64,000 nt of DNA from contig NZ_BJYT01000002.1 in assembly GCF_007991655.1 (NCBI RefSeq), positions 62,001 through 126,000 on the forward strand, written 5' to 3'. Both the position numbers and the translations under genes were made by a program. This document shows positions 1-64,000 of the stretch, in pieces. The notes below the pieces were generated by a model that was not told the DNA's origin, searched no databases, and saw only the letters and a program-made list of their open reading frames with translations. The number at the start of each line of letters is the position of its first letter. The stretch's first letter is position 1. The DNA is from Segetibacter aerophilus. Lineage in GTDB: Bacteria > Bacteroidota > Bacteroidia > Chitinophagales > Chitinophagaceae.

Positions 1-60
1 TTCTAATCTTAATTCCACATAGAACGCAGGATATTTATTTAAGTAGAGAAAGTATAAAAC

Positions 61-90
61 AAAGAGGCCATGCAAGTGCACCGCCTCTTT
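61..90 (-). terminator. Rho-independent (bidirectional) terminator
   Basis: An 8-bp perfect inverted repeat (AAAGAGGC / GCCTCTTT) encloses a 14-nt loop. It is followed on the minus strand by GTTTTAT and on the plus strand by TTGTTTT. It lies 21 bp past the stop of the minus-strand operon that begins near 2118, so it most likely ends that transcript, and it could also work from the other side. Confidence 0.75.
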
Positions 91-111
91 TTGTTTTACC
101 TGAAATTTTTA

Positions 112-531
112 TTATCCCTCGGATAAGTATTGTGCATAGCAGTATCCTTCTTCCCCTGCATCTGTTCTTACCAGGTACCATTGGTCGTTAGTTTTACTGA
201 CTATTGTTACCGTTTCACCATGCGCGGCTTTTCCTACGATCGGTTGATCTGTACCAGGTCCCTTTCTTACGTTTAGGTTAGATGATTGCGTTGTGACTGT
301 TGCTTTTGAACCCGCCGACATTGCGGAAACATTGACGTTCATAATTACATCGGCCGCTCTAAAATCGGGATCAATCTTATTATAAATGTTCCAAAGGTTA
401 TCTTTTACCTGCCCGCTTGGCGCTTCGCCGTCAATGTATAACACGTTGTCTTGTTCCCTAACCTGTAAATTTTGAACACCTGCCGCAGCGGCTGCATCTA
501 TCAGCTCTTTATATTTTTCTTGTAATGCCAT
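112..531 (-). CDS. BON-like plus bacterial SH3 domain protein
   Basis: A 139-residue protein with no signal peptide. Residues about 1-65 resemble a BON/LysM-BON half (VLYIDGEAPSGQVKDNLW region). Residues about 80-139 form a bacterial SH3 domain with the typical SNLNVRKGPGTD and WYLVRTDAGEEGY motifs. SH3b domains commonly bind peptidoglycan or peptide ligands, and BON modules occur in osmotic-stress proteins such as LysM/YgaU types. It is the last gene of a four-gene minus-strand operon, 16 bp after the BON lipoprotein. The absence of an export signal leaves its location uncertain. The domain calls are firm; the role in envelope stress is inference. Confidence 0.8.
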   Translation of the reverse strand: MALQEKYKELIDAAAAAGVQNLQVREQDNVLYIDGEAPSGQVKDNLWNIYNKIDPDFRAADVIMNVNVSAMSAGSKATVTTQSSNLNVRKGPGTDQPIVGKAAHGETVTIVSKTNDQWYLVRTDAGEEGYCYAQYLSEG

Positions 532-547
532 AAAATGTTTCCTCCGC

Positions 548-895
548 TTATTTAATAGTTAACTGGTTGTTGATTTTCTTTGGTCGTAGAGACTGTAAAC
601 TTTGCATTAAATTCTGCAGCCTGCTTCTTTGAATTTCACCTGTAAGTGTTATTTCTCCATTGTTAACGGTTGCATTCACCCCGGGATAATCCTTGGTTGC
701 ATCTTTTGCCCCTGTTGTCAACGCGTCGTCTGCTGAGATCTCTACCGGAGCTGGAGCCGACTGAATTGGGGTTGTAGCCGTAGTATCTACATCAGTTGTT
801 GCGTGATTGTCCTTCTTTCCTTTACAAGAGGTAACGAAAATGCTTGTTGAGAACAGTAGTCCAACAGCAAGTAATTTGATTTTTGAATAGTGCAT
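548..895 (-). CDS. BON domain lipoprotein
   Basis: A 115-residue lipoprotein. The N-terminus has a hydrophobic segment ending in the lipobox-like SIFVTSCK, so Cys24 is the likely lipidated residue. A low-complexity Thr/Pro/Ala linker follows. Residues about 55-115 form one BON domain (ATKDYPGVNATVNNGEITL region), a fold associated with phospholipid or periplasmic surface binding. It lies 13 bp from the holin-like gene and 16 bp from the SH3 gene, so co-transcription is likely. The partner downstream also carries a BON-like half, which suggests the two proteins share a job in envelope maintenance, but this is inference. Confidence 0.8.
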   Translation of the reverse strand: MHYSKIKLLAVGLLFSTSIFVTSCKGKKDNHATTDVDTTATTPIQSAPAPVEISADDALTTGAKDATKDYPGVNATVNNGEITLTGEIQRSRLQNLMQSLQSLRPKKINNQLTIK

Positions 896-908
896 AATTT
901 GGTTTGAT

Positions 909-1259
909 TTAATAAGTATTACCGATTAAAAAATAAGAAACGAGGCTTCCTGCGACTGACATAATACAAGCTAGTATGATTGCCGTTGTGAACGAAGCGA
1001 CCTCAAAACCTGAAAAGAATTTATCAGCTATTTTTATAACTATAGCAAGTACAATAAGCCTGACAAAGAATGAAAGCAGGAAAAATGTAAACAGGTTCAA
1101 TGGAAATCTTAGTAAGGCACCTATTGTTGCATTTAATATTCCGATTACCAGTGCAACTAAAACTGCAGTACCAAAACTTCTTATTTTAACTGTAGTCATC
1201 AGTTTAGAGGCAAGCAATAAGATTGCTGCATTGATCAGTAATTGTAAGATCCAGTTCAT
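909..1259 (-). CDS. Phage-holin superfamily IV (YvlD-like) membrane protein
   Basis: A 116-residue, very hydrophobic protein with four predicted transmembrane segments (about residues 5-22, 29-50, 55-77 and 90-113). Length and pattern fit the small 'mycobacterial 4 TMS phage holin, superfamily IV' family (YvlD type) common in Bacteroidota and Firmicutes. Despite the family name, chromosomal members are not thought to be lysis holins, and several are linked to envelope stress. It is the second gene of the operon. No catalytic motif is visible. Confidence 0.75.
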   Translation of the reverse strand: MNWILQLLINAAILLLASKLMTTVKIRSFGTAVLVALVIGILNATIGALLRFPLNLFTFFLLSFFVRLIVLAIVIKIADKFFSGFEVASFTTAIILACIMSVAGSLVSYFLIGNTY

Positions 1260-1290
1260 ATTTATTATTTAATTGTTGATAATTTTGTTT

Positions 1291-2118
1291 TTAGAATCCT
1301 CCCCCAAAAATCCTTGAAAGCAGGCCGCCGGATCTACGGTATCCGCCACCGCCGCCATTTAGCATTGAGAAGATAGAACCTAAACCTCCCCCAAGTAATC
1401 CTCCTCCGCCACCAAACATTCCTCCTCCGCCACCGAACATGCCGCCGCCACTATTTCCAAACATGCCACCTCCGCCGCCAAACATACCACCCCCACGGTT
1501 TCTGTTCAGTCCGCCGGTAACCATTCTCGCCAATAGCATCGGGGCCGCGACGCCAATAAGTCCTTTTAGTAATCCGCCGCCCTTAATGCCGGCGCTTTGT
1601 AATTTATCTTTCAATCCAAGTGATGATAAGAAATCCGTTTTCTCGGGCTCTAGGGCGCCAGCAAGTGTGTTGATGTTTTGAGAACCTGGTTGAGTGGCTG
1701 TATTAGCTGTTGAAGTATTAATAGCTTTATCAGTAAAATGATCTAAGAGTGAAAACTGTTCCTTATTCACCCCTAAATAATCAGCCATCTTTTGAATGTT
1801 CTGTTTCTCATCGTCTGTGTATTCGCCATCTGCCTTTGCAAAGGCGATTAAATCGGTGACAAGAGAAAACTTCAGCTCGCTTGTTTTTAAAACATCCAAA
1901 CAACGTTTTGCGTCTTCATCTGATATTTCCTGTGCGGCGCTTATAACCGCTTCTTTTTGTTCTTGTGAAAGATTTGCAGCATCGGCAAGCTGGCTTAAGT
2001 AATCAATTTCTTCTTCCGTTGCCTGCCGGTCAGCAGTTGCAATAGATGCAATGGCACCGAGATAGGCTCCCTTCTCTGTATCACTTGAGCCTTGTAGTAT
2101 TGTTTGTGAAGTTTCCAT
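1291..2118 (-). CDS. TerB-like domain protein with Gly-rich C-terminus
   Basis: I place the start at the ATG at 2118 (METSQTIL, 275 residues) rather than at the longer frame reaching 2166, because the extra 16 residues are basic and hydrophobic without family support. Residues about 15-130 are an acidic, all-helical tellurite-resistance TerB-like module (two repeats of the ADxxATEEE / ADGEYTDDE type). The C-terminal ~100 residues are almost pure Gly with MFGGGGG repeats and Arg near the end, probably disordered. First gene of the operon. TerB modules are implicated in metal and membrane stress; the function here is not known. Confidence 0.75.
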   Translation of the reverse strand: METSQTILQGSSDTEKGAYLGAIASIATADRQATEEEIDYLSQLADAANLSQEQKEAVISAAQEISDEDAKRCLDVLKTSELKFSLVTDLIAFAKADGEYTDDEKQNIQKMADYLGVNKEQFSLLDHFTDKAINTSTANTATQPGSQNINTLAGALEPEKTDFLSSLGLKDKLQSAGIKGGGLLKGLIGVAAPMLLARMVTGGLNRNRGGGMFGGGGGMFGNSGGGMFGGGGGMFGGGGGLLGGGLGSIFSMLNGGGGGYRRSGGLLSRIFGGGF

Positions 2119-2281
2119 TTTTAAAGATTTGACTGATAGATTTAAAATTTTCGTGCCAATCGACAAAAACGGTTGTTTTTTTAACGGCTTGGGTGGATGG
2201 AGTTGGAAGAAATTTTCAAGTTGATTTGCCGCAGCTGTTTATGGTTGCTGTAAGCCTCTAAGGGCTGAATAAAGGACGTCA

Positions 2282-2301
2282 GTAAAAGTGTGCGACGCAA
2301 G
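2282..2301 (+). repeat. Dispersed GYGACRC repeat, copy 1
   Basis: Reads GTAAAAGTGTGCGACGCAAG. It is one of seven intergenic copies whose centre is the dyad GCG-A-CGC or GTG-A-CAC. This copy lies between the TerB-like operon and mdh and lacks the usual AATG tail. Confidence 0.6.
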
Positions 2302-2346
2302 AAAAGATTCTTAAGGTTTAGCAGCCCGGCTAATAGAAAAATAAAA

Positions 2347-2374
2347 AGCCCCAACAGGAAAATCCGTTGAGGCT
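2347..2374 (-). terminator. mdh terminator
   Basis: Hairpin AGCCCCAAC / GTTGAGGCT (eight of nine pairs, 10-nt loop), followed on the minus strand by TTTTTATTTTTCTATT. It lies about 35 bp past the mdh stop codon. Confidence 0.85.
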
Positions 2375-2409
2375 TGAATATGAAAAAGTTTTCTGTTTTT
2401 AATTTGGTG

Positions 2410-3339
2410 CTACAAAGTCTTTAAAACATCGTTCATGTTTCTGACTGCGTCTGCACTCTTACTAAAAGTAGTCTGTTCCTGTTCATTTAGTTTATAATCG
2501 ATGATCTTCTCCCATCCATTTCTACCGATAATAACCGGTACGCCCAAGCAAATATCGCTTTGCCCATATTCGCCATTTACGCTGACCGAACAAGAGAACA
2601 AACGTTTCTCGTCGCGAACGATGCTTTCAACCAAAGCAGCAACCGCAGCACCGGGAGCATACCATGCACTAGTACCTAAAAGCTTGGTTAACGTAGCGCC
2701 ACCAACCATCGTGTCTGCTACTATCTTCTGTTGTTGTTCCTGGCTTAAAAATTCTGTCACCGGTACGCTGTTCCAGGTAGCATAACGAATTAACGGGATC
2801 ATAGTAGTGTCGCCATGACCACCTACAACAATCGCGTTAAGGTCGTTTGGACTGCAACCCAAAGCCTGGCTTAAATAACATTTAAAACGAGCACTATCAA
2901 GAATGCCACCCATACCAATAATGCGCTCTTTAGGTACGCCGCTGCTGGTAAGAGTGAGGTATGTCATCGTATCCATTGGGTTGGAAACAACGATGATAAT
3001 TGCGTTGGGAGAATATTTTAAAAGATTTTCTGTTACACCTTTTACGATAGAAGCATTGGTGCCGATGAGTTCTTCGCGAGTCATGCCTGGCTTACGCGGC
3101 AAACCAGAAGTGATTACCACAACGTCGCTATCAGCAGTTTTAGAATAGTCGTTTGTGGAACCGGTAATGCGAGTGTCAAAACCAAATAATGCTGCGGTCT
3201 GCATCATATCGAGTGCTTTGCCTTCTGCAATTCCCTCTTTAATGTCGAGCAAGACTAGCTCAGATGCAAGTTCTTTACGGGCAATATTATCGGCACTGGT
3301 AGCACCTACGGCACCTGCACCTACTACAGTAATTTTCAT
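2410..3339 (-). CDS. mdh: Malate dehydrogenase
   Basis: A 309-residue NAD-dependent malate dehydrogenase of the TCA cycle (LDH-like type common in Bacteroidota), cytosolic. The ATG at 3339 puts the Rossmann motif GAGAVGA at residues 7-13, as in the family; the longer frame would start with TTG. An acidic residue in VLLDIKEG fits NAD preference. The substrate loop has LPRKPGMTREEL with two Arg, the SNPMDTMTY stretch gives Asn, and the catalytic His is in VVGGHGDTTMIPL. The length is typical. It is monocistronic, with its own terminator at 2347-2374. Confidence 0.96.
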   Translation of the reverse strand: MKITVVGAGAVGATSADNIARKELASELVLLDIKEGIAEGKALDMMQTAALFGFDTRITGSTNDYSKTADSDVVVITSGLPRKPGMTREELIGTNASIVKGVTENLLKYSPNAIIIVVSNPMDTMTYLTLTSSGVPKERIIGMGGILDSARFKCYLSQALGCSPNDLNAIVVGGHGDTTMIPLIRYATWNSVPVTEFLSQEQQQKIVADTMVGGATLTKLLGTSAWYAPGAAVAALVESIVRDEKRLFSCSVSVNGEYGQSDICLGVPVIIGRNGWEKIIDYKLNEQEQTTFSKSADAVRNMNDVLKTL

Positions 3340-3522
3340 CGTAACAATCAATTTTTGGTAAGAAATAATTTGAGGTGTAAAGGTAGGGTAGAAGGCAAAA
3401 GCTTTTATATTGTTATTTGAGATTTAAAATGAGCCAGGTTAAGGGACGATAGTGAATTTAAAAACAGGAGATACGTGTTTTGAGAAAGTAATAAAAAGCT
3501 CCTAAAATGATTAAAAGCTCAG

Positions 3523-3804
3523 TTACTTCTTTATCTCTACTCCTTTCCAAAAAGCGACATAATCTTTTATTTGATTTGCTGCCTGCTTTGGACTGGGGTA
3601 GAACCACGCTGCGTCTTTGTTTTTAGTTCCATTTACTTCCAGGGAATAATAAGACGCCTCGCCTTTCCACGCACAGGTAGTATGTGTACTTGAGTTCTTA
3701 AAGAATTTTCTATTCAGTGAATCTGGAGGGAAGTAATGGTTGTTTTCAACAACGATTGTGTTATCGCTTTCAGCTAAGATTTCGTTTTTCCAAATTGCCT
3801 GCAT
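3523..3804 (-). CDS. DUF427 family protein
   Basis: A 93-residue protein. The ATG at 3804 (MQAIWKNEILAESD) matches the usual start of DUF427 proteins, while the 18-residue extension to 3858 does not. It has the family signature of a small beta-rich fold: ESDNTIVVENNHYFP near the start, TTCAWKGEASYYSLEVNG in the middle and AAWFYPSP near the end. The family has no settled biochemical role. It stands alone between mdh and the tyrosine-degradation genes, which run the other way. Confidence 0.85.
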   Translation of the reverse strand: MQAIWKNEILAESDNTIVVENNHYFPPDSLNRKFFKNSSTHTTCAWKGEASYYSLEVNGTKNKDAAWFYPSPKQAANQIKDYVAFWKGVEIKK

Positions 3805-3858
3805 AGAATGAGTTTGTAACGGTTTATAAAAATTGTTTGTTAAGTGAACTTGACTCAT

Positions 3859-4191
3859 TACGTTCTTAACGTCCTATTGTTTACCCGAATGGGGGATAAA
3901 GGTCTAAAAACATCCAAAGCTAAAAACGTCTGTATAGATTGTTAAGGGCAATTAGGAAGTACTGCTCTAAATCGTTGCTAGTAAAGGAATAATTTTTGAG
4001 GTAATTAAGAAGAACTATTTTTATAAAAGATGCGCCCGGACTATCCACATAAACTCTTCTTTACCAGGCATAATTACTATGTCTGCCTAATGCAGGCGCT
4101 TGCAATTGACACGGCATTGTGAGTTTCTTATTCAATTGATGTAGCATTCGTTCCGTGTGCTACAATTATTTAACTAAAAAAACGAATTGCC
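3859..4191. promoter_or_regulatory. Divergent intergenic region with GTAGCA palindrome upstream of hppD
   Basis: No gene is visible in this 333-bp gap. It must hold the hppD promoter. At 4141-4163 there is an interrupted dyad GTAGCA-N11-TGCTAC, ending 28 bp before the hppD ATG. The central bases CATTCGTT also resemble one end of the dispersed repeat described elsewhere. It could be an operator for the catabolic cluster. I could not find a convincing TAnnTTTG box. Confidence 0.35.
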
Positions 4192-5325
4192 ATGTCAACC
4201 ATTTCTTTAGAAAAAAGAGTTATTGAAAATAATGCTGATTTTCTCCCTTTGCAGGGAACGGATTATGTAGAATTTTACGTGGGAAACGCTAAGCAGGCCG
4301 CTCATTATTACATGAGCGCTTTTGGTTTCCAGGCCATTGCTTACGCCGGCCCCGAGACAGGGATAAAGGATAGGGCTAGTTATGTAGTACGTCAAAACAA
4401 ACTCACTTTTGTGCTCACTACACCTATTCGCTCAGGTAATCCAATAGCCGATCATGTTTATAAACATGGTGATGGTGTAAAGCATTTAGCTCTCATGGTC
4501 GACAATGCAACTGATGCGTGGGATCAGACAACTTTTCGGGGTGCTGAAAGCTATGTGGAGCCGCATCGACTGCAAGATGAAAACGGTGAAGTTGTTATGA
4601 GCGGAGTAAAAATTTACGGAGATACAGCTCATTTGTTTATCGAAAGAAAAAATTATAACGGCGTCTTTATGCCAGGTTATCGTGCCTGGAGTCTTCCTCA
4701 TTTTCAACCCACTGATACAGGCTTGCTGTACGTAGATCATTGCGTTGGGAATGTCGGTCGGAACCGGATGAACCAGTGGGTTAAGTTTTACGAAGAAGTG
4801 ATGGGATTCAAGAATATTCTCACTTTTGATGATGAAGATATTTCTACCGAATATTCCGCGCTCATGAGTAAGGTAATGAGTAATGGAAACGGTTTTGTAA
4901 AGTTTCCGATAAACGAGCCGGCAGAAGGAAAGAGGAAATCGCAGGTGGAGGAATACCTTGAATTTTATGATGGCGAAGGTGTACAACACGTAGCAATGGC
5001 TACACACGACATCGTAAAAACAGTACGAGACTTAATGAGTCGCGGAGTTGAATTTTTAAAAGTTCCAAATACTTACTATGATGATTTGCTCGATCGTGTT
5101 GGACACATAGATGAAGACCTTGAACCTCTAAAAGAATTAGGTATTTTAGTTGACAGGGATAATGAAGGTTACCTGCTTCAGTTGTTTTCCAAACCTGTTC
5201 AAGACAGACCGACGCTTTTCTTTGAAATCATACAAAGAAAGGGAGCAAAGAGCTTTGGAAAAGGTAACTTTAAAGCCCTCTTCGAAGCAATTGAAAGAGA
5301 GCAGGAAGCGAGAGGGAATTTGTAA
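4192..5325 (+). CDS. hppD: 4-hydroxyphenylpyruvate dioxygenase
   Basis: A 377-residue protein of standard family length. It converts 4-hydroxyphenylpyruvate to homogentisate using Fe(II) and O2. Two VOC modules are seen, residues about 20-155 and 175-335. The 2-His-1-Glu iron ligands are recognisable: His183 in LYVDHCVGNV, His266 in GVQHVAMATHDI and Glu345 in LFFEIIQRKG. The C-terminal gate helix (GNFKALFEAIEREQ) is present. First gene of a plus-strand tyrosine catabolic cluster with hmgA and a FAH-family gene. Confidence 0.97.
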   Translation: MSTISLEKRVIENNADFLPLQGTDYVEFYVGNAKQAAHYYMSAFGFQAIAYAGPETGIKDRASYVVRQNKLTFVLTTPIRSGNPIADHVYKHGDGVKHLALMVDNATDAWDQTTFRGAESYVEPHRLQDENGEVVMSGVKIYGDTAHLFIERKNYNGVFMPGYRAWSLPHFQPTDTGLLYVDHCVGNVGRNRMNQWVKFYEEVMGFKNILTFDDEDISTEYSALMSKVMSNGNGFVKFPINEPAEGKRKSQVEEYLEFYDGEGVQHVAMATHDIVKTVRDLMSRGVEFLKVPNTYYDDLLDRVGHIDEDLEPLKELGILVDRDNEGYLLQLFSKPVQDRPTLFFEIIQRKGAKSFGKGNFKALFEAIEREQEARGNL

Positions 5326-5368
5326 GTTGTAGCTGAAAGCCGTTTGCAGAACGAAATAATAAAATAGA

Positions 5369-5473
5369 ATGAATACTGTAACCTTGGACAAGAAGAAATA
5401 TGTAATTGCCGCCGCCGTATTTGGAAGAATCTGGGTTATAGGTGCATCAATTATAAGAAAAAGTATATGGTAG
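5369..5473 (+). CDS. Possible 34-residue small ORF
   Basis: An ATG-TAG frame between hppD and hmgA encoding MNTVTLDKKKYVIAAAVFGR and 14 further residues. It has a basic N-terminus followed by a hydrophobic stretch of about 17 residues and a basic tail, like a single-span micropeptide or a remnant of a Rossmann-type enzyme start. No homologue is recognised. It may be chance. Confidence 0.25.
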   Translation: MNTVTLDKKKYVIAAAVFGRIWVIGASIIRKSIW

Positions 5474-5591
5474 CTTTTTTAAGTTTAGAAAATGAAATAA
5501 TCATATGTGATTTTGTTGTTGCAAAGCTCCTTCGCTGATGTTTTTGCTATGGTTTAGAACTACATCCTTTTCACCTTCAACACCGTTTGCC

Positions 5592-6749
5592 ATGCCATAC
5601 TATTATTCCCTGGGACAGAAACCGCAAAAACGCCACACCCAGTTCCGAAAACCTGATGGTTCATTATACTCAGAAGAACTATTTTCTACAGAAGGTTTTT
5701 CAAACGATTATTCTCTTTTATATCATGTTTATCCGCCCACTCAAATTATAAGAACAGAAAACCCTGTCGATGTAGCACCAAGGATTGCAGAAGAAAAAAT
5801 GCTGAAGCATCGAAGTTTTGAAGGCTTTAATATTAAACCGGCCGCTGACTTTTTAGAAAGTCGTATTCCTGTTTTAGTTAACAATGATGTTCATATTGTT
5901 TTAGCGTCTCCGCAAAAAAGCCTGCTAGATTATTATTACAAAAATGCTGATGCAGATGAGTTGATTTTCGTGCATGAAGGAACCGGCACGTTAAAGACCA
6001 TGTATGGTGATCTCCCGTTTTCTTATGGCGATTACCTCATCATTCCTCGCGGCACTATTTACCAGGTGGATTTCAATACAGCACACAATCGACTGTTCAT
6101 AGTTGAGTCTTTCAGCCCTATACGTTTCCCTCGAAAGTACCTGAGTAAGTACGGTCAGTTATTGGAGCATTCTCCTTATTTTGAGAGAGACCTCCGCCCG
6201 CCGCAGAATTTGCAAACACATACTGAAAAAGGAGATTTTTTGGTACGAACAAAGAAGAAAGGCGTACTGTACAATATTCATTATGCAGGTCATCCTTTCG
6301 ATGTAATTGGTTGGGATGGCTGTTGCTATCCCTATGCGTTTTCCATTCACGACTTTGAACCAATAACCGGCCGGGTACATCAGCCGCCGCCCGTTCATCA
6401 AACGTTCGAGGCGAATAATTTTGTCGTCTGTTCTTTTGTTCCGCGACTATTCGATTATCACCCCCTGTCAATTCCTGCTCCCTATAATCATAGTAATATT
6501 GACAGTGACGAGGTTTTGTACTACGTCGACGGCGATTTTATGAGCCGCAAAAATGTAACCCGAGGAATGATCACCCTTCATCCTGCAGGCATTCCACACG
6601 GCCCTCATCCCGGAACTGTTGAAAAGAGTATTGGAGCAAAAGAGACCAAAGAGTTGGCAGTTATGGTCGACACTTTTCACCCCCTTATGCTTACACAACA
6701 AGCGATAGAAATTGAGAAGCCGGGTTATACAGAAAGCTGGATAGAATAA
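5592..6749 (+). CDS. hmgA: Homogentisate 1,2-dioxygenase
   Basis: A 385-residue protein; the ATG at 5592 (MPYYYSLGQKPQKRHTQFR) matches the family N-terminus, and upstream codons are not conserved in character. It cleaves the ring of homogentisate to maleylacetoacetate. The cupin-like fold carries the C-terminal iron-binding region HPAGIPHGPHPG at about residues 330-341. Second catabolic gene, 266 bp after hppD; that gap may hold its own promoter. It is somewhat shorter than the about 430-residue proteobacterial enzymes but typical of the Bacteroidota form. Confidence 0.95.
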   Translation: MPYYYSLGQKPQKRHTQFRKPDGSLYSEELFSTEGFSNDYSLLYHVYPPTQIIRTENPVDVAPRIAEEKMLKHRSFEGFNIKPAADFLESRIPVLVNNDVHIVLASPQKSLLDYYYKNADADELIFVHEGTGTLKTMYGDLPFSYGDYLIIPRGTIYQVDFNTAHNRLFIVESFSPIRFPRKYLSKYGQLLEHSPYFERDLRPPQNLQTHTEKGDFLVRTKKKGVLYNIHYAGHPFDVIGWDGCCYPYAFSIHDFEPITGRVHQPPPVHQTFEANNFVVCSFVPRLFDYHPLSIPAPYNHSNIDSDEVLYYVDGDFMSRKNVTRGMITLHPAGIPHGPHPGTVEKSIGAKETKELAVMVDTFHPLMLTQQAIEIEKPGYTESWIE

Positions 6750-6754
6750 TTCGG

Positions 6755-6780
6755 GATCTGGTTAAAAGAGATCTTTTTTT
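6755..6780 (+). terminator. Possible hmgA terminator
   Basis: A short 5-bp stem (GATCT / AGATC) is followed directly by seven T. It starts 5 bp after the hmgA stop. The stem is weak, so termination may be partial and allow read-through into the FAH gene. Confidence 0.5.
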
Positions 6781-6805
6781 ACCTGGCAATTGTGCTACTA
6801 TTTCA

Positions 6806-6830
6806 CATTCGTTGCGTCGCACTCTTGTAC
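6806..6830 (-). repeat. Dispersed GYGACRC repeat, copy 2
   Basis: On the minus strand it reads GTACAAGAGTGCGACGCAAC followed by GAATG. It sits between hmgA and the FAH-family gene, about 115 bp before the latter's ATG. It matches copy 6 base for base over the 25-bp core. Confidence 0.7.
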
Positions 6831-6946
6831 TTTTCATTTTTAGTCAACAAGGTGGAACAGTATTCGTATCTGTAACAAAACAACCAGGTGCTACTTACTT
6901 TTCATGTTTGAAGCACTGTTTTTCTAAAACCCAAAAAAGCCATCAC

Positions 6947-7960
6947 ATGAAACTAGTTTCTTACTTCAAATCGGGTCACGACCAGTTGGCATTGTTGCAT
7001 GACGAGTACTTGTACGATACAAACAGCTTATCGCCTGATTTGCCAGCTAACATGGCTGACTTTTTAAAGAACTGGGATAAAAATTATCAAACGGCTTTAC
7101 AGGCTGTAACGGCATTGCGAGAAGGTTCGCCTTATTCCGGAAATATTATTCCGTATAACAGCGTTCAGTTGTTAGCTCCTGTTCCGCTTCCAACTTCGCT
7201 AAGAGATGCGTATGCTTTTCGACAACATGTCGCTGCCGCACGCAGAAACCGTAAGGTTGATATGATTCCTGAATTCGATCAATATCCAATCTTTTATTTT
7301 TCCAACCATCGTAGCGTTGAAGGGCCCGGAGACGTAATGTGTATGCCTGATCATTTAGAGAAACTTGACTTTGAGCTGGAGGCTGCAATCGTCATCAACA
7401 AAAAAGGAAAAAACATAAAAGCAGAAGACGCTGATCAATATATAGCCGGGCTAATGATCATGAATGACCTAAGTGCCCGGCGGTTGCAAATGGAAGAAAT
7501 GCTACTCAATTTAGGACCGGCAAAAGGAAAAGATTTTGCCACTACCACAGGCCCATGGCTTGTGACGCTTAACGAACTGAAAGAATTTGAAGCGCCTGCA
7601 AAACCAAACCACATTGGCAAAAACTGGAACCTAAAAATGACTTGCAAAGTCAACGGCAAACAAGTTAGTGAAGGTAACCTCGCCGACATGGATTGGACTT
7701 TTGCCGAAATTATCGAACGTGCTTCTTATGGTGTTGACCTTTATCCCGGCGATATCATTGGCAGTGGCACAGTCGGTACGGGTTGTTTCCTCGAACTAAA
7801 CGGAACGGGCAAATTGAAAGACAGCAGTTACCAGGAACAGTGGCTAAGTAACGGCGATAAGGTAGAGATGGAGATAGCCCACTTAGGAATATTGCAAAAC
7901 ACCATTATCGCTGAAGAAACTGACTGGAGTATTCTTAAAAGAAAACATGTAAGTAGTTAA
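6947..7960 (+). CDS. Fumarylacetoacetate hydrolase family protein
   Basis: A 337-residue protein. The ATG at 6947 (MKLVSYFKSGHDQLALLH) is preferred because the frame upstream runs through the dispersed repeat. It is expected to hydrolyse fumarylacetoacetate (or maleylacetoacetate directly) to fumarate and acetoacetate, ending tyrosine breakdown. The FAH catalytic domain runs from about residue 115 to 325. Acidic metal ligands lie in the KLDFELEAAIVI region, with the GKDFATTTGPWLV and PGDIIGSGTVGTG motifs. No separate maleylacetoacetate isomerase is seen. Followed 9 bp later by the flavin reductase-like gene. Confidence 0.9.
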   Translation: MKLVSYFKSGHDQLALLHDEYLYDTNSLSPDLPANMADFLKNWDKNYQTALQAVTALREGSPYSGNIIPYNSVQLLAPVPLPTSLRDAYAFRQHVAAARRNRKVDMIPEFDQYPIFYFSNHRSVEGPGDVMCMPDHLEKLDFELEAAIVINKKGKNIKAEDADQYIAGLMIMNDLSARRLQMEEMLLNLGPAKGKDFATTTGPWLVTLNELKEFEAPAKPNHIGKNWNLKMTCKVNGKQVSEGNLADMDWTFAEIIERASYGVDLYPGDIIGSGTVGTGCFLELNGTGKLKDSSYQEQWLSNGDKVEMEIAHLGILQNTIIAEETDWSILKRKHVSS

Positions 7961-7969
7961 ACGTTGCTG

Positions 7970-8845
7970 ATGAAATTTGATTTAAAGGATTTAACTACGG
8001 TAGAAAAGCAGTATTATTTGCAGCATGTTGTTGCTCCGCGACCCATTTGTTTTGCCTCAACCATCGATAAAGAAGGGAATGTCAATCTTAGTCCTTTCAG
8101 CTTTTTTAATATGTTTTCTTCCAATCCGCCAATTGTTATTTTTTCTCCTTCGCGGCGGGTAAGAGACAACACAACTAAGCACACTTTACAAAATGTAATG
8201 GAAGTGCCTGAGGTAGTAATTAATATCGTTTCTTACAATATGGTACAACAAACTTCCTTAGCAAGTTGTGAGTTTGCTAAAGGGGTGGATGAGTTTACAA
8301 AAGTAGGTTTTACAAAAGAGCAGGCGACTATGGTAGCACCGCCCATGGTTAAAGAAAGCAAAGCAAAACTTGAATGCAAAGTGCTTGAAATAAAATCTTT
8401 AGGCACAGAAAGTGGCGCAGGAAATTTGGTTATTTGTGAAGTGGTCTACTTGCATATAGAGGATAGTTTACTGACAGCAGAAAAAAAGTTTGATCAAACA
8501 AGATTTGAACTGGTAGCACGATTAGGGGGTGATTGGTATTGTAAAGTTTCAAAAGAAAATTTGTTCATAGTACCTAAACCGAATGCACTTATAGGAATTG
8601 GAATAGATGCCCTTCCCGAAAGTATTCGCACCAGTAAAATTCTTACCGGTAATCATTTGGGAATGCTTGCAAACGTGCAACGAGTTCCTTCGCCAGATTT
8701 GGCTTTTTCAAATAAACACCTTGAAAACCTCGATACTAAATCGGATGAAGATCAGCCGAACTATGAAGTAAAAAAGCATCAATATGCCGCACGACTATTG
8801 GATGAAAATAAGGTTGATGAGGCTTGGCAGGTTTTGATAAGTTAG
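7970..8845 (+). CDS. Flavin reductase-like domain protein
   Basis: A 291-residue protein. The ATG at 7970 is used; a TTG lies six bases earlier. Residues about 10-190 carry the FMN-binding split-barrel of flavin reductase-like proteins (VAPRPICFASTIDKEGNVNL and PFSFFNMFSSNPP are typical). The C-terminal 100 residues are an extension often found in Bacteroidota homologues. Position 9 bp after the FAH gene implies co-transcription with tyrosine degradation. It may supply reduced flavin or bind an aromatic intermediate; that role is inference. Confidence 0.85.
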   Translation: MKFDLKDLTTVEKQYYLQHVVAPRPICFASTIDKEGNVNLSPFSFFNMFSSNPPIVIFSPSRRVRDNTTKHTLQNVMEVPEVVINIVSYNMVQQTSLASCEFAKGVDEFTKVGFTKEQATMVAPPMVKESKAKLECKVLEIKSLGTESGAGNLVICEVVYLHIEDSLLTAEKKFDQTRFELVARLGGDWYCKVSKENLFIVPKPNALIGIGIDALPESIRTSKILTGNHLGMLANVQRVPSPDLAFSNKHLENLDTKSDEDQPNYEVKKHQYAARLLDENKVDEAWQVLIS

Positions 8846-8870
8846 TTCTGGCGTTCAGTAACTTTGGCCA

Positions 8871-9158
8871 TTAGTCAACTATTCTTGATTTATGTAAGAT
8901 TGCTTCTATTAGTATACGGTTAGTTTCTACGGAGTATGCAATTAGCCAAACATTGTAATAAATGCACTGTAGATGTAGTTTGTTTAGAGCAGCGTTGTTA
9001 CATAGTCTAATCCCAGTGTTATTTGACAATTTCTTTTCTAAAAATGCTTCATACTTTTTGAGCCACCTTAGTCCTGCCCCAGTGGTATTAGTAGTCTCGG
9101 TGAAATTGACGAGTTGTATCAATGTTTCAAATGCATCAGATGTATAATTAATCTGCAT
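8871..9158 (-). CDS. RelE/ParE-type toxin
   Basis: A 95-residue protein with the RelE/ParE layout: N-terminal helices rich in charged residues (LRWLKKYEAFLEKKL) and a C-terminal beta sheet (CIYYNVWLIAYSVETNRILI, then EAILHKSRIVD). Such proteins are mRNA interferases or gyrase inhibitors. Its start overlaps the end of the antitoxin gene by 11 bp, typical of translational coupling. It converges on the flavin reductase-like gene with a 25-bp gap. Confidence 0.75.
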   Translation of the reverse strand: MQINYTSDAFETLIQLVNFTETTNTTGAGLRWLKKYEAFLEKKLSNNTGIRLCNNAALNKLHLQCIYYNVWLIAYSVETNRILIEAILHKSRIVD

Positions 9159-9381
9159 TGAAACTTTCCCTGATTTGTTGATGCGCGTTTTGTAAGGAGA
9201 TCATTCCGCTTTTCCTACTCTTTTCTATTAGGAGATTTACCTGATCGTTAGTGAGAGGTTTTCCGGGAAGATGAGGCGCATCACTCTCGTCGACTACCGA
9301 AAGCTTTAAATTATTTTGTTTTGCAAACTCCAGCAACTTATCTACGTCGCCCCGATGATTATTTTCTAATTGTAAAAGCAT
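9148..9381 (-). CDS. Antitoxin of RelE/ParE-type pair
   Basis: A 77-residue protein located directly upstream of, and overlapping, the toxin gene. It has an acidic N-terminal half and a basic/polar helix near the end (LLIEKSRKSGMISLQNAHQQ). No clear DNA-binding motif is identifiable. The assignment rests on size, order and overlap with the toxin. Confidence 0.7.
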   Translation of the reverse strand: MLLQLENNHRGDVDKLLEFAKQNNLKLSVVDESDAPHLPGKPLTNDQVNLLIEKSRKSGMISLQNAHQQIRESFNAD

Positions 9382-9501
9382 AAATAAAGATAGGAAATCT
9401 CAAAACACCTTATCTTGATCTTGACGTTTTTGATTTAAGTAGGGAGTGCAGTGCAGCTGAAGTTTGGCGCGAATGAAACGACTGCCGATATAAAAGATAC
9501 C

Positions 9502-9521
9502 GTACAAGGGAGTGACACAAC
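9502..9521 (+). repeat. Dispersed repeat, copy 3 (GTGACAC subtype)
   Basis: Reads GTACAAGGGAGTGACACAAC and sits 55 bp before the glycosyltransferase ATG. In this subtype both arms of the central dyad change together (GTG-A-CAC instead of GCG-A-CGC). Confidence 0.65.
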
Positions 9522-9576
9522 CGGAGCATCATGAAAGAACGAATGCAGGCTACACAAAAATCCTTTAAAATTGCTT

Positions 9577-10266
9577 ATGATTAGCATCGTCATTCCTACC
9601 TATAACGAGGCTGATAATATTGCCCGGCTTGTTTCTTACCTGGCAGGAAACTGCAACAAAAATGCTTGTGAGATCATTGTGTCCGATGGTGGAAGTACTG
9701 ATGATACGTTAAGCATTGCGCAATCTGCGGGAGCAAAAGCTGTGTTATCTGTAAATAAAGGCCGGGCCGCACAAATGAATTTTGGAGCGTTTATCGCGCA
9801 AGGAGATATTTTATATTTTATTCATGCCGATACTTTTCCCCCGGTAACTTTTGCAAAAGATATTGAGCAAGCCGTATCTGATGGTTATGCTTTTGGACGC
9901 TATCGAACCGCTTTTGCCAGCAAAAAAGCCGTTCTAAAAATCAATGCCTTTTTTACCCGCTTTGATTGGTTCGTTTGTTATGGTGGAGACCAAACCTTGT
10001 TTATGACTAAATCGGCTTTTAATGCTGTAAAAGGCTTTAATGAACAAATGCTCATAATGGAGGATTACGACATTGTCACGAGGGCAAAAGAGATGGGCAG
10101 GTACAAAATCTTGGCAAAAAATGCACTTGTTTCAGCCCGGAAATATGATACCAATAGTTGGCTGAAAGTACAGTGGGCTAACAGAACAATTGTGAAGATG
10201 TATAAAGACGGTCGTTCGCAGCAAGAAATGGTCAGTAAATACAAGGAATTGCTGGTGTATAGATAA
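9577..10266 (+). CDS. Family 2 glycosyltransferase (TIGR04283 type)
   Basis: A 229-residue GT-A fold protein. The ATG at 9577 gives MISIVIPTYNEADNI, the canonical start; a TTG lies just before. The nucleotide-sugar site is seen in IIVSDGGSTDDT (residues about 35-46) and the metal-binding DxD-like HADT at about 86-89. The GGDQTLFMTKSAF stretch near residue 145 is typical of the TIGR04283 group, which is annotated in arsenosugar biosynthesis when next to arsS genes. No arsenic genes are present here, so the substrate is unknown. The lack of a membrane segment suggests a cytosolic or peripheral enzyme. Confidence 0.85.
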   Translation: MISIVIPTYNEADNIARLVSYLAGNCNKNACEIIVSDGGSTDDTLSIAQSAGAKAVLSVNKGRAAQMNFGAFIAQGDILYFIHADTFPPVTFAKDIEQAVSDGYAFGRYRTAFASKKAVLKINAFFTRFDWFVCYGGDQTLFMTKSAFNAVKGFNEQMLIMEDYDIVTRAKEMGRYKILAKNALVSARKYDTNSWLKVQWANRTIVKMYKDGRSQQEMVSKYKELLVYR

Positions 10267-10317
10267 GAAGAAATCTTATGGACTTTCACCCTCGTACATA
10301 ATTTCATATCCAGGCGT

Positions 10318-11370
10318 ATGAAAAATTTGATTACAGGTATTCAACAGGTTGGCATTGGAGTTACAAATGCCGACGAAGCGAAGTATTTGTATAAAGATTT
10401 GTTCGGCATGAACGTCCTGATCTTTGATGATTATGCGGAAGCGTCTCTTATGACCAAGTATACTGGGAGCCAGGTACATAAACGCCATGCAATACTTTCC
10501 ATGAATTTGTTTGGCGGCGGCGGGTTCGAAATATGGCAGTTTACTTCAAGAACGCCTCGGCAGCAAAGTGAGCATCGGTTCGGCGATCTTGGAATATTTG
10601 CAACAAGAATAAAATCTAAAAATGTTGCGGCTGCGCATGAACATTTTAAAAACATTGCTTCAGTAACTATTTCTGATTTGTTTGCCAGTCCTGATGATCG
10701 GCTGCATTTTTGGCTTAAAGACCCTTACGGAAATCACTTTAATATTGTTGAAGGTGACGAATGGTTTAAGTCTGGAAAGAGTATTTGTGGTGGAGTAGTG
10801 GGTGCAGTAATCGGCGTGTCAGATATGAAGAAAGCTCTCCGTTTTTATCAAGGTGTATTAGGCATTGATGAAGTCATTTATAGTGGCACCGCTCCGGCAA
10901 TTGACCTCCCATTTATACAACAGCAGGGCCAGCAGTTTAAGCGCGTTTTATTGAAAAAGCAACTGGCCAATAAGGGGGCGTTTAGTAAACTTCTGGGAAG
11001 CGTGCAAATTGAATTGGTCGAGGCGTTGAACTTTACTCCAAAGAAAATTTACGAGGATCGGTTTTGGGGCGACTGTGGTTTTATCCATCTTTGTTTCGAC
11101 GTATTACATATGGACCTGCTTAAAGAAAGATCGCTCGCACTTGGATATAATTTTAGCGTTGACAGCGCCAATTCTTTTTCGATGGGTTCTTCGGCCGGAA
11201 GATTTTGTTATGCAGAAGACCCTGACGGAACATTGATAGAGCTGGTCGAAACACACAAAGTTCCTATACTTAAAAAGCTAAACCTGAGCCTGAATTTAAA
11301 AGCGCGAAAAAGTGAAGCCCCGTTACCTGACTGGATGATAGGGATGCTTGCTTTGAACAAGGTTAAATAG
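10318..11370 (+). CDS. Two-domain VOC (glyoxalase/dioxygenase-like) protein
   Basis: A 350-residue protein with two vicinal-oxygen-chelate modules: residues about 5-145 (ITGIQQVGIGVTNADEAKYL to HFNIVEGDEW) and about 158-310 (GVVGAVIGVSDMKKALRFY to DPDGTLIELVE). Metal-ligand candidates are present in the second module (GFIHLCFDV and LIELVE) but less clear in the first. The reaction is unknown; family members include lyases and ring-cleaving dioxygenases. It lies 51 bp after the glycosyltransferase and may be co-transcribed. Confidence 0.85.
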   Translation: MKNLITGIQQVGIGVTNADEAKYLYKDLFGMNVLIFDDYAEASLMTKYTGSQVHKRHAILSMNLFGGGGFEIWQFTSRTPRQQSEHRFGDLGIFATRIKSKNVAAAHEHFKNIASVTISDLFASPDDRLHFWLKDPYGNHFNIVEGDEWFKSGKSICGGVVGAVIGVSDMKKALRFYQGVLGIDEVIYSGTAPAIDLPFIQQQGQQFKRVLLKKQLANKGAFSKLLGSVQIELVEALNFTPKKIYEDRFWGDCGFIHLCFDVLHMDLLKERSLALGYNFSVDSANSFSMGSSAGRFCYAEDPDGTLIELVETHKVPILKKLNLSLNLKARKSEAPLPDWMIGMLALNKVK

Positions 11371-11416
11371 TCGGCGTTTTTATTTTTGTATTATCCTTTT
11401 GAACAAGCCACGCCAC

Positions 11417-11449
11417 TTCTTTCAACATTGTTGTGTCACTCACTTATAC
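11417..11449 (-). repeat. Dispersed repeat, copy 4 (GTGACAC subtype)
   Basis: On the minus strand: GTATAAGTGAGTGACACAAC, then AATGTTGAAAGAAG. It lies between the convergent VOC and acyltransferase genes. The TTGAAAGAAG tail is shared with copy 6 and, with changes, copy 7. Confidence 0.7.
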
Positions 11450-11484
11450 TTTTGGTTATTAAATCAGCAATGTCCAAAGCTTAT

Positions 11485-12660
11485 TTAATTTTCAAAAACT
11501 AAGCTTTGTATCTCTTTTCTTTCGGTTGTGGACAAGTTGTAAAAGTTGATCGTGCGTTCTAAAGCATCTAGCCATATCAAAACGATCAGGGCTAAAGTTG
11601 GCAGTAAAATAAGGGCTAGGGGGAAGGTGATACTACCAAAGAAAACCGCCACCACCAGGGAAATAATAACAGTATAGAGAGGGTAGATAAGAATTGAGGC
11701 TCCAAACAGCGCTGAATGATAAAAGACTGTTCCTCGAGTCTTCTTCTTTATAAATCTCACAAGAGGAATGTACAAAGGCAAGTGGAGCAATAATCCCACT
11801 GACGCCGGTATAAAAAGTACAAGAAGAATCGAAACTGACTTTATAAAATCGACACTGGTGAACGCAACTTGCTTGGTGCCTCTCAACTTATTGATTGATA
11901 GTTTTGACCTTTTTTGAAGAAAGATTTGTTTTTCCTTTAAAGCTGCTATCAGCTGTGTTTTACTTTTTTTAAACAAGAAAAAGTTTGATAATAAAAAAGT
12001 GATCACTCCTTGATCATTTTCTTCCAGTACCAGCCCCTTTTTTAACCTTGAATAAATCAATTTATTTAATTCAATAATTTGCTCTCCTTCGGATTTTTCT
12101 GATAGAATTTCACTGCGTTCTATTGCTCGTCCAAAACGAATAATCACATTTTTTCTAAAACGGCAAAAAGAACTATAATTTAATGAAACCGGCAGCACAC
12201 GAAAGTCGTCGCCCATTTTTATTTCCTTCCAGGCATTTAAAGCAATGCGGGCAGTTCCCTTTTTTAATGGCCTGAGCTTCCACTGGTTTAAACAGAGCCC
12301 TTCAGAAAAGATCAATACTATTCCACCTTCCTTCAAGATTTCTGTGCACCTTTCAAAAGTGGTGTCGTTTAGCGCCAGGTATTCTTTTCCTTCGCTTAAA
12401 CGATAGATAGGGATCACCTTTAGCGCACCTAATAATCTTTTTGCAAACGGATTTTTAAATGCATCGCCACGTGCTAAAAAATGAATTGGTTGTTTAAAAT
12501 GAGAACCAATTACAAGTGCATCTAAAAAAGAGTTTGGGTGATTGCATGCAATCAACAAAGGGCCTTCTTTGTTTAGTGAAAGCCTATTTTCGAAGACAAT
12601 TTTTCTGAAGAAAATCAATAGTCCCCATCTCACTAAATATTTTACCAAGCTGTAAAGCAC
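11485..12660 (-). CDS. PlsC-like glycerol-phosphate acyltransferase family protein
   Basis: A membrane acyltransferase of about 390 residues. The acyltransferase block has ACNHPNSFLDA (NHxxxxD motif) and LIFSEGLCLN (EG motif), as in PlsC-type enzymes, which transfer acyl groups to lysophosphatidate or related alcohols. The C-terminal third has about three hydrophobic segments. No ATG fits: I chose the GTG at 12660 (VLYSLVKYLVRW), where family members begin, but a TTG at 12738 would add 26 residues. It is divergent from the small membrane protein at 12853. The exact acyl acceptor is unknown. Confidence 0.8.
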   Translation of the reverse strand: MLYSLVKYLVRWGLLIFFRKIVFENRLSLNKEGPLLIACNHPNSFLDALVIGSHFKQPIHFLARGDAFKNPFAKRLLGALKVIPIYRLSEGKEYLALNDTTFERCTEILKEGGIVLIFSEGLCLNQWKLRPLKKGTARIALNAWKEIKMGDDFRVLPVSLNYSSFCRFRKNVIIRFGRAIERSEILSEKSEGEQIIELNKLIYSRLKKGLVLEENDQGVITFLLSNFFLFKKSKTQLIAALKEKQIFLQKRSKLSINKLRGTKQVAFTSVDFIKSVSILLVLFIPASVGLLLHLPLYIPLVRFIKKKTRGTVFYHSALFGASILIYPLYTVIISLVVAVFFGSITFPLALILLPTLALIVLIWLDALERTINFYNLSTTERKEIQSLVFEN

Positions 12661-12852
12661 TGAAAACAATTGATTTGTAAAATGAAAGTACTGAAATTGT
12701 TGGGTTAGTATAAAGGGAACAAATAATAGGGCCGCCAATTCTTATTGCAATGCAATTGTTACTCGAGGCAACCCTTGTCTTTAAATTACGACTGTATAAT
12801 CGGCACGGTTTTGTAGTATCGCTTATTGTTGTGGCTGTACGAAAATTGTAGT

Positions 12853-13128
12853 ATGATCAATTTAAGAGAGCTGATACCGTTAAGTCAAATTGTATTGGTT
12901 TGTATTTTCTCGCTAATCTTTCTCCTAAAATTTATTCTGTTCTTCAAATATGAGAAGGAATGGAACTCTATTACTTTCTTCCATTTTACAAAAATTCAAT
13001 TGAAAATGACGGTAAGTAAAGAGTTGAGGAAACGAAGAAAGTATCAAAACACTCTGACCAAACTTATGTTGATTTTGATGCTGTTTATAGGAATTACCTC
13101 TGCTTTTTATCTGCTCATCAGGGACTAA
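12853..13128 (+). CDS. Small two-span membrane protein
   Basis: A 91-residue protein starting at the ATG at 12853. Two hydrophobic segments (about residues 8-26 and 66-86) flank a strongly basic stretch (KELRKRRKYQ), suggesting a cytosolic loop. No family is recognised. It lies between the acyltransferase (opposite strand) and the GH43 gene. Confidence 0.5.
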   Translation: MINLRELIPLSQIVLVCIFSLIFLLKFILFFKYEKEWNSITFFHFTKIQLKMTVSKELRKRRKYQNTLTKLMLILMLFIGITSAFYLLIRD

Positions 13129-13242
13129 CCTTTTTCTCCTTTTTTACTTTTTACCCATTAAATGCTCAAAGTAAATCTTCTCAGATTTATCTTACCGTAG
13201 CCATTATTTTTACAGGTATTCTTGCCACTCAACAATTGCCCC

Positions 13243-14979
13243 ATGAATAAAACGAAGGTTATTTTTTTAATCGCCTGTACAATTTGCTTCGGTTTTCTTT
13301 TAAAGCTTAGCGCGCAGGAGACTCAGATGAGCACGTATTGTAATCCCGTTAATCTCGATTACACTTACATGATTTACAATGCTGATAAAAATATTTCTTA
13401 TCGTTCGGGCGCTGATCCTGCAGTGGTGAAGTTTAGAGGAGAGTATTATATGTTTGTCACCCGTTCGTTAGGTTATTGGCATTCTACTGACCTGCTTAGA
13501 TGGACGTTTATCACTCCTGAAAAATGGTATTTCCAGGGATCGAACGCTCCCGCCGCTCACAACTACAAAGACTCAGTTTTATATGTTGCCGGTGATCCTT
13601 CTGGTTCTATGAGTGTGTTATATACTGACAATCCTAAAAAAGGAGATTGGAAAGCTGTACCCTCAATTTTAAATGATTTACAGGATCCTGATTTATTTAT
13701 TGATGATGATGGGAAGGCTTATATGTTCTGGGGCTCATCAAACGTGTTTCCGATAAGGGCGAAAGTATTGGATAAGAACCATCGCTTTAGTGCATCTGAT
13801 TCTACCTATCAATTGTTTAGTCTTGACATGAAAAAGCACGGGTGGGAGCGGTTCGGAGAAAACCATTCTGATACTGTCCTTGGGGGCTATATGGAAGGGG
13901 CGTGGCTGACGAAGCACAACAATAAGTATTACATGCAATATGGCGCTCCCGGTACTGAGTTTAATGTATATGCTGACGGAGTTTACATGAGTGACTCGGT
14001 TCTTGGCCCTTATCGGTATGCACCTAATAATCCTGTTTTTTATAAGCCCGGAGGTTTTTCAAACGGGGCAGGTCATGGAAGTACAGTTGTTGGTTCATCA
14101 AATACCTATTGGCATTTTGCCTCTGCTGCTGTAAATATAAACGTGGGATGGGAGAGACGGATCTGCATGTACCCGGCCTGGTTTGATAAGGATGGTTTGA
14201 TGTATTCTAATACTTCGTTTGGCGACTATCCGCACCATGCGCCTACCGTTGCCGGTAAGATGGGTCAATTTACCGGCTGGATGCTGCTGTCTTATAACAA
14301 GCCGGTAAAAGCTTCGTCTTCAATGGAGAAATTTCCTGCTACGGTTACTACCGACGAAAATGTAAAAACCTTTTGGGTAGCGGAAAAAAATGACGACCAA
14401 CAATGGCTGGAGATCGACCTCGAAAAACCGGGGAAGGTGTATGCAGTACAGGTGAACTATCACGATTATAAATCCGACTTGTACGGCCGCGTTCCAAACT
14501 TGTACCATCGCTATACAATTGAAGGTTCTTTAGATGGAAAAAACTGGAGCAATTTAGTTGACCGCAGCAATAGTTTTAAGGATGTTCCAAATGATTATGT
14601 GGAGTTGGGAACACCACAGATAGTACGCTACGTTCGATACAAAAATATTAATGTCCCTATGACTAATCTGTCCATCTCTGATTTACGGATTTTCGGAATC
14701 GGGCAGGGAAAGGTGCCAACTGTTGTAAAGAACTTTTCAGTGAAACGACATACTGATAGAAGAGATGCAATGATTACCTGGGAACCTCAACCAGGGGCAC
14801 AAGGATATAATATTTTGTGGGGTATTGCTCCTGATAAAATTTACAGCTCGTGGATGGTATACGGAAAGAATTCTTTGAACTTGAAAGCCCTTACAACTGA
14901 TCAGCAATATTACTTTTCTATCGAAGCATTCAATGAGAATGGAGTTTCGCAAAGAGCGAAGGTTTTGGAGGTTAAATAG
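13243..14979 (+). CDS. Secreted GH43 glycoside hydrolase with F5/8C and FN3 domains
   Basis: A 578-residue protein; the ATG at 13243 begins a clear signal peptide (MNKTKVIFLIACTICF, cleavage near LSAQE). Residues about 30-340 form the five-bladed propeller of family 43: the catalytic-base Asp is probably in YRSGADPAVVKF, the pKa-modulating Asp in LNDLQDPDLFIDDD, and the acid Glu in LGGYMEGAWLTK. Residues about 355-480 are an F5/8C (discoidin-like) sugar-binding module, and 490-578 a fibronectin type III domain. It is probably an exported arabinan/xylan-side-chain enzyme. No SusC/SusD pair is next to it. Confidence 0.9.
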   Translation: MNKTKVIFLIACTICFGFLLKLSAQETQMSTYCNPVNLDYTYMIYNADKNISYRSGADPAVVKFRGEYYMFVTRSLGYWHSTDLLRWTFITPEKWYFQGSNAPAAHNYKDSVLYVAGDPSGSMSVLYTDNPKKGDWKAVPSILNDLQDPDLFIDDDGKAYMFWGSSNVFPIRAKVLDKNHRFSASDSTYQLFSLDMKKHGWERFGENHSDTVLGGYMEGAWLTKHNNKYYMQYGAPGTEFNVYADGVYMSDSVLGPYRYAPNNPVFYKPGGFSNGAGHGSTVVGSSNTYWHFASAAVNINVGWERRICMYPAWFDKDGLMYSNTSFGDYPHHAPTVAGKMGQFTGWMLLSYNKPVKASSSMEKFPATVTTDENVKTFWVAEKNDDQQWLEIDLEKPGKVYAVQVNYHDYKSDLYGRVPNLYHRYTIEGSLDGKNWSNLVDRSNSFKDVPNDYVELGTPQIVRYVRYKNINVPMTNLSISDLRIFGIGQGKVPTVVKNFSVKRHTDRRDAMITWEPQPGAQGYNILWGIAPDKIYSSWMVYGKNSLNLKALTTDQQYYFSIEAFNENGVSQRAKVLEVK

Positions 14980-15067
14980 ATGCCTTTGCATTTGACCGTT
15001 TAAAATTTCTAACTTTTTTGCTCAAGCCGCAAGGCTTCGTTATTGCAACAGGACTCCACCCGCTTGT

Positions 15068-15095
15068 TTCAAAAACTGCTACGCATGTTTTTGAA
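15068..15095. repeat. 9-bp perfect inverted repeat
   Basis: TTCAAAAAC and GTTTTTGAA separated by 10 bases. There is no T-tract, so it is not an ordinary terminator. It could be a binding site or part of a small mobile palindrome. Confidence 0.45.
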
Positions 15096-15243
15096 TGCTT
15101 TCGCTTCGCTCAGCACCCAACCGGCCGATGTCCCTTATGCAATAACTGTTGTCTGTTTGCCGAATTTCGCATCGGGGTCTCTACCTTTTTTTATTTCTGC
15201 AAATTTTCAAAATTGCCTTAAAAAGTTATAAACCTCTTACCGA

Positions 15244-15287
15244 GAGGCATCCTTCTCCCCGAGGAGAAGGAACGAGGATGAGGCCTC
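15244..15287. repeat. Nested hairpin element (REP-like)
   Basis: The inner stem CCTTCTCC / GGAGAAGG is perfect with a four-base loop CCGA (15251-15270). Outer sequences GAGGC and GCCTC extend the pairing with small bulges to about 44 nt. This is like a repetitive extragenic palindrome; no REP-associated transposase is in the window. Confidence 0.5.
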
Positions 15288-15345
15288 CACTGCAAAGTGA
15301 AGTTTTACAAAACCACACAAACTCCCGTTCCCCAAACCTCCCTCC

Positions 15346-15370
15346 GTACAAGTGTGCGACGCAACAATGC
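15346..15370 (+). repeat. Dispersed GYGACRC repeat, copy 5
   Basis: Reads GTACAAGTGTGCGACGCAAC followed by AATGC. It lies in the structured region downstream of the GH43 gene. Confidence 0.7.
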
Positions 15371-15402
15371 TGCCCATACTACTTTCGCTGGCTCCATAAA
15401 AA

Positions 15403-15426
15403 AAGCCCCTGCAAATGCAGAGGCTT
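15403..15426 (-). terminator. Terminator of the DUF2911 gene
   Basis: Stem AAGCCCCTGC / GCAGAGGCTT (nine of ten pairs, AAAT loop), followed on the minus strand by seven T. It lies 20 bp past the stop codon of the DUF2911 gene. Confidence 0.85.
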
Positions 15427-15445
15427 CAAAGTATTAAAATAGCTA

Positions 15446-16288
15446 CTATAGATTTTTCAACAGCTCATTTCCAAAAATGACATAATCATCATTTTTTCCT
15501 TCCCTGGCTAGTTCGACAGTTTTTTGAGCGCTCAATTTTGCAGCAGCTTTGTTGCCCATGTCTTTTTCAATTCTGGCTTTTGTCAGGTACATATAATAAG
15601 CTTTAGGATTTTCAGCTATTGCTTTATTAATGTTTTCCAACGCTTTCGGATAGTTTTTCTCGTACTCATAATAATAACCAGCAGCTTGTTGATATGGCTT
15701 CTTGTCACCTTTTAAAGCGGCTTCTAACTGGGTACGAATACGATCTTTAATGTTTGTGGTAATCGGAACTATTACAGCTGTATTACCCCATATCATTTGC
15801 AACTCGCAACTCTCATTTTTTACTTCACTAAAAAGCATAGTAAAAGTTTCAAGGGTTTCGCCGATGGTAGCAGCTGGTGCTTTTAAGCGTACCACATCAT
15901 CATTTTCCTTAAAGCCATCCTGGCCCGGATAAGCAGTTCCTTTGCTAAACACAACATCCCATTGGCCCGCAGCTGGAATAGTATAAATAACATAACGGCC
16001 ACTGTCTAAAGTCTTACCGCCGATGGTAACCTTGTCGGTAAAACGAATTCTTGTTGCTGCATTTGCACCGGTTCTCCAGGGTTTACCATAAGGAGCGAGC
16101 TCGGTTTTTTCACCAAACAACTGGCGACCTTTAATACCCGGACGGCTGTAGGTAAGTTCAATTCTACCCATGCCAAAGTCCTGGATAATTGTCTGGGTAG
16201 TGCTGGCGGCAGGCATCGAAACCTGCCCTTTTACATTGGCTGTAAACAATGAAACAGCAGTTAAGCCGATAAGAAAAAATTTATTCAT
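15446..16288 (-). CDS. DUF2911 exported protein with TPR tail
   Basis: A 280-residue protein with a signal peptide (MNKFFLIGLTAVSLF, cleavage near VKGQ). Residues about 25-170 match DUF2911 (IELTYSRPGIKGRQLFG and APYGKPWRTGANAATRI are diagnostic). Residues about 190-275 hold two TPR-like helical repeats (YPKALENINKAIAENPKAYY). The family is frequent in Bacteroidota and functionally uncharacterised. It is transcribed alone, with a good terminator. Confidence 0.9.
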   Translation of the reverse strand: MNKFFLIGLTAVSLFTANVKGQVSMPAASTTQTIIQDFGMGRIELTYSRPGIKGRQLFGEKTELAPYGKPWRTGANAATRIRFTDKVTIGGKTLDSGRYVIYTIPAAGQWDVVFSKGTAYPGQDGFKENDDVVRLKAPAATIGETLETFTMLFSEVKNESCELQMIWGNTAVIVPITTNIKDRIRTQLEAALKGDKKPYQQAAGYYYEYEKNYPKALENINKAIAENPKAYYMYLTKARIEKDMGNKAAAKLSAQKTVELAREGKNDDYVIFGNELLKNL

Positions 16289-16335
16289 AATGGTAATTTT
16301 TGCAAACGTAAGGTAACTAGAAGTAAGAATTTAGT

Positions 16336-17556
16336 TTAGAACGCAATTATAACTTTTACTTTTTTATCGTTCTTTTTATTATTCCAACGAGGTCCGTTGC
16401 GTAAAATTTGGGCGGCTTTTTCAGAGATCGCTTTGTCAGTTCCAGGTGATGCTTTGATATTAACTGGTTGTCCTTTCGTGTCGATTGAAAATTCTAAAAC
16501 AATGTCTTCATCAAAGCCCTCATGCTGTTCCGTTGCTTTCAGGCTGTCAATCTGCTGGTTCAGGTATTGTTTAAAATTTTTCCAGCCACCTATCGGTTCT
16601 GCCGCAACAGATGTATCCACTTGCACAGAGGCGACTACATTTTTTTTCTTCTTCAACTGGTCACTTACCACCATCTCAGATAATGATAATTCCTCGTCCC
16701 GCAAAGCAATCTTATTGTCTGGCTTGTTACTCCTTAATTTGGCAATTTTAGGTGCGTAGCCGGGGGAAATAACATTGACATCTAAAACACTGTCAGAAGC
16801 TTTTAGGCTAAAATTCCCATTACCGTCTGACACTGTAGCTGCATTGCCGTTATTGCTTTTGATGGCAGCAAAAGGCAAGGGTTCACCTGCTTTATCTACG
16901 ACCGTTCCCTTGAATTCGTTTTGAGCAAGCCCACGTTGGAGTTTCATCATTTCAGGCGCAGCAGCATTTTGATTGGCAGTTGGTGCCAATGATGCTATGG
17001 CCTGGTTTGTTTCTTCAGCTTTACCGGCATCAATTTTTGTTTCTCGGCGATCTAATAATTCTTCTCCGTCAGAATGAATAATTGGAGAGCCATTTTTCTT
17101 ATTCGCTAAAAGCTCCTTTTTATTCAAAGGCGCTGCGCTTGCCAGAGAATGATCAGCAGGGCGGAGACTATCTTTTTCAAAAGGAAGAGTGGATGGTGTA
17201 GAAGCCGCTACCTGTTCCTCGTTTTCTGAAACGCTACTATTATTTACGACCGAATAGGTAATTGCTCCGGCTGAAATAATTACTAAAATAATAGCAGCGA
17301 TTTTCCACCATTCGGTAGTGCTCGATGGTAGCGGAACCACTTTGGCTTCTTCGTGGCTAGCTGTTAACCGCTGCTCTATTTCAGCCAGGTGTTCCCGAGC
17401 AAGTGTAGGATCACTGGCCGAAAATCCTTCCAACGCGTCAGCAAGGAAGGGGTCGTTCATAAGGGCTTTTTCAAATTCATGCATTTCCTGCCGCGACATT
17501 TTTTGTTGCAGGTATCGTTGAATTTCAGCGTGATTATATGACGGGGTATCAGCCAT
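16336..17556 (-). CDS. Anti-sigma-factor-like protein with carboxypeptidase-regulatory and TonB-like domains
   Basis: A 406-residue single-span protein. Residues 1-80 are cytosolic and helical, suited to sigma binding. A transmembrane segment follows at about 85-105 (WWKIAAIILVIISAGAITYS), then a low-complexity linker. A carboxypeptidase-D-regulatory-like beta domain lies at about 215-290 (FKGTVVDKAGEPLPFAAI), and a TonB C-terminal-like domain at about 320-406 (FSIDTKGQPVNIKASPGTD). The gene overlaps the ECF sigma gene by 8 bp. The combination is known in Bacteroidota, where a periplasmic domain may sense an envelope signal. The mechanism here is inference. Confidence 0.8.
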   Translation of the reverse strand: MADTPSYNHAEIQRYLQQKMSRQEMHEFEKALMNDPFLADALEGFSASDPTLAREHLAEIEQRLTASHEEAKVVPLPSSTTEWWKIAAIILVIISAGAITYSVVNNSSVSENEEQVAASTPSTLPFEKDSLRPADHSLASAAPLNKKELLANKKNGSPIIHSDGEELLDRRETKIDAGKAEETNQAIASLAPTANQNAAAPEMMKLQRGLAQNEFKGTVVDKAGEPLPFAAIKSNNGNAATVSDGNGNFSLKASDSVLDVNVISPGYAPKIAKLRSNKPDNKIALRDEELSLSEMVVSDQLKKKKNVVASVQVDTSVAAEPIGGWKNFKQYLNQQIDSLKATEQHEGFDEDIVLEFSIDTKGQPVNIKASPGTDKAISEKAAQILRNGPRWNNKKNDKKVKVIIAF

Positions 17557-18118
17557 TGTCTTCCATACAAATTTTCAGGTTTCTTCTTCCGTTTTGCACC
17601 AGGCTTCTCACCTTGTTCCAATCAAACCCGGTGATGGCCGTAATCTCGTTATAGCATTTGTTCTCGAGGTAGAACAAGCGCACGGTCCGTCTTTGTTCTT
17701 CATTCAGTTTCTCCATACAACCGCCGAGCTTGTCTAACTGTCGTTCTTTTTCAAATACGTTTTCAAGATGCGAAAAGTCTTTAGATTGCATAATTTCAGA
17801 GTCAAAATCAACAGTAGCCGCCTTTTTATTCTTCCTGATCTGCATCAGGCAATGATTTTTTGTCACTGCATACAGCCAGCTTTTAAAATTGTCAATCGCG
17901 TGGACCTTTACTTTTTCAACAAGTTCCTGGTAGATATTCATCACCGCATCTTTAGCAGCATCCTGGTCGCCCAAATATTTTACGGACGTAGCGTAAACGA
18001 GGTCGTAATAGCGGAGAAATAACTGTGCAAAAATATCTTGCTGCTGGTTCTGCTGGTATAGCTCCAGCAACTCCGCGTCAGAAAGGGGAGAAGTACGTAT
18101 GCTCTTTAATATTCCCAT
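17549..18118 (-). CDS. ECF-family RNA polymerase sigma factor
   Basis: A 189-residue sigma-70 factor starting at the ATG at 18118; a TTG two codons earlier gives a longer frame. Region 2 lies at about residues 20-85 (LFLRYYDLVYATSVKYLG and VKVHAIDNFKSWLYAVTKNH). Region 4 spans about 120-185 with a helix-turn-helix (YNEITAITGFDWNKVRSLVQ). Overlap with the downstream single-span protein suggests a sigma/anti-sigma unit. Confidence 0.9.
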   Translation of the reverse strand: MGILKSIRTSPLSDAELLELYQQNQQQDIFAQLFLRYYDLVYATSVKYLGDQDAAKDAVMNIYQELVEKVKVHAIDNFKSWLYAVTKNHCLMQIRKNKKAATVDFDSEIMQSKDFSHLENVFEKERQLDKLGGCMEKLNEEQRRTVRLFYLENKCYNEITAITGFDWNKVRSLVQNGRRNLKICMEDNG

Positions 18119-18183
18119 GTACAATTGCGGTCGAATGTAAGAAAAAACAAAGAGAGAAGCCAGATTAGGTAGCCGGCCTGATA

Positions 18184-18219
18184 CCTTCTTTCAACATTCG
18201 TTGCGTCGCACTCTTGTAC
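18184..18219 (-). repeat. Dispersed GYGACRC repeat, copy 6 (longest form)
   Basis: Minus strand: GTACAAGAGTGCGACGCAAC, GAATG, then TTGAAAGAAGG. It lies between the sigma factor start and xerD stop. This copy best defines the full element of about 36 bp. Confidence 0.7.
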
Positions 18220-18263
18220 TAGAAATCTTCGCTCAGCTTTTACCTGCATTGGCAATTTTCTTT

Positions 18264-19181
18264 TTAACCTGATTTTGTTCGTGGATTAAAAGCAGGGTGA
18301 AATTGTTGCAAAGTACTCCTGAGAAAATCGCGATCGAGATGTGTGTAAATCTCAGTTGTAGTAATGCTTTCATGACCCAGCATTTCCTGCACCGCTCGTA
18401 GGTCAGCACCACCTTCAACGAGGTGAGTTGCGAAAGAATGCCTGAACGTGTGGGGTGAGATAACTTTTGTAATACCTGCTTTTTTGACCAGGTCTTTAAT
18501 GATGTAAAATATCATGATCCTTGACAATTGACCGCCTCGCTTGTTCACAAATAAAATGTCTTCACTACCTTTTTTTATCGGTACATGAACCCGAATGTTG
18601 TCTTTGTAGAGCTTTATGTATTTGATAGCGTCAGTGCCAATCGGAACAAGCCTTTCTTTATTTCCTTTACCAATAACGCGTACGAAACCAACATCTAAAT
18701 AGAGACAGCTAATCTGGAGGTTTACAATTTCGCTTACACGTAATCCACAGCTATACATTGTTTCGAGAATAGCCTTGTTGCGGCCGCCCTCCGGCTTACT
18801 TTGATCGATTTGACCAATTATCTTTTCAATTTCATCAAAGCTTAAAATATCAGGTAAACTTCTTTTCAGTTTAGGAGCTTCCAACAACGCTGTCGGGTCG
18901 GTAGTTACCACGTCTTCAATTAAGCAATATTTGTAGAAGCCTTTTATGCCTGAGATTGTTCTCGCTTGCGTGGAAGCAGTCATTCCCAATTCGCCTACCC
19001 ACTTTAAAAATTTCTGCAACAATTTCAGGTCGACCTCGGCAGGAGAAATCTTTTCATCGGTTGCTATCAAAAAAGAAGTGAGCTTGTCGATGTCTCTCAA
19101 ATAAGCTTCCACTGAATTATCACTCAACGATTTTTCGAGTTGTAAGTAAGCTTTAAAACCTTTTTTGTACGAATCCCACAT
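18264..19181 (-). CDS. xerD: Tyrosine recombinase XerD
   Basis: A 305-residue protein. The ATG at 19181 (MWDSYKKGFKAYLQLEKSLS) matches Xer starts; the 51-residue upstream extension does not. It has a SAM-like N-terminal core-binding domain (about 1-90) and a catalytic domain with Arg in CGLRVSEI, Lys in GKGNKERLVP, HTFRHSFATHL, the LGHESITTTEIYTH histidine and the nucleophilic Tyr. It resolves chromosome dimers at dif with XerC. It is distinct from the integrase at 36.6 kb. Confidence 0.92.
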   Translation of the reverse strand: MWDSYKKGFKAYLQLEKSLSDNSVEAYLRDIDKLTSFLIATDEKISPAEVDLKLLQKFLKWVGELGMTASTQARTISGIKGFYKYCLIEDVVTTDPTALLEAPKLKRSLPDILSFDEIEKIIGQIDQSKPEGGRNKAILETMYSCGLRVSEIVNLQISCLYLDVGFVRVIGKGNKERLVPIGTDAIKYIKLYKDNIRVHVPIKKGSEDILFVNKRGGQLSRIMIFYIIKDLVKKAGITKVISPHTFRHSFATHLVEGGADLRAVQEMLGHESITTTEIYTHLDRDFLRSTLQQFHPAFNPRTKSG

Positions 19182-19437
19182 CTTGACGCTACCCCAGTTA
19201 TGTTGAGAACGCAAAGTAAGGTTTAAATGAATTTTAAAGTCTTTCGCTGAAACGCTAAATGCTAAAGAGGGCGGAGCGAAGGTTATAAACGACGACAGGG
19301 AAATAGATGAAAAATAAAAAGGAACAATCACCATAAGTCGATTGTTCCTTTAAAAAGAAACGTCTTTTATTTTCTGGTGAAACCATTTTTCATCTGTAAA
19401 ACATTCAAAGTAGCCGCATAGGTAATTTGAATCGCAG

Positions 19438-20004
19438 CTACGCCGTCCTCATGGCTTTTAAAGCCTCACTCCAACGCTCCAGTTCCTTAAGCATGACTTC
19501 TGCAGATTTTGTTACTGTCTCATTGGGTACAAAAATTCCGTTGTTATCAATATGGTTTGCAAAAAACGGAATATTCACCTGGTCAACCACGGGCATCATG
19601 TGAACTGCTGTAAGAACCTGCTTCAGCATTTGCGTCGAACGAAGACCGCCTGAAACGCCGCCATAGCTTACAAAAGCAACGGGCTTATTCATCCATTCGT
19701 TGTATAGGTAATCAATAGCGTTTTTTATAGGGGCAGGGAACCCGAAATTATATTCTGCTAATACGATAATAAATGCATCTGCAGTACGAATTGTCTCGCT
19801 CCACTTTTTTGTATGCTCATGCTGGTACTTTTGAAGACGCGGATGATAAGGCTCATCCATGAAGGGTAAATTGATTTCAGCCAGGTCAAGTAATTCAATA
19901 GCGTACTTGTTATTCTGCTTAGCCAAGCCAGTGATCCAATTTGCGACAGAAATTCCTTTTCTTCCTTCCCTTGTGGTTGATGTAATTATCTTAATGTTGT
20001 TCAT
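19438..20004 (-). CDS. NADPH-dependent FMN reductase family protein
   Basis: A 188-residue flavodoxin-like quinone/azo/chromate reductase. It starts MNNIKIITSTTREGRKG with the FMN phosphate loop STTREGRKG, followed by the VLAEYNFGFPAPIKNAIDYL signature typical of the family. First from the left of a minus-strand group (FMN reductase, pirin, MhqD-like esterase, MhqO-like dioxygenase) that probably handles quinones or other electrophiles. It lies 23 bp after the pirin gene, so it is probably co-transcribed. Confidence 0.88.
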   Translation of the reverse strand: MNNIKIITSTTREGRKGISVANWITGLAKQNNKYAIELLDLAEINLPFMDEPYHPRLQKYQHEHTKKWSETIRTADAFIIVLAEYNFGFPAPIKNAIDYLYNEWMNKPVAFVSYGGVSGGLRSTQMLKQVLTAVHMMPVVDQVNIPFFANHIDNNGIFVPNETVTKSAEVMLKELERWSEALKAMRTA

Positions 20005-20027
20005 GGTTACTTCGATTGAGTTGGTTC

Positions 20028-20741
20028 TTACTTTTGATTGACGGGAGTTTCTATAACAAGAAAGTGGGCGCCGGCGTCACAGTGAATAGGCACTGTGCCT
20101 GTTTCCCAAACACCAATCGCATCCCGTTCATTGATGTCTGTACCATCTACGTTTATTTTTCCTTCAATAGAAAAAATGAACAAGCATTTGTTGGCCGGAT
20201 TTAAGTTGTAAACCACTTCCTGTGCGGTATCAAAATGTCCAAGAGAGAACTTTGCATTTTGATTTATCCAGCAATGTTCCAGGCCTTCTTCGTTCGATAG
20301 GATCGTCTTAAGCTGGTTCATCCTTTTTTCTTTTGGAAAGCTCCGTACCTGGTATCTCGGGGCGATGTTTTGCAGCTTGGGCAAAATCCATATCTGCAAA
20401 AAATTTACATCCTCTTCACCAATGTTGTATTCTTCGTGTCGTAGTCCCGTGCCTGCGCTCATAATTTGCACACCACCTTCTTCAATTGTAGTACTGTAGC
20501 CTAACGAGTCGATGTGGTTCATCTTCCCCTTAAGCAACACAGAAATGATTTCCATATTTACGTGAGGGTGAATACCGAAACCTTTGCCCGGTTCAACATA
20601 ATCGTCGTTAAAAGCGAACAGGGTTCCAAATGCGCTTTTTACAGGATTGTAATAGTCGCTGAAGCTGAAATAAAAATTGCTCTTTAACCAGCCAATGTCT
20701 TTAATGCCTCTTTCGTCTTTCCTAAATACTTGTGATTTCAT
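20028..20741 (-). CDS. Pirin family bicupin
   Basis: A 237-residue protein with two cupin halves. The N-terminal metal site is seen in GFGIHPHVNMEIISVLLKG with downstream His/Glu in GTGLRHEEYN. Bacterial pirins such as YhhW have quercetinase or redox-sensing activity. Its place between a quinone-reductase-like and an esterase gene fits detoxification of aromatic/quinone compounds. The substrate is unknown. Confidence 0.9.
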   Translation of the reverse strand: MKSQVFRKDERGIKDIGWLKSNFYFSFSDYYNPVKSAFGTLFAFNDDYVEPGKGFGIHPHVNMEIISVLLKGKMNHIDSLGYSTTIEEGGVQIMSAGTGLRHEEYNIGEEDVNFLQIWILPKLQNIAPRYQVRSFPKEKRMNQLKTILSNEEGLEHCWINQNAKFSLGHFDTAQEVVYNLNPANKCLFIFSIEGKINVDGTDINERDAIGVWETGTVPIHCDAGAHFLVIETPVNQK

Positions 20742-20811
20742 ACGTGCGGTTTTATAAACTATTTTGGATACACCCTGATTAGAGTTGATTTTTCTTATTT
20801 GCTTTTAGCGG

Positions 20812-21432
20812 CTACGCTTTAAAAACGAGCTTGTTTGAACGCTCAATTTCGTCTTCATTGATGGTATGGCCCATATTGTTGTACACCTTTTCTGTCACAG
20901 CTGCATTCATGTTCCTCAAAGTGATAGTTGTAGCATTCACCCTTGCAACAGGAACGTGGGGGTCAGGATTACTGGTGCCGATAAAAATGGGAGTGCCTTC
21001 GAAATCTCCTTTGTAATTTTCGCTATAAATCTTGTCGCCGATCAATCCACCGGTAAAGGCAGCTACACCTCCATATCTTTTTGCATTTCGGGCAACGAAT
21101 TCTAGCGCTAAGCAAGCACCCTGTGAAAAGCCGCAGAAATAAATATTTTCTAAAGGAACACCTTTGGCCAGTACATCATCAACTAATTCTTCAATAAGTT
21201 TTAATGCTGATGAAAGCCATGGTTCATTTTGAGATGGGGGCACTAAAAAGGAATAAGGATACCAGGTATTGTTAGTTGCTTCGGGAGCAAGCAATGAAAA
21301 TTCTTTCACATGTAGGTGTGTCGCGAACCCTAAGATATCTTCAGCACTTCCACCTCTGCCATGTAGCATGACAAGCACTTTGCTTGTTGCCGTTACCGGC
21401 TTGCCTGCTGCGACTATATTTTTTTGATGCAT
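20812..21432 (-). CDS. Phospholipase/carboxylesterase family hydrolase (MhqD-like)
   Basis: A 206-residue alpha/beta hydrolase. The oxyanion region is LVMLHGRGGSAED, the nucleophile Ser lies in FCGFSQGACLAL (GxSxG), the acid is probably in GTSNPDPHVP and the His in YNNMGHTINEDE. The length and the neighbouring MhqO-like gene recall the Bacillus mhqNOD quinone-response operon, where MhqD is this type of esterase. No signal peptide is present, so it is cytosolic. Confidence 0.88.
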   Translation of the reverse strand: MHQKNIVAAGKPVTATSKVLVMLHGRGGSAEDILGFATHLHVKEFSLLAPEATNNTWYPYSFLVPPSQNEPWLSSALKLIEELVDDVLAKGVPLENIYFCGFSQGACLALEFVARNAKRYGGVAAFTGGLIGDKIYSENYKGDFEGTPIFIGTSNPDPHVPVARVNATTITLRNMNAAVTEKVYNNMGHTINEDEIERSNKLVFKA

Positions 21433-21496
21433 GATTATTTGTAATTATTCAATTTTATAAATGCTGCCAGGATGATGAATAGAAGATCTACAAGTT

Positions 21497-21527
21497 GAAG
21501 TGAGTGACACAACAATGTCGAAGGAAG
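21497..21527 (+). repeat. Dispersed repeat, copy 7 (GTGACAC subtype)
   Basis: Reads GAAGTGAGTGACACAACAAT then GTCGAAGGAAG. It lies between the esterase and dioxygenase genes and is the last copy in the window. Confidence 0.6.
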
Positions 21528-21574
21528 TTCCAATCGTTTAGTTCATTTCACAACATCCAATCACTCATGACTTG

Positions 21575-22510
21575 CTATTGTAGCACGGGTAACACTTTTT
21601 CTATTTGTTTTCTATCGTTCTCATACTGTTTAGGAAGTTTTAAAGATGTTCCCAGTTCACTCAGCGGTTCGTCCCTGGTGAAACCAGGGTTGTCTGTAGC
21701 TAATTCAAATAACACACCACCTGGTTCCCTGAAGTACAATGAGAAGAAATAATCCCGGTCTATTTTGGGAGTGATGTGAAGACCTTTACTTGCTATCTTC
21801 TCCCTGAACTCCATTAAGATGTTGTCGTCTTTTACCCGAAAAGCCACATGATGATTAGTGCCGGCCGCACTTCTGCCCTGAGCCAGATTTGGTGCTTCTA
21901 TAATGTCGACTATAGATGCGTTTTCTATTGCATCGGTCACAAACCTGTAGCGGTTGCCTTCTTGCTTAAGCAATTTGTAACCAAAGACGTCGGTAAGGAC
22001 GGCGGCAGTAGGAGTTACATTTCGTAGCGTTAAGGTAATGCTATGAAAACCTTTTGTAGCTACATCTGCCTTTACATCACTCGTTTCCCAGGCCTTTCTA
22101 TTATCGGCATTAGGTGAAACAACCAGATCAACTTGTAAACCGTCAGGGTCCTGGAATGGAAGAAACTGTTCGTCAAACCTTTGCTCTACAGTTCCTTGTT
22201 TTACATTGAACTTTTTAAAGCGATCAGCCCAAAAATCGAGGCTCCCAGCTGGAACTGAGTAGCCTATGTTTGTTGCCATGCCACTACCTGCATGACCTTG
22301 GCCTATACCTTCCCATGGGAAGAATGTTAAGATACTTCCGGGAGTGCCTTGCTCGTCACCAAAGTAAAAATGATAGGTACCAGGATCATCAAAATTTACT
22401 GTCTTTTTTACCAGCCTGAGCCCTAATACTTTTGTGTAGAAATTGTAATTACGCTGAGCGCTGCCAGCTATTGCTGTTATGTGGTGAAGACCTAATATTC
22501 TGTTTTCCAT
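21575..22510 (-). CDS. Ring-cleaving dioxygenase, VOC family (MhqO-like)
   Basis: A 311-residue protein with two VOC modules: residues about 5-140 (LGLHHITAIAGSAQRNYNFY, then LPFQDPDGLQVDLV) and 150-280 (FHSITLTLRNVTPTAAVL, then FREPGGVLFELATD). Metal ligands are His in HHITAI, His in NHHVAFRV and Glu in LFELATD. Relatives such as MhqO act on hydroquinone/catechol compounds. Upstream gene of the minus-strand group; a CRP-like dyad lies about 170 bp before its start. Confidence 0.9.
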   Translation of the reverse strand: MENRILGLHHITAIAGSAQRNYNFYTKVLGLRLVKKTVNFDDPGTYHFYFGDEQGTPGSILTFFPWEGIGQGHAGSGMATNIGYSVPAGSLDFWADRFKKFNVKQGTVEQRFDEQFLPFQDPDGLQVDLVVSPNADNRKAWETSDVKADVATKGFHSITLTLRNVTPTAAVLTDVFGYKLLKQEGNRYRFVTDAIENASIVDIIEAPNLAQGRSAAGTNHHVAFRVKDDNILMEFREKIASKGLHITPKIDRDYFFSLYFREPGGVLFELATDNPGFTRDEPLSELGTSLKLPKQYENDRKQIEKVLPVLQ

Positions 22511-22682
22511 AAATCTTAATTAAGCTTGTTTATTAATTAAACCTCTACATCCATTTTATCTTTTACCGCTAGCTGATAATTACAGCTGCTGTAAACGGGG
22601 TATCGATGTATTGGTTCTATTTGATAAAGCAAAGCTACTACGGTGGGGATGGCTTATACATTGAGCTAGCGCAATAAATTAA

Positions 22683-22698
22683 TGTGACATAGATCACC
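22683..22698. promoter_or_regulatory. CRP/FNR-like palindrome
   Basis: TGTGACATAGATCACC, i.e. TGTGA-N6-TCACC, one base from the E. coli CRP consensus half-sites. It lies directly after the stop codon of the Crp/Fnr-type regulator and upstream of the MhqO-like gene. Binding is inferred from shape only; Bacteroidota Crp homologues may use other sites. Confidence 0.4.
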
Positions 22699-23280
22699 TT
22701 ATTTACGCGCCGCTACTTGTTTGCGTATACGACTGAGTGTTTCTCTTGAGACTCCAACGTACGACGCAATCATATGTTGAGGTACACGCTGTACGCATTC
22801 AGGGTAAGTGGCAAGAAATCGATTGTACTTTTCTTCTGCACTTTCAGCCAATGACTGCATCAGTCTTTTTTGTGTTGCCACAAGGTGGTTCTGAATAATA
22901 ATTCTGAAGTAGTGTTCGAGTTGGGGGATTTCTTTCATTGCCTGCTCCCACGAAGGTTTTGTTATAAGTAGCAGCTCAACGTCCTCTAGCGCGTCGATGT
23001 TTAAAAAGGAGGGTTCGTTCGTCAGGTAGCTCGACAAGTCTGCCATCCACCAACCTTCTGAAGCAAATTGCAAAATGTGTTCGTTGCCCTTTTCATCAAC
23101 AGTATATGAACGCAAGAGTCCCTTGTCAACAAACGCCTGGTACTTGCAAACATCACCCTCCTGCAACAAATATTGCCGCTTCCTCAGTTTCTTTAGAACA
23201 AAGAAAGTTTTTAGGTGATCAAACTGATTTTCATCAATTTTTGAAAAGGCCCTTATTTTGTTATAAAGTAGGTCGAACAT
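22699..23280 (-). CDS. Crp/Fnr family transcription regulator
   Basis: A 193-residue protein. Residues about 10-125 are the cyclic-nucleotide-binding-like beta roll (QEGDVCKYQAFVDKGLLRSY, then GNEHILQFASEGWW). The C-terminus is a short winged HTH with recognition helix VGVSRETLSRIRKQ. There is no FNR-type Cys cluster. It is upstream of the dioxygenase-esterase-pirin-reductase group in the same direction, so it is a plausible regulator of it. Confidence 0.88.
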   Translation of the reverse strand: MFDLLYNKIRAFSKIDENQFDHLKTFFVLKKLRKRQYLLQEGDVCKYQAFVDKGLLRSYTVDEKGNEHILQFASEGWWMADLSSYLTNEPSFLNIDALEDVELLLITKPSWEQAMKEIPQLEHYFRIIIQNHLVATQKRLMQSLAESAEEKYNRFLATYPECVQRVPQHMIASYVGVSRETLSRIRKQVAARK

Positions 23281-23507
23281 TCGAAAGCATTGGTATGTGA
23301 AGTTAGGGTAAGACTCAAAAAACTGGCTTGCTGCAAGAGCACGCCGTATACAATCTTCGCACTTTTAAACATCATCGCCGATTTCCATTTCTGTTTACCG
23401 CCAATCGTCCACGTGATACATTAATACTTACGGCGATAAGATTTTAATGAATAGTTTCGTAGAAGGTTGTTTATACTTGCAGCAATTTTCAAAGAACTTT
23501 CTTAAAC

Positions 23508-23906
23508 ATGAGCGAAGTAAAAAGATGTTTAATTATCGATGATGATCCGGACGACCAGGAGATATTTATGATGTGCGTGAAAAACCTGGACAACAGCATC
23601 GACTGTAAAACCTCCGGCGATGGCGTAGAGGCAATCGCACTACTTGGCTCCGACGGGGAAGTTGCGCCAGATTACATTTTTATTGATGTCAATATGCCAA
23701 GAATGAATGGCATTGAGTGTTTAACGGAAATTAGAAAAATTGAAAAATTAAACGACACAAGAATATTCATGTATTCAACTACAGCAGAAGAAAAGAGGGT
23801 GAATGAAAGCAAAAAACTTGGAGCAGAAGATTTCATTGTCAAGCCAATAAGAATGTCGGAACTGAAGGAAAAGCTTCGTCATATTTTTCAATCTTCAGTA
23901 GAATAA
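23508..23906 (+). CDS. Response regulator, receiver domain only
   Basis: A 132-residue CheY-like protein with no output domain. The acidic pocket is IIDDDPDD, the phospho-acceptor Asp is in YIFIDVNMPRMNG, Thr/Ser in MYSTTAEE and Lys in FIVKPIR. It lies 17 bp before a PAS-PAS histidine kinase gene, as in Rcp1-type pairs where the receiver relays the signal by protein contact. Confidence 0.92.
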   Translation: MSEVKRCLIIDDDPDDQEIFMMCVKNLDNSIDCKTSGDGVEAIALLGSDGEVAPDYIFIDVNMPRMNGIECLTEIRKIEKLNDTRIFMYSTTAEEKRVNESKKLGAEDFIVKPIRMSELKEKLRHIFQSSVE

Positions 23907-23923
23907 TTCGTAACAATAATAAT

Positions 23924-25471
23924 ATGGGTGTGGGAGAAAACCGGTTGGAACTAAGGAGCATTGCAACCCAGGGCAACCTTTATCGAAGGATGATCGAGGA
24001 AATTCAGGATTATGCCATTATTGTTTTGGATAAAAATGGTTTTATCCAAAACTGGAACAAAGGAGCTGAAAAAATTAAACAATACTCGGAACAGGAAATC
24101 ATCGGAAAGCATTTTAGTATTTTTTATTTACCGGAGGATTTTAAAGACAATTTGCCTCAAAGGTTATTGAAGCGAGCTGAAGATACTGGGGTGGCAAGCC
24201 AGGAAGGTTGGAGAAAACGAAAAGACGGATCTAGGTTTTGGGGAAGTATCACCATTACCGCAATACATGACGAGAACAAGAATGTTATTGGCTTTTGTAA
24301 GGTTACAAGGGACTTAACGGATAGAAAAGAGGCGGAAGACAACCTGCGAATAAGCGAGGAGCGGTACCATCAAATGATTGCTGAAGTACAGGATTATGCT
24401 ATCATATTATTGAGTGTTGATGGGGTTATTGAAAATTGGAACGCGGGCGCTGAAAAGATAAAAGGGTACTCAAGCGAAGAAATTATTGGCCGCAGCTTTC
24501 AAATTTTTTATACAAGTGAGGATCGGGAAAAAGGATTGCCCTGGCATCTCTTATCGACGGCAAAAGAAGCTGGCCGGGCAGTGCACGAAGGTTGGCGCGT
24601 AAGGAAGAACGGGTCTAAATTCTGGGGTAGTATCACCATCACTGCTTTGCATAACAAGAGCGGCACAGTGATAGGATTTTCGAAAGTAACACGTGATCTT
24701 ACTCAACAAAAAATTGCAGAAGAAAAACTAGCTGAATATACTGCTGAACTTGAAATACAAAATAGTGAACTGGAGCAATTTGCCTATGTTGCCTCTCACG
24801 ATTTACAAGAGCCTCTTCGCAAAATCCAGACCTTCTCGGACTTGATAAAAGAGAATTTTGACGACAGGGAATTTGCAGAGAAGTATCTTAATAAATTAGA
24901 CTTATCAGCGAAGCGGATGTCGGAACTGGTTCGTTCGTTATTAAACTATAGCCGTCTCTCGAAAGACAAACCGGATGTTACTGAAGTGGATCTAAATGCG
25001 GTGCTCCGGGAAGTAAAGCTGGATTTCGAGCTTTTAATTGAGGAAAAAAGGGCTACAATCGCCAATGAACCTTTACCTAAAGTACAGGGTAATCATATGC
25101 AGTTGGGACAGTTGTTTTCTAACCTTATCAGTAATTCGCTTAAGTTCTCAAAAGAAGCCCCTTGCATTACTATAGATTCTAAAATCGTTGAAAGGAGTCA
25201 GATTACGAATGCTCCAAAAAATCTTACTAACGGTGTATACTGTTTGATCCAGTTTAAAGACAACGGCATCGGCTTTGAAAAACAGTACCGCGACAAAATA
25301 TTTTCTCTCTTTCAAAGGCTGCATGGCAAACAGCATTATGCAGGAACAGGTATTGGTCTCGCTCTTTGCAAAAAAATTGTAGAAAACCATAACGGATTTA
25401 TAAGTGCTGAAGGCGAGTTAGGTAAAGGGGCGGTATTCTATGTCTATTTACCCGTTGTAGATTTAAGGTGA
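23924..25471 (+). CDS. PAS-PAS sensor histidine kinase
   Basis: A 515-residue cytosolic kinase with no membrane segments. PAS-1 is at about residues 18-135 and PAS-2 at about 145-265; both have the IQNWNKGAEKIKQY / IENWNAGAEKIKGY core and a PAC end ending in KVTRDLT. The HisKA His is in YVASHDLQEPLRKIQTFSDL (about 285-305). The ATPase domain (about 395-512) has N box FSNLISNSLKFSK, DNGIGF and GTGIGLALCKKIV. The bacteriophytochrome-like HisKA type usually partners a stand-alone receiver, here the gene just upstream. The ligand of the PAS domains is unknown. Confidence 0.93.
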   Translation: MGVGENRLELRSIATQGNLYRRMIEEIQDYAIIVLDKNGFIQNWNKGAEKIKQYSEQEIIGKHFSIFYLPEDFKDNLPQRLLKRAEDTGVASQEGWRKRKDGSRFWGSITITAIHDENKNVIGFCKVTRDLTDRKEAEDNLRISEERYHQMIAEVQDYAIILLSVDGVIENWNAGAEKIKGYSSEEIIGRSFQIFYTSEDREKGLPWHLLSTAKEAGRAVHEGWRVRKNGSKFWGSITITALHNKSGTVIGFSKVTRDLTQQKIAEEKLAEYTAELEIQNSELEQFAYVASHDLQEPLRKIQTFSDLIKENFDDREFAEKYLNKLDLSAKRMSELVRSLLNYSRLSKDKPDVTEVDLNAVLREVKLDFELLIEEKRATIANEPLPKVQGNHMQLGQLFSNLISNSLKFSKEAPCITIDSKIVERSQITNAPKNLTNGVYCLIQFKDNGIGFEKQYRDKIFSLFQRLHGKQHYAGTGIGLALCKKIVENHNGFISAEGELGKGAVFYVYLPVVDLR

Positions 25472-25639
25472 AGCTGTGCTAAGGCAAAACAAACGGAAGC
25501 CGGCGAATTTTTCTTGCTACATACCCATTCTCTCCATTAATTCCTTAAAACCAATCACTTGTTCGTTTTTACACAGTTAATTACAGTATTGTATAAGTTT
25601 TAGCACATCTGCTTGTTTTGATTTTTTTAACTTAGCTAA

Positions 25640-26518
25640 ATGCAAAACAAAAATGTGCGCTCTCTGTCCACGTTTAATAATGAGCTAAAGTTGAAAGGCT
25701 TCAATGTTTTTCAAATCGAAAGTGATGGTGGAGCTATTCGGCTATACAGCAGGAAGGACTTTTACAAAATTTGCCTGACTACAGGAAAAAGTAAAATCCA
25801 CTATTCCGATAAAAGTTTTGAGCAGGAAGGCAGTATTTTGTTTTTTGGCAATCCGAACATTCCTTATTCCTGGGAGACAATCTCCACTACTTATGTAGGT
25901 TATACAGTTCTTTTTTCAGAAGACTTTTTCAAAGCATCCGACCGTTCAGAAAGCTTGCAGAATTCTCCCTTGTTTAAGATAGGTGGTACACCGGTTTTAA
26001 AAATTGACGAACAGCAGAGGGAGTTTCTAAACACCATCTTCCGAAAGATGATTGAGGAACAAAAGAGTGATTACACCTACAAAGACGACCTTATACGTAA
26101 CTACATCAACCTAATTATTCATGAAGCGTTGAAACTGCAGCCTTCAGAACATTACGACCAACACAAAAATGCGGCAACACGTCTCACTTCTGTTTTCCTT
26201 GAACTTTTAGAAAGGCAATTTCCTGTTGAGAGCGCAGATCATCCGTTGCGATTAAAAACAGCACAAGATTATGCAAAGCATCTCAACGTGCATGTAAACT
26301 ATCTCAACCGGGCAGTGAAGGAAGTAACCGGTAAGTCAACAACAACGCATATAACCGAACGGATTGTGAGCGAAGCCAAAGCTCTGCTACAGCATACGGC
26401 CTGGAATATTGCAGACATTGCTTATGCTCTTGGCTTTGAATACACTACCTACTTTAATAATTTTTTCAAAAGGCTTACAGGGACTAATCCAAAGACGTTA
26501 AGGTTACAGGAAGTTTGA
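25640..26518 (+). CDS. AraC family transcription regulator
   Basis: A 292-residue protein with an N-terminal cupin-like sensor (about 20-150) and a C-terminal AraC pair of HTH motifs (about 195-290; AQDYAKHLNVHVNYLNRAVK and WNIADIAYALGFEYTTYFNN). It heads a plus-strand group of small redox and cupin genes, the likely targets. It starts 169 bp after the histidine kinase gene. Confidence 0.92.
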   Translation: MQNKNVRSLSTFNNELKLKGFNVFQIESDGGAIRLYSRKDFYKICLTTGKSKIHYSDKSFEQEGSILFFGNPNIPYSWETISTTYVGYTVLFSEDFFKASDRSESLQNSPLFKIGGTPVLKIDEQQREFLNTIFRKMIEEQKSDYTYKDDLIRNYINLIIHEALKLQPSEHYDQHKNAATRLTSVFLELLERQFPVESADHPLRLKTAQDYAKHLNVHVNYLNRAVKEVTGKSTTTHITERIVSEAKALLQHTAWNIADIAYALGFEYTTYFNNFFKRLTGTNPKTLRLQEV

Positions 26519-26582
26519 AATTCTTAAGTATTGGTTTGATTATCGTTACCGGTTCGGCTAAAGGGTAGGGTAGCTTTGCGGG

Positions 26583-27155
26583 ATGTTATTAAATCAGTAC
26601 AAAAAAGGTATTTTTGAACGGCTCCAGAATGGCGAACCTATCTCAGCTAAAGACCCGGAAGCCTTCCAGCTACGGGATGCTTCTTTTGCCACCAAGAAGT
26701 TATTGGTTCAGCTAAATAATTCTTCTAATGCTGTAGAAATTCGCGACTTACTAAGTCAAATTACAGGTTCAGAAATTGACGAAAGCGTTGCCGTTTTCAC
26801 ACCGCTTTATATCAACTACGGGAAGAATACGAAAATTGGCAAGAACGTCTTTATCAACTTTGATTGTGTTTTCCTTGACCTTGGTGGAATTACCATCGAA
26901 GACGATGTATTGATTGCTCCTAACGTTAAGTTGTTATCGGAAGGACATCCAATTAATCCCAATGACAGACAATCACTTGTTCCCGGACACATTCACGTTA
27001 AGAAAAATGCATGGATCGGTGCAGGCGTAACCATACTGCCCGGAGTTACTATTGGTGAAAATGCAGTGGTGGCTGCAGGTGCTGTAGTATCTAAGGATGT
27101 TGATGCAAATAGTGTTGTTGGTGGCGTTCCAGCCAGGCACATCAAAAACATTTGA
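26583..27155 (+). CDS. Sugar O-acetyltransferase, hexapeptide-repeat (Maa/NodL-like)
   Basis: A 190-residue protein with a short helical N-terminal Mac domain and a left-handed beta-helix of isoleucine-patch hexapeptides ([20 protein letters not shown], then [20 protein letters not shown]). The catalytic His lies in SEGHPINP. It transfers acetyl from acetyl-CoA to sugars such as maltose or galactosides. It is 64 bp after the AraC gene and probably in its regulon. Confidence 0.9.
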
Positions 27156-27172
27156 ATCAGTAAAAGAGCATT

Positions 27173-27634
27173 ATGAAACCAGTAATGACATTCTTAGCTT
27201 GTTTAATCTGCATCCAGGTTTTTGCTTGCTGCAATAAAACTAACGAGGTGACAAGCATTTCCAATAACGTTTTAAATACTGACAGTATGAAACTAAAAAT
27301 AATCATCGGCGCAAATGCTTTCACTGCAACACTTTATAACAACGCAACTGTAACCGCATTTAAGAAAAAGTTGCCGATGGCGATTAACATGAAAGAACTG
27401 AACGGTAATGAAAAGTATTTTGACTTGCCGGCAAATCTATCTGCTAATGCTTCAAACCCAGGCACTATTCAAGCAGGGGATTTAATGTTATACGGCTCAA
27501 ACACTTTAGTGCTTTTTTACAAAACATTTTCAACAAGGTATAACTACACCACGCTTGCACGAATTGAAAATCCTACAGGGTTAGCAACTGCATTAGGTTC
27601 AGGTAATAAAACAGTAAAGTTTGAAATAGGATAG
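27173..27634 (+). CDS. Cyclophilin-like fold lipoprotein
   Basis: A 153-residue protein. The N-terminus has a hydrophobic segment ending ACCNK, so lipidation is likely. Residues about 40-150 match the cyclophilin-like small domain (KLKIIIGANAFTATLYNNAT, then IQAGDLMLYGSNTLVLFYK). The family is often found beside AraC-controlled reductases, as here. It is not a proven proline isomerase. Confidence 0.85.
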   Translation: MKPVMTFLACLICIQVFACCNKTNEVTSISNNVLNTDSMKLKIIIGANAFTATLYNNATVTAFKKKLPMAINMKELNGNEKYFDLPANLSANASNPGTIQAGDLMLYGSNTLVLFYKTFSTRYNYTTLARIENPTGLATALGSGNKTVKFEIG

Positions 27635-27666
27635 CAATTATATTAAAGAATACAAAAACAATAATA

Positions 27667-28833
27667 ATGAAACAAATAGCAATTATAGCAGTCCTGTGGA
27701 TTGCGATGTTCGGTCAGGCTTATTCCCAAAAAAGTCAAGAAAGTAATAGTATGAATAATTCAGAACAAAAAGAACAGTACACCTTTCAGTTAAGTGATAA
27801 GGTGAAAAGACAAGCAGTAACATTTAAGAACCGTTATGGTATTACCGTGTCGGGTGATTTGTATACACCAAAAAATATAGGTAATCAAAAACTTGCAGCT
27901 ATCATACTAAGCGGACCGTTCGGTGCAGTAAAAGAACAGTCATCAGGTTTTTATGCAAACCAAATGGCATCCAGAGGTTTTGTAGCATTAGCATTTGACC
28001 CTTCATTTACAGGTGAAAGTGACGGAGATGTTCGCAACGTTGGCTCACCGGAGATTTTTACAGAAGACTTTAGTGCAGCGGTAGATTATATTGGGTTGCT
28101 ACCATCAGTTGACCGCAACCGCATCGGCGCTATAGGTATTTGTGGTTTGGCAGGTATGGCAATTACAGCCGCTACAAGCGATAGCCGTATCAAAGCGGTA
28201 GCTACCACTTCTATGTATGATATGTCACGTAGCATTAGCCGCAGCTATAAAGACAACTATACTTTGGAACAGCGTAAAAAGGTGGTTGATTATTTAAGCC
28301 AACAACGTTGGGCAGATGTAGAAACGGGTAAAGCTGCATTAGGTTTACATGAAGTTCCGTTTGATGAAAAGGGAAATATCGTTAAAGGAAATCGCGTACT
28401 TCCTGATACACTACCGGCTAATCCAAACCCTGTTTTAGCTGCTTTCTTTAACTATTACAGAACACCACGAGGTTTTCATCCAAGGTCAATCAACTCCGTA
28501 GCTGCATGGACAGCTACAACACCAATGCCTTTCTTCAGTTTTCCTATGATGTCAAACCTTGAGTTGCTTTCACCACGTCCAATTATGCTGATTGCAGGAG
28601 AAAATGCACACTCACGTTACTATTCAGAAGACATTTACAAATTAGCATCAGAGCCTAAAGAGTTGGTGATTGTACCAGGTGCAGACCACGTTGATTTGTA
28701 TGATAGGTTAGATAAAATTCCTTTTGATAATTTAACAGCATTCTTTAACCAACATTTGAACCAGGTCAAGTTGAACAAATTAGCAAAGGTCAATGAACCA
28801 CATTCAGCAGAAACTAATTTGTCAACACATTAA
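27667..28833 (+). CDS. Exported dienelactone-hydrolase-like alpha/beta hydrolase
   Basis: A 388-residue protein with a signal peptide (MKQIAIIAVLWIAMFGQAYS, cleavage near QAYSQ). The fold has the IILSGPFGAVKEQ oxyanion region. The nucleophile elbow is GICGLAG, a Cys instead of the usual Ser, as in dienelactone hydrolases. The C-terminal Asp/His are in LIAGENAHSR and PGADHVDLYD. Its place between cyclophilin-like and cupin genes suggests a periplasmic detoxification group. The substrate is unknown. Confidence 0.87.
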   Translation: MKQIAIIAVLWIAMFGQAYSQKSQESNSMNNSEQKEQYTFQLSDKVKRQAVTFKNRYGITVSGDLYTPKNIGNQKLAAIILSGPFGAVKEQSSGFYANQMASRGFVALAFDPSFTGESDGDVRNVGSPEIFTEDFSAAVDYIGLLPSVDRNRIGAIGICGLAGMAITAATSDSRIKAVATTSMYDMSRSISRSYKDNYTLEQRKKVVDYLSQQRWADVETGKAALGLHEVPFDEKGNIVKGNRVLPDTLPANPNPVLAAFFNYYRTPRGFHPRSINSVAAWTATTPMPFFSFPMMSNLELLSPRPIMLIAGENAHSRYYSEDIYKLASEPKELVIVPGADHVDLYDRLDKIPFDNLTAFFNQHLNQVKLNKLAKVNEPHSAETNLSTH

Positions 28834-28844
28834 ACAATGGTAGT

Positions 28845-29327
28845 ATGAAAATATTAATGATAACCGCAATTGCTTCTATGGCATTGCTAACAATTAGTTG
28901 TATGGAAAATAAATCAGAAAACAAGTCAACCGAGTTCCAAGCTATTTTTCCCAAAGGTGAAAAAGGTCCTGCTGAACACTTTACAGGCGCTGCCTTTAAC
29001 ACCCCATTGGTTGCAGATGACAGTATCTATAACACGGTTATAGGAAACGTTTATTTTGAACCGGGAGCAAGGAGCAATTGGCATACACATCCATCAGGTC
29101 AGATACTGATTATAACAGATGGTGTTGGATACTATCAGGAAAAAGGGCAGCTGCGGCGAACAATGAAAAAAGGTGATTTAATAAAATGTCCACCGAATGT
29201 ATTGCATTGGCATGGTGCAAGCCCTGATACCGGTGTGCAACAGATGTATATTTTACCTAAGACAGAAAAAGGTATTGTTACCTGGTTACAAAAAGTGAGG
29301 GATGAGGAATACAATAGCAGTAATTAA
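28845..29327 (+). CDS. Cupin domain lipoprotein
   Basis: A 160-residue protein with lipobox LLTISCM near residue 19. The single cupin (about 65-145) has the metal motif SNWHTHPSGQILIITDGVGYY and second motif CPPNVLHWHGASPD. It is related in sequence to the cupin at 31168, suggesting an exported and a cytosolic version of the same activity. It lies 11 bp after the hydrolase gene. Confidence 0.9.
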   Translation: MKILMITAIASMALLTISCMENKSENKSTEFQAIFPKGEKGPAEHFTGAAFNTPLVADDSIYNTVIGNVYFEPGARSNWHTHPSGQILIITDGVGYYQEKGQLRRTMKKGDLIKCPPNVLHWHGASPDTGVQQMYILPKTEKGIVTWLQKVRDEEYNSSN

Positions 29328-29346
29328 GAAGTAAAAAAATAGAGTT

Positions 29347-30093
29347 ATGGAAAATAATATAAAAGGTAAAGTAGTAATAATTACAGGAGCAAGTAGTGGT
29401 ATGGGTGAAGCGGCTGCAAAACATTTGTCAGCGCTTGGAGCAACTGTAGTACTCGGAGCAAGAAGAGCCGACAGAATTGAAAAGTTGGCAAAGGAAATCG
29501 TTGACGACGGTGGTAAAGCACTTGCCTTTGCTGTAGATGTAACACAGCGTGACCAGGTAAAGAAACTGGTGGATGCAGCTGTTGAACAATTTGGACGTGT
29601 AGACGTCTTGCTTAACAATACTGGTATTATGCCGCTATCGCTAATGGAGAGCCTCCATCTTGATGAATGGGATAAGATGATCGATGTGAACATTAAAGGT
29701 GTTCTCAATGGCATTGCGGCCGTTCTCCCTTACATGAAAGAGCAGAAGTCAGGACAAATTATCAACACATCTTCTGTAGCAGGTCATAAAGTATTTAGCG
29801 GCTCTGCGGTTTATTCTGCTACCAAATTTGCCGTTCGTGCATTGACAGAAGGCTTACGCATGGAAGTGAATCCTTACAATATCCGCACAACAATTGTTTG
29901 TCCCGGTGCTGTTAAAACAGAGTTGCTGGAGCATATCACAGATGCAAACGTTCGGCAGGCAAACGAAGATTATGTGGGAGCCGTTGGAATTAGTTCTGAC
30001 AGTTTTGCTCGTGTGGTGGCTTTTGCGATCAGCCAGCCCGAGGATGTAGACATCAATGAAATTATTTTCCGTCCGACATCGCAGGAACTTTAA
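29347..30093 (+). CDS. Short-chain dehydrogenase/reductase
   Basis: A 248-residue classical SDR. Nucleotide motif [14 protein letters not shown] (residues about 13-26), structural motif NNTGIM (usually NNAG; the third residue is Thr here), and catalytic Ser-Tyr-Lys in INTSSVAGH and YSATKFA. The GARRADR stretch favours NADP(H). It lies 19 bp after the cupin gene in the same transcription unit. Confidence 0.92.
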
Positions 30094-30117
30094 AAGAGGT
30101 CGAGTTTATAGCGGTAA

Positions 30118-31133
<1,016 letters not shown>

Positions 31134-31154
31134 ACGTGCATCTAGTAAATCTTT

Positions 31155-31162
31155 AAGGAGGT
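31155..31162 (+). promoter_or_regulatory. Strong Shine-Dalgarno site
   Basis: AAGGAGGT, five bases before the ATG at 31168, a perfect anti-16S match. Other genes in this window lack such sites, as expected for Bacteroidota, so it stands out. Confidence 0.7.
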
Positions 31163-31167
31163 ATAAA

Positions 31168-31572
31168 ATGGCAAAACATGAAGAAGTTAAAAACGGTATC
31201 ATATTTCCCTCAGGTGAGAAAAATCCTTATGGACAATATTTTGTAGGACAAAGTTACCTGGCGACATTGGTTGCTGACCCCAAAGTAGGTGTTTCCATTA
31301 GCAATGTAACTTTTGAACCTGGTTGCAGAAATAACTGGCATATTCATCGTGATGGTTATCAAATCTTGCTGGTAACCGGTGGTGAAGGATTGTATCAGCA
31401 GGAAGGAGAAAAGGCACAACTTTTAAGAGCCGGTGATGTAATTGTTACCCATGATGGCATTAAGCACTGGCACGGAGCAACAAAAGATAGTTGGTTTGAA
31501 CATATCGCCATCACTGCCGGTAAGCCAGAATGGTTGGAACCTGTTGACGACATAACGTATGCTAAACTATAA
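31168..31572 (+). CDS. Cytosolic cupin domain protein
   Basis: A 134-residue single cupin with RNNWHIHRDGYQILLVTGGE and HDGIKHWHGATKDS, giving a 3-His metal site. It has no signal peptide, unlike its relative at 28845. It is similar to cupins found beside carboxymuconolactone-decarboxylase-like and aldo/keto reductase genes. Last gene of the AraC-headed cluster, with an unusually good ribosome-binding site. Confidence 0.9.
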   Translation: MAKHEEVKNGIIFPSGEKNPYGQYFVGQSYLATLVADPKVGVSISNVTFEPGCRNNWHIHRDGYQILLVTGGEGLYQQEGEKAQLLRAGDVIVTHDGIKHWHGATKDSWFEHIAITAGKPEWLEPVDDITYAKL

Positions 31573-32003
31573 ATTGAAATTAAAAGCATAGGGTCTGGGC
31601 AAGATTGAAACTCATTGCTTATCCCGTATCGCAAGCTTTGTTTTTAAAAAATACAAGCGACAATAAGTTACAATGTGACGCTATGCCTGAAATGTTTAAA
31701 GACCCAATTGCTCGTGAAACCACTAAATAGAGTCCTTTCAAGCTTTGAGTGTTTATGATGACGTTTTTTCAAATAAACAATTTTCTTCAGTACATTTTTC
31801 CTATCTGCCATTTCGTTAAACACAGTCTCGTTGGTTTTGGAACAGATTTGAATTCGATAATCATTGGTTTGATTTTCATAACTGGCCTCAAATTGGCTAA
31901 AATACCTTTGATACCCGGGCATACATTAATTTCTTAAACCTCGATATAGATGCAAGTGTTCATATTACTCCAGGTTATATCAGCCAATAAAAAATAATTA
32001 ATT
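31573..32003. other. Intergenic region without a supported gene
   Basis: Short frames on both strands (up to 84 codons) overlap each other and have no recognisable family. The region must contain the promoter of the following paoABC-like operon. The minus-strand frame is rich in Lys/His and could be a relic, but I cannot support it. Confidence 0.5.
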
Positions 32004-32645
32004 ATGGCAAAAAAAGGTTCTGGTCAGAATCAAGCTGAAGAAAATTATCTGAATGAAAGTCGACGAAACTTTTTTAAACAATCTTCGTTGCTTACAGCAC
32101 TTGCTGTTACGCCGCCTGCTTTCTTAAAAGCGGCTGAAGAGGGTTTGGATGAAAAGGCAGCAGGCTACTTCGAAAAAATGCCGTTAGCTATCCAAATAAA
32201 TGGTGTTAATCACGATCTATCGGTTGAACCTCGTACCACTCTGCTCGACTTAATTCGGGAGCAATTGGCATTACCGGGAACTAAGAAAGGTTGTGACCAC
32301 GGACAGTGCGGTGCATGTACTGTACATGTTAATGGCAACCGGGTTCTGTCTTGTTTAACACTTGCAGTGACGGCAGAAGGAAAAAAAGTTACGACTATCG
32401 AGGGATTAGCCGATGGGGAAAAACTGCATCCAATGCAGGAGGCATTTATAAAATACGATGGGTTTCAATGTGGTTATTGCACGCCCGGCCAGATCATGTC
32501 AGGTATTGCCTGTATTCGTGAAGGTCACGCAAACTCCGACGATGAGATCCGCGAATATATGAGCGGGAACATTTGTCGTTGTGGCGCTTATCCCAACATT
32601 GTCAAAGCTATTGCAGATGTAAAAAAGGGAGGGCAAACGTTATGA
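32004..32645 (+). CDS. paoA: Aldehyde oxidoreductase, [2Fe-2S] subunit (PaoA-like)
   Basis: A 213-residue iron-sulfur subunit of a xanthine-oxidase-family molybdoenzyme. The N-terminus has a Tat signal (SRRNFFKQSSLLTALAV). The plant-type ferredoxin cluster Cys are in GTKKGCDHGQCGACTVHVNG plus CL. The second cluster has YCTPGQI and NICRCGAYPNIV Cys. Length and order match periplasmic PaoA of E. coli. It overlaps the next gene by four bases (ATGA). Confidence 0.92.
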   Translation: MAKKGSGQNQAEENYLNESRRNFFKQSSLLTALAVTPPAFLKAAEEGLDEKAAGYFEKMPLAIQINGVNHDLSVEPRTTLLDLIREQLALPGTKKGCDHGQCGACTVHVNGNRVLSCLTLAVTAEGKKVTTIEGLADGEKLHPMQEAFIKYDGFQCGYCTPGQIMSGIACIREGHANSDDEIREYMSGNICRCGAYPNIVKAIADVKKGGQTL

Positions 32646-33625
32646 TAAACTTTGATTACGTCCGTGTTTCCACAATAAAAGCCGCAGTAGATGCAATAGT
32701 GAAGGATAATAATTCCCTCTGGCTCGCCGGCGGTACCAACCTCGTGGATTTAATGAAAAAAGGTGTGATGACTCCGCAAAAGCTGGTAGACATTAACAAC
32801 CTTCCGCTAAAGGAAATAAAAAAAGAAGGCAACAAACTGATTATAGGCGCACTTGCGCTAAACAGTACAGTGGCCGACAATGAATTGGTACGCAAGGAAC
32901 AACCTCTGCTTGCCCTGGCAGTGCAAGCGGGTGCTTCGGCACAATTACGCAACATGGCAACGGTTGGTGGAAACATGATGCAGCGTACCCGCTGTCCATA
33001 TTTTTACAATACTGATATGCCGTGCAACAAACGTGAACCGGGAACAGGTTGTGGTGCATTAAAAGGATTTAATAGGATGCACGCGATATTTACTGATACT
33101 GAAAAGTGCATTGCTGTTCATCCCAGCGATATGAGCGTAGGCCTTGTTGCGTTGGATGCAACTGTACTTCTGTCTGGTCCAAGAGGTGATCGTCGTATTC
33201 CTTTCCAAAATTTTCACCGCCTGCCAGGAAACTTGCCTCAAAAGGACAATACGTTGGAAAGGGGAGAATTGATAGTTGCAGTTGAAATACCGGAAAACAA
33301 ATTGAATAAGCACGTGCATTATCTAAAAGTGCGCGACCGAACTTCTTATGCCTTTGCATTGGTTTCTGCAGCGGTAGCCGTAGATCTAGAAGGAAGTACT
33401 ATTAAAGACATTCGGCTGGCCTTAGGGGGAGTGGCGCATAAGCCCTGGAGGCTTACTGAAGTAGAGAATTTTTTAAAAGGAAAGGCTGCAACCGAAGTAA
33501 ATTATAAACAAGCAGCAGCACTGGCAATTAGAGGTGCCAAAGGATTCGGCCTTAATAACTTCAAACTAAAATTAGCACCAAACACTCTTGTGGAAGCTTT
33601 AAAAACTGCAACAGGAAAATCATAA
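32642..33625 (+). CDS. paoB: Aldehyde oxidoreductase, FAD-binding subunit (PaoB-like)
   Basis: A 327-residue protein starting at the ATG at 32642 that overlaps the paoA stop. The FAD-binding region is WLAGGTNLVDLMKKG and the second nucleotide motif ATVGGNMMQRTRCPYFY. It has four Cys between about residues 118 and 140 (RCPYF, PCNKREPGTGC), the insertion known in PaoB to bind an extra [4Fe-4S] cluster. It passes electrons between the iron-sulfur and molybdenum subunits and an acceptor. Confidence 0.92.
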   Translation: MINFDYVRVSTIKAAVDAIVKDNNSLWLAGGTNLVDLMKKGVMTPQKLVDINNLPLKEIKKEGNKLIIGALALNSTVADNELVRKEQPLLALAVQAGASAQLRNMATVGGNMMQRTRCPYFYNTDMPCNKREPGTGCGALKGFNRMHAIFTDTEKCIAVHPSDMSVGLVALDATVLLSGPRGDRRIPFQNFHRLPGNLPQKDNTLERGELIVAVEIPENKLNKHVHYLKVRDRTSYAFALVSAAVAVDLEGSTIKDIRLALGGVAHKPWRLTEVENFLKGKAATEVNYKQAAALAIRGAKGFGLNNFKLKLAPNTLVEALKTATGKS

Positions 33626-33634
33626 TATTCTTTT

Positions 33635-35863
33635 ATGGAAAAAGACAAAGCACCAGATCGTATCGATCGTGTAGATGCCAGGGCTAAAGTAACGGGCACT
33701 GCATCTTATGCAGCAGATCACAAAATACAAAACACAGTATATGGCCTCCTGGTGGGCAGTACTGTTGCAAAAGGTCGTATCAAAAGCATCGATACAAAAG
33801 CTGCCGAAAAAGCATCTGGAGTTCTCGCAGTTCTTACCTATTTCAACACCCCTAAACTGCCCGGTTACACTACAGGAAAAGATCCTTCAAAACCGCCAAC
33901 TGGGGGACAACCTCTGCGGTTCTTTGCTACCAATGAAATTTTTTATTATGACCAGGCCATTGCGCTTGTCGTCGCCGATACTTATGAACGTGTTCTTCAT
34001 GCAGCAAAATTGGTGAAGGCCCAATACGAGAAAGCAACACACAAAACGAGTTTAGAAGATAACCTGGCAACCGCTAAAGTTCCAACAGGGCCGCGCCAGG
34101 AAGATTACACGCGAGGCGAAGCAGACAGTTATAAAAACGCACCCGTTAAAATAGAGCAGGAATATTATCACCCGGTAGAAGTGCACAACCCGATGGAACT
34201 TGGATCCATCGTAGCTTTTTGGGAAGGCGCGGAAAAGGTAACGGTTTATACAAAAACACAAGGTGTACAAGCGACGCAAAAATCGATTAGTGACGCATTT
34301 AAATTGCCTTTGGGAAATGTAACTGTTCATGCCCGACATATTGGTGGAGCGTTTGGGATGGGATTGCGAACCTGGCCGTATGAAATTGCAGCAGTGATGG
34401 CGGCTAAAAAAGTAGGCAAACCGCTGAAGCTAGTTTTACATCGGGAGCAGATGTTTACCAATGTAGGCTACCGCCCTGCAACAAAGCAAAAGATCGGACT
34501 GGGTGCAACAGCAGACGGTAAATTAATTGGTCTCACACATGAGGCCACCGGAAATACCTCTGCATACGAAGAATTTACAGAAGCAACTGTAAATATTTCC
34601 CGGTTTATGTATGCCTGTCCTAACGTTACTACCCGTTACCGCCTTGTACCACTAAACGTTTGCACCCCCATTTGGATGCGTGGGCCAGGCGAAGCCACGG
34701 GTGCATTTGCCTTAGAGTCAGCGATGGATGAATTGGCGCATGCGTTAAAATTAGATCCCGTTGAATTCCGCGTTCGCAATCATGCAGACAGCGACCCGGA
34801 AAAGAACCTGCCGTGGTCAAGCAAATATTTAAAGGAGTGCTATGAGATGGGTGCCGAGCGGATCGGGTGGAAAAACCGGAAATTGCAGCCGAGGACTAAT
34901 CAAGACGGCGACTGGCTTGTTGGATATGGAATGGGTGCTGGATCGTTTGGAGCGATGCGTTGGGTAGCGTCTGTAAAAGGCATATTGCAACCAGAAGGTA
35001 AGCTACGCTTACAATGTTCGGTTAACGATATGGGCCCTGGCACTGCTACCATGATGACAGCCGTTGCTGCCGATATTATGGGTTTGCCTCCTGGCAGAAT
35101 TATTATAGAAATGGGCAGTACGGGTTTACCTCCCGGACCGATGCAAGGTGGTTCAAATGTTACCGCAACGGTAGGTTCGGCAGTACACGATGTCTGTTTT
35201 GCAATGAAAGAACAAATAGCAGCACTCGCCAGCAAAGCAGGTTCGGTATTTAGCAAAGCGAACTCGCAGCAATTAAAAGCGGAAGACCTTCTTTTTTCAG
35301 AAAACGGGCTGTCATTAAAAAGCGACACGTCAGTTAGATTAAGCTACAGCGAGTTTTTTAAACAAAACGGGTTGCCTGCGGTGGAAGTTACCAAAGAGTC
35401 TAAAGGAACTGAACAGCCTTACTCCAGCTATTCGTTTTCCGTGCATTTTGTGAAATTGAGAGTTCATCCGGCAACTGGCAGAATTAAGATTGATCACGTA
35501 GTTTCTTGTGCTGACGCTGGCACCATCGTTAGTCCTAAAACATCGGAAAGCCAAATGATCGGCGGTGCTGTTGGAGGTATTGGTATGGCACTGATGGAAG
35601 ACATGGTAATTGACCAACGCTTCGGCAGGCCTATTAACAACAACTTAGCTGATTACCACGTTCCTGTTAATGCCGACATCCCTACCGTAGACGTTTTATT
35701 CGTTAACAAAAAAGATCCAATTATCGGTCCTATGGGTTCAAAGGGTCTTGGCGAAATTGCTCTGGTAGGAGTAGCACCCGCCATTGCGAATGCTGTTTTC
35801 AATGCTACCGGAAAACGCCTTCGTGAACTACCTATAACAAGGGATAAGTTATTAGAGGTCTGA
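33635..35863 (+). CDS. paoC: Aldehyde oxidoreductase, molybdenum-binding subunit (PaoC-like)
   Basis: A 742-residue catalytic subunit. The a/b hammerhead is at about 15-125. Molybdopterin-contact loops include HIGGAFGMGLR, PIWMRGPGEATGAFALE and QGGSNVTATVGS. The catalytic Glu is in GSKGLGEIAL near residue 710. It oxidises aldehydes (often aromatic) to acids in the periplasm as an ABC heterotrimer. Length is within ten residues of E. coli PaoC. No maturation factor (XdhC/PaoD-like) lies in the window. Confidence 0.93.
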   Translation: MEKDKAPDRIDRVDARAKVTGTASYAADHKIQNTVYGLLVGSTVAKGRIKSIDTKAAEKASGVLAVLTYFNTPKLPGYTTGKDPSKPPTGGQPLRFFATNEIFYYDQAIALVVADTYERVLHAAKLVKAQYEKATHKTSLEDNLATAKVPTGPRQEDYTRGEADSYKNAPVKIEQEYYHPVEVHNPMELGSIVAFWEGAEKVTVYTKTQGVQATQKSISDAFKLPLGNVTVHARHIGGAFGMGLRTWPYEIAAVMAAKKVGKPLKLVLHREQMFTNVGYRPATKQKIGLGATADGKLIGLTHEATGNTSAYEEFTEATVNISRFMYACPNVTTRYRLVPLNVCTPIWMRGPGEATGAFALESAMDELAHALKLDPVEFRVRNHADSDPEKNLPWSSKYLKECYEMGAERIGWKNRKLQPRTNQDGDWLVGYGMGAGSFGAMRWVASVKGILQPEGKLRLQCSVNDMGPGTATMMTAVAADIMGLPPGRIIIEMGSTGLPPGPMQGGSNVTATVGSAVHDVCFAMKEQIAALASKAGSVFSKANSQQLKAEDLLFSENGLSLKSDTSVRLSYSEFFKQNGLPAVEVTKESKGTEQPYSSYSFSVHFVKLRVHPATGRIKIDHVVSCADAGTIVSPKTSESQMIGGAVGGIGMALMEDMVIDQRFGRPINNNLADYHVPVNADIPTVDVLFVNKKDPIIGPMGSKGLGEIALVGVAPAIANAVFNATGKRLRELPITRDKLLEV

Positions 35864-36115
35864 AAAGGATGATAGAGGAATAAGTTTCGGTGACGATATA
35901 ATGTTTCGAGTTAGCCATAATATTACCATTTTATGGTTTGTCCATTAGTGCTGGAAGACCGCGGGCACAATATGCAAAATTAAACTTGTTGGAATTGATA
36001 ACAGGCTTAAAAAGGCAATATGGAAATGGGGCGACAAGTATGAAAATTGAAATCATCTCTACTCTTTCTCAATTACCAGGCAGACAGTATAGGGAAGCAA
36101 CAAGTATTGCAAATA
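35864..36115. other. Intergenic gap before tRNA-Val
   Basis: About 250 bp with no supported gene. A plus-strand frame runs through it and into the tRNA complement, so it is not coding. No clear promoter elements are seen. Confidence 0.5.
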
Positions 36116-36154
36116 AAAAAGCACTTAGCAGTTTTACCTGTCTAAGTGCTTTTT
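36116..36154 (-). terminator. tRNA-Val terminator
   Basis: A perfect 13-bp inverted repeat (AAAAAGCACTTAG / CTAAGTGCTTTTT) with a 13-nt loop lies just past the tRNA 3' end on the minus strand and ends in T-tract on both strands. Confidence 0.85.
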
Positions 36155-36159
36155 CTGTG

Positions 36160-36234
36160 TGGGAGCACACGGGTTCGAACCGCGGACCCTCTGCTTGTAA
36201 GGCAGATGCTCTAAACCAACTGAGCTATGCTCCC
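36160..36234 (-). tRNA. tRNA-Val(TAC)
   Basis: 75-nt cloverleaf on the minus strand. Acceptor GGGAGCA pairs with TGCTCCC, D arm AGCTCAGTTGGTTTAGAGC, anticodon loop CTTACAA giving anticodon TAC (valine), T loop TTCGAAC, discriminator A. CCA is not encoded. Its 3' half is copied, inverted and with six differences, at 36351-36384. Confidence 0.95.
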
Positions 36235-36350
36235 TTTTCTTTTATCCCTACTCCTTTCGTTTTGGGAGTGCAAATATAGGGATGAACCTTATTGAAAAAC
36301 AAAAATTATCTAGAAAATATTTTTAAAAAAACCTTGTTGCTGCAGTGTTC

Positions 36351-36384
36351 CAGAGGGTCCGTGTTTCGAACCCATATGCTCACT
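36351..36384 (+). repeat. Inverted copy of tRNA-Val 3' half (possible att site)
   Basis: 34 bp from CAGAGGGTCCG to ATGCTCACT matches the 3' half of the tRNA-Val gene at 28 of 34 positions, including TTCGAACCC, but on the plus strand. It lies 266 bp upstream of the integrase gene, with its 3' end facing it. That is the usual arrangement for an element integrated at a tRNA 3' end, so this may be one end (attL) of an element or a relic of a lost tRNA. Confidence 0.6.
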
Positions 36385-36649
36385 ATTATTCAACTTTCAC
36401 TTTATTTCCTCAATCTTTTAAATTTCAAAACCCAAGATAAAATTGTATCAAAACACGTCTTGTTCAAATTAATTTCCCTCTGAATGCACTTAATGATGCA
36501 CCAATTCCTTTCATCTTTTATCAATCATGTACCTATCTCCATGTGTTTCTTGACGTTTTAGGCTGCCATGAAATTCCTAAGTGTTTGGACAATATAATTG
36601 TGCTGTCGGTTAGATAACCTATTTCATAATTAAAAAAAAACAAAACAAC

Positions 36650-37909
36650 ATGAGTCAGCCAAACTATTCAGTATCTCTATTTTGGGATAAAAGAGCCGTG
36701 GATCAAAAAACAAAGATGTCACGGGTGATGCTTACAGTTAATCTTCAGGCCAAACAATTTCGAATCTCGTTAAAGCTGAGGTCTACAAAAGAAGACTTTG
36801 ATAAAGCGATTTCATCAGCAAGGGCTTTAAATACTGAAACAAAGTTTTTGAGAACAGAGATTAATGAATATGTGACAAAAGCGGAAACTATTCTAGAAAG
36901 GCTGATTAACCCTTCACAAGAAAGCTTCTCACGCTTATTCAAATCAAATACAGATTTATTAACTAGTACTAAAACAAGCATTACGCCTTTCTTTCAAATG
37001 AAAATTTTGGAATTGCACAAAGAGGAGCGCTTCTCACAAAAGGTTAATTCTAAGCTTGCTTTATCGTCTTTGCTAAAGTATAAGGCTGTTATTTATTTTG
37101 AGGAAATCGATGTAAAATTTTTGAAGGGCTACACTGAGTTTATGGTTAATAGTGGAAAGACAATAACTACTGCTAATTTTTATTTACGTGCCTTGCGTAC
37201 TGTATTCGCAGACGTTGTAAAATCAGGAATTGTAGCTGAGAAATATTTTCCGTTTAGAGGGTATATAATGAGTTCCCGTGTGCGTTCTAAATCCGTTTTA
37301 TATCCTGAACAATTGAAAGCTTTACTCAATTATCCTACTGTTGGCAAACGGGAAACTCGGGCAAAAGCTTATTTCTTTTTTTGCTACCTGACAAATGGCT
37401 GCAATTTTCGGGACGTTGCTATGTTGAAGTGGAAAAATGTTCAAGGCAATATGATAATTTTTGTCCGTCATAAAACCCGGCATACTACCCAATCAGAAAA
37501 AGAAATAAAAGTGTACATGCATGACCTCTCAAAAGAGATTATAAAAAAATGGGGGAACGTATCTACAAAGCCTGATGAATATATTTTCCCTGTTTGTAAG
37601 AAAGGAATGACGGAGGAACAAATGAATAAAGCAATAATAAGGTATAAAAGAATCTCAAATAAGTTCTTAGCTCCTATCGGCAAGAAGCTCGGTTTTGAAG
37701 TCCACTTGTGTTTAAACCTAGCTAGACATTCTTTTGCTACAAAAATGAAAATTGATGGAGTGGCTGTTACTGCTATTTCGGACGCTTTAGGACACACCAC
37801 CACCACCACAACCGAACATTATATGAAGTCCCTACCTGATGAATATATTAAAGAGATGTCTTCAAACCTTTTAAAGTTTGCGCCAGCAGATAAATTGCTT
37901 GTCATTTAG
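36650..37909 (+). CDS. Bacteroides-type tyrosine recombinase / integrase
   Basis: A 419-residue protein with an N-terminal arm-binding domain (about 1-100), SAM-like core-binding domain (about 105-210) and catalytic domain (about 225-400). The first catalytic Arg position reads GCNFRDVAMLKW, followed by HKTR, LARHSFATKM (His/Arg) and LGHTTTTTTEHYMKS with nucleophile Tyr. It is of the kind carried by Bacteroidota genomic islands and mobilisable elements. There is no IntI-type extra helix that I can recognise. It sits beside a tRNA-derived repeat and ends in a good terminator. Confidence 0.9.
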   Translation: MSQPNYSVSLFWDKRAVDQKTKMSRVMLTVNLQAKQFRISLKLRSTKEDFDKAISSARALNTETKFLRTEINEYVTKAETILERLINPSQESFSRLFKSNTDLLTSTKTSITPFFQMKILELHKEERFSQKVNSKLALSSLLKYKAVIYFEEIDVKFLKGYTEFMVNSGKTITTANFYLRALRTVFADVVKSGIVAEKYFPFRGYIMSSRVRSKSVLYPEQLKALLNYPTVGKRETRAKAYFFFCYLTNGCNFRDVAMLKWKNVQGNMIIFVRHKTRHTTQSEKEIKVYMHDLSKEIIKKWGNVSTKPDEYIFPVCKKGMTEEQMNKAIIRYKRISNKFLAPIGKKLGFEVHLCLNLARHSFATKMKIDGVAVTAISDALGHTTTTTTEHYMKSLPDEYIKEMSSNLLKFAPADKLLVI

Positions 37910-37939
37910 TTCACTGTTTACTAATAGCAGGAAATTTGT

Positions 37940-37964
37940 AAGAATGACTTTTGTCATTCTTTTT
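37940..37964 (+). terminator. Integrase terminator
   Basis: AAGAATGAC-TTTT-GTCATTCTT perfect stem-loop followed by TTT, about 31 bp past the integrase stop. A near-copy follows the decayed duplicate at 38356-38379. Confidence 0.85.
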
Positions 37965-38012
37965 CTAACTAAGCATCTCCTCGTTTGTCGCTGCCTTTCC
38001 TTGGATCTAAGC

Positions 38013-38324
38013 TAAGAATGGAATGACCGCTGAGCAAATCAATAATGCTATCAAAGGTATAAAAGAGTTTCAAATAAGATGTTAGCACCGATAGGGAAGG
38101 AGCTAGGTTTTGAAGTTCATCTGTTCTAGCATTTAGCTCGCCATTCATTTGCTAACAAGATGAAATTGGATAATGTGAATGTGTCGGCAATATCAGATGC
38201 AATGGGTCATACCAATACTGCTACTACTGAAAATTATTTGCATAGTCTTCCTGATTTTTATGTGAAAGAGATGTCTTCAAGTCTTTTAGAATTTGAACCA
38301 GCAAATAAAATGCTTGTGATTTAA
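38013..38324 (+). pseudogene. Decayed duplicate of the integrase 3' end
   Basis: The nucleotide sequence parallels 37601-37908 of the intact integrase, with stops and frameshifts. The last part still reads LARHSFANKMKLDNVNVSAI and ends in NKMLVI like the intact gene's DKLLVI. It is followed by the same type of terminator. It is best explained as a tandem or element-on-element insertion of a related integrase that later decayed. Confidence 0.85.
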
Positions 38325-38355
38325 TTGATTGTTGAGGTGTTAGCAGGAAGTTTTC

Positions 38356-38379
38356 AAGAATGGCTTTTGTCATTCTTTT
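38356..38379 (+). terminator. Duplicate integrase terminator
   Basis: AAGAATGGC-TTTT-GTCATTCTT stem (one G-T pair) with a T-run, a diverged copy of the hairpin at 37940. Confidence 0.75.
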
Positions 38380-38394
38380 TCTAACTTCAGTCTA

Positions 38395-39084
38395 TCAGCT
38401 TCGTGTTTCAGCACCCTTGAAAGAATTTGCACAATTAGTAGTTGCCTCAAAAACTTCACTGTTAAACATGTCTGTATATTTAACTGTTATGGTAAAAAAT
38501 TGTATCCTTTGTAAAATCTTTGTAGCCTCAACTGAAAATATAGCCTTATGTTCTGGTTCTTGTGTATCATAATACACTTCGATTAGGTCGGTAGACTTAT
38601 CCCTTCCGAGATTAAAACTATCACCTACTATATCGCCGGTAGCAGTAAAGTTAATGGCAATAGGTACTGCTAAAGCAGCTTTTATATTCGTATAACTTTT
38701 GTTGCTTGAGCTATCGTTCACTACTATTTCCTTAATGACAGCAACACCTAATCCATCATTTTTCAATCTAATATACAATTCCTTATAACCATTCCTTAGC
38801 TCAAAATCAAGGAAAGGCCTTACGGACCTATTAATATTTTTTGTTTCTTTTTCCTTGTCATACTTATTTACTTCATTAGCAATAAATGCAACTAAGCCTA
38901 AATTAGCTATTCCTATGACTATACTGAAAATACCAGTTATATATGTTGCGAAAGAAGCCCAATCTTCTATTTTTTTTGAGATAGGGTAATTATAAAAATT
39001 TAAAGTGAAGATTATGAGAAAGATTATTAGAAGAATAGTAAATATGGCCAACAAACGCCATGTATATTGTAGAAACTTCTTCAT
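38395..39084 (-). CDS. Two-span membrane protein with soluble C-terminal domain
   Basis: A 229-residue protein. Two transmembrane helices (about residues 9-31 and 45-70) are followed by a 150-residue beta-rich domain with no recognised family. The short basic N-terminus and the polar domain after the second helix suggest the C-terminal part lies in the cytosol. First minus-strand gene next to the recombinase. Function unknown. Confidence 0.65.
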   Translation of the reverse strand: MKKFLQYTWRLLAIFTILLIIFLIIFTLNFYNYPISKKIEDWASFATYITGIFSIVIGIANLGLVAFIANEVNKYDKEKETKNINRSVRPFLDFELRNGYKELYIRLKNDGLGVAVIKEIVVNDSSSNKSYTNIKAALAVPIAINFTATGDIVGDSFNLGRDKSTDLIEVYYDTQEPEHKAIFSVEATKILQRIQFFTITVKYTDMFNSEVFEATTNCANSFKGAETRS

Positions 39085-39230
39085 CTTGTAATACTATATG
39101 TGACAAATCTGAAAATCTTTTTTGCTAAATTACTATTAGACATAAACTTATAACAACGTATGACCCCTATACAAGCTCTTATTTTCTAATTTCTTTATTT
39201 ACTCTGCTGATAACCTTTTTATTATACCAT

Positions 39231-39452
39231 TTAAGTATAAATATTAAAAATTGGTTTATTAGTAGTATCATCTATTTTGGTTATTTCGTATTCTCTAAAA
39301 CCAATCCAGTCTAATTTATTGTCTTTGTTCAGATACCAAACGAGCGGTCTTATACCTTCGTTTGGAATTAACTCTGTACTTAAATGAATCACCATTCCTT
39401 CAAAAGTGCTACTGTCTTTTTTATTTTTAAATGTCGCTTTAAAAGGTTGCAT
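39231..39452 (-). CDS. Small hypothetical protein
   Basis: A 73-residue, beta-strand-rich protein (MQPFKATFKNKKDSSTFEGM start). It is similar in character to small orphan proteins found in cassette regions. No domain is recognised and no attC-like palindrome directly borders it. Confidence 0.5.
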   Translation of the reverse strand: MQPFKATFKNKKDSSTFEGMVIHLSTELIPNEGIRPLVWYLNKDNKLDWIGFREYEITKIDDTTNKPIFNIYT

Positions 39453-39608
39453 ATATTTTCCGGCAATATAACTATCATTTCAACCCTATAGTAAAAAATT
39501 ATAGGTATGTTATCGGTCAGATTAAAACATTTAAATTGCTGTTCGTTCTCCTATTTATTATCTCCCTGTAAATATTAGCCCTAATGGACAAAATTTGTTT
39601 TAATAATA

Positions 39609-40412
39609 ATGCCTATAAGTGATAATGGAAATTATGAAGTAGGTCAGTTTAAAAGGGTTTACGATTTTATAATTAAGCCAGCATGTGAACTAGCAGGTTT
39701 TAAACCAACTAGGGCGGATGATGTATTAAACACCAATTATATTGCTTTAGATATTGTGAAAAACATCATTCAAGCAGATATGGCACTGTGTGATTTAAGT
39801 GGTAGAAATCCAAATGTTATGTACGAGTTAGGTATACGGCAAGCATTTAATAAACCAGTTACACTAATTAAAGATTTAATAACTGAAAGGATTTTTGATA
39901 TATCAGGATTCAGGGATGTTTCCTATGATGAATCTTTGCGTGTTGATACTGTTCAAACAAACTTTGAAGTTATAGCTGATACAATTAAAAATACTTATGA
40001 AACGGCTGGGCAAGAAATAAACTCATTAGTAAGTTTGTTAGGTATCGAACCAGCAAAAATTGAAAATAGTGTTCAAATTTCTCCTGATACAGAGATAATA
40101 ATGAATGCAATCAAGAGTTTACAAGTAAGATTTGAAGAGCTAAGAGTTCAATCTAATTATCCCATTGTCAATGATACACCCAAACATGGTACTGATATAA
40201 ATAATATCATAAGTTATAATCCCAGGCACACCTACCCGCTTGATGAACTTGCTAAAATTAAAGTTGGAGATAAAATTTTACATGAAAAGTTTGGAACAGG
40301 AACAGTTACAAAAATGCAAGGCTCTTATAATAATCCCATAACCACCATATTTTTCGGCGATGGAGATGAAAAGAAAGTAATGCTAAATTATGCAAAGTTC
40401 ACTCTTATATAG
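39609..40412 (+). CDS. Deoxyribosyltransferase/TIR-like domain fused to a Tudor-like domain
   Basis: A 267-residue protein and the only clear plus-strand gene of the accessory array. Residues about 10-105 contain the set (I)IQADMALCDLSGRNPNVMYE then LGIRQAF. This motif is typical of nucleoside 2-deoxyribosyltransferase/TIR-like STIR-fold domains, in which Asp and Glu line the nucleotide pocket. Residues about 215-267 (KVGDKILHEKFGTGTVTKMQ to VMLNYAKF) resemble the PcrA/UvrD C-terminal Tudor domain that contacts RNA polymerase or DNA. The middle is a helical linker. It may be a nucleotide-consuming effector; that is inference. Confidence 0.65.
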   Translation: MPISDNGNYEVGQFKRVYDFIIKPACELAGFKPTRADDVLNTNYIALDIVKNIIQADMALCDLSGRNPNVMYELGIRQAFNKPVTLIKDLITERIFDISGFRDVSYDESLRVDTVQTNFEVIADTIKNTYETAGQEINSLVSLLGIEPAKIENSVQISPDTEIIMNAIKSLQVRFEELRVQSNYPIVNDTPKHGTDINNIISYNPRHTYPLDELAKIKVGDKILHEKFGTGTVTKMQGSYNNPITTIFFGDGDEKKVMLNYAKFTLI

Positions 40413-40555
40413 TACCTCTATAAAGTTTAGCACATTCATTAATCAGTCTTATAACTGATAACACTACCCTGAATACTACTCCTGATATCTATCCTTTATG
40501 TAGTTTGAAATTGTTAATGCGGGCAGTTTTTGATGTTTTTAAAACCGAATGTTGG

Positions 40556-40637
40556 TTGCATTATTTACTAATCTTGCATTTTCTGCATTTCTTGCATTTT
40601 ACCAATCGACGTGCAAATAATGCAACTAATGCAAATC
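40556..40637. repeat. Inverted pair of 9-bp iterons (TTGCATTT type)
   Basis: Three tandem 9-mers (CTTGCATTT, TCTGCATTT, CTTGCATTT at 40573-40599) face three inverted 9-mers (GTGCAAATA, ATGCAACTA, ATGCAAATC at 40611-40637). Around them is a perfect 11-bp dyad TTGCATTATTT / AAATAATGCAA (40556-40566 and 40615-40625). It lies between two convergent genes. It could be a multi-operator or a replication/partition-type site. Confidence 0.6.
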
Positions 40638-40729
40638 CAGATGTTAAGGAGTAAGTTTAACGGACAAGTTAATCGGTTCTGATTATTGAACTGTTTACTC
40701 TGAAGCAATTTCGCCGTTCTATCGCCGGC

Positions 40730-40860
40730 GGGATTTTCAGCTTTATGCAGTAGTGGTATTCGTTGTTATGTAGTTTCCCTACTGTTCTAAAGCTCATTAA
40801 AGATATTCTGTTTAAATTACTTGATTAAGCCACTATTGCATCAAGCTGTTGTTACCAGCA
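40730..40860 (-). repeat. attC-like site A
   Basis: An imperfect palindrome with arms CAGCTTTATGCAGTAGTGG (40738-40756) and CCACTATTGCATCAAGCTG (40830-40848). The end box GTTACCAGC is at 40851-40859. That box is the exact complement of the start box of the same cassette (41405-41413). The outer left box is not clear (GC-rich CGCCGGCG instead). Confidence 0.7.
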
Positions 40861-40863
40861 GTA

Positions 40864-41397
40864 TTATCTGTTTTGAGATAAGTAGTGATGAATAGCATAA
40901 AGAGCTTCAATGCAATGTTCTCCCCAATGATTATCGTAACCAAACTTGAACTGAAAAATTGCATTTTCCATTGCTCCTATTTCAGATTTGTCATGCAAAA
41001 TCAAAGCTTCTTTCAGGTCTTTATATATGTCACCTAAATCATCGACCAAGTCACCTGTACCCGTCTCCGCTAAATTATTAAGGTCAACTGGATTTAGAAC
41101 AGCCCAATAGTAACTGAAAGGTACTCGATTAGCAATAAGCTGTAGTTGTGCCTTCATTTCTTTGTCGTCAAGTTTTACATCAAACTCTGTATCTGTTTCA
41201 AGCTGAACTGATGGAAGATTTCGACCAAGATTATAAAGTGTCAGCAGATGATATTGTGTTGCAATTAGAAATTCCTTTTCTGCATCAGCAGTGCCTTTCT
41301 CAATAAACAGGCAGAAGTTCTCTGCACATTCAACAAAGGATTTAAACTCTTTTGTTCTAAGAATTTCGTCAATTGGTAAAGGTTTAGTGTCTGTCAC
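40864..41397 (-). CDS. DUF5063 family protein
   Basis: A 177-residue, all-helical protein matching DUF5063 (FKSFVECAENFCLFIEKG, then YYWAVLNPVDLNNLAETGTG). It starts with GTG directly after the cassette core box (7 bp), as is common in integron-like cassettes with short leaders. No enzymatic motif is present. It occupies a single-gene cassette of about 680 bp. Confidence 0.8.
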   Translation of the reverse strand: MTDTKPLPIDEILRTKEFKSFVECAENFCLFIEKGTADAEKEFLIATQYHLLTLYNLGRNLPSVQLETDTEFDVKLDDKEMKAQLQLIANRVPFSYYWAVLNPVDLNNLAETGTGDLVDDLGDIYKDLKEALILHDKSEIGAMENAIFQFKFGYDNHWGEHCIEALYAIHHYLSQNR

Positions 41398-41403
41398 AAA
41401 TAT

Positions 41404-41542
41404 TGCTGGTAACGATTAGGTATTTATGCAGGTGTGGTATTGGCAGCACTCCTGCTGATTGAAAAAATACTGATGCCGTGATATTCGTCCCCCCAATTTA
41501 TAACGTCCTGCCACACTTGCATAGGATACTCTGTTACCAGCA
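41404..41542 (-). repeat. attC-like site B
   Basis: 139-bp imperfect palindrome: TGCTGGTAAC (41404-41413) with TTTATGCAGGTGTGG faces CCACACTTGCATAGG with GTTACCAGCA (41533-41542). On the minus strand the crossover position would be G|TTACCAGC. The spacer contains GATGCCGTGATATTCGTCC, shared with site N. Confidence 0.75.
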
Positions 41543-41610
41543 GTACTTCCTGTTTCACTCAAAACCGATGGCAAAAAAGGTAAGAACTTTGCAATGTACT
41601 AAGCGGAATG

Positions 41611-41964
41611 TTACATTAGAATACTACCTATTGTATAATGTCCGTGTTCTTTATATTTTAATTCATTATCAACCTGAACGATAACTACTTGGTAAGTTAT
41701 GCGACCTACAGTGTTTAGAATTTGCAAATCACGCATTGTTGCATTGTATTGCTTTTGAATTTCTTCGTTCGTTAATTTAATAATCGCACGATACACTAAG
41801 TTCTTAGTGTTGTTATTTATTGTGTCAATAATCGGAAATATTTCATTTTTCAGTCCCGTGTCTTTTGAAAACATTTCATCTTCCTCACTATATAAAGAAA
41901 TTTGAAGCTTGGGAAATTCTTCTTTTAACCAAATGTCATGTTTTTCTTTAGTTAGATAGTTCAT
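41611..41964 (-). CDS. Hypothetical protein
   Basis: A 117-residue soluble protein, acidic in the first half (ISLYSEEDEMFSKDTGLKNE), helical then beta-rich. No family is recognised. It is the last of three genes in the cassette bounded by sites B and D. Confidence 0.6.
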   Translation of the reverse strand: MNYLTKEKHDIWLKEEFPKLQISLYSEEDEMFSKDTGLKNEIFPIIDTINNNTKNLVYRAIIKLTNEEIQKQYNATMRDLQILNTVGRITYQVVIVQVDNELKYKEHGHYTIGSILM

Positions 41965-42033
41965 ACTGAATTTCTTTTAGTTCTCAACATTTTTAGTTTA
42001 TTCACGGTTTCGGATGTTCGGAAGACGTTAAAT

Positions 42034-42552
42034 TTAATAACTCAAATCAACTTTATTTTGCACGGACTTCAAACTTATTGATGCTTCAGCATAATTATGG
42101 AAAACGAAACAATCTGCCTTATTAATTTTATCGTATCGAAAATCATAGACTTTATCCATACTGTTATTTCTTTTGAAAAAATTTAATTGGTTGTCAATTA
42201 GACGATACTTTTTATCGTTAGAATAATCTTCAATTTCTTGTATAGGTGTACAGTAATTAAAATTTACTATTTCACCTCCTGCTGAAGGGGGATAGCTTCG
42301 GGTAAAGTTTATAACTACATATGCAAATTTTGCAGAGTTTTGTTGATAAAGAACTTCCTTAGCTTCGTTCGCTTTGCTTTTACTTAATTCCTCTTTAAGG
42401 TCTCTGACCGTATAAGAATAATTATCTATTATGCTTTGAAGGTTTCTGTTTGCGGCTCTTAAGCTATCAATTGTTATGTCTTTCTGTTTTACAGTCTCAA
42501 CATTGCATGAAATTGAAACACAAATAATGATGAACCACAAAATATTTTTCAT
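42034..42552 (-). CDS. Coiled-coil lipoprotein
   Basis: A 172-residue protein with a lipoprotein signal (FIIICVSISCN, Cys near 16), a coiled-coil (about 25-65; DSLRAANRNLQSIIDNYSYT) and a C-terminal globular part. It lies 15 bp after the exported protein gene at 42568 and is probably translated with it. Function unknown. Confidence 0.7.
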   Translation of the reverse strand: MKNILWFIIICVSISCNVETVKQKDITIDSLRAANRNLQSIIDNYSYTVRDLKEELSKSKANEAKEVLYQQNSAKFAYVVINFTRSYPPSAGGEIVNFNYCTPIQEIEDYSNDKKYRLIDNQLNFFKRNNSMDKVYDFRYDKINKADCFVFHNYAEASISLKSVQNKVDLSY

Positions 42553-42567
42553 TTTTCCTTTCTTAAA

Positions 42568-43044
42568 CTAAAAAATTAAAAACTCCAATCCTCTCAGCTT
42601 TAAGAATGCGTTGTTGAGATGTTTTATATATCGATGTTTTTGTTCTGTGGTCATTTTATCCTTATTAATATTTAGGTAAATGGATTTATCATCCGATTTA
42701 CGAGTAAAAACAATAAAATCCTCGCCGCTGTTGCTTCCTACGTCCATTATTAAATCAAGGTCCTCTAATGTTTCAGCCTTTTTTAGAGAAAATTCATATG
42801 CCATTGACACTGGTATATTATTCATCCGTCTATAGTTTTTAAGCTCTATAGTAAATGCTGTTTCAGAAATCGGGAACGTCGGTTTAATCTTGCTATTATT
42901 TTCCCACAAGACTACGCTTGTTAAACTTGAAACAATCCAATCTTTTGTTTGCCGTATTGTATATTCTTTTTTAAATGGCGTTACTTGAGTAAAAACGTTA
43001 CTGAATAAGCAAGTAAAAATTGTGAGCAGAATTATTTTTTTCAT
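42568..43044 (-). CDS. Exported hypothetical protein
   Basis: A 158-residue protein with a clear signal peptide (MKKIILLTIFTCLFSNVFTQ). The rest is beta-rich with no known domain, resembling small exported DUF4468-like proteins of Bacteroidota (KDWIVSSLTSVV then LKNYRRMNNIPVSM). First gene of the three-gene cassette, about 90 bp after its core box. Confidence 0.65.
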   Translation of the reverse strand: MKKIILLTIFTCLFSNVFTQVTPFKKEYTIRQTKDWIVSSLTSVVLWENNSKIKPTFPISETAFTIELKNYRRMNNIPVSMAYEFSLKKAETLEDLDLIMDVGSNSGEDFIVFTRKSDDKSIYLNINKDKMTTEQKHRYIKHLNNAFLKLRGLEFLIF

Positions 43045-43125
43045 AATTAATGTTTAGTCCCTAAGAAGTAAGATAAATTAAAATTGCTACTCCCTTTATT
43101 GTTATTTGGGTGTGTCCAAAAGTAT

Positions 43126-43262
43126 TGCTGGTAACGTTTTTCAGCTTTATGCAGTAGTGGTATTTGTTGTTCTACTGTCTACTACTGTTGTTAAGCTCAT
43201 TAAAGATATTCTGTTAATGTTATTCCTATAGCCACTATTGCATAAAAGCTGTTGTTAGTGGC
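43126..43262 (-). repeat. attC-like site D
   Basis: 137-bp palindrome with arms CAGCTTTATGCAGTAGTGG (43142-43160) and CCACTATTGCATAAAAGCTG (about 43232-43251). The start box of the three-gene cassette (minus strand GTTACCAGC, 43127-43135) and the end box of the TPR cassette (GTTAGTGGC, 43254-43262) sit at the ends. The two boxes differ, as expected when each belongs to a different cassette. The TPR stop codon lies inside the end box. Confidence 0.8.
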
Positions 43263-43884
43263 TGTATTGGACACTCGCCCAAAGCTCAAGCAATTGCTTT
43301 TTGTTTTTATTCATTAAAGATGCCAACCATTTTTTTTGTTCTTCATCCGTTTGGTTATCATAAAATTTCTTTAAAAGCAAGTTTGCACTTTTCTGGTCTT
43401 CCAACATAATAAGATTTGTTGCCTTGTTGCCGAGCAACATCTCATAATCTCTATTCTCCGTATTCATCGTGTCCAACACACGATTACAGATTTCCAAAGA
43501 CTTCTTGAAGTAGACTGAAGAAGCAACGGTGTCACTAACCCGTTCATACAAAATGCCACCTGTCAAATAAAGGTCGTGTGCTGAAGGACGGAGTTGAAGC
43601 AATTTATTAACGGTAAAGATAGCCTTGTCATACTGTTTGAGCTGATTATAAAATATCAATTTGTTGTAATGTCCAAGGAAATAATTGCTATCAACCGTAG
43701 TTGCTTTATCAAGTAGGGAAATTGCTTTGCGTGAGCTATCGGGAATTTGTATGTAAGCAACGAGTGTCATTGCTTGATAGTTTAGCTGAACGGCAGCAGG
43801 GTGAACTTTGGACTTTAAGGCGCCTTGTCCACATGAACAAAATCCAATTAATAAGAAAGCAGTTAAAAATTTCAGGGTCATCAT
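43255..43884 (-). CDS. TPR lipoprotein
   Basis: A 209-residue protein. I start at the ATG ATG pair at 43884 (MMTLKFLTAFLLIGFCSCGQ), because the longer frame runs through the attC-like palindrome. Lipidation is likely at the Cys in GFCSCG. Residues about 40-170 form TPR-like helices (FLGHYNKLIFYNQLKQYDKA). The start is 6 bp after the core box, and the stop TAA is embedded in the end box (CCACTAAC). Function unknown. Confidence 0.7.
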   Translation of the reverse strand: MMTLKFLTAFLLIGFCSCGQGALKSKVHPAAVQLNYQAMTLVAYIQIPDSSRKAISLLDKATTVDSNYFLGHYNKLIFYNQLKQYDKAIFTVNKLLQLRPSAHDLYLTGGILYERVSDTVASSVYFKKSLEICNRVLDTMNTENRDYEMLLGNKATNLIMLEDQKSANLLLKKFYDNQTDEEQKKWLASLMNKNKKQLLELWASVQYSH

Positions 43885-43890
43885 AATATG

Positions 43891-44010
43891 GCCACTAACG
43901 TTAAAGTGTTTATGAAGTTGTGGCAATGGAAAAACATTCAGTCACAATTAACCCAAAAAGCAAAATAGGGATTTATAGCTGAACACTGATTTACTCCCCA
44001 GACTAATACT
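43891..44010 (-). repeat. attC-like site E (partial)
   Basis: The left arm is well preserved: core box minus-strand GTTAGTGGC (43891-43899), then AAAGTGTTTATGAAGTTGTGGC, the second arm type also seen at 50.9, 51.75 and 59.8 kb. The AAAAAGCAAAATAG spacer is shared with them. The right arm is degenerate and its box is not recognisable. Confidence 0.55.
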
Positions 44011-44031
44011 CATTACCCACTGCGCTTTTAT

Positions 44032-45767
44032 CTATTGAACAAAGTAAACTTTTGCTATTTTGTTATTTTCTATATGATAAATTGCCGTTGCTTCCACTTT
44101 TGTTTTTCCTATGCCCGAGACACTTTCTTTGTCGATAATAATATTGCCTTGAATTATCCTCTCTTTTATTTCACAATGTAAATTGGATAAATTATTAAAC
44201 ATTTCGCTATATTCTTTTCTCATGTTTTCTTTTCCCTTCCCTATCAATTTTTGGGGAAATTCATACAATTCGACGCCTTCCGAATAAGGTTCTAAAAAAG
44301 CATCTATATTTCTTGCATTGTAAGCATTTAGTTGTCTTTGTACCAACGCCAATGGTGTTTCCTTCACCAACGTGTCCGGGTTTATCGCATAGCCCTTATT
44401 AAATACTAAATTAATTTTAGTAAGATTTTCCAGATTGTCTATAGGGTTGGAGTTTAGCAGAACCATATCCGCCTTTTTGCCAATAGAGATACTGCCTATA
44501 TTGTTTTTGTTATTAAATATTTTTGCCGGATTAATTGTAGCTGACTGAAGAATTTGCCAATTGGTTAGTCCACTTTTTTGCATGGCTTTAAGTTCGCTCA
44601 GAAATGATGTAGCATGTTGTGTACCTATATTGCCAGCATTGGTGCCTGCTACTATTGTTACTCCTGCATCAATCATCTTTTTAAGGTTTATCATTCTAAT
44701 GGAGTCTGCACGGGCAGAAGTAGAAATGCTTTTTGGAGAATTAATCCATTGCTTGATACGATTTACATAGGCAGTATCGGGTAAATTCTTTAGGTCGTCC
44801 AGGGAACCGATTTGCCTTGGATTTGATTTAGTTAAATCGTAAAAAGAGTAATTGCTTTTTGTCCAAATGTGTTATCATATCCAGCAGCAGCGATTAATGT
44901 AGGACAAAGGATAACATTTTTTGTTTTCAGTAATTTGATAAAGTTATCTGAGACTACTTCATCTTCCACATCATGTACCAGATAATCACATCCGCTTTCT
45001 ACCGCAAGTTGTGCTGTAATTCTTTCTGTTGCATGTACTGCTACTTTCAAGTTGTTTTTATGCGATTCTTCAACGATTGCTCTCACAATAGGTTCATATT
45101 TTTTTGCACTCGCTTCAATACTATCAGGGCTTACGATGTACCATATTTTTATAAAGTCAGGATGAAAAGGCAATTGCTCCAGTACCATTTTTCTTGCATC
45201 TTCTATTGAAGTAAACAATTTAAAGGGCTCGTCATTTTGCAAGTTTTTAAAAACATTTGGCTAATATGAAGTAAGCAAAGGACCTGTCATATAAATCGTA
45301 GGTGAATAATTTTTATTCACAAATGAATCTCTTTGTTTAAGAAAGCTATAAGTTGCTCCCACATCAATTACAGATGTTATTCCCATTTGCATATAACGTC
45401 GCAGTAAATCTTCCATGTTACTATGAACCCAATCCATTTCCTTTTCATAGGAACTATATTTACGAAGGTCGAGCCCATCGGGTCTTGTGTATAAACCTCC
45501 ACTTTGAAAAAAATGTACATGTGCATCTGTTAAACCCGGAATTAAATATTTCCCCACACCCTCAATTATTTTTGCATCAGCCGGGATTTTTATTTTACCA
45601 ATAGGTTTGATTGCCGAAATAATATTATTTGTTACAACAACCGTTTGGCCGGGTATTAGTTTTTTGTTTATCACATCCACAACATTTACATTGGCAACAT
45701 ATGTTTGGCTAAATGTTGTAAAACCAAACATGGTCGCAAAAAGTAGAAATGATATTTTATTTTTCAT
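44032..45767 (-). pseudogene. Amidohydrolase with SnoaL-like tail, inactivated
   Basis: Three pieces form one exported imidazolonepropionase-like amidohydrolase. It has a signal peptide, the metal motif PGLTDAHVHFF, HDVEDEVVSD, and VTIVAGTNAGN where an Asp ligand is usual, then a C-terminal SnoaL-like domain. A TAG at 45258-45260 replaces a probable Gln codon (CAG) after TGPLLTSY. A one-base loss in the T run at 44856-44860 shifts the frame after YDNTFGQK. Two independent lesions argue for a true pseudogene. It fills one cassette of about 1.97 kb. Confidence 0.85.
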
Positions 45768-45858
45768 AAAAATTATTTCAATGGTTGAAAGGTCTTTCGG
45801 TCTCTATAGCATTACCGCACTAACCAGTATTTCCGATAGTTTGTAGTTAAAAAATGTT

Positions 45859-45991
45859 TACTGCCAACTCAGTTCATTATTTATGCTGAGGTTTGAAAGT
45901 GGTTCCTCGGCGAACAAAAGACGTAGTGATTTACTTCCTGATTGCTCCAAAGTCCAGCCCCCACTATTGGCAATAACTCTTGTTGGCAGTA
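45859..45991 (-). repeat. attC-like site F
   Basis: 133-bp palindrome with perfectly complementary ends TACTGCCAAC (45859-45868) and GTTGGCAGTA (45982-45991). The right arm holds CACTATTGGCAATAACTCT. This third arm type (TATTGGCAATA) recurs at 52.05 and 53.63 kb. On the minus strand the box reads GTTGGCAGT. Confidence 0.75.
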
Positions 45992-46008
45992 GTTCGTGGT
46001 AGTGCCGT

Positions 46009-47025
46009 TTATAATTTGTTTACTCCTTCTATAATACTGAAAGGAGACATGGTTGGTATTATGCGTGATAACTTCAGACCTGCTTTATCAAACAATACAC
46101 TGTATTCTTCTTTAGTTCTTTCACAGCCAGGTAAAAATTGCAACATTTGTAAATCAAGAAACTTTGCAGGTGATGGTTCATTGCCTTCGGGTACTACCAT
46201 CTCTACCACTAATACCTTTCCATTCTCAGCCATTACTTTCTCGCAATTTTGAAGAATGGTAATACATTGCTCATCATTCCAGTCGTGAATAATATGTTTC
46301 ATAATGTAAGCGTTAGCACCTGCGGGTACAGATGTAAAAAAATCCCCACCTATCGTTTCGCATCTGTCTGTTACATCGTGTTCCTTTAAAAGTTTTTCTG
46401 CTTCTGTGACGATAGCAGGTGTATCATACAAAACTCCTTTAACGTTGCTGAATTTAGCAAGGATAGAAGCTAATAGAAAACCATGTCCGCCACCGACATC
46501 TACTAATTTTGCAAGGGGAGAAAAATCATAGGCATTAACCACAGCAACACTTGAAAAAGCACTATTGCTAGTCATTGCATCATTAAAAACTTTCCCAGCC
46601 TTTTCGTTACTCCAGAAATAATCAAACGAAGACATACCAAATACTTTTTCAAAGGAAGGCTTGCCTGTTTTAACACTGTATGGAAGTTCTGCCCATGTCT
46701 GATATTGCCAATCACACGCTATCATTTCGGCAAAAGCCCGCAAACTTCCGGGGGCATCACTCCGTAATGGTTCAGCTAAAGGGGTTAACGAAAATTTTTT
46801 TTCATTGTCTTCAGCATACACCCCTACGCTTGCACAAGCCCGTAACACTCGATAAAGTGAACGTGCGTGAACACCAGTTTCCTGTGCCAACTCCTCTGAA
46901 GTTTTTGCCCCATCCTTTAATAAGTCAGCAATTTTTAATTCGGCAGTGACTCCTATTGCACGTGATGCGGCAAAACCAAATAGCATTCCCATTAATTGCA
47001 CGGGAGGTGGAAGTTCATGAGTCAT
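46009..47025 (-). CDS. SAM-dependent O-methyltransferase family protein
   Basis: A 338-residue protein of the acetylserotonin/hydroxyneurosporene O-methyltransferase type. The N-terminal winged-helix dimerisation domain is at about 10-95 (TSEELAQETGVHARSLYRVL). The SAM site is in LVDVGGGHGFLLASIL (about 173-188), with acidic GVLYDTPAIV. The catalytic His lies in MKHIIHDWNDEQC. The acceptor is unknown, often a natural-product phenol. Single-gene cassette. Confidence 0.88.
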   Translation of the reverse strand: MTHELPPPVQLMGMLFGFAASRAIGVTAELKIADLLKDGAKTSEELAQETGVHARSLYRVLRACASVGVYAEDNEKKFSLTPLAEPLRSDAPGSLRAFAEMIACDWQYQTWAELPYSVKTGKPSFEKVFGMSSFDYFWSNEKAGKVFNDAMTSNSAFSSVAVVNAYDFSPLAKLVDVGGGHGFLLASILAKFSNVKGVLYDTPAIVTEAEKLLKEHDVTDRCETIGGDFFTSVPAGANAYIMKHIIHDWNDEQCITILQNCEKVMAENGKVLVVEMVVPEGNEPSPAKFLDLQMLQFLPGCERTKEEYSVLFDKAGLKLSRIIPTMSPFSIIEGVNKL

Positions 47026-47074
47026 ATTAATTTGTTTTTTATGAAGCCTAATAAATTACTAACTCCCTTTTATT

Positions 47075-47415
47075 CAAAAAGATATTACTAAAGTCTTAAA
47101 TCTGCAAGTTGTTTTAATTAAATAATTCTCGCGACTATACCTACACACTTAAGAGTAGCACAACGAGTTAAAAGGGTGGTATTATTATGAGTACAGGTGA
47201 TACATTATCTACTTTCCTAAGACTTCAAGGGTTAATATTAACCTCACTGAGAATACAAGCCAAAGCCCTCTAGTAGACCTCCTGACTATGAGATGGATAC
47301 AGGTTTTAACATCCAAAAGCAATTACCCCATTAAAAACGAACCATAAATGTAGAAAGCGGAATAGCTGTGAATGTAAGGCATTAATCAATGCACTTTTTG
47401 CCATAGAAAGTACTC
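47075..47415 (+). repeat. Cassette-spacer repeat R, copy 1
   Basis: Contains AAAGATATTACTAAAGTCTT, then ACATTATCTACTTTCC..AGACTT, GTAGACCTCCTGACTATGAG, ATGG and CAATGCACTTTTTGCC. It shares this order with five other places in the region. It reads as decayed coding remnants (KDITKVLNLQ; RPPDYEM) on the plus strand, opposite to the cassette genes. Confidence 0.65.
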
Positions 47416-47550
47416 GAGGTGATTGAAAGAATACGACGAGGAAGTGTTCGTCCGCCTAATTTGTAAGGTCCTATCTCTGCTTTTATTTCAATCTAAAAAT
47501 TTTAATAATCCGAGTACAGTTTTTACAAAAGCGGATTAATGTTCGCTCTG

Positions 47551-49014
47551 CTATTGTAAATTTTTATCTCGTTCGATTAAGCTATTCTTCCTTGCAGCTA
47601 TTATTTCTTCAGCCGGAGCAATAACAATTTCATAAACCTTTTCTATAATTTCTTTCTCATCCTTATATAAAACAGGTTTCAGTACCCAAGGATACCGAAG
47701 AGATGCTTCAAACATGGATGTTATTATGCAGTTAGCTTCACAAATTGAAACAATAGGTATTGATGGTAAATTCGGAATGATAAAACTTAGTTCATGCATA
47801 ATCATTGTAGCGTCTGTTAGGTCTGCAATAATAAATCTGCTCATGTGAGCTAATAATGAAATAATTTCTGTTATATCCCTTAGCTGAGGTTTTTGAAAAT
47901 CAAAAAGTAAAGGGATATAATTATGCTTTCGTAGTGCATCCCTTAAGGCATCTAAAATAACTTTCCTTTCAGGTGTAAACCTGCCAAGTATCAAAATAGA
48001 TTTAGAAGTAATTGTGTCAACAATATTTTTTATGCCACCACCACTAAGTAATAAATGTATAACCACTGCAGTCTCAATGCTGTCCACAGCGAAAGTATTT
48101 CCAGTTTTAGGGTCACCCAAATACAAATTTCTTTGTTGCGCATTGTCTAATTTAGCGTCCCAGATTGACACACCAAAAACTTGGCACTGTTCTAAAAATG
48201 TTCCAGTCAAGTTCGCCTCATTCATATTGGCGTGACTAAAATCGGCTTTATTAAAAAGAGCATTTTTGAAGTTTGCTCGAGTGAGGTCTGCATGAATAAA
48301 GTCAGTTTCATTTCCCTCAGAGCTTTCTAAATTTACATCTTCAAGTATAGCGTTGGTAAAATCTGCATGATGAAGAATTGCTCCTCGTAAGTTTGCTCCA
48401 CGCAGGTTAGCTCTCCTAAGAATAGAAAATGATAAATCTATATACTCCAAGTTCTTCTTTTCAAGATTAGCACCCTCAAGGTTTGGATGTATGCTTTCGT
48501 TTTCCTTACGCCAGGAATTCCAACTTTTTACTCCTTTATTAATGATAGGCGTGTGATTTTTAATAATACTTGATATTGCATGTATAAGGACCTGAAATTT
48601 GGCTTTCCAAAAACTGTTGTTGATTTCATAACCCTTATAAAGAGCAATTTTTTGGATTGACTGTGGGAGTTCAGAAATGTTTGGAAAGTTAGCTCCATCC
48701 ACCAATAACGGAATCAGAGGTACTTCATTTTTAATCGCAAGCTCAATTTCTAAGCACACAATATCATCCTTTTCATCCAAACGCCTCCTTTTAAAACTGT
48801 TTTCGAGCCAATTTTCTCCAATGAGTATTATTACAACTGCCGACCTTGGAATTACTCTTTTTACCCAGCTGCGTAATTCTTCAACGGTTGCATCAACTTC
48901 TATATCAAATAAAACATTTTCAGCTCCATATTCTTTTTTCAAATAATCAAACAATCTGCCTGCATAGCCGCCGGTGTCTTTTCTTCTATAAGAGATAAAA
49001 ATTTCCTGTGACAT
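47551..49014 (-). CDS. TIR domain - pentapeptide repeat protein
   Basis: A 487-residue protein starting at the ATG at 49014 (MSQEIFISYRRKDTGGYAGR). The TIR domain (about 1-140) has the EIFISYRRKD strand-A motif and an acidic residue in CLEIELAIK at the usual Glu position. Pentapeptide repeats (A(N/D)LxX; about 170-300) form a right-handed beta-helix (LRRANLRGANLRGAILHHAD). The C-terminal 130 residues (ILILGRFTPERKVILDAL, then FIIADLTDAT) match a second nucleotide-binding-like domain known behind pentapeptide repeats in cyanobacteria. Probably a signalling or NAD-cleaving effector; function is inference. Confidence 0.8.
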   Translation of the reverse strand: MSQEIFISYRRKDTGGYAGRLFDYLKKEYGAENVLFDIEVDATVEELRSWVKRVIPRSAVVIILIGENWLENSFKRRRLDEKDDIVCLEIELAIKNEVPLIPLLVDGANFPNISELPQSIQKIALYKGYEINNSFWKAKFQVLIHAISSIIKNHTPIINKGVKSWNSWRKENESIHPNLEGANLEKKNLEYIDLSFSILRRANLRGANLRGAILHHADFTNAILEDVNLESSEGNETDFIHADLTRANFKNALFNKADFSHANMNEANLTGTFLEQCQVFGVSIWDAKLDNAQQRNLYLGDPKTGNTFAVDSIETAVVIHLLLSGGGIKNIVDTITSKSILILGRFTPERKVILDALRDALRKHNYIPLLFDFQKPQLRDITEIISLLAHMSRFIIADLTDATMIMHELSFIIPNLPSIPIVSICEANCIITSMFEASLRYPWVLKPVLYKDEKEIIEKVYEIVIAPAEEIIAARKNSLIERDKNLQ

Positions 49015-49084
49015 TACAGCCTGAGTTAAAGTTTCTAATGTATGCGCAAAACACTGCACAACTTGCTACGTACCTTTTTATTAC

Positions 49085-49510
49085 AAGAATTATAAATTTT
49101 TATAGTAAGTGGAACAAAAGATACAGCTGAAATATTTAAATGCGTAATCGAACAGAGGAATGTTCGGTTTTAAAAACGTTCACCTTTTGTCAACAAGTCC
49201 GATGGAACTTATTTGCAGCACATTAAGCAAAACTCTTTACAGGATTAAAGGTTCATTTTAAATGCAACCAGCATAATGGTTACAAGTAATACTTTATCTA
49301 CTTTGAAAAAGACTTCAAAAGTTAATATTAACCCTACCAGAGCTACAAGCGAAAGTCCTGCTAGTAGAGCTCTTGATTATGAGATGGACAAAGGTTTCAA
49401 CCTCCAATAGCAACTTGTTGACTCTGAATGCATAATTGATGAATGAGAGAGGCATAAGTCAGAATAGAATGCACTTTTCAATGCACTTTTTTTGCCATAG
49501 AAGTACTCCT
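49085..49510 (+). repeat. Cassette-spacer repeat R, copy 2
   Basis: One of the longest copies. Its first part (GGAACAAAAGATACAGCTGA to AGGATTAAAGGTTCA) is shared with copy 5, and its second part (CTTTATCTACTTTGAAAAAG, GAGCTCTTGATTATGAGATG, ACTTTTCAATGCAC) with copies 1, 3, 4 and 5. It leads directly into attC-like site H. Confidence 0.65.
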
Positions 49511-49600
49511 GCCGGTTGAATAAAGTTGATGCTGTTATAGGCTTCCGCCTGATTTACGATGTTCGGCCACACTAGCATAAATACCCTTGTTGCCGGCCGT
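49500..49600 (-). repeat. attC-like site H (partial)
   Basis: Shows the inner spacer of the A/B/N type (TACTCCTGCCGGTTGAA, CCGCCTGATTTACGATGTTC), the right arm GGCCACACTAGCATAAATAC and end box GTTGCCGGC at 49589-49597. The left arm has been overrun by repeat R. Confidence 0.55.
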
Positions 49601-49641
49601 TAAGTCATCGTTTGGTCTCGGACTTTAGGACATATTCGCTT

Positions 49642-49869
49642 TCAAACGTTGTTTTGTTGCTCAGTCAAGCTTTGCCAGTTGTCTGGCAGTTTGAATTCTA
49701 TTTTTTCGGCTATCGCCACTTCACTTGTTGGTATGCCTAATCGTTGTTTTATTTTGTTTATTTCTCCAAAAAGGAAATACAAAGCTTGTTGATGCTGGTT
49801 TATTGCCTGTTGGTGTTGTTGCAGCGTTGCGTATAATGCTTGAAGAGCTTGTTGTGTTTGTGGGTCCAT
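49642..49869 (-). CDS. Small Gln-rich helical protein
   Basis: A 75-residue protein starting at the ATG at 49869 (MDPQTQQALQALYATLQQHQ). It is dominated by a Gln/His-rich coiled-coil, then a short segment FKLPDNWQSLTEQQ. The longer frame to 50052 is not supported. It is possibly a scaffold or antitoxin-like peptide. No family is recognised. Confidence 0.5.
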   Translation of the reverse strand: MDPQTQQALQALYATLQQHQQAINQHQQALYFLFGEINKIKQRLGIPTSEVAIAEKIEFKLPDNWQSLTEQQNNV

Positions 49870-50054
49870 AATTTTAAATTTAATTATTAAAAGATACTCA
49901 CATTGTCCGTTAATTTTATTAATGACGAAGTTTGAGAATAGAGGTTCCCTGTTAAATAAGGGCACGTAGACTTCTTTACTAAATGCATTTGATAAGACCT
50001 CATCTACCCGCAGCCATACCTGCAATTGTAGCACTTGCATTAACCAATACAAAG

Positions 50055-50280
50055 GATATTACCAAAAGTATTAAATCCGCAAGTTATTCATTAAGATAAT
50101 TTTGACGCCAAAATGTTCCTAGTTTAAGAGTAGCTCAACGAGTGAAAAAGGTTGACATTATTATAAGTTCAATTGATACTTTGTCTGCTTTCAAAAGACT
50201 GCAAGGTTAATTTTAACCTTAGTCGAAGTACAAGCAAAAGTTTGCTGATAGACCTCCTGATTATGAGCATCGACATCATC
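50055..50280 (+). repeat. Cassette-spacer repeat R, copy 3
   Basis: Contains GGATATTACCAAAAGTATTA, TACTTTGTCTGCTTTCAAAA, GACTGCAAGG and GATAGACCTCCTGATTATGA in the same order as the other copies. It is truncated before the ATGG and CAATGCAC parts. Confidence 0.6.
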
Positions 50281-50903
50281 TTCCTTATTGAATTGATTTT
50301 TAAAGGAAAAGTATTATTTGGTTTTCTTGTAAAAGGATTGTTAGGTTAAGCTTTTCAATTCCCAATGCATTTAATGATGCACTGTTCTTTGATTTTCATA
50401 TTTAAAGCCGACATGCTTTCTGCTAATTTTATGTTTTAAATAGCCCCTTTCGTAGCTAACTACCATTAATAACTCCCAACACTATTAACCGTTTTCGTTC
50501 ATTGACAGCATACCGCTACTTTCTCGAGTCCACTCATTACGAATGAGTCCGTTTATATAGTTTTCTTTTCCTAATGTCTTAAAAAAAATCTGGAATTTAT
50601 AAGAGTTTATAGACTGGCATCAACAGGATTAGAGTTTTATTTCTTCAATTTATTTTGCCCGAATATTAAGCAACAATCCTCAGTATCTCCAGTCATCCTA
50701 GATATTTGTAATACGATTTTGATTGGCCTTGTCATCCCTTAACAGGTCTAAACAGGCATAAAAGTAAGTCCTGTAGTGTATGGTAAATTCACTTTTTTCT
50801 TTTTATAAGTTTGCCCACTTTGGTCGTTAGGGTGTAGCTGCATATGCCAATAGTTCATGTCCTGTTATGATGTATAATTAATGTGGTGTCGTCGAGAAGA
50901 CTT
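50281..50903. other. Gene-free stretch
   Basis: No supported gene in about 620 bp. It contains a segment (about 50350-50400, with AATGCATTTAATGATGCACT) that resembles 36470-36530 near the integrase, and a 7-bp dyad ACTCATT-ACG-AATGAGT at 50532-50548. It looks like cassette or element debris. Confidence 0.5.
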
Positions 50904-51045
50904 CCTAGCAAAGTTAAAATCTCTATGAAGTTGTGGCAATTGGAAAAACGTCAGGTACGATAAACCAAAAAAGCAAAATAGTGATTTATAATTAAAGGTT
51001 TAACCTACGGCCACAGTTTCATAAACACCCAATTTGCCCGCTGGC
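50904..51045 (-). repeat. attC-like site I
   Basis: Arms TCTATGAAGTTGTGGCAA (about 50924-50941) and GGCCACAGTTTCATAAACAC (about 51009-51028). Boxes are CCTAGCAAA on the left (minus strand TTTGCTAGG, first G changed) and TTTGCCCGC on the right. The AAAAAAGCAAAATAG spacer is shared with E and J. Confidence 0.65.
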
Positions 51046-51060
51046 TTTCATCCTTTCAAC

Positions 51061-51714
51061 TTAAGGCTTTTTTCCTTTCATTTTAATAGCTTTCAATTTA
51101 TTTTCCGCTAAAGTCGCAAGATGTGGCGCACTGTATATGTACTCTAAAATAGCAGAAGTTAAAGCCCTTACTATGGGAATTTCCTTTTCACTAAGTTCTC
51201 CAATTCCAGCATGAGCTCCGATATTCCCAAAATCTTTTAACCCGCTTGCAACTTTTACAAGCTTTTCAGGAATTTCATTGTTGTCTGCTAAGTCTTTAAG
51301 CATTAAAGCTAACGTAGCACCGTTTGCTTTTCTATCTAAACAAACCAATTCTAAAAGTCTTCTAAGTAAAATGGCATAGGCATTTACATCTATAGTCTTA
51401 ATTTTATCGGCAGCACGAAGAGTGCTTGCTATGTTGTCTGGAAGTCCAATAGGGAAGTTGTTTTCTTGCGGAAACAAGATTTCATAATTGATTTCGTCGT
51501 CGCTTTCTATGCCATCATGCCAGCCGTAAGAGACCACATTTACCCTTTTACAAGCAGGGCATTCTAACACACTATAGATGGTCCCACCTTCACCCATAGG
51601 TCCATAATCGGGGTCTTCGTAAACTTCTGTATCATTAACGCTACCAATAATTCTCATGTGGGAAATATTATTACAATGTCCACATGAAGTAAGTTTTGAA
51701 AGATTATCAGACAT
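51061..51714 (-). CDS. DUF4145 protein with zinc ribbon
   Basis: A 217-residue protein from the ATG at 51714 (MSDNLSKLTSCGHCNNIS); the longer frame translates the attC-like palindrome. An N-terminal zinc ribbon (CGHC and CPAC) is followed by a DUF4145 helical domain (about 90-205; NAYAILLRRLLELVCLDRKA, then LKDFGNIGAHAG). DUF4145 occurs at the ends of restriction and other defence proteins as well as alone. One-gene cassette between sites I and J. Confidence 0.8.
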   Translation of the reverse strand: MSDNLSKLTSCGHCNNISHMRIIGSVNDTEVYEDPDYGPMGEGGTIYSVLECPACKRVNVVSYGWHDGIESDDEINYEILFPQENNFPIGLPDNIASTLRAADKIKTIDVNAYAILLRRLLELVCLDRKANGATLALMLKDLADNNEIPEKLVKVASGLKDFGNIGAHAGIGELSEKEIPIVRALTSAILEYIYSAPHLATLAENKLKAIKMKGKKP

Positions 51715-51740
51715 TATTGATTTTGAAATTTTAAGCTTAC

Positions 51741-51875
51741 AGGCAAGGTTTAAGTGTTTATCAAGTTTTGGCATTCGTAAACATCAGGTTCAATTAACCA
51801 CAAAAGCAAAATAGCGATTTATAGTTGGATGGTTAAAGTGGGGTGGCAGTTTTATAAACACTCATGTTCTTAGCT
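51741..51875 (-). repeat. attC-like site J
   Basis: Arms AAGTGTTTATCAAGTTTTGGCA (51752-51773) and TGGCAGTTTTATAAACACTC (51844-51863). Boxes AGGCAAGG on the left and GTTCTTAGC (51866-51874) on the right. The left box pairs partly (GGCAA) with the right box of site I, its own cassette end. Confidence 0.65.
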
Positions 51876-52084
51876 GTAGCCTTATTCTTTGCGTTTCGGG
51901 CCGTCTTTAACCTATTAATGTACTTTAAAACTCCACTTAGCTTTAATACGGTTGATGTAGAAGCCTATCACGTTGCTTTTCCAGGTCTTTAATTCTATTA
52001 TCAGTCATACTCAAAAATTTTTAGGAAATTTATCATTGGGCGGCTTAGCACCATTGGCAATACTCCTGTTCGTCGTTCGTACTT
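51876..52084. other. Remnant cassette without a full gene
   Basis: About 200 bp between site J and a site-F-type arm at 52050-52076 (TTGGCAATACTCCT and box GTTCGTCGT). A 21-codon minus-strand frame (MTDNRIKDLEKQRDRLLHQP) followed by stops suggests a decayed short cassette gene. Confidence 0.4.
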
Positions 52085-52906
52085 CTAATTCAATGCGTCA
52101 GGTATATCTTTATCAATGAAACCTGTCACTTCATCTTGTGTTGGGTTTTCGACTTTGGATAGTCGAATTGACTGCCTTTTAATTGTGTCCTCAAATATAT
52201 TTCTAACTGCTCTCGCATTTGATGTAAAAAGTCCTGAGTCGTAATAACGGTCAATTAAATATTCTATTTTGTATTTTGCACCTTCAGTTAGTTTATTGTG
52301 ATAGTCCGCTACCATTTTGTGAAATATTTGAGTAAGTTCTTCCTTTAAGTAATCCTCAAAATGTAGTGTCTTCGAAAATCTTGACTTTAAACCAGGATTT
52401 GAAGTGAGAAGGTCTTCCATCTCTTTTGGGTAACCGGCAATAACTATAACAATTTTTTCTCTATTATCTTCCATTAATTTCAAAAGAGTTTCAACTGCTT
52501 CATTCCCAAAATCATTTCCTGTTTTGAAAAGTGAATATGCCTCGTCAATAAAAAGAATTCCACCTAAAGCGCTTTCAAACACCTTTTGTGTTTTTGGAGC
52601 AGTATGTCCGATATATTGTCCAACAAGGTCGCCTCTGCTCACTTCAACAACCCTATTTGAAGCCAAAAGACCGATATCGTAATATATTTGCCCTAATAGT
52701 CTTGCTACCGTAGTTTTCCCTGTTCCGGGATTACCTGTAAAAACGATATGCAATGTAGACGGTGTAACAGGTAAGCCTAATTCAATTCTTTTTTTTCTAA
52801 ATCGAGCTAAAGTTTTCAACTCTTCTATTTCAAGCTTTATCTTGTCCAACCCGATTAGATTTGAAAGTTCAATTTGTTCATCTGACTGCTCGCTTTTATC
52901 ATTCAC
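52085..52906 (-). CDS. AAA+ ATPase, CbxX/SpoVK type
   Basis: A 273-residue protein with a GTG start overlapping the upstream stop (GTGA). Walker A is FTGNPGTGKTTVAR (about 52-65), Walker B ILFIDEAYSLF (about 117-127), sensor 1 IVIVIAGYPKEM. The arginine finger region is LKSRFSKTL, and the C-terminal helical lid has FTSNARAVRNIFEDTIKRQ. CbxX-type AAA+ proteins remodel protein partners. The tight coupling to the next gene suggests that protein is the partner. Confidence 0.9.
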   Translation of the reverse strand: MNDKSEQSDEQIELSNLIGLDKIKLEIEELKTLARFRKKRIELGLPVTPSTLHIVFTGNPGTGKTTVARLLGQIYYDIGLLASNRVVEVSRGDLVGQYIGHTAPKTQKVFESALGGILFIDEAYSLFKTGNDFGNEAVETLLKLMEDNREKIVIVIAGYPKEMEDLLTSNPGLKSRFSKTLHFEDYLKEELTQIFHKMVADYHNKLTEGAKYKIEYLIDRYYDSGLFTSNARAVRNIFEDTIKRQSIRLSKVENPTQDEVTGFIDKDIPDALN

Positions 52907-53541
52907 TTCAAACTTGGGTTGTTCTTTATTCGGTTGTTTATTTTTTTTTTAATTTTCAGTTTCGCTTGTAAAAAATATGCTTCTAACTCATCTTTCGTTG
53001 CAACAATAAAATTGCTCGTCATTATGTCTAACATAAAAAGAGCTTCCAGAAAAATGTCTTCAAATCTTGGGAATAATTCATAATAAGAATCAAGTAATTC
53101 AAACGTCTTGCTTGTACCTGCTTTACTTGTTTTTCTTCTAACATAACTTATGTCATAACTTTGCTTTGTAGTTGTTGTGAGATAAGATTTAATTTTTTTT
53201 AAGGTGAAAGATTCAAGTCCGAAATTAACAGTAAATCGAAATCCCTTATGAATTAAACTAACGACGTCATTTAAAACTAGCTTGTTATTTATAAACGCAA
53301 CGGATTGATACACAACGTAGTTGGTTTCTTCATCTTCAGATTGCAAATACACGAATACCAACTTTAGAGTGTAATCCTCGGGTTCAAAATCTATGGCTAG
53401 CTCCAACTCCTCAAAATCCTTTCTTTTATAGTCATTTTCGCTAGTAGTATAAACGGTTATAAAAGTTATTTTATCTATTTTTTTAAACCTATGACTTAAA
53501 ACAGCAGGTACCCCTTTATACTCTAGTAATAATTTTGGCAT
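52903..53541 (-). CDS. Hypothetical partner of the AAA+ ATPase
   Basis: A 212-residue protein with a beta-rich N-terminal half (MPKLLLEYKGVPAVLSHRFK) and a helical C-terminal half ending in a lysine-rich tail. No family is recognised. It overlaps the AAA+ gene by 4 bp, so the two are made together; together they fill one cassette. A substrate or adaptor of the ATPase is a reasonable guess, not shown by sequence. Confidence 0.65.
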   Translation of the reverse strand: MPKLLLEYKGVPAVLSHRFKKIDKITFITVYTTSENDYKRKDFEELELAIDFEPEDYTLKLVFVYLQSEDEETNYVVYQSVAFINNKLVLNDVVSLIHKGFRFTVNFGLESFTLKKIKSYLTTTTKQSYDISYVRRKTSKAGTSKTFELLDSYYELFPRFEDIFLEALFMLDIMTSNFIVATKDELEAYFLQAKLKIKKKINNRIKNNPSLK

Positions 53542-53565
53542 TTTCCAAGTTATATCTTTTACTGA

Positions 53566-53653
53566 GATGCGAACGAGAAGTATTGATGTGCTGGACTAAT
53601 TTCAAACGGTCTACCCCGTTCCGCCCTCTATTGGCAATAGTCCTGTTGGCGGT
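53566..53653 (-). repeat. attC-like site L (partial)
   Basis: Left box minus-strand GTTCGCATC (53566-53574) and right arm CTCTATTGGCAATAGTCCT with box GTTGGCGGT (53645-53653). The arm matches sites F and 52.05 kb. The GTTCG part of the left box pairs with the box at 52068-52076, the end of the same cassette. Confidence 0.55.
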
Positions 53654-53804
53654 TGCGTTTTCGGACACTTGCACAAACATGATTGTTGGCAGCAATTTTA
53701 TCAAGACGTTTCCTGGTCTTGTTAGGTTAAAATCTCGAAATAAACTACTCTTCATAGTGCTTTCGTTTGTAAACAAAACTAAATTAACCTGACAAAGTTG
53801 AATG

Positions 53805-54085
53805 AAGCCCTTAACGGGATAGTGGAATTAGTACAACAAATTAAAAATCTGCCTACAAGAGAATGGGTAAGAGGTTATACTTTTCCTACTTACGAAAAGC
53901 TTTAAGGTTAATTTTAACCTTCTTATATTTCAAAGCTAACTCCTGCTGGTAGACCTCCTGATTATGAGATGGACAAATTTTTTATGCTACAACAGTAATT
54001 GTTTTATTAAAGAGGCAAAATCAGCAATTGAAAGCATAATAAATAGAATGAAATGTACTTTTCAATGCACTCTATTAAAGCAGAA
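53805..54085 (+). repeat. Cassette-spacer repeat R, copy 4
   Basis: Contains TGGAATTAGTACAACAAATT, AAGGTTAATTTTAACCTTC, GGTAGACCTCCTGATTATGA, GATGG and ACTTTTCAATGCAC. The first part still reads as protein (NGIVELVQQIKNLPTREWV), supporting an origin from a small gene on the plus strand. Confidence 0.65.
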
Positions 54086-54136
54086 TAATAATTTAAAGTT
54101 GAATTCATTACGTCCCACACAATTTTAAAACACACT

Positions 54137-54146
54137 GTTAGCGGCA
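54137..54146 (-). repeat. Cassette end box (GTTAGCGGCA)
   Basis: This box is 30 bp past the stop of the lipoprotein gene at 54176. Its complement TGCCGCTAAC differs by one transition from the start box of the same cassette at 54917-54926 (TGCCGCCAAC). The surrounding palindrome (ACACACTGTTAGCGG) is short. Confidence 0.55.
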
Positions 54147-54175
54147 TGTGGCTTTGGAGTGGAAGCTATTTGCAT

Positions 54176-54883
54176 TCAATCATAAAGCCAATAATACTTC
54201 ATTTTATTGTGGGCAATTTGTGACCGGAGTTTTGCTATTTCAAGTTCGTACTGTAAAATAACACCTCTGTTCATTCCTCTTGCAATGTCCATGCGTAGTT
54301 CGTATTGTAATCTTTCTCTTTTTACTTCAAGTTCAGTATTCATTTTTAGCACGCTCAACTCGGATGAACTATCGTATTCATCTTTATAATTTGTTGCTTT
54401 GAAAAATAAACTATCAATATTTATTCTTACAGGCTGCAAATTTATTGCATACAGAAAAGCTTTCTCTCTTCGCTCTTTGCTTTGGCTGGGTGATTTGATA
54501 AGTATGTTGTAATCAAGGTTGTAAACTTTTGTGCTTGTGTCTGGCTTACCCGCCTCCTGAAGTAAAAATTCATAATGGCGTCTTGTTTTCATTATCCTGT
54601 GAGATAATTCGACAATTAAAGGATTGCTGTGTGTTAATCTTGCACTTTCTCTCAAATCTCTCAACCTATCCAAATGTTCCTTTAAAAAATCTGCGTTGTA
54701 CGTATGTATTCCGCTCAGGGAACCAAGGGAATATCTAATACTATCTACTTTGATATATTCAATGTCTTTGTATTGTTGACTTTTAAGGTTCTCAACTGCC
54801 TCTTTCAACTTTTCTTCAGTTGTGGGAGCTTTACAACCAATAATTGAGATGATAACAGTTGCAATTATTAAGGACTCTATCAA
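54176..54883 (-). CDS. Lipoprotein with long helical body
   Basis: A 235-residue protein. There is no ATG near the expected start, so TTG at 54883 is used, about 35 bp after the core box. The lipobox is ISIIGCKAP (Cys17). The rest is charged and mostly helical (ELEVKRERLQYELRMDIARG). No domain is recognised. Single-gene cassette with matching start and end boxes. Confidence 0.6.
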   Translation of the reverse strand: MIESLIIATVIISIIGCKAPTTEEKLKEAVENLKSQQYKDIEYIKVDSIRYSLGSLSGIHTYNADFLKEHLDRLRDLRESARLTHSNPLIVELSHRIMKTRRHYEFLLQEAGKPDTSTKVYNLDYNILIKSPSQSKERREKAFLYAINLQPVRINIDSLFFKATNYKDEYDSSSELSVLKMNTELEVKRERLQYELRMDIARGMNRGVILQYELEIAKLRSQIAHNKMKYYWLYD

Positions 54884-54916
54884 TTAATTGAGACTTTAGA
54901 AATTTTGAATTGCTAT

Positions 54917-55053
54917 TGCCGCCAACGAACACATATTTATGAAGGTGTGCGAGTGGTAGCACTTCTGCTGATTGAAAAAACTGATGCCGTGATATTCGTC
55001 CGCCTGGTTTATAACATCCTGCGGCACTTGCATAAATACCATTGTTGCGCGTT
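54917..55053 (-). repeat. attC-like site N
   Basis: Left box TGCCGCCAAC (minus GTTGGCGGCA) with ATTTATGAAGGTGTGCGAGTGG, right arm GCGGCACTTGCATAAATACC and box GTTGCGCGT (55044-55052). The spacer GATGCCGTGATATTCGTCCG is identical to site B over 19 bases. Confidence 0.75.
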
Positions 55054-55061
55054 CGTGTAAG

Positions 55062-57374
55062 TCAATTCGCCATTTCCTTTTTTTCGATAATGAATTCAAC
55101 TTTTAATTTGCTATACTTTGTGTTGCATGCCTGACAAAGGAGAAAATTAATATTTCCTTGTGCAATGAATTTAACGTTCAAGTCTTCGCCCTTTGTGTCT
55201 GAAACTCTAAGTCCCACTTGTCGAGCTTTTTCAAAGAAGTCTTCATCAGCTTTCACCATATACCAAAACCCGTAATTGTTTGTTCCCTTTTTTAGAACTT
55301 TAAAAGTATTGTCGGGCTTTTCAAGCCTGTTTACAAATTCTTTGCTTTCTTGTTCATTATTAACCATTTCAGTCCCACATTTGTAACAAAAAATCTCATC
55401 CTTCTCTAAATGACCTACTTTGTTTTTAACTTTCCAATCAAGACCCGGTTGCATGTTCCAATTTCTTTCTATTAATTCATTGTGTTTTTTTTCTAGGGAT
55501 TTTTGAGAGCAACAACTTCCACATAAATTGCAAACATAAGGTCCGTATTTTTCATAATGGTCTCTGGGTTGATGTTTCGTATAGTTGCACCTTGCGGTAT
55601 CCCTCGAATCAATTAAATTGTCGCATCTACTTTTTATTGCTGTTTTTTTACCACCTAAGCAATGATTTAGATAAACTGTCTGTTTGTTGTCGCATTGCTG
55701 GTTTGAGCAAATAAAGTTTGAGATGCGATAATAACTATAATATCCCTCTTTGTTAGGTTTTAAGATATGATTGCATGAACGACAGTTGAGATGTTTTAAA
55801 TAGATGTTTATTTTGTTTAATAATCCCAAAAAATCGAAATATCCTTTTTTGTCAAAATGAATATTTAAAATTGAAAAGAAATTAGCTAAAGTGTAGTCGT
55901 TATAGTGTCTCGGCAGTTGGAGTGCTTGATTTGCAGCGTAACAACTTCCACCTCTGCACCACCAACAATTATGTTTGTAGGTTCTATCTCTTCCATCTTC
56001 ATTAAATCTAACACCTTCGCAAAATTCCACGTTTCTTGGGATAGGAATTTGTTTTAATGATACTATTGATTTGCCACCTTCTTCTGTTTCTCTTGTTTCA
56101 TTTGGGATACTTCTTCCGTTACATTTTTCAAAAAACCCATTTAGTGATAACAAAGAAGCTGTGTCATTTTCAATATGTTTAGTTAGGATTGAGAAGATTG
56201 ACTCTTCATTTAAAAAGCTTCCGCCTCTGACGCTTTCAATGGAAGCTAAAATTATATTACAAGAAAAATCTAATTGAAACTTTTTTCCTTCCGAAAAAGA
56301 ATAGGTCGAATTTTTCAATGCTGCTATTTTCTCATAAGAGATATTATCGGCATTCTTCGACAGTAAATAAAATAGCTTTCTAATAAAATTCTGTTGGTCA
56401 GGAGTATTTAGAAAAATAAAGTTTGATTGATAAATACCGTAGTCTTCTTTGTGGATTAAGTCGGAAAGCCAAAGTTTAAGCTTTATGTAATCAGCGGAAA
56501 CTTCGTAAAAAAATGATATGAGTAATTCACCAACGGCTTTATCTATTTCCCTAACAAAACTTACAAGAATTTTATATACTTTGGTTGATTCCTCTAAATT
56601 CATTTTTTCAGTACCGAATACTTCAATTATTAGAAACATAAACTCTTTTTGCACTTCAACTTGCTTTTCAAGTTGCAAAAAAGCCATTAAATTTTTCAAC
56701 GATGCAAATAGGTTGTTCCTATTTATATAGCTTTCAAAAAAAGCAGTTTTGCTTAATCTGTTTAGTTTCGCGTATATTTTTTCTTGAATGTTTCTTTTTT
56801 GTTTTACAAAGTAATTCCTGATGAGTGTTAAGTCGGGTTCCAACTTAATTACATTTTCAAGCCACAACTGAACGCTGTACTCATCTGGTGTTATTTCTTC
56901 AACGTGCTTTGCAATTATTTCGCCTAGGTGGTCTTTTGTGATAACATCTTCGAAAAGCTTATTGATTGAATGTACTTTGTCCGTAAAGTTTTTATACTCT
57001 ATATCGCTGGAAATACTTTTTTGTGAGGCTAACTCTTGCTCAATTATAAATGTCACACAATGGCTTGGTAAGGCTTTTAAAATTGCTTTCCTAAAGTAAA
57101 AGTCCTTTAGTTGAGAAAATTGCAGAATTAAAAAGTCTGTGTCAGATTTGAATTGTGATAATAGAGTAACATTTTTTGCTTCTAATGTACCTTCCTTTTT
57201 TCGAGAAGGTGTGAACTGAAAAGCAACTTTATCATTGTCGTTAATTGGCGGTGTTTTTATTTTGGAGATATGAACAAAGTAGTCTTGTCCATTAAATATA
57301 CTTTTAACAAAGCCAAAACCTTTGTCATTATCAAAAAATTTAATTTCTCCTATTTGCCAATCTTGGTCTGTCAT
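55062..57374 (-). CDS. Cold-shock-domain protein with zinc-cluster C-terminus
   Basis: A 770-residue protein, the largest of the array. Residues about 5-75 are a cold-shock/S1-like OB fold (GEIKFFDNDKGFGFVKSIF with RNP motifs FGFV and YFVHIS). About 90-420 is helical and unassigned. About 430-770 has many CxxC pairs (CWWCRGGSC, CRSCNH, CNLCGSCC, CYKCGTEM, CQACNTKY), suggesting five or more zinc sites. It probably binds nucleic acid. I know no characterised protein of this layout; a role in RNA-directed defence or stress is speculation. Confidence 0.75.
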   Translation of the reverse strand: MTDQDWQIGEIKFFDNDKGFGFVKSIFNGQDYFVHISKIKTPPINDNDKVAFQFTPSRKKEGTLEAKNVTLLSQFKSDTDFLILQFSQLKDFYFRKAILKALPSHCVTFIIEQELASQKSISSDIEYKNFTDKVHSINKLFEDVITKDHLGEIIAKHVEEITPDEYSVQLWLENVIKLEPDLTLIRNYFVKQKRNIQEKIYAKLNRLSKTAFFESYINRNNLFASLKNLMAFLQLEKQVEVQKEFMFLIIEVFGTEKMNLEESTKVYKILVSFVREIDKAVGELLISFFYEVSADYIKLKLWLSDLIHKEDYGIYQSNFIFLNTPDQQNFIRKLFYLLSKNADNISYEKIAALKNSTYSFSEGKKFQLDFSCNIILASIESVRGGSFLNEESIFSILTKHIENDTASLLSLNGFFEKCNGRSIPNETRETEEGGKSIVSLKQIPIPRNVEFCEGVRFNEDGRDRTYKHNCWWCRGGSCYAANQALQLPRHYNDYTLANFFSILNIHFDKKGYFDFLGLLNKINIYLKHLNCRSCNHILKPNKEGYYSYYRISNFICSNQQCDNKQTVYLNHCLGGKKTAIKSRCDNLIDSRDTARCNYTKHQPRDHYEKYGPYVCNLCGSCCSQKSLEKKHNELIERNWNMQPGLDWKVKNKVGHLEKDEIFCYKCGTEMVNNEQESKEFVNRLEKPDNTFKVLKKGTNNYGFWYMVKADEDFFEKARQVGLRVSDTKGEDLNVKFIAQGNINFLLCQACNTKYSKLKVEFIIEKKEMAN

Positions 57375-57464
57375 TAAGTGGTTTGTCTAATTATGGAATG
57401 GTCCGTTACTTGACGCCCAGCTCTCTAATATATGCACCTTTTTGTTCTATTAATGGTTATTTTT

Positions 57465-57860
57465 AAATGGAATAAAAGATACTTCTGAAATATTTTAACG
57501 GCAACTGGATATAGGAATGTATGATATGAAGAACCGTTGCCGTGATTAGCAAGTCCAAATAAACTTTTTCCAGAAGTATATAAAGCAAAATTTGTTTTTA
57601 GGATTGAAGGTTCATCTAAATACCTGGGCACAATGGTTAGAGTTCATACTTTATCTACTTTTGAAAGACTTGAAGGTCAATATTGTCCTCTACTAAAACC
57701 GCAGTGCAAACTCCTATTAGTAGACCTCCTGATTATGAGATGGAAAAAGGTTTCAACCTCCAATAGCAATTGCCTCATGAGATACGGATAATTGGATATA
57801 GAAAGCAGTATAATTTAGAGCGAAATGCACTTTTCAATGTACTTTATTATAGCAAAATAG
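57465..57860 (+). repeat. Cassette-spacer repeat R, copy 5
   Basis: A long copy parallel to copy 2: GGAATAAAAGATACTTCTGA, AGGATTGAAGGTTCATCTAA, TACTTTATCTACTTTTGAAA, GTAGACCTCCTGATTATGAG and ACTTTTCAATGTAC in the same order. Confidence 0.65.
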
Positions 57861-57869
57861 GGCTATGTT

Positions 57870-57930
57870 GCCAAATGCTCCAACTTCCTGCCCCAATAAC
57901 GCCAAACGGTTGATTATGGGCCGTTTTGCT
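57870..57930 (-). repeat. Possible attC-like remnant O
   Basis: CCAAATGCTCCAACTTCCTG, CCCCAATAACGCCAAACGG, then GTTGATTATGGGCC. It shares the TTGGAGCA/CAGGAAGT-type spacer with site F. A box close to GTTRTGC would pair partly with the start box of this cassette at 59823-59831. Weak. Confidence 0.35.
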
Positions 57931-57989
57931 TCTGTCGCACGTAGGGTTTAAGTAAAAGAAACATACTGTTCAGTTGTTGAATTTATTTC

Positions 57990-58493
57990 TTATGATTTTG
58001 TACTCGGTCTTACCAATTTTAAAACCTGATTTACACAAGCAAAAGTTACAATCAAGAATACAAGACCTAATATTACCTGCACTATATTACCACTTATCCC
58101 TATGAGATAAATACTATAAAAATAACCGAAGGAAATAATTATAGACACTAATGCAGTTAAAACTAGTAATATGAGAACAATTCTTTTCGACGGCGAAATT
58201 TTATTTTCGATTTCTTTTGTTACTTGACTTTCAGTTTCTCTACGTTTTTTACTAAATCGAAAAATCAGCGCAGCAACAAAAAAGGGAATAACATAAATTC
58301 CAATAGCTGCACCGATAGTATTGCCGATTCCATAACTATTACTATTAACGGTGCTTCCTTCTGGTGCTTGCAATGACAAAAACATAAAATGAGCAACAAT
58401 AAAAATTCCTGCGCCGGCAAAGAAAGCTGACCAATATTTCTTAAGGAGGAATAAACTTAAAAGCGCAATTACAAATGCTACAAATAATTCCAT
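57990..58493 (-). CDS. Four-span membrane protein
   Basis: A 167-residue protein with four predicted transmembrane segments (about 2-35, 55-80, 103-125 and 132-158) and a basic cytosolic loop (RFSKKRRETESQVTKE). No family is recognised. It begins 9 bp after the stop of the exported protein gene at 58503; the two form one cassette. Confidence 0.65.
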   Translation of the reverse strand: MELFVAFVIALLSLFLLKKYWSAFFAGAGIFIVAHFMFLSLQAPEGSTVNSNSYGIGNTIGAAIGIYVIPFFVAALIFRFSKKRRETESQVTKEIENKISPSKRIVLILLVLTALVSIIISFGYFYSIYLIGISGNIVQVILGLVFLIVTFACVNQVLKLVRPSTKS

Positions 58494-58502
58494 ATTGGTA
58501 GA

Positions 58503-59660
58503 TTACATGTTTTCTTCAAACACAAGGCTTTCGATTACTCTGTCAATTCGTTTATCTTCTTCGCTTGTCCAAAATACTGAAGGCATTGATATTGTTAAGT
58601 TATAAAGTAGTCCTTTTTTAAAGCAGCTTATGTGTTTGTATTTATAAGCAACAATCTTTGTCTGGCTTCTAGCATTTGCTGAAAAGGTAGCAATGGAAGC
58701 TGGGAAGTTGTTCAAATAGCCTTTTACTATTTTGTAGTGTTGCAGTTCCATGTTCATTGCTCTGCAAATCTGTATTGCGTTCTTCTTATCCTCTTGAAGT
58801 TGCTTGTCTGTAATCTCCCCATCCTTTAATTTGAGGCTTGGATAGTCGCTAACTAAAACTAAAAATGATTTTCCGCTGTCTGATTGCACACTCTTGATAA
58901 CTGTTAGCTTACTATCACCTTTTCTGATTTCCCAATTGTCAATAAAGCGAATGCGGAAAGAGTATTTTGTGTTACGATATAATGAACCTTCAATCTTAGC
59001 ATTAGAAGAAGATTTGTCTGTATCTGTAGGATTAGCTTTCACCCACTCTTGATAAGTTGGTTTTGAAGAACGAACTGTTACCCCTTGATTAGGAAGTGGA
59101 TTGAGTAAAGTTGTCTTTTTAGCAAGTTCTCGAAATAAGCTTTTACTTTGGTTAAAGATTGCAGATGCTTTCGTGTCATTTTGACTTCCAACAAAATAAT
59201 TTAAGACCATTAGTCCTTTGTTAGAGTACATGTAATAGTGGAACGAGTAAGAATAATACCCTTCTGTTTCTGTTTTTACAAGTATTTCAGCACCTTCAAA
59301 ATTGTCAAACTGTAATCTTTGAATTGCTTTTACCTCCCCTTTATTCATCATCTTTTTTAATTGAGAAGTTGACATGGCGAATTCAAATTGCTCTTTATTT
59401 AATAGTGAAGGGGTTGGAATTAAAATAAGATTTGAAATTATTGCAGAACCATCCTTATTAGAAGAAGTGAAATTTTTAACGGTCCTTGTATCGTTAATAA
59501 CTTTCTGAGTCCAACTACAAGGGTAAAACATTTTTATTTTCATCCCTATGGATTTGCCCGAACCGTCTGTAGTATAAGTGCAATACTTTTCTGCCTTAGA
59601 TTGTTTACACTGAAGAAGCAAGATTGCTAATAATAGGTAGTATCTCCGTAGCATTGTCAT
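58503..59660 (-). CDS. Exported/lipid-anchored hypothetical protein
   Basis: A 385-residue protein. The N-terminal hydrophobic segment ends in LLLQCKQSKA, so Cys18 is a possible lipid site. Two similar beta-rich halves (GMKIKMFYPCSW region and YRNTKYSFRIRFIDNWEIRK region) resemble PsbP/DUF1795-like folds repeated in tandem. An alternative ATG lies two codons later. Co-cassette with the membrane protein at 57990. Function unknown. Confidence 0.65.
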   Translation of the reverse strand: MTMLRRYYLLLAILLLQCKQSKAEKYCTYTTDGSGKSIGMKIKMFYPCSWTQKVINDTRTVKNFTSSNKDGSAIISNLILIPTPSLLNKEQFEFAMSTSQLKKMMNKGEVKAIQRLQFDNFEGAEILVKTETEGYYSYSFHYYMYSNKGLMVLNYFVGSQNDTKASAIFNQSKSLFRELAKKTTLLNPLPNQGVTVRSSKPTYQEWVKANPTDTDKSSSNAKIEGSLYRNTKYSFRIRFIDNWEIRKGDSKLTVIKSVQSDSGKSFLVLVSDYPSLKLKDGEITDKQLQEDKKNAIQICRAMNMELQHYKIVKGYLNNFPASIATFSANARSQTKIVAYKYKHISCFKKGLLYNLTISMPSVFWTSEEDKRIDRVIESLVFEENM

Positions 59661-59822
59661 TTCCTTAAAAAGTATTTAATCGGTTTATAAATTCCATACA
59701 CAATTAAAACAGGAATAATATAGGTATCCACTCTGAAAGACTTGGCAGTCCAATAAAGAAGGTCATATTTTTATCTTTAAGGTTTAAATTGTTTTGCAAA
59801 GAATCAGGGTGTGTCCAAAAAT

Positions 59823-59955
59823 GAGCATAACATCAAAGTGTTTTTCAAGTTGTGGCAAAAAAACGTCGTATTCATTAACCACAACAGAAAAATAGCAATT
59901 TAAATGGAATCGGTAGCACTGTATAGTTTAATAAACACGGCAAACTTCTGGGGAT
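59823..59955 (-). repeat. attC-like site P
   Basis: Left box GAGCATAAC (minus GTTATGCTC), arm AAAGTGTTTTTCAAGTTGTGGCA (59835-59857) and right arm TAGTTTAATAAACACGGCAAA (about 59925-59945). It is of the E/I/J type. It bounds the cassette of the two genes to its left and follows the histidine kinase operon to its right. Confidence 0.65.
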
Positions 59956-60068
59956 TGAATACAAAATATAATCAGCAGCTAGACAAGCTCTTTAAGGCAG
60001 GCAATAACCTCTACAACTAAATCTAACGTTATCTTATACAAATTACTTCTATTAATAACTATAATTAT

Positions 60069-61049
60069 TTAAACAGACAGAGACACTACAAATTCAGCAT
60101 ATTCACCTTCCTTGGATTCTACTTTTAATTCACCTCCGTTTGCCTTAATAATGTCATAGCTTAATGATAATCCTAAACCTGTTCCTTGTCCTGTTGGCTT
60201 CGTCGTAAAAAAGGGTTGATAGATTTTATTCAATAGGGTTGTTGGTATACCCGTACCATTATCTTTTATGGATAACAGTACTCTATTTTCTTCCTTTTTT
60301 GTTTTAACCCAGATAGTCGGTTTATAGCTTCCGTTCAGTTGGATCTTCTTTTCTGCAAGAGAATAAAATGCATTGTTGTATAGGTTAAGCAAAACTCTTC
60401 CGATGTCCTGTGGTGGCAACTCAACTTTTTCAATATTTTCATCATATTCTGTAATTACATTTGCATAGAATGCTTTGTCTTTCGCTCTTAAACCATGATA
60501 ACTTAATTGTAGGTATTCATCCGTTAAAGCATTGATGTCAACCAACTGCTTTTCCCCTCTTGTCGCTCTGCTATGTTCCAACATACTTTTAACAATTGAA
60601 TCAGCTCTCTTGCCGTGATGCACCACTTTTTGTAAGTTACCTTTTGCTTCATCAGCAACACTTATTGCTTCCTCCATTTTCCCTGCCCTGATTTCTTCTT
60701 TTAGCTCATCCATCAAGTCGCAGCTGAACTCTGAAAAGTTATTGATGAAGTTTAGCGGATTTTGTATCTCGTGTGCAATGCCTGCGGTCATTTCACCTAA
60801 GGAAGCCATCTTTGCCGCTTGAATGAGCTGAGCCTGAGTATTTTTAAGTGCATCCAATGTTTTTTCCAATAAAATTTTTTGAGCAGCTATCTCCTGTTTT
60901 TGTTCTTCCAGTAAAAGATAAGCCTTTTGTTTGTTCCTATAGGATACTACAAAATGTATGATGAACCCAAATAATAAAGCAATGACAGCCGTCCCTGCTA
61001 GTACAAAAAACACAACGGCAGATGAATTAATATTTATGATTTGAGGCAT
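60069..61049 (-). CDS. Sensor histidine kinase
   Basis: A 326-residue protein. One transmembrane helix (about 10-33) leads to a coiled-coil (about 38-75). The HisKA His is in GEMTAGIAHEIQNPLNFINN (about 86-105). The ATPase domain has N box LLNLYNNAFYSLAEK, DNGTGIP and GTGLGLSLSYDII. There is no sensor domain of its own. Its start overlaps the end of the multispan gene by 23 bp, so that protein may be the sensing part. Confidence 0.9.
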   Translation of the reverse strand: MPQIININSSAVVFFVLAGTAVIALLFGFIIHFVVSYRNKQKAYLLLEEQKQEIAAQKILLEKTLDALKNTQAQLIQAAKMASLGEMTAGIAHEIQNPLNFINNFSEFSCDLMDELKEEIRAGKMEEAISVADEAKGNLQKVVHHGKRADSIVKSMLEHSRATRGEKQLVDINALTDEYLQLSYHGLRAKDKAFYANVITEYDENIEKVELPPQDIGRVLLNLYNNAFYSLAEKKIQLNGSYKPTIWVKTKKEENRVLLSIKDNGTGIPTTLLNKIYQPFFTTKPTGQGTGLGLSLSYDIIKANGGELKVESKEGEYAEFVVSLSV

Positions 61050-61713
61050 TACTTATTTTATTCGCTTTGCTAACTTTAAGATAGTTTAAATAGATTGCTC
61101 CGGAATACAGCAAGTAAAGCAATCCACTGATGATTAGATTGGCTGTATATATAATAATTGGTGGCCTCTCCAGTTGGTAGACTTTCAAACTGTGAAATCC
61201 CCATATCAAAATACTAAAGGCATAATAAAATAGTACCGCGGAGTTAAACCAAAAGATGCTTTCGGTAAAGAGATTTTGGTATTCAGACGTTCTTCTTATT
61301 TCATTAAATAAGCTAAGCGCAAGTAGCACCAGCATCAAGCTTTCTAAAATAATAACATTAGTGTCTGAAGTCTTAATATTTTGGAAAAAACTCAAATTAA
61401 TTATCTCAGCTAAAATCAATAGCAGCAAACAGCTACTCAAAATATAACTCCATTTCTTTTGTGAAAAATAATACCGATAAATAACAACGTAAAAGAAGAA
61501 CTCGACAACCGTAAAGACATGGTAAACCATGCTGTTATTTAATTTTAAAGTAGTAGAAACAAACTTGGCTATACATTCATTAATGAAGGTGATAACAATT
61601 AAAACTGCCAGCCACTTCAAAGGTCGTTCTACAAATTTGAATAATCCGATTGCTACTAGGGAAGCAAGGATTAGACAACTATAATAAAAGGAATGGTAGA
61701 AATTAGCAAACAT
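61027..61713 (-). CDS. Multispan membrane protein linked to the histidine kinase
   Basis: A 228-residue protein with about seven transmembrane helices, resembling 7TM receptor-like sensors in layout (helices about 10-30, 35-52, 63-83, 90-110, 120-138, 150-170 and 185-208). It overlaps the kinase gene by 23 bp and starts 5 bp after the lipoprotein stop. A split membrane sensor plus kinase is the natural reading. The ligand is unknown. Confidence 0.75.
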   Translation of the reverse strand: MFANFYHSFYYSCLILASLVAIGLFKFVERPLKWLAVLIVITFINECIAKFVSTTLKLNNSMVYHVFTVVEFFFYVVIYRYYFSQKKWSYILSSCLLLLILAEIINLSFFQNIKTSDTNVIILESLMLVLLALSLFNEIRRTSEYQNLFTESIFWFNSAVLFYYAFSILIWGFHSLKVYQLERPPIIIYTANLIISGLLYLLYSGAIYLNYLKVSKANKISNASNHKY

Positions 61714-61718
61714 TGCTG

Positions 61719-62309
61719 TTATTGTTCAGAAGCACCAAAAGGTGGGCAGGACTCAGCCTTATCAAAAATTGAGGCATCAGCGTAAGCTTTCCCCGTTTTT
61801 TTATCAGTTCCAGCAGCAGTATTCATTAATTTATCATCTTTAAGACCGACAGCAATGATGTGCATTTTTGCATGCTTATCCCTCCCACTTCCTTCTTCTC
61901 CTTTTTTCCCAAAATAAAAAACAACTTGGTCTGCTTTTGCGCTGTCCCCATTCCCATAATGGTTGTGGTTTATAATTTCATCTAGATGCGCTGCATCAAT
62001 AACGAAGCCTTCTAATTTTTGATTTTTGGTAGCACCACTTCCGTCCCGACCATTGTGTTTGACCATCCATGCCTTATCAAAGCCTGTCAAATATTCTGTT
62101 TTCATTGCCTTCGCATCATCCCATGTTATTGGCTCACTATTTAATTCAAATTTTACAACAATGTCAGTGCTAGCCAGGCCATCAGATGGTGCGTTTGATT
62201 CAGTTGTTGTGGTGGCTGTCTTCTTATCATTTTGATTACACGCTACGATGGAACTAGAAGTAATTACAAAAGTTCCAATAACAAGCAAGAGGTCTCTTTT
62301 AATACTCAT
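61719..62309 (-). CDS. Lipoprotein of the histidine kinase operon
   Basis: A 196-residue protein with lipobox SSSIVACN (Cys24), a Thr-rich linker and a domain with regularly placed His and Asp (HLDEIINHNHYGNGDSAKAD, then GSGRDKHAKMHIIAVG). No known family. First of three tightly spaced genes, so it may present a signal to the membrane sensor. Confidence 0.75.
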   Translation of the reverse strand: MSIKRDLLLVIGTFVITSSSIVACNQNDKKTATTTTESNAPSDGLASTDIVVKFELNSEPITWDDAKAMKTEYLTGFDKAWMVKHNGRDGSGATKNQKLEGFVIDAAHLDEIINHNHYGNGDSAKADQVVFYFGKKGEEGSGRDKHAKMHIIAVGLKDDKLMNTAAGTDKKTGKAYADASIFDKAESCPPFGASEQ

Positions 62310-62494
62310 AAATAGTTGTTTTTTGGTTTACAGTATAATGCTCGTATAAGATATGTTCAAAATGTTTTTTTCCAAAGCATTATTTATAGAATTTGGATAT
62401 TATTTCATGTTTATTTATGAATCCTTGTGTAGATTTTGGCTATGCTTTTCGACTTGAGCTCTTACGGCTTTGCCGGGTGGAAAGCAGACGCTTT

Positions 62495-62545
62495 AGTAGA
62501 ACCTATAGGGAAGGAGTTTGGTTTTGAAGTTCACCCATATCTGCA
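62495..62545 (+). pseudogene. Integrase fragment
   Basis: The sequence CCTATAGGGAAGGAGTTTGG and TTTTGAAGTTCA encodes PIGKEFGFEVH. It matches the APIGKKLGFEVHLCL stretch of the intact integrase and is closer still to the decayed copy at 38087-38121. It is a small relic of a third related recombinase, 24 kb from the first. Confidence 0.7.
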
Positions 62546-62727
62546 TCAAACCGATTTTATTGCAGCTGGACACTTACACCACTTATGTTTGCAGTACACT
62601 TATTTCTCCTGTCCATATTTTGCAGCTTGTTAAAGCCCTGCTGCGATAAAAAGGTAAGCGCTCAAGACTTTGGCTCGACTATCAAAATACCGAATCTCTT
62701 TCCCTTATACAGTTTCAATTGAGCTCG

Positions 62728-63717
62728 TCAATTTATGTACGATAATGACATTTCTAAGCTGGATTGACTATAAGCAAAAATCTCATACTGCCTAATACTA
62801 ATCGGTAAGCTTTCTATTGTGTACTCATTCGCGATTATAGTAAAGAAGTTTCCATTTTTTCTTTCTGACCGCTTTTCATTAATGAACATTCTCCATTCAG
62901 ATTCTACCCAACCAGAAAGCAGATATTGAGGATTTGAACAAATAACAATCATATGTTTTGAATATTCAATTGCCTCATCAATTCGTCTCATAAATTCTGA
63001 ACTCCCAAGTTTTGGCAAACTTACTTCCGATAAGAATACTGTTTTACTTTTTGATGTGAGGTAGTCGTACAGTTTTTTTGCTATTTCAAAGTCTGCAGAC
63101 TTATGGCAAATAAAAACATCGTATTTAAATCGCTCTGTTTCAAATACTGACTTTCGTGCCTTTCTTACATGCTTGTCTATAGGATGAAGTGAAATAATTT
63201 TGTTAATCCATTCAAATGCTGCTTGTGTGTCGGGTGATTTTACACGCGAAGCAGTTTCATTCATTAGGTATTCTAATCCTTTTTCATCCGCAGCCTCAAT
63301 TTCAATTTGGAGGATTGTAGCATCGTTGTTGGTTTCAATATTTTTTAGGTAGAACTTGTGATTAGAATAGTAAACTCTTAAAGCATTTAAAAAAGTGATT
63401 TTGTGATTGAACGGTCTGGCTGATTGAATCGCAGAATTAACTGAAATATTTGCTGAGGTAGCAACGGCACTTCTTAAATATGCACCGTCTGCTATTTGCT
63501 CCCACATTCCATACTCAAATTTATTTATATCATCTCTTGTTCCATTTGTCAACATTACAGGAAGTATTTTCAAGACTAACGACCTGTAGTCATCTAACGG
63601 CGGTACCAGTTTCCCGCCATAGATTTTTTGAAAATCCTCGTCCCAGCAGCTATCCCGATTAATGAAGTTCAAATCATTTTCAATCAAATTAGAGATGCCA
63701 GAAAGTTCGGACTGCAT
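62728..63717 (-). CDS. C-terminal TIR domain protein
   Basis: A 329-residue protein from the ATG at 63717; a TTG lies three codons earlier. Residues 1-195 form an unassigned, mostly helical N-terminal region (possible sensor). The TIR domain is at about 198-325: strand A YDVFICHKSAD, the BB-loop region FLSEVSLPKLGSSEF, and the catalytic-Glu region WVESEWRMF. The Glu is in the position used by NAD-cleaving TIRs. A second TIR gene of the array, of different layout to that at 47551. Defence role is inference. Confidence 0.8.
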   Translation of the reverse strand: MQSELSGISNLIENDLNFINRDSCWDEDFQKIYGGKLVPPLDDYRSLVLKILPVMLTNGTRDDINKFEYGMWEQIADGAYLRSAVATSANISVNSAIQSARPFNHKITFLNALRVYYSNHKFYLKNIETNNDATILQIEIEAADEKGLEYLMNETASRVKSPDTQAAFEWINKIISLHPIDKHVRKARKSVFETERFKYDVFICHKSADFEIAKKLYDYLTSKSKTVFLSEVSLPKLGSSEFMRRIDEAIEYSKHMIVICSNPQYLLSGWVESEWRMFINEKRSERKNGNFFTIIANEYTIESLPISIRQYEIFAYSQSSLEMSLSYIN

Positions 63718-63849
63718 GTTAAGCAAAGTGAGGGTTAAGAGAGGTTAAGTCTACGAAAAAAAGGTATCTTTAATAATTAAGTTGCAATTCCACTAACTGA
63801 AAGTACTTTCTTAGTTGTTCCCACTTATCTGCTCATAGCGGAATTACTT

Positions 63850-64000
63850 TCAAAAAAAGATATTACTAAAGTTTTAAAGCTGCAAATTGCTATAACGAAA
63901 TTTTTCAGGAATTTTGCGTCTATCATAGAAGCAACACAACAAATTAAAAGGTAGCGGGCAACATGATGGCTGAATGCAATGCCTTGTCAACTGCCAAAAA
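63850..64000 (+). repeat. Cassette-spacer repeat R, copy 6 (cut by window end)
   Basis: AAAAAAAGATATTACTAAAG and TTTTAAAGCTGCAAATTGCT, then CAACACAACAAATTAAAAGG. It parallels the start of copy 1 and keeps more of the frame (KDITKVLKLQIAITKFFRNF). It shows that the array continues beyond the window. Confidence 0.6.

Follow-up and report, generated by a model that had tools for sequence, protein, structure and literature searches.

Why should a bacterium keep, in an island at a tRNA gene, a protein of 770 residues that begins as a cold-shock protein and ends in a cluster of cysteines? The question is raised by one gene in a 64,000-nucleotide stretch of the Segetibacter aerophilus genome, the whole of which we call the window. 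An original prediction, made from the letters of the DNA, had the gene join an OB-fold domain, a long helical middle and a Cys-rich part in one chain. Its minus-strand reading frame starts with ATG and runs for 770 codons with no internal stops; the opposite, plus-strand reading of the same interval has 59. The genome (5.89 Mb in 79 contigs) holds one full copy. The three-part layout is borne out, the first part by PF00313, the second by an AlphaFold model and the third by a count of cysteines. In the model of the whole protein (17 rows; mean pLDDT 72.6, pTM 0.57), the cold-shock domain comes first, residues 79–403 are mostly helices, and a region rich in strand and coil follows to the C terminus. 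With the gene on the minus strand, this order is the reverse of the plus-strand coordinates in Table 1.

Table 1. Features of the gene and its island, in window coordinates
Feature	Position	Strand	Basis
tRNA-Val, left border of island	36159..36234	-	One end partly repeated at 36350
Integrase-like gene of island (by reading)	36650..37909	+	Decayed end copies 38054-38333, 62497-62533; weak integrase-type match 37523-37828
Repeat downstream of gene	54914..55048		82% to 41401-41523, 75% to 49502-49593; imperfect palindrome by eye; fold z 0.23
Gene, 770-aa cold-shock/helical/zinc-cluster (predicted) protein	55062..57374	-	ORF; single full genome copy
Cys-rich C-terminal module, residues 405-770, 20 Cys, 6 CxxC	55065..56162	-	Alignments, model, Cys count
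Conserved family core, residues 452-666	55377..56021	-	13-row and 17-row alignments; hold-out profile
Helical middle, residues 79-403	56166..57140	-	AlphaFold model; W171, W302 invariant (17 rows); weak repeat scan
Cold-shock (OB-fold) domain, residues 4-73, KGFGFV and YFVH segments	57156..57365	-	PF00313 35.6 bits (cut-off 27); 1mjc Z 10.8
Repeat upstream of gene	57633..57848		Copies 47192-47397, 49271-49492, 53866-54087; part 50173-50267; one just past window

The cold-shock domain (CSD) is the familiar part. PF00313 matches residues 9–71 (E 8.6e-9), and in a genome-wide scan with the same model the domain scored 41.6 bits. Escherichia coli CspA (1mjc) superposes on residues 4–72 of the model at 1.4 Å over 66 residues. 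Its KGFGFV and YFVH segments resemble RNP1 and RNP2. CspA and CspE share this OB fold, but they are about 70 residues long against 770, have no helical middle or zinc module, and set equivalog cut-offs that the window protein misses by far. None of the whole-protein models of the CspA, CspE and CspD types accepts it; the best, of the CspE type, gives 31.4 bits against a required 120. This best match is one footing for a serious rival explanation, that the protein is a transcriptional or post-transcriptional regulator which, like CspA or CspE, binds nascent or messenger RNA and tunes neighboring restriction genes, for instance by delaying HsdR until the host DNA is methylated. A 20-Cys module and a 325-residue helical middle are, however, more than a Csp regulator needs, and we think this reading unlikely. 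Cold-shock proteins are RNA chaperones, and the protein could likewise be a general stress chaperone carried as island cargo with no role in defense. Three further CSD loci in the genome, besides this gene, speak against that proposal, and we give it little credence.

Beyond the CSD there is little to recognize. With Pfam opened to E values up to 1, the protein brings up only CSD, S1CSD-TOTE-2 and Zn_ribbon_3. Outside the CSD, Pfam and NCBIfam give nothing above a curated cut-off, PADLOC and PHROGs return cold-shock families only, and no enzyme domain is recognized, so the expectation that no described housekeeping relative would turn up has held in these searches. Three defense or conflict systems come closest. 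The retron Se72 effector (NF038236) has a cold-shock-type domain in a defense system, but its model covers 62 positions with no zinc module; against a cut-off of 82 bits the window protein reaches 17.8 and one relative, L047 (the L numbers are our labels for loci of relatives), 29.3 (5.9e-7). TOTE proteins (S1CSD-TOTE, PF22707) also have a CSD-like domain in a conflict system, but their cut-off is 27 bits and the window protein scores 14.8. The CoCoNuT type IV restriction systems, in the accessible part of their description, have CSDs and zinc ribbons together with helical or coiled stretches in defense proteins predicted to target RNA, and are built on an McrB GTPase with McrC (PMC11090510). 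The window protein, by contrast, has no McrB-type GTPase (Pfam, E up to 1), and PADLOC saw no McrB or McrC among five neighbors of the gene. The accessible parts of a BREX survey (PMC12839542), the CoCoNuT paper (PMC11090510) and a YprA paper (PMC12458937) do not describe such a layout. Nor did the open-license literature searched, as far as its text was available, yield a description of a characterized protein built this way, in line with what the original prediction had said. By its domain matches, then, this is a CSD-domain protein that is neither a Csp nor of the TOTE or Se72 type, and that lacks the CoCoNuT GTPase.

The third part is rich in cysteines. The protein has 22, of which 20 lie beyond residue 404, and they form six CxxC pairs (first Cys at 470, 531, 615, 618, 663 and 747), where at least five had been predicted. 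The runner-up among the 63 open reading frames of the window has two. Shuffles of the whole protein average 0.60 pairs and never reached six in 20,000 attempts; shuffles confined to residues 405–770 average 1.03 and did so in seven of 20,000. Between C452 and C666 lie 17 cysteines, 14 of them invariant and two nearly so in a 17-row alignment that includes the window row; C470 is neither. The core is a conserved Cys cluster, and in alignments its motif runs CEGR..WWC..C..CRxC..C..C..YLxHC..IDSR..C..C..CGSCC..GH..CxxC. From the conservation of the CxxC pairs and from what is known of such domains we predict that the module binds zinc and, from domain knowledge again, that the protein binds nucleic acid. 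When the C-terminal module is modeled alone (19 rows), its pLDDT is 64.8. A PDB fold search with it found nothing at E ≤ 0.001 (best Z 3.9), and its profile is only weakly similar to the zinc-ribbon proteins eL43 and RPB12 (best E 0.017). The IDSR and GH segments hold invariant residues that are not cysteines, D589, R591 and H655 among them (17 rows). These could belong to an activity of the zinc module that goes unrecognized, in which case the protein might be a stand-alone, single-gene anti-phage effector switched on when its CSD meets phage nucleic acid. Fold and profile searches of the module found no catalytic fold, which tells against an effector, and we regard this reading as rather improbable.

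In the helical middle two tryptophans, W171 and W302, are invariant in all 17 alignment rows; the model falls below a pLDDT of 50 at residues 193–230. A PDB search with the whole model had its match list filled by the CSD. A profile of an LW-type block finds weak second copies (iE 0.03–0.9) at similar places in several long forms of the family, a signal suggestive of an internal, solenoid-like repeat, and the middle is possibly a solenoid.

Is the layout a lone curiosity? The original prediction held up in that no described housekeeping relative came to light, and missed both the family to which the protein belongs and the defense genes around that family. A tblastn search of plasmids matched 307 records, with Klebsiella and Prevotella proteins aligned across the Cys-rich part and many matches to the CSD only (Rhizobiaceae). 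Likewise, 88 genomes matched, nearly all by the CSD alone; besides the window's own gene, one genome (G054) matched strongly beyond it, and another (G055) has a weak, stop-bearing fragment of the zinc core (2.3e-4). CSD-only matches in genomes and plasmids are left out of all family counts. Scanning genome contigs with a single sequence as query gave no relatives. Counting the gene's own genome, relatives occur in three of 195 sampled Chitinophagaceae genomes (E ≤ 1e-12) and in eight of 395 from Bacteroidota (E ≤ 1e-5). The genome-contig search gave 18 loci from 67 candidate stretches, and five of these are contigs that the other searches had also given (L030, L031, L041, L042 and L043). One relative came from 142 IMG/VR candidates and none from the 91 of a second viral scan; no record in the phage collection matched the zinc core.

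The window protein has the CEGR..WWC..CRxC..IDSR..CGSCC core in alignments and matches L005 pairwise at 4e-61. To avoid circularity, the Klebsiella, Prevotella, L032, L044, L045, L046 and L047 proteins were held out of an 18-row profile; the window row was in its training set, so the window protein's own score there is not independent. The profile recovers L044 at 5e-85, Prevotella at 1e-43, L032 at 3e-42, L045 at 2e-33, L046 at 1e-21, the Klebsiella and E. coli proteins at 2e-21 to 3e-21 and L047 at 1e-15, with nothing unrelated among the 593 open reading frames of the relative loci. That the Cys-rich part defines a real and widespread family is thus well supported by sequence comparison, and it goes unrecognized in our searches of Pfam, NCBIfam, PADLOC and PHROGs. 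By record title, its members come from Bacteroidota, Pseudomonadota and metagenome-assembled genomes (MAGs) labeled Chlorobiaceae, Ignavibacteriales and Holdemania. The Klebsiella-type gene, whole or partial, is in 264 of 5,426 complete E. coli genomes, always on the chromosome, and 198 of these matches cover at least 80%. A long-form query matched 132 plasmid records, 129 of them Klebsiella, and 127 of the 132 are typed conjugative. When 25 cores are placed in a tree, the window protein groups at 98/95 support with those of Rufibacter, Ginsengibacter and a Flavobacteriales MAG and with two from Pseudomonadota. The long forms, without L044, cluster weakly (84/89); L047 and L024 sit on long branches whose placement is unsure. 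One long-form gene, L059, from the MAG labeled Holdemania (Bacillota), clusters with Bacteroidota sequences, through either a binning error or transfer. The relative at L060:7643-10779 is split over two frames near the WWC motif, as a frameshifted pseudogene or an assembly error would be.

Most full-length relatives start with a cold-shock-like segment, the exception being the branch of Prevotella and L032. Pfam lists a CSD in six of nine relatives scanned, above its cut-off only in L047, and not in L042, L045 or Prevotella; because Pfam lists none there, the cold-shock starts of L042 and L045 are known by reading. Full-length members of the window's clade have 751–951 residues (L064 is cut), the long form 1,020–1,262, and the deeper relatives (Klebsiella, L045, L046, L047, Prevotella and L032) 615–1,182. 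The long form has a HARP-like segment ahead of the zinc core. HARP (PF07443) is a domain linked to SMARCAL1. Pfam finds it in two of the four long forms scanned, L044 (3e-5) and L041 (0.0061) and not L042 or L043, at scores of 23.9 and 16.5 bits that lie under the cut-off of 25; in the other long forms the segment is assigned by reading. For the window protein itself HARP is not listed at E up to 1. The gene at L044:9389-13177 has, by reading, two consecutive cold-shock-like segments where Pfam lists one stretch, and its neighbor at 13223-13876 has CxxC pairs of its own.

It is the company these genes keep that points to defense. Within 6 kb of the family gene, 21 loci have 167 open reading frames of at least 130 residues. 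PADLOC was run on 131 of them at 20 loci; L032 (10 frames) was left out because it is like L025, as were 26 small, IS-type or doubtful frames. We counted a component as named at E ≤ 1e-40 in one PADLOC batch and ≤ 1e-20 in the others. Nine of the 20 loci have such components, from type I, III and IV restriction, BREX, Wadjet, Ssp and Septu; most of the nine had been noticed before the scan, which covered all 20. L024 and L025 have type I restriction-modification (RM) genes annotated as such, L045 type III RM and Septu, L046 BrxL, PglZ and PglX, L067 a type IV component and L065 a reverse transcriptase. Unnamed PADLOC matches, taken from the best 25 of 102 and the best 25 of 124 families with the matching frame not given, were assigned by reading: HerA with a type II methylase at L054, JetC/JetD at L043, MTase_I, a piece of a type I methylase, at L064, and SspC at L065. 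Candidate-only PDC families occur at L041, L054 and L055 and a WYL protein at L057; L041, L055 and L057 are the three of the 20 with candidate or generic matches only. By reading, DpdF/PsyrT/C3a193-type matches (to the RecQ-like gene of L047), mad3, mad8, CARF5 and the WYL protein of L057 were judged generic and not counted. As a control, 11 arbitrarily placed 15-kb regions from seven of the same genomes (116 frames) gave only mad3 (two members) and GlgB (one), both judged generic by reading, hence no named component in any of the 11; the control being ordinary DNA, the contrast shows enrichment over ordinary DNA and not over islands. This contrast argues against the stress-chaperone reading, and it gives the family a moderately supported link to defense, drawn from gene neighborhoods.

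The remaining eight loci, L030, L031, L042, L044, L047, L060, L061 and L063, have no defense component assigned within 6 kb; at L042, where one frame was scanned by name without a match, this holds for the matches listed. The eight speak for a stress chaperone and weigh against a regulator of restriction genes. Six of them (L030, L031, L042, L047, L061 and L063), like the window gene with no assigned defense neighbor, would also suit the stand-alone effector.

Some members are packed into defense operons. In E. coli ATCC 8739 the CSD gene lies 22 nt after a yecA-like gene and 69 nt before hsdR, and on a Klebsiella plasmid it likewise sits just ahead of hsdR, inside a type I operon. The Prevotella gene follows a type I helicase gene by 1 nt. 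The L046 gene is separated from pglZ by 31 nt and from its other neighbor by 32 nt. Operon spacing to a named component is thus seen at three loci, the type I RM operon of E. coli and Klebsiella, the Prevotella type I locus and the BREX locus of L046. Other close neighbors are not named components: one at L045 is 24 nt away, one at L065 about 12 nt, and at L057 a WYL gene is 5 nt away; the presumed jetD of L043 ends 293 nt before the CSD gene. The defense partner differs from locus to locus. For the regulator, the place just before hsdR and the WYL-type gene after the family gene of L057 are points in favor. The stand-alone effector is harder to square with the operon members, which argue for partnership. 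Two of these neighborhoods have further features. In E. coli ATCC 8739 (L078) the type I S gene is annotated as frameshifted, and IS remnants, a group II intron gene and tRNA genes form the upstream border; at L065:1530-2807 the reverse transcriptase gene is of the defense type, shares the strand of the CSD gene and precedes it by about 5 kb.

And the window gene itself? It lies to the right of tRNA-Val in a run of minus-strand genes parted by two kinds of repeat. Counting open reading frames of at least 90 residues, 615 nt separate it from the frame before and 178 nt from the one after; it therefore has no operon partner and is probably a unit of its own. Its nearest neighbors do not make up a defense operon: in PADLOC none of six window proteins, the 770-residue one included, matched a named system strongly; an AAA protein at 52085-52906 matched IetA and others at 1.5e-8 or weaker. 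The same gene encodes an AAA ATPase of the CbbX/SpoVK type (3.7e-86, below the equivalog cut-off) and overlaps 52903-53541 by 4 nt. Elsewhere in the window, the protein of 47551-49059 starts with a TIR-like segment (8.4e-5 to the ThcB4 model, under its cut-off) and continues in pentapeptide repeats, and that of 62728-63726 resembles a retron-TIR model in its C-terminal part (8.1e-9, below cut-off), with no PDB match. About 7 kb from the start of the gene and past the window come a fused HsdM-S (E 2.5e-221 to 3ufb) and an HsdR (2e-222 to 3h1t), then a TIR protein and, by reading, a second, similar integrase at C2:135944. Taken with window positions 36159-64000, G000:C2:126000-137200 makes up one or more tRNA-Val islands with type I RM and TIR genes. 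A home in an integrative island at tRNA-Val, the 127 conjugative records among the 132 and the relative on an IMG/VR contig would all suit a protein that protects mobile elements, shielding incoming DNA by anti-restriction or by covering single strands. Yet the E. coli ATCC 8739 and Klebsiella plasmid copies sit inside the restriction operon itself, and the zinc core matched no record of the phage collection; we consider a protector improbable.

The gene had also been called a cassette gene. In favor of this, the repeats on either side of it recur in other gaps of the island. They have three and five additional genome matches, of which a single one lies off the gene's own contig. Against it, the integron integrase model TIGR02249 finds nothing above cut-off in the Segetibacter genome, and of 10 intergenic repeats folded as single-stranded DNA only that of 41399-41545 clearly beats its shuffles (z -4.41; one other at -1.61, eight between -0.57 and 1.26). 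Cassette status is not established. A typed palindrome pattern matched once where 0.04 matches were expected. The repeats in the gaps of window 41398-59960 may form a kind of cassette-like array not yet described, and a cassette array without an integrase is possible. An integron was considered and rejected: the genome has integrase-type matches only, none above cut-off, and all 14 control genomes have them too.

The reading we favor, tentatively, is that the window protein, from a family common where genomes are rich in defense genes, is a nucleic-acid-binding accessory, a sensor or adaptor, of bacterial defense. For it speak the conserved domain and cysteines, the named components at nine loci and, in the gene's own island region, the type I RM genes and the TIR protein past the window. 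Against it stand the eight loci with no component assigned and the three with candidate or generic ones, the window gene's want of an operon partner, the change of partner between loci, and a C-terminal fold with no PDB match and no recognized enzyme domain in the protein. Its N-terminal OB fold would hold RNA or single-stranded DNA, the helical middle would serve as a scaffold, and the C-terminal multi-zinc module, placed after the HARP-like segment in the long form, would provide a second contact, either to nucleic acid or to an effector partner. For members in type I RM and BREX operons, the partner would be the neighboring DNA-targeting machine, which the protein would help to trigger or restrain on meeting abnormal nucleic acid. 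Lone members such as the window gene would act in trans or by themselves. The effect may be to trigger, to restrain or to regulate.

What would it mean? The analysis puts a name to a conserved family that the defense-gene catalogue searched does not recognize, though members sit inside type I operons, one in E. coli ATCC 8739 and one carried by a Klebsiella plasmid. A bolder and unlikely extension is that bacterial immunity has a shared class of nucleic-acid-sensing adaptors, one cold-shock/multi-zinc protein placed in or beside such unlike DNA-targeting systems as type I RM, BREX, Wadjet and Ssp to license or restrain them, and acting also alone or in trans from integrative islands. Should a single protein prove to sense nucleic acid on behalf of such different systems, this would help to explain how RM and BREX spare their host and at what moment they become active.
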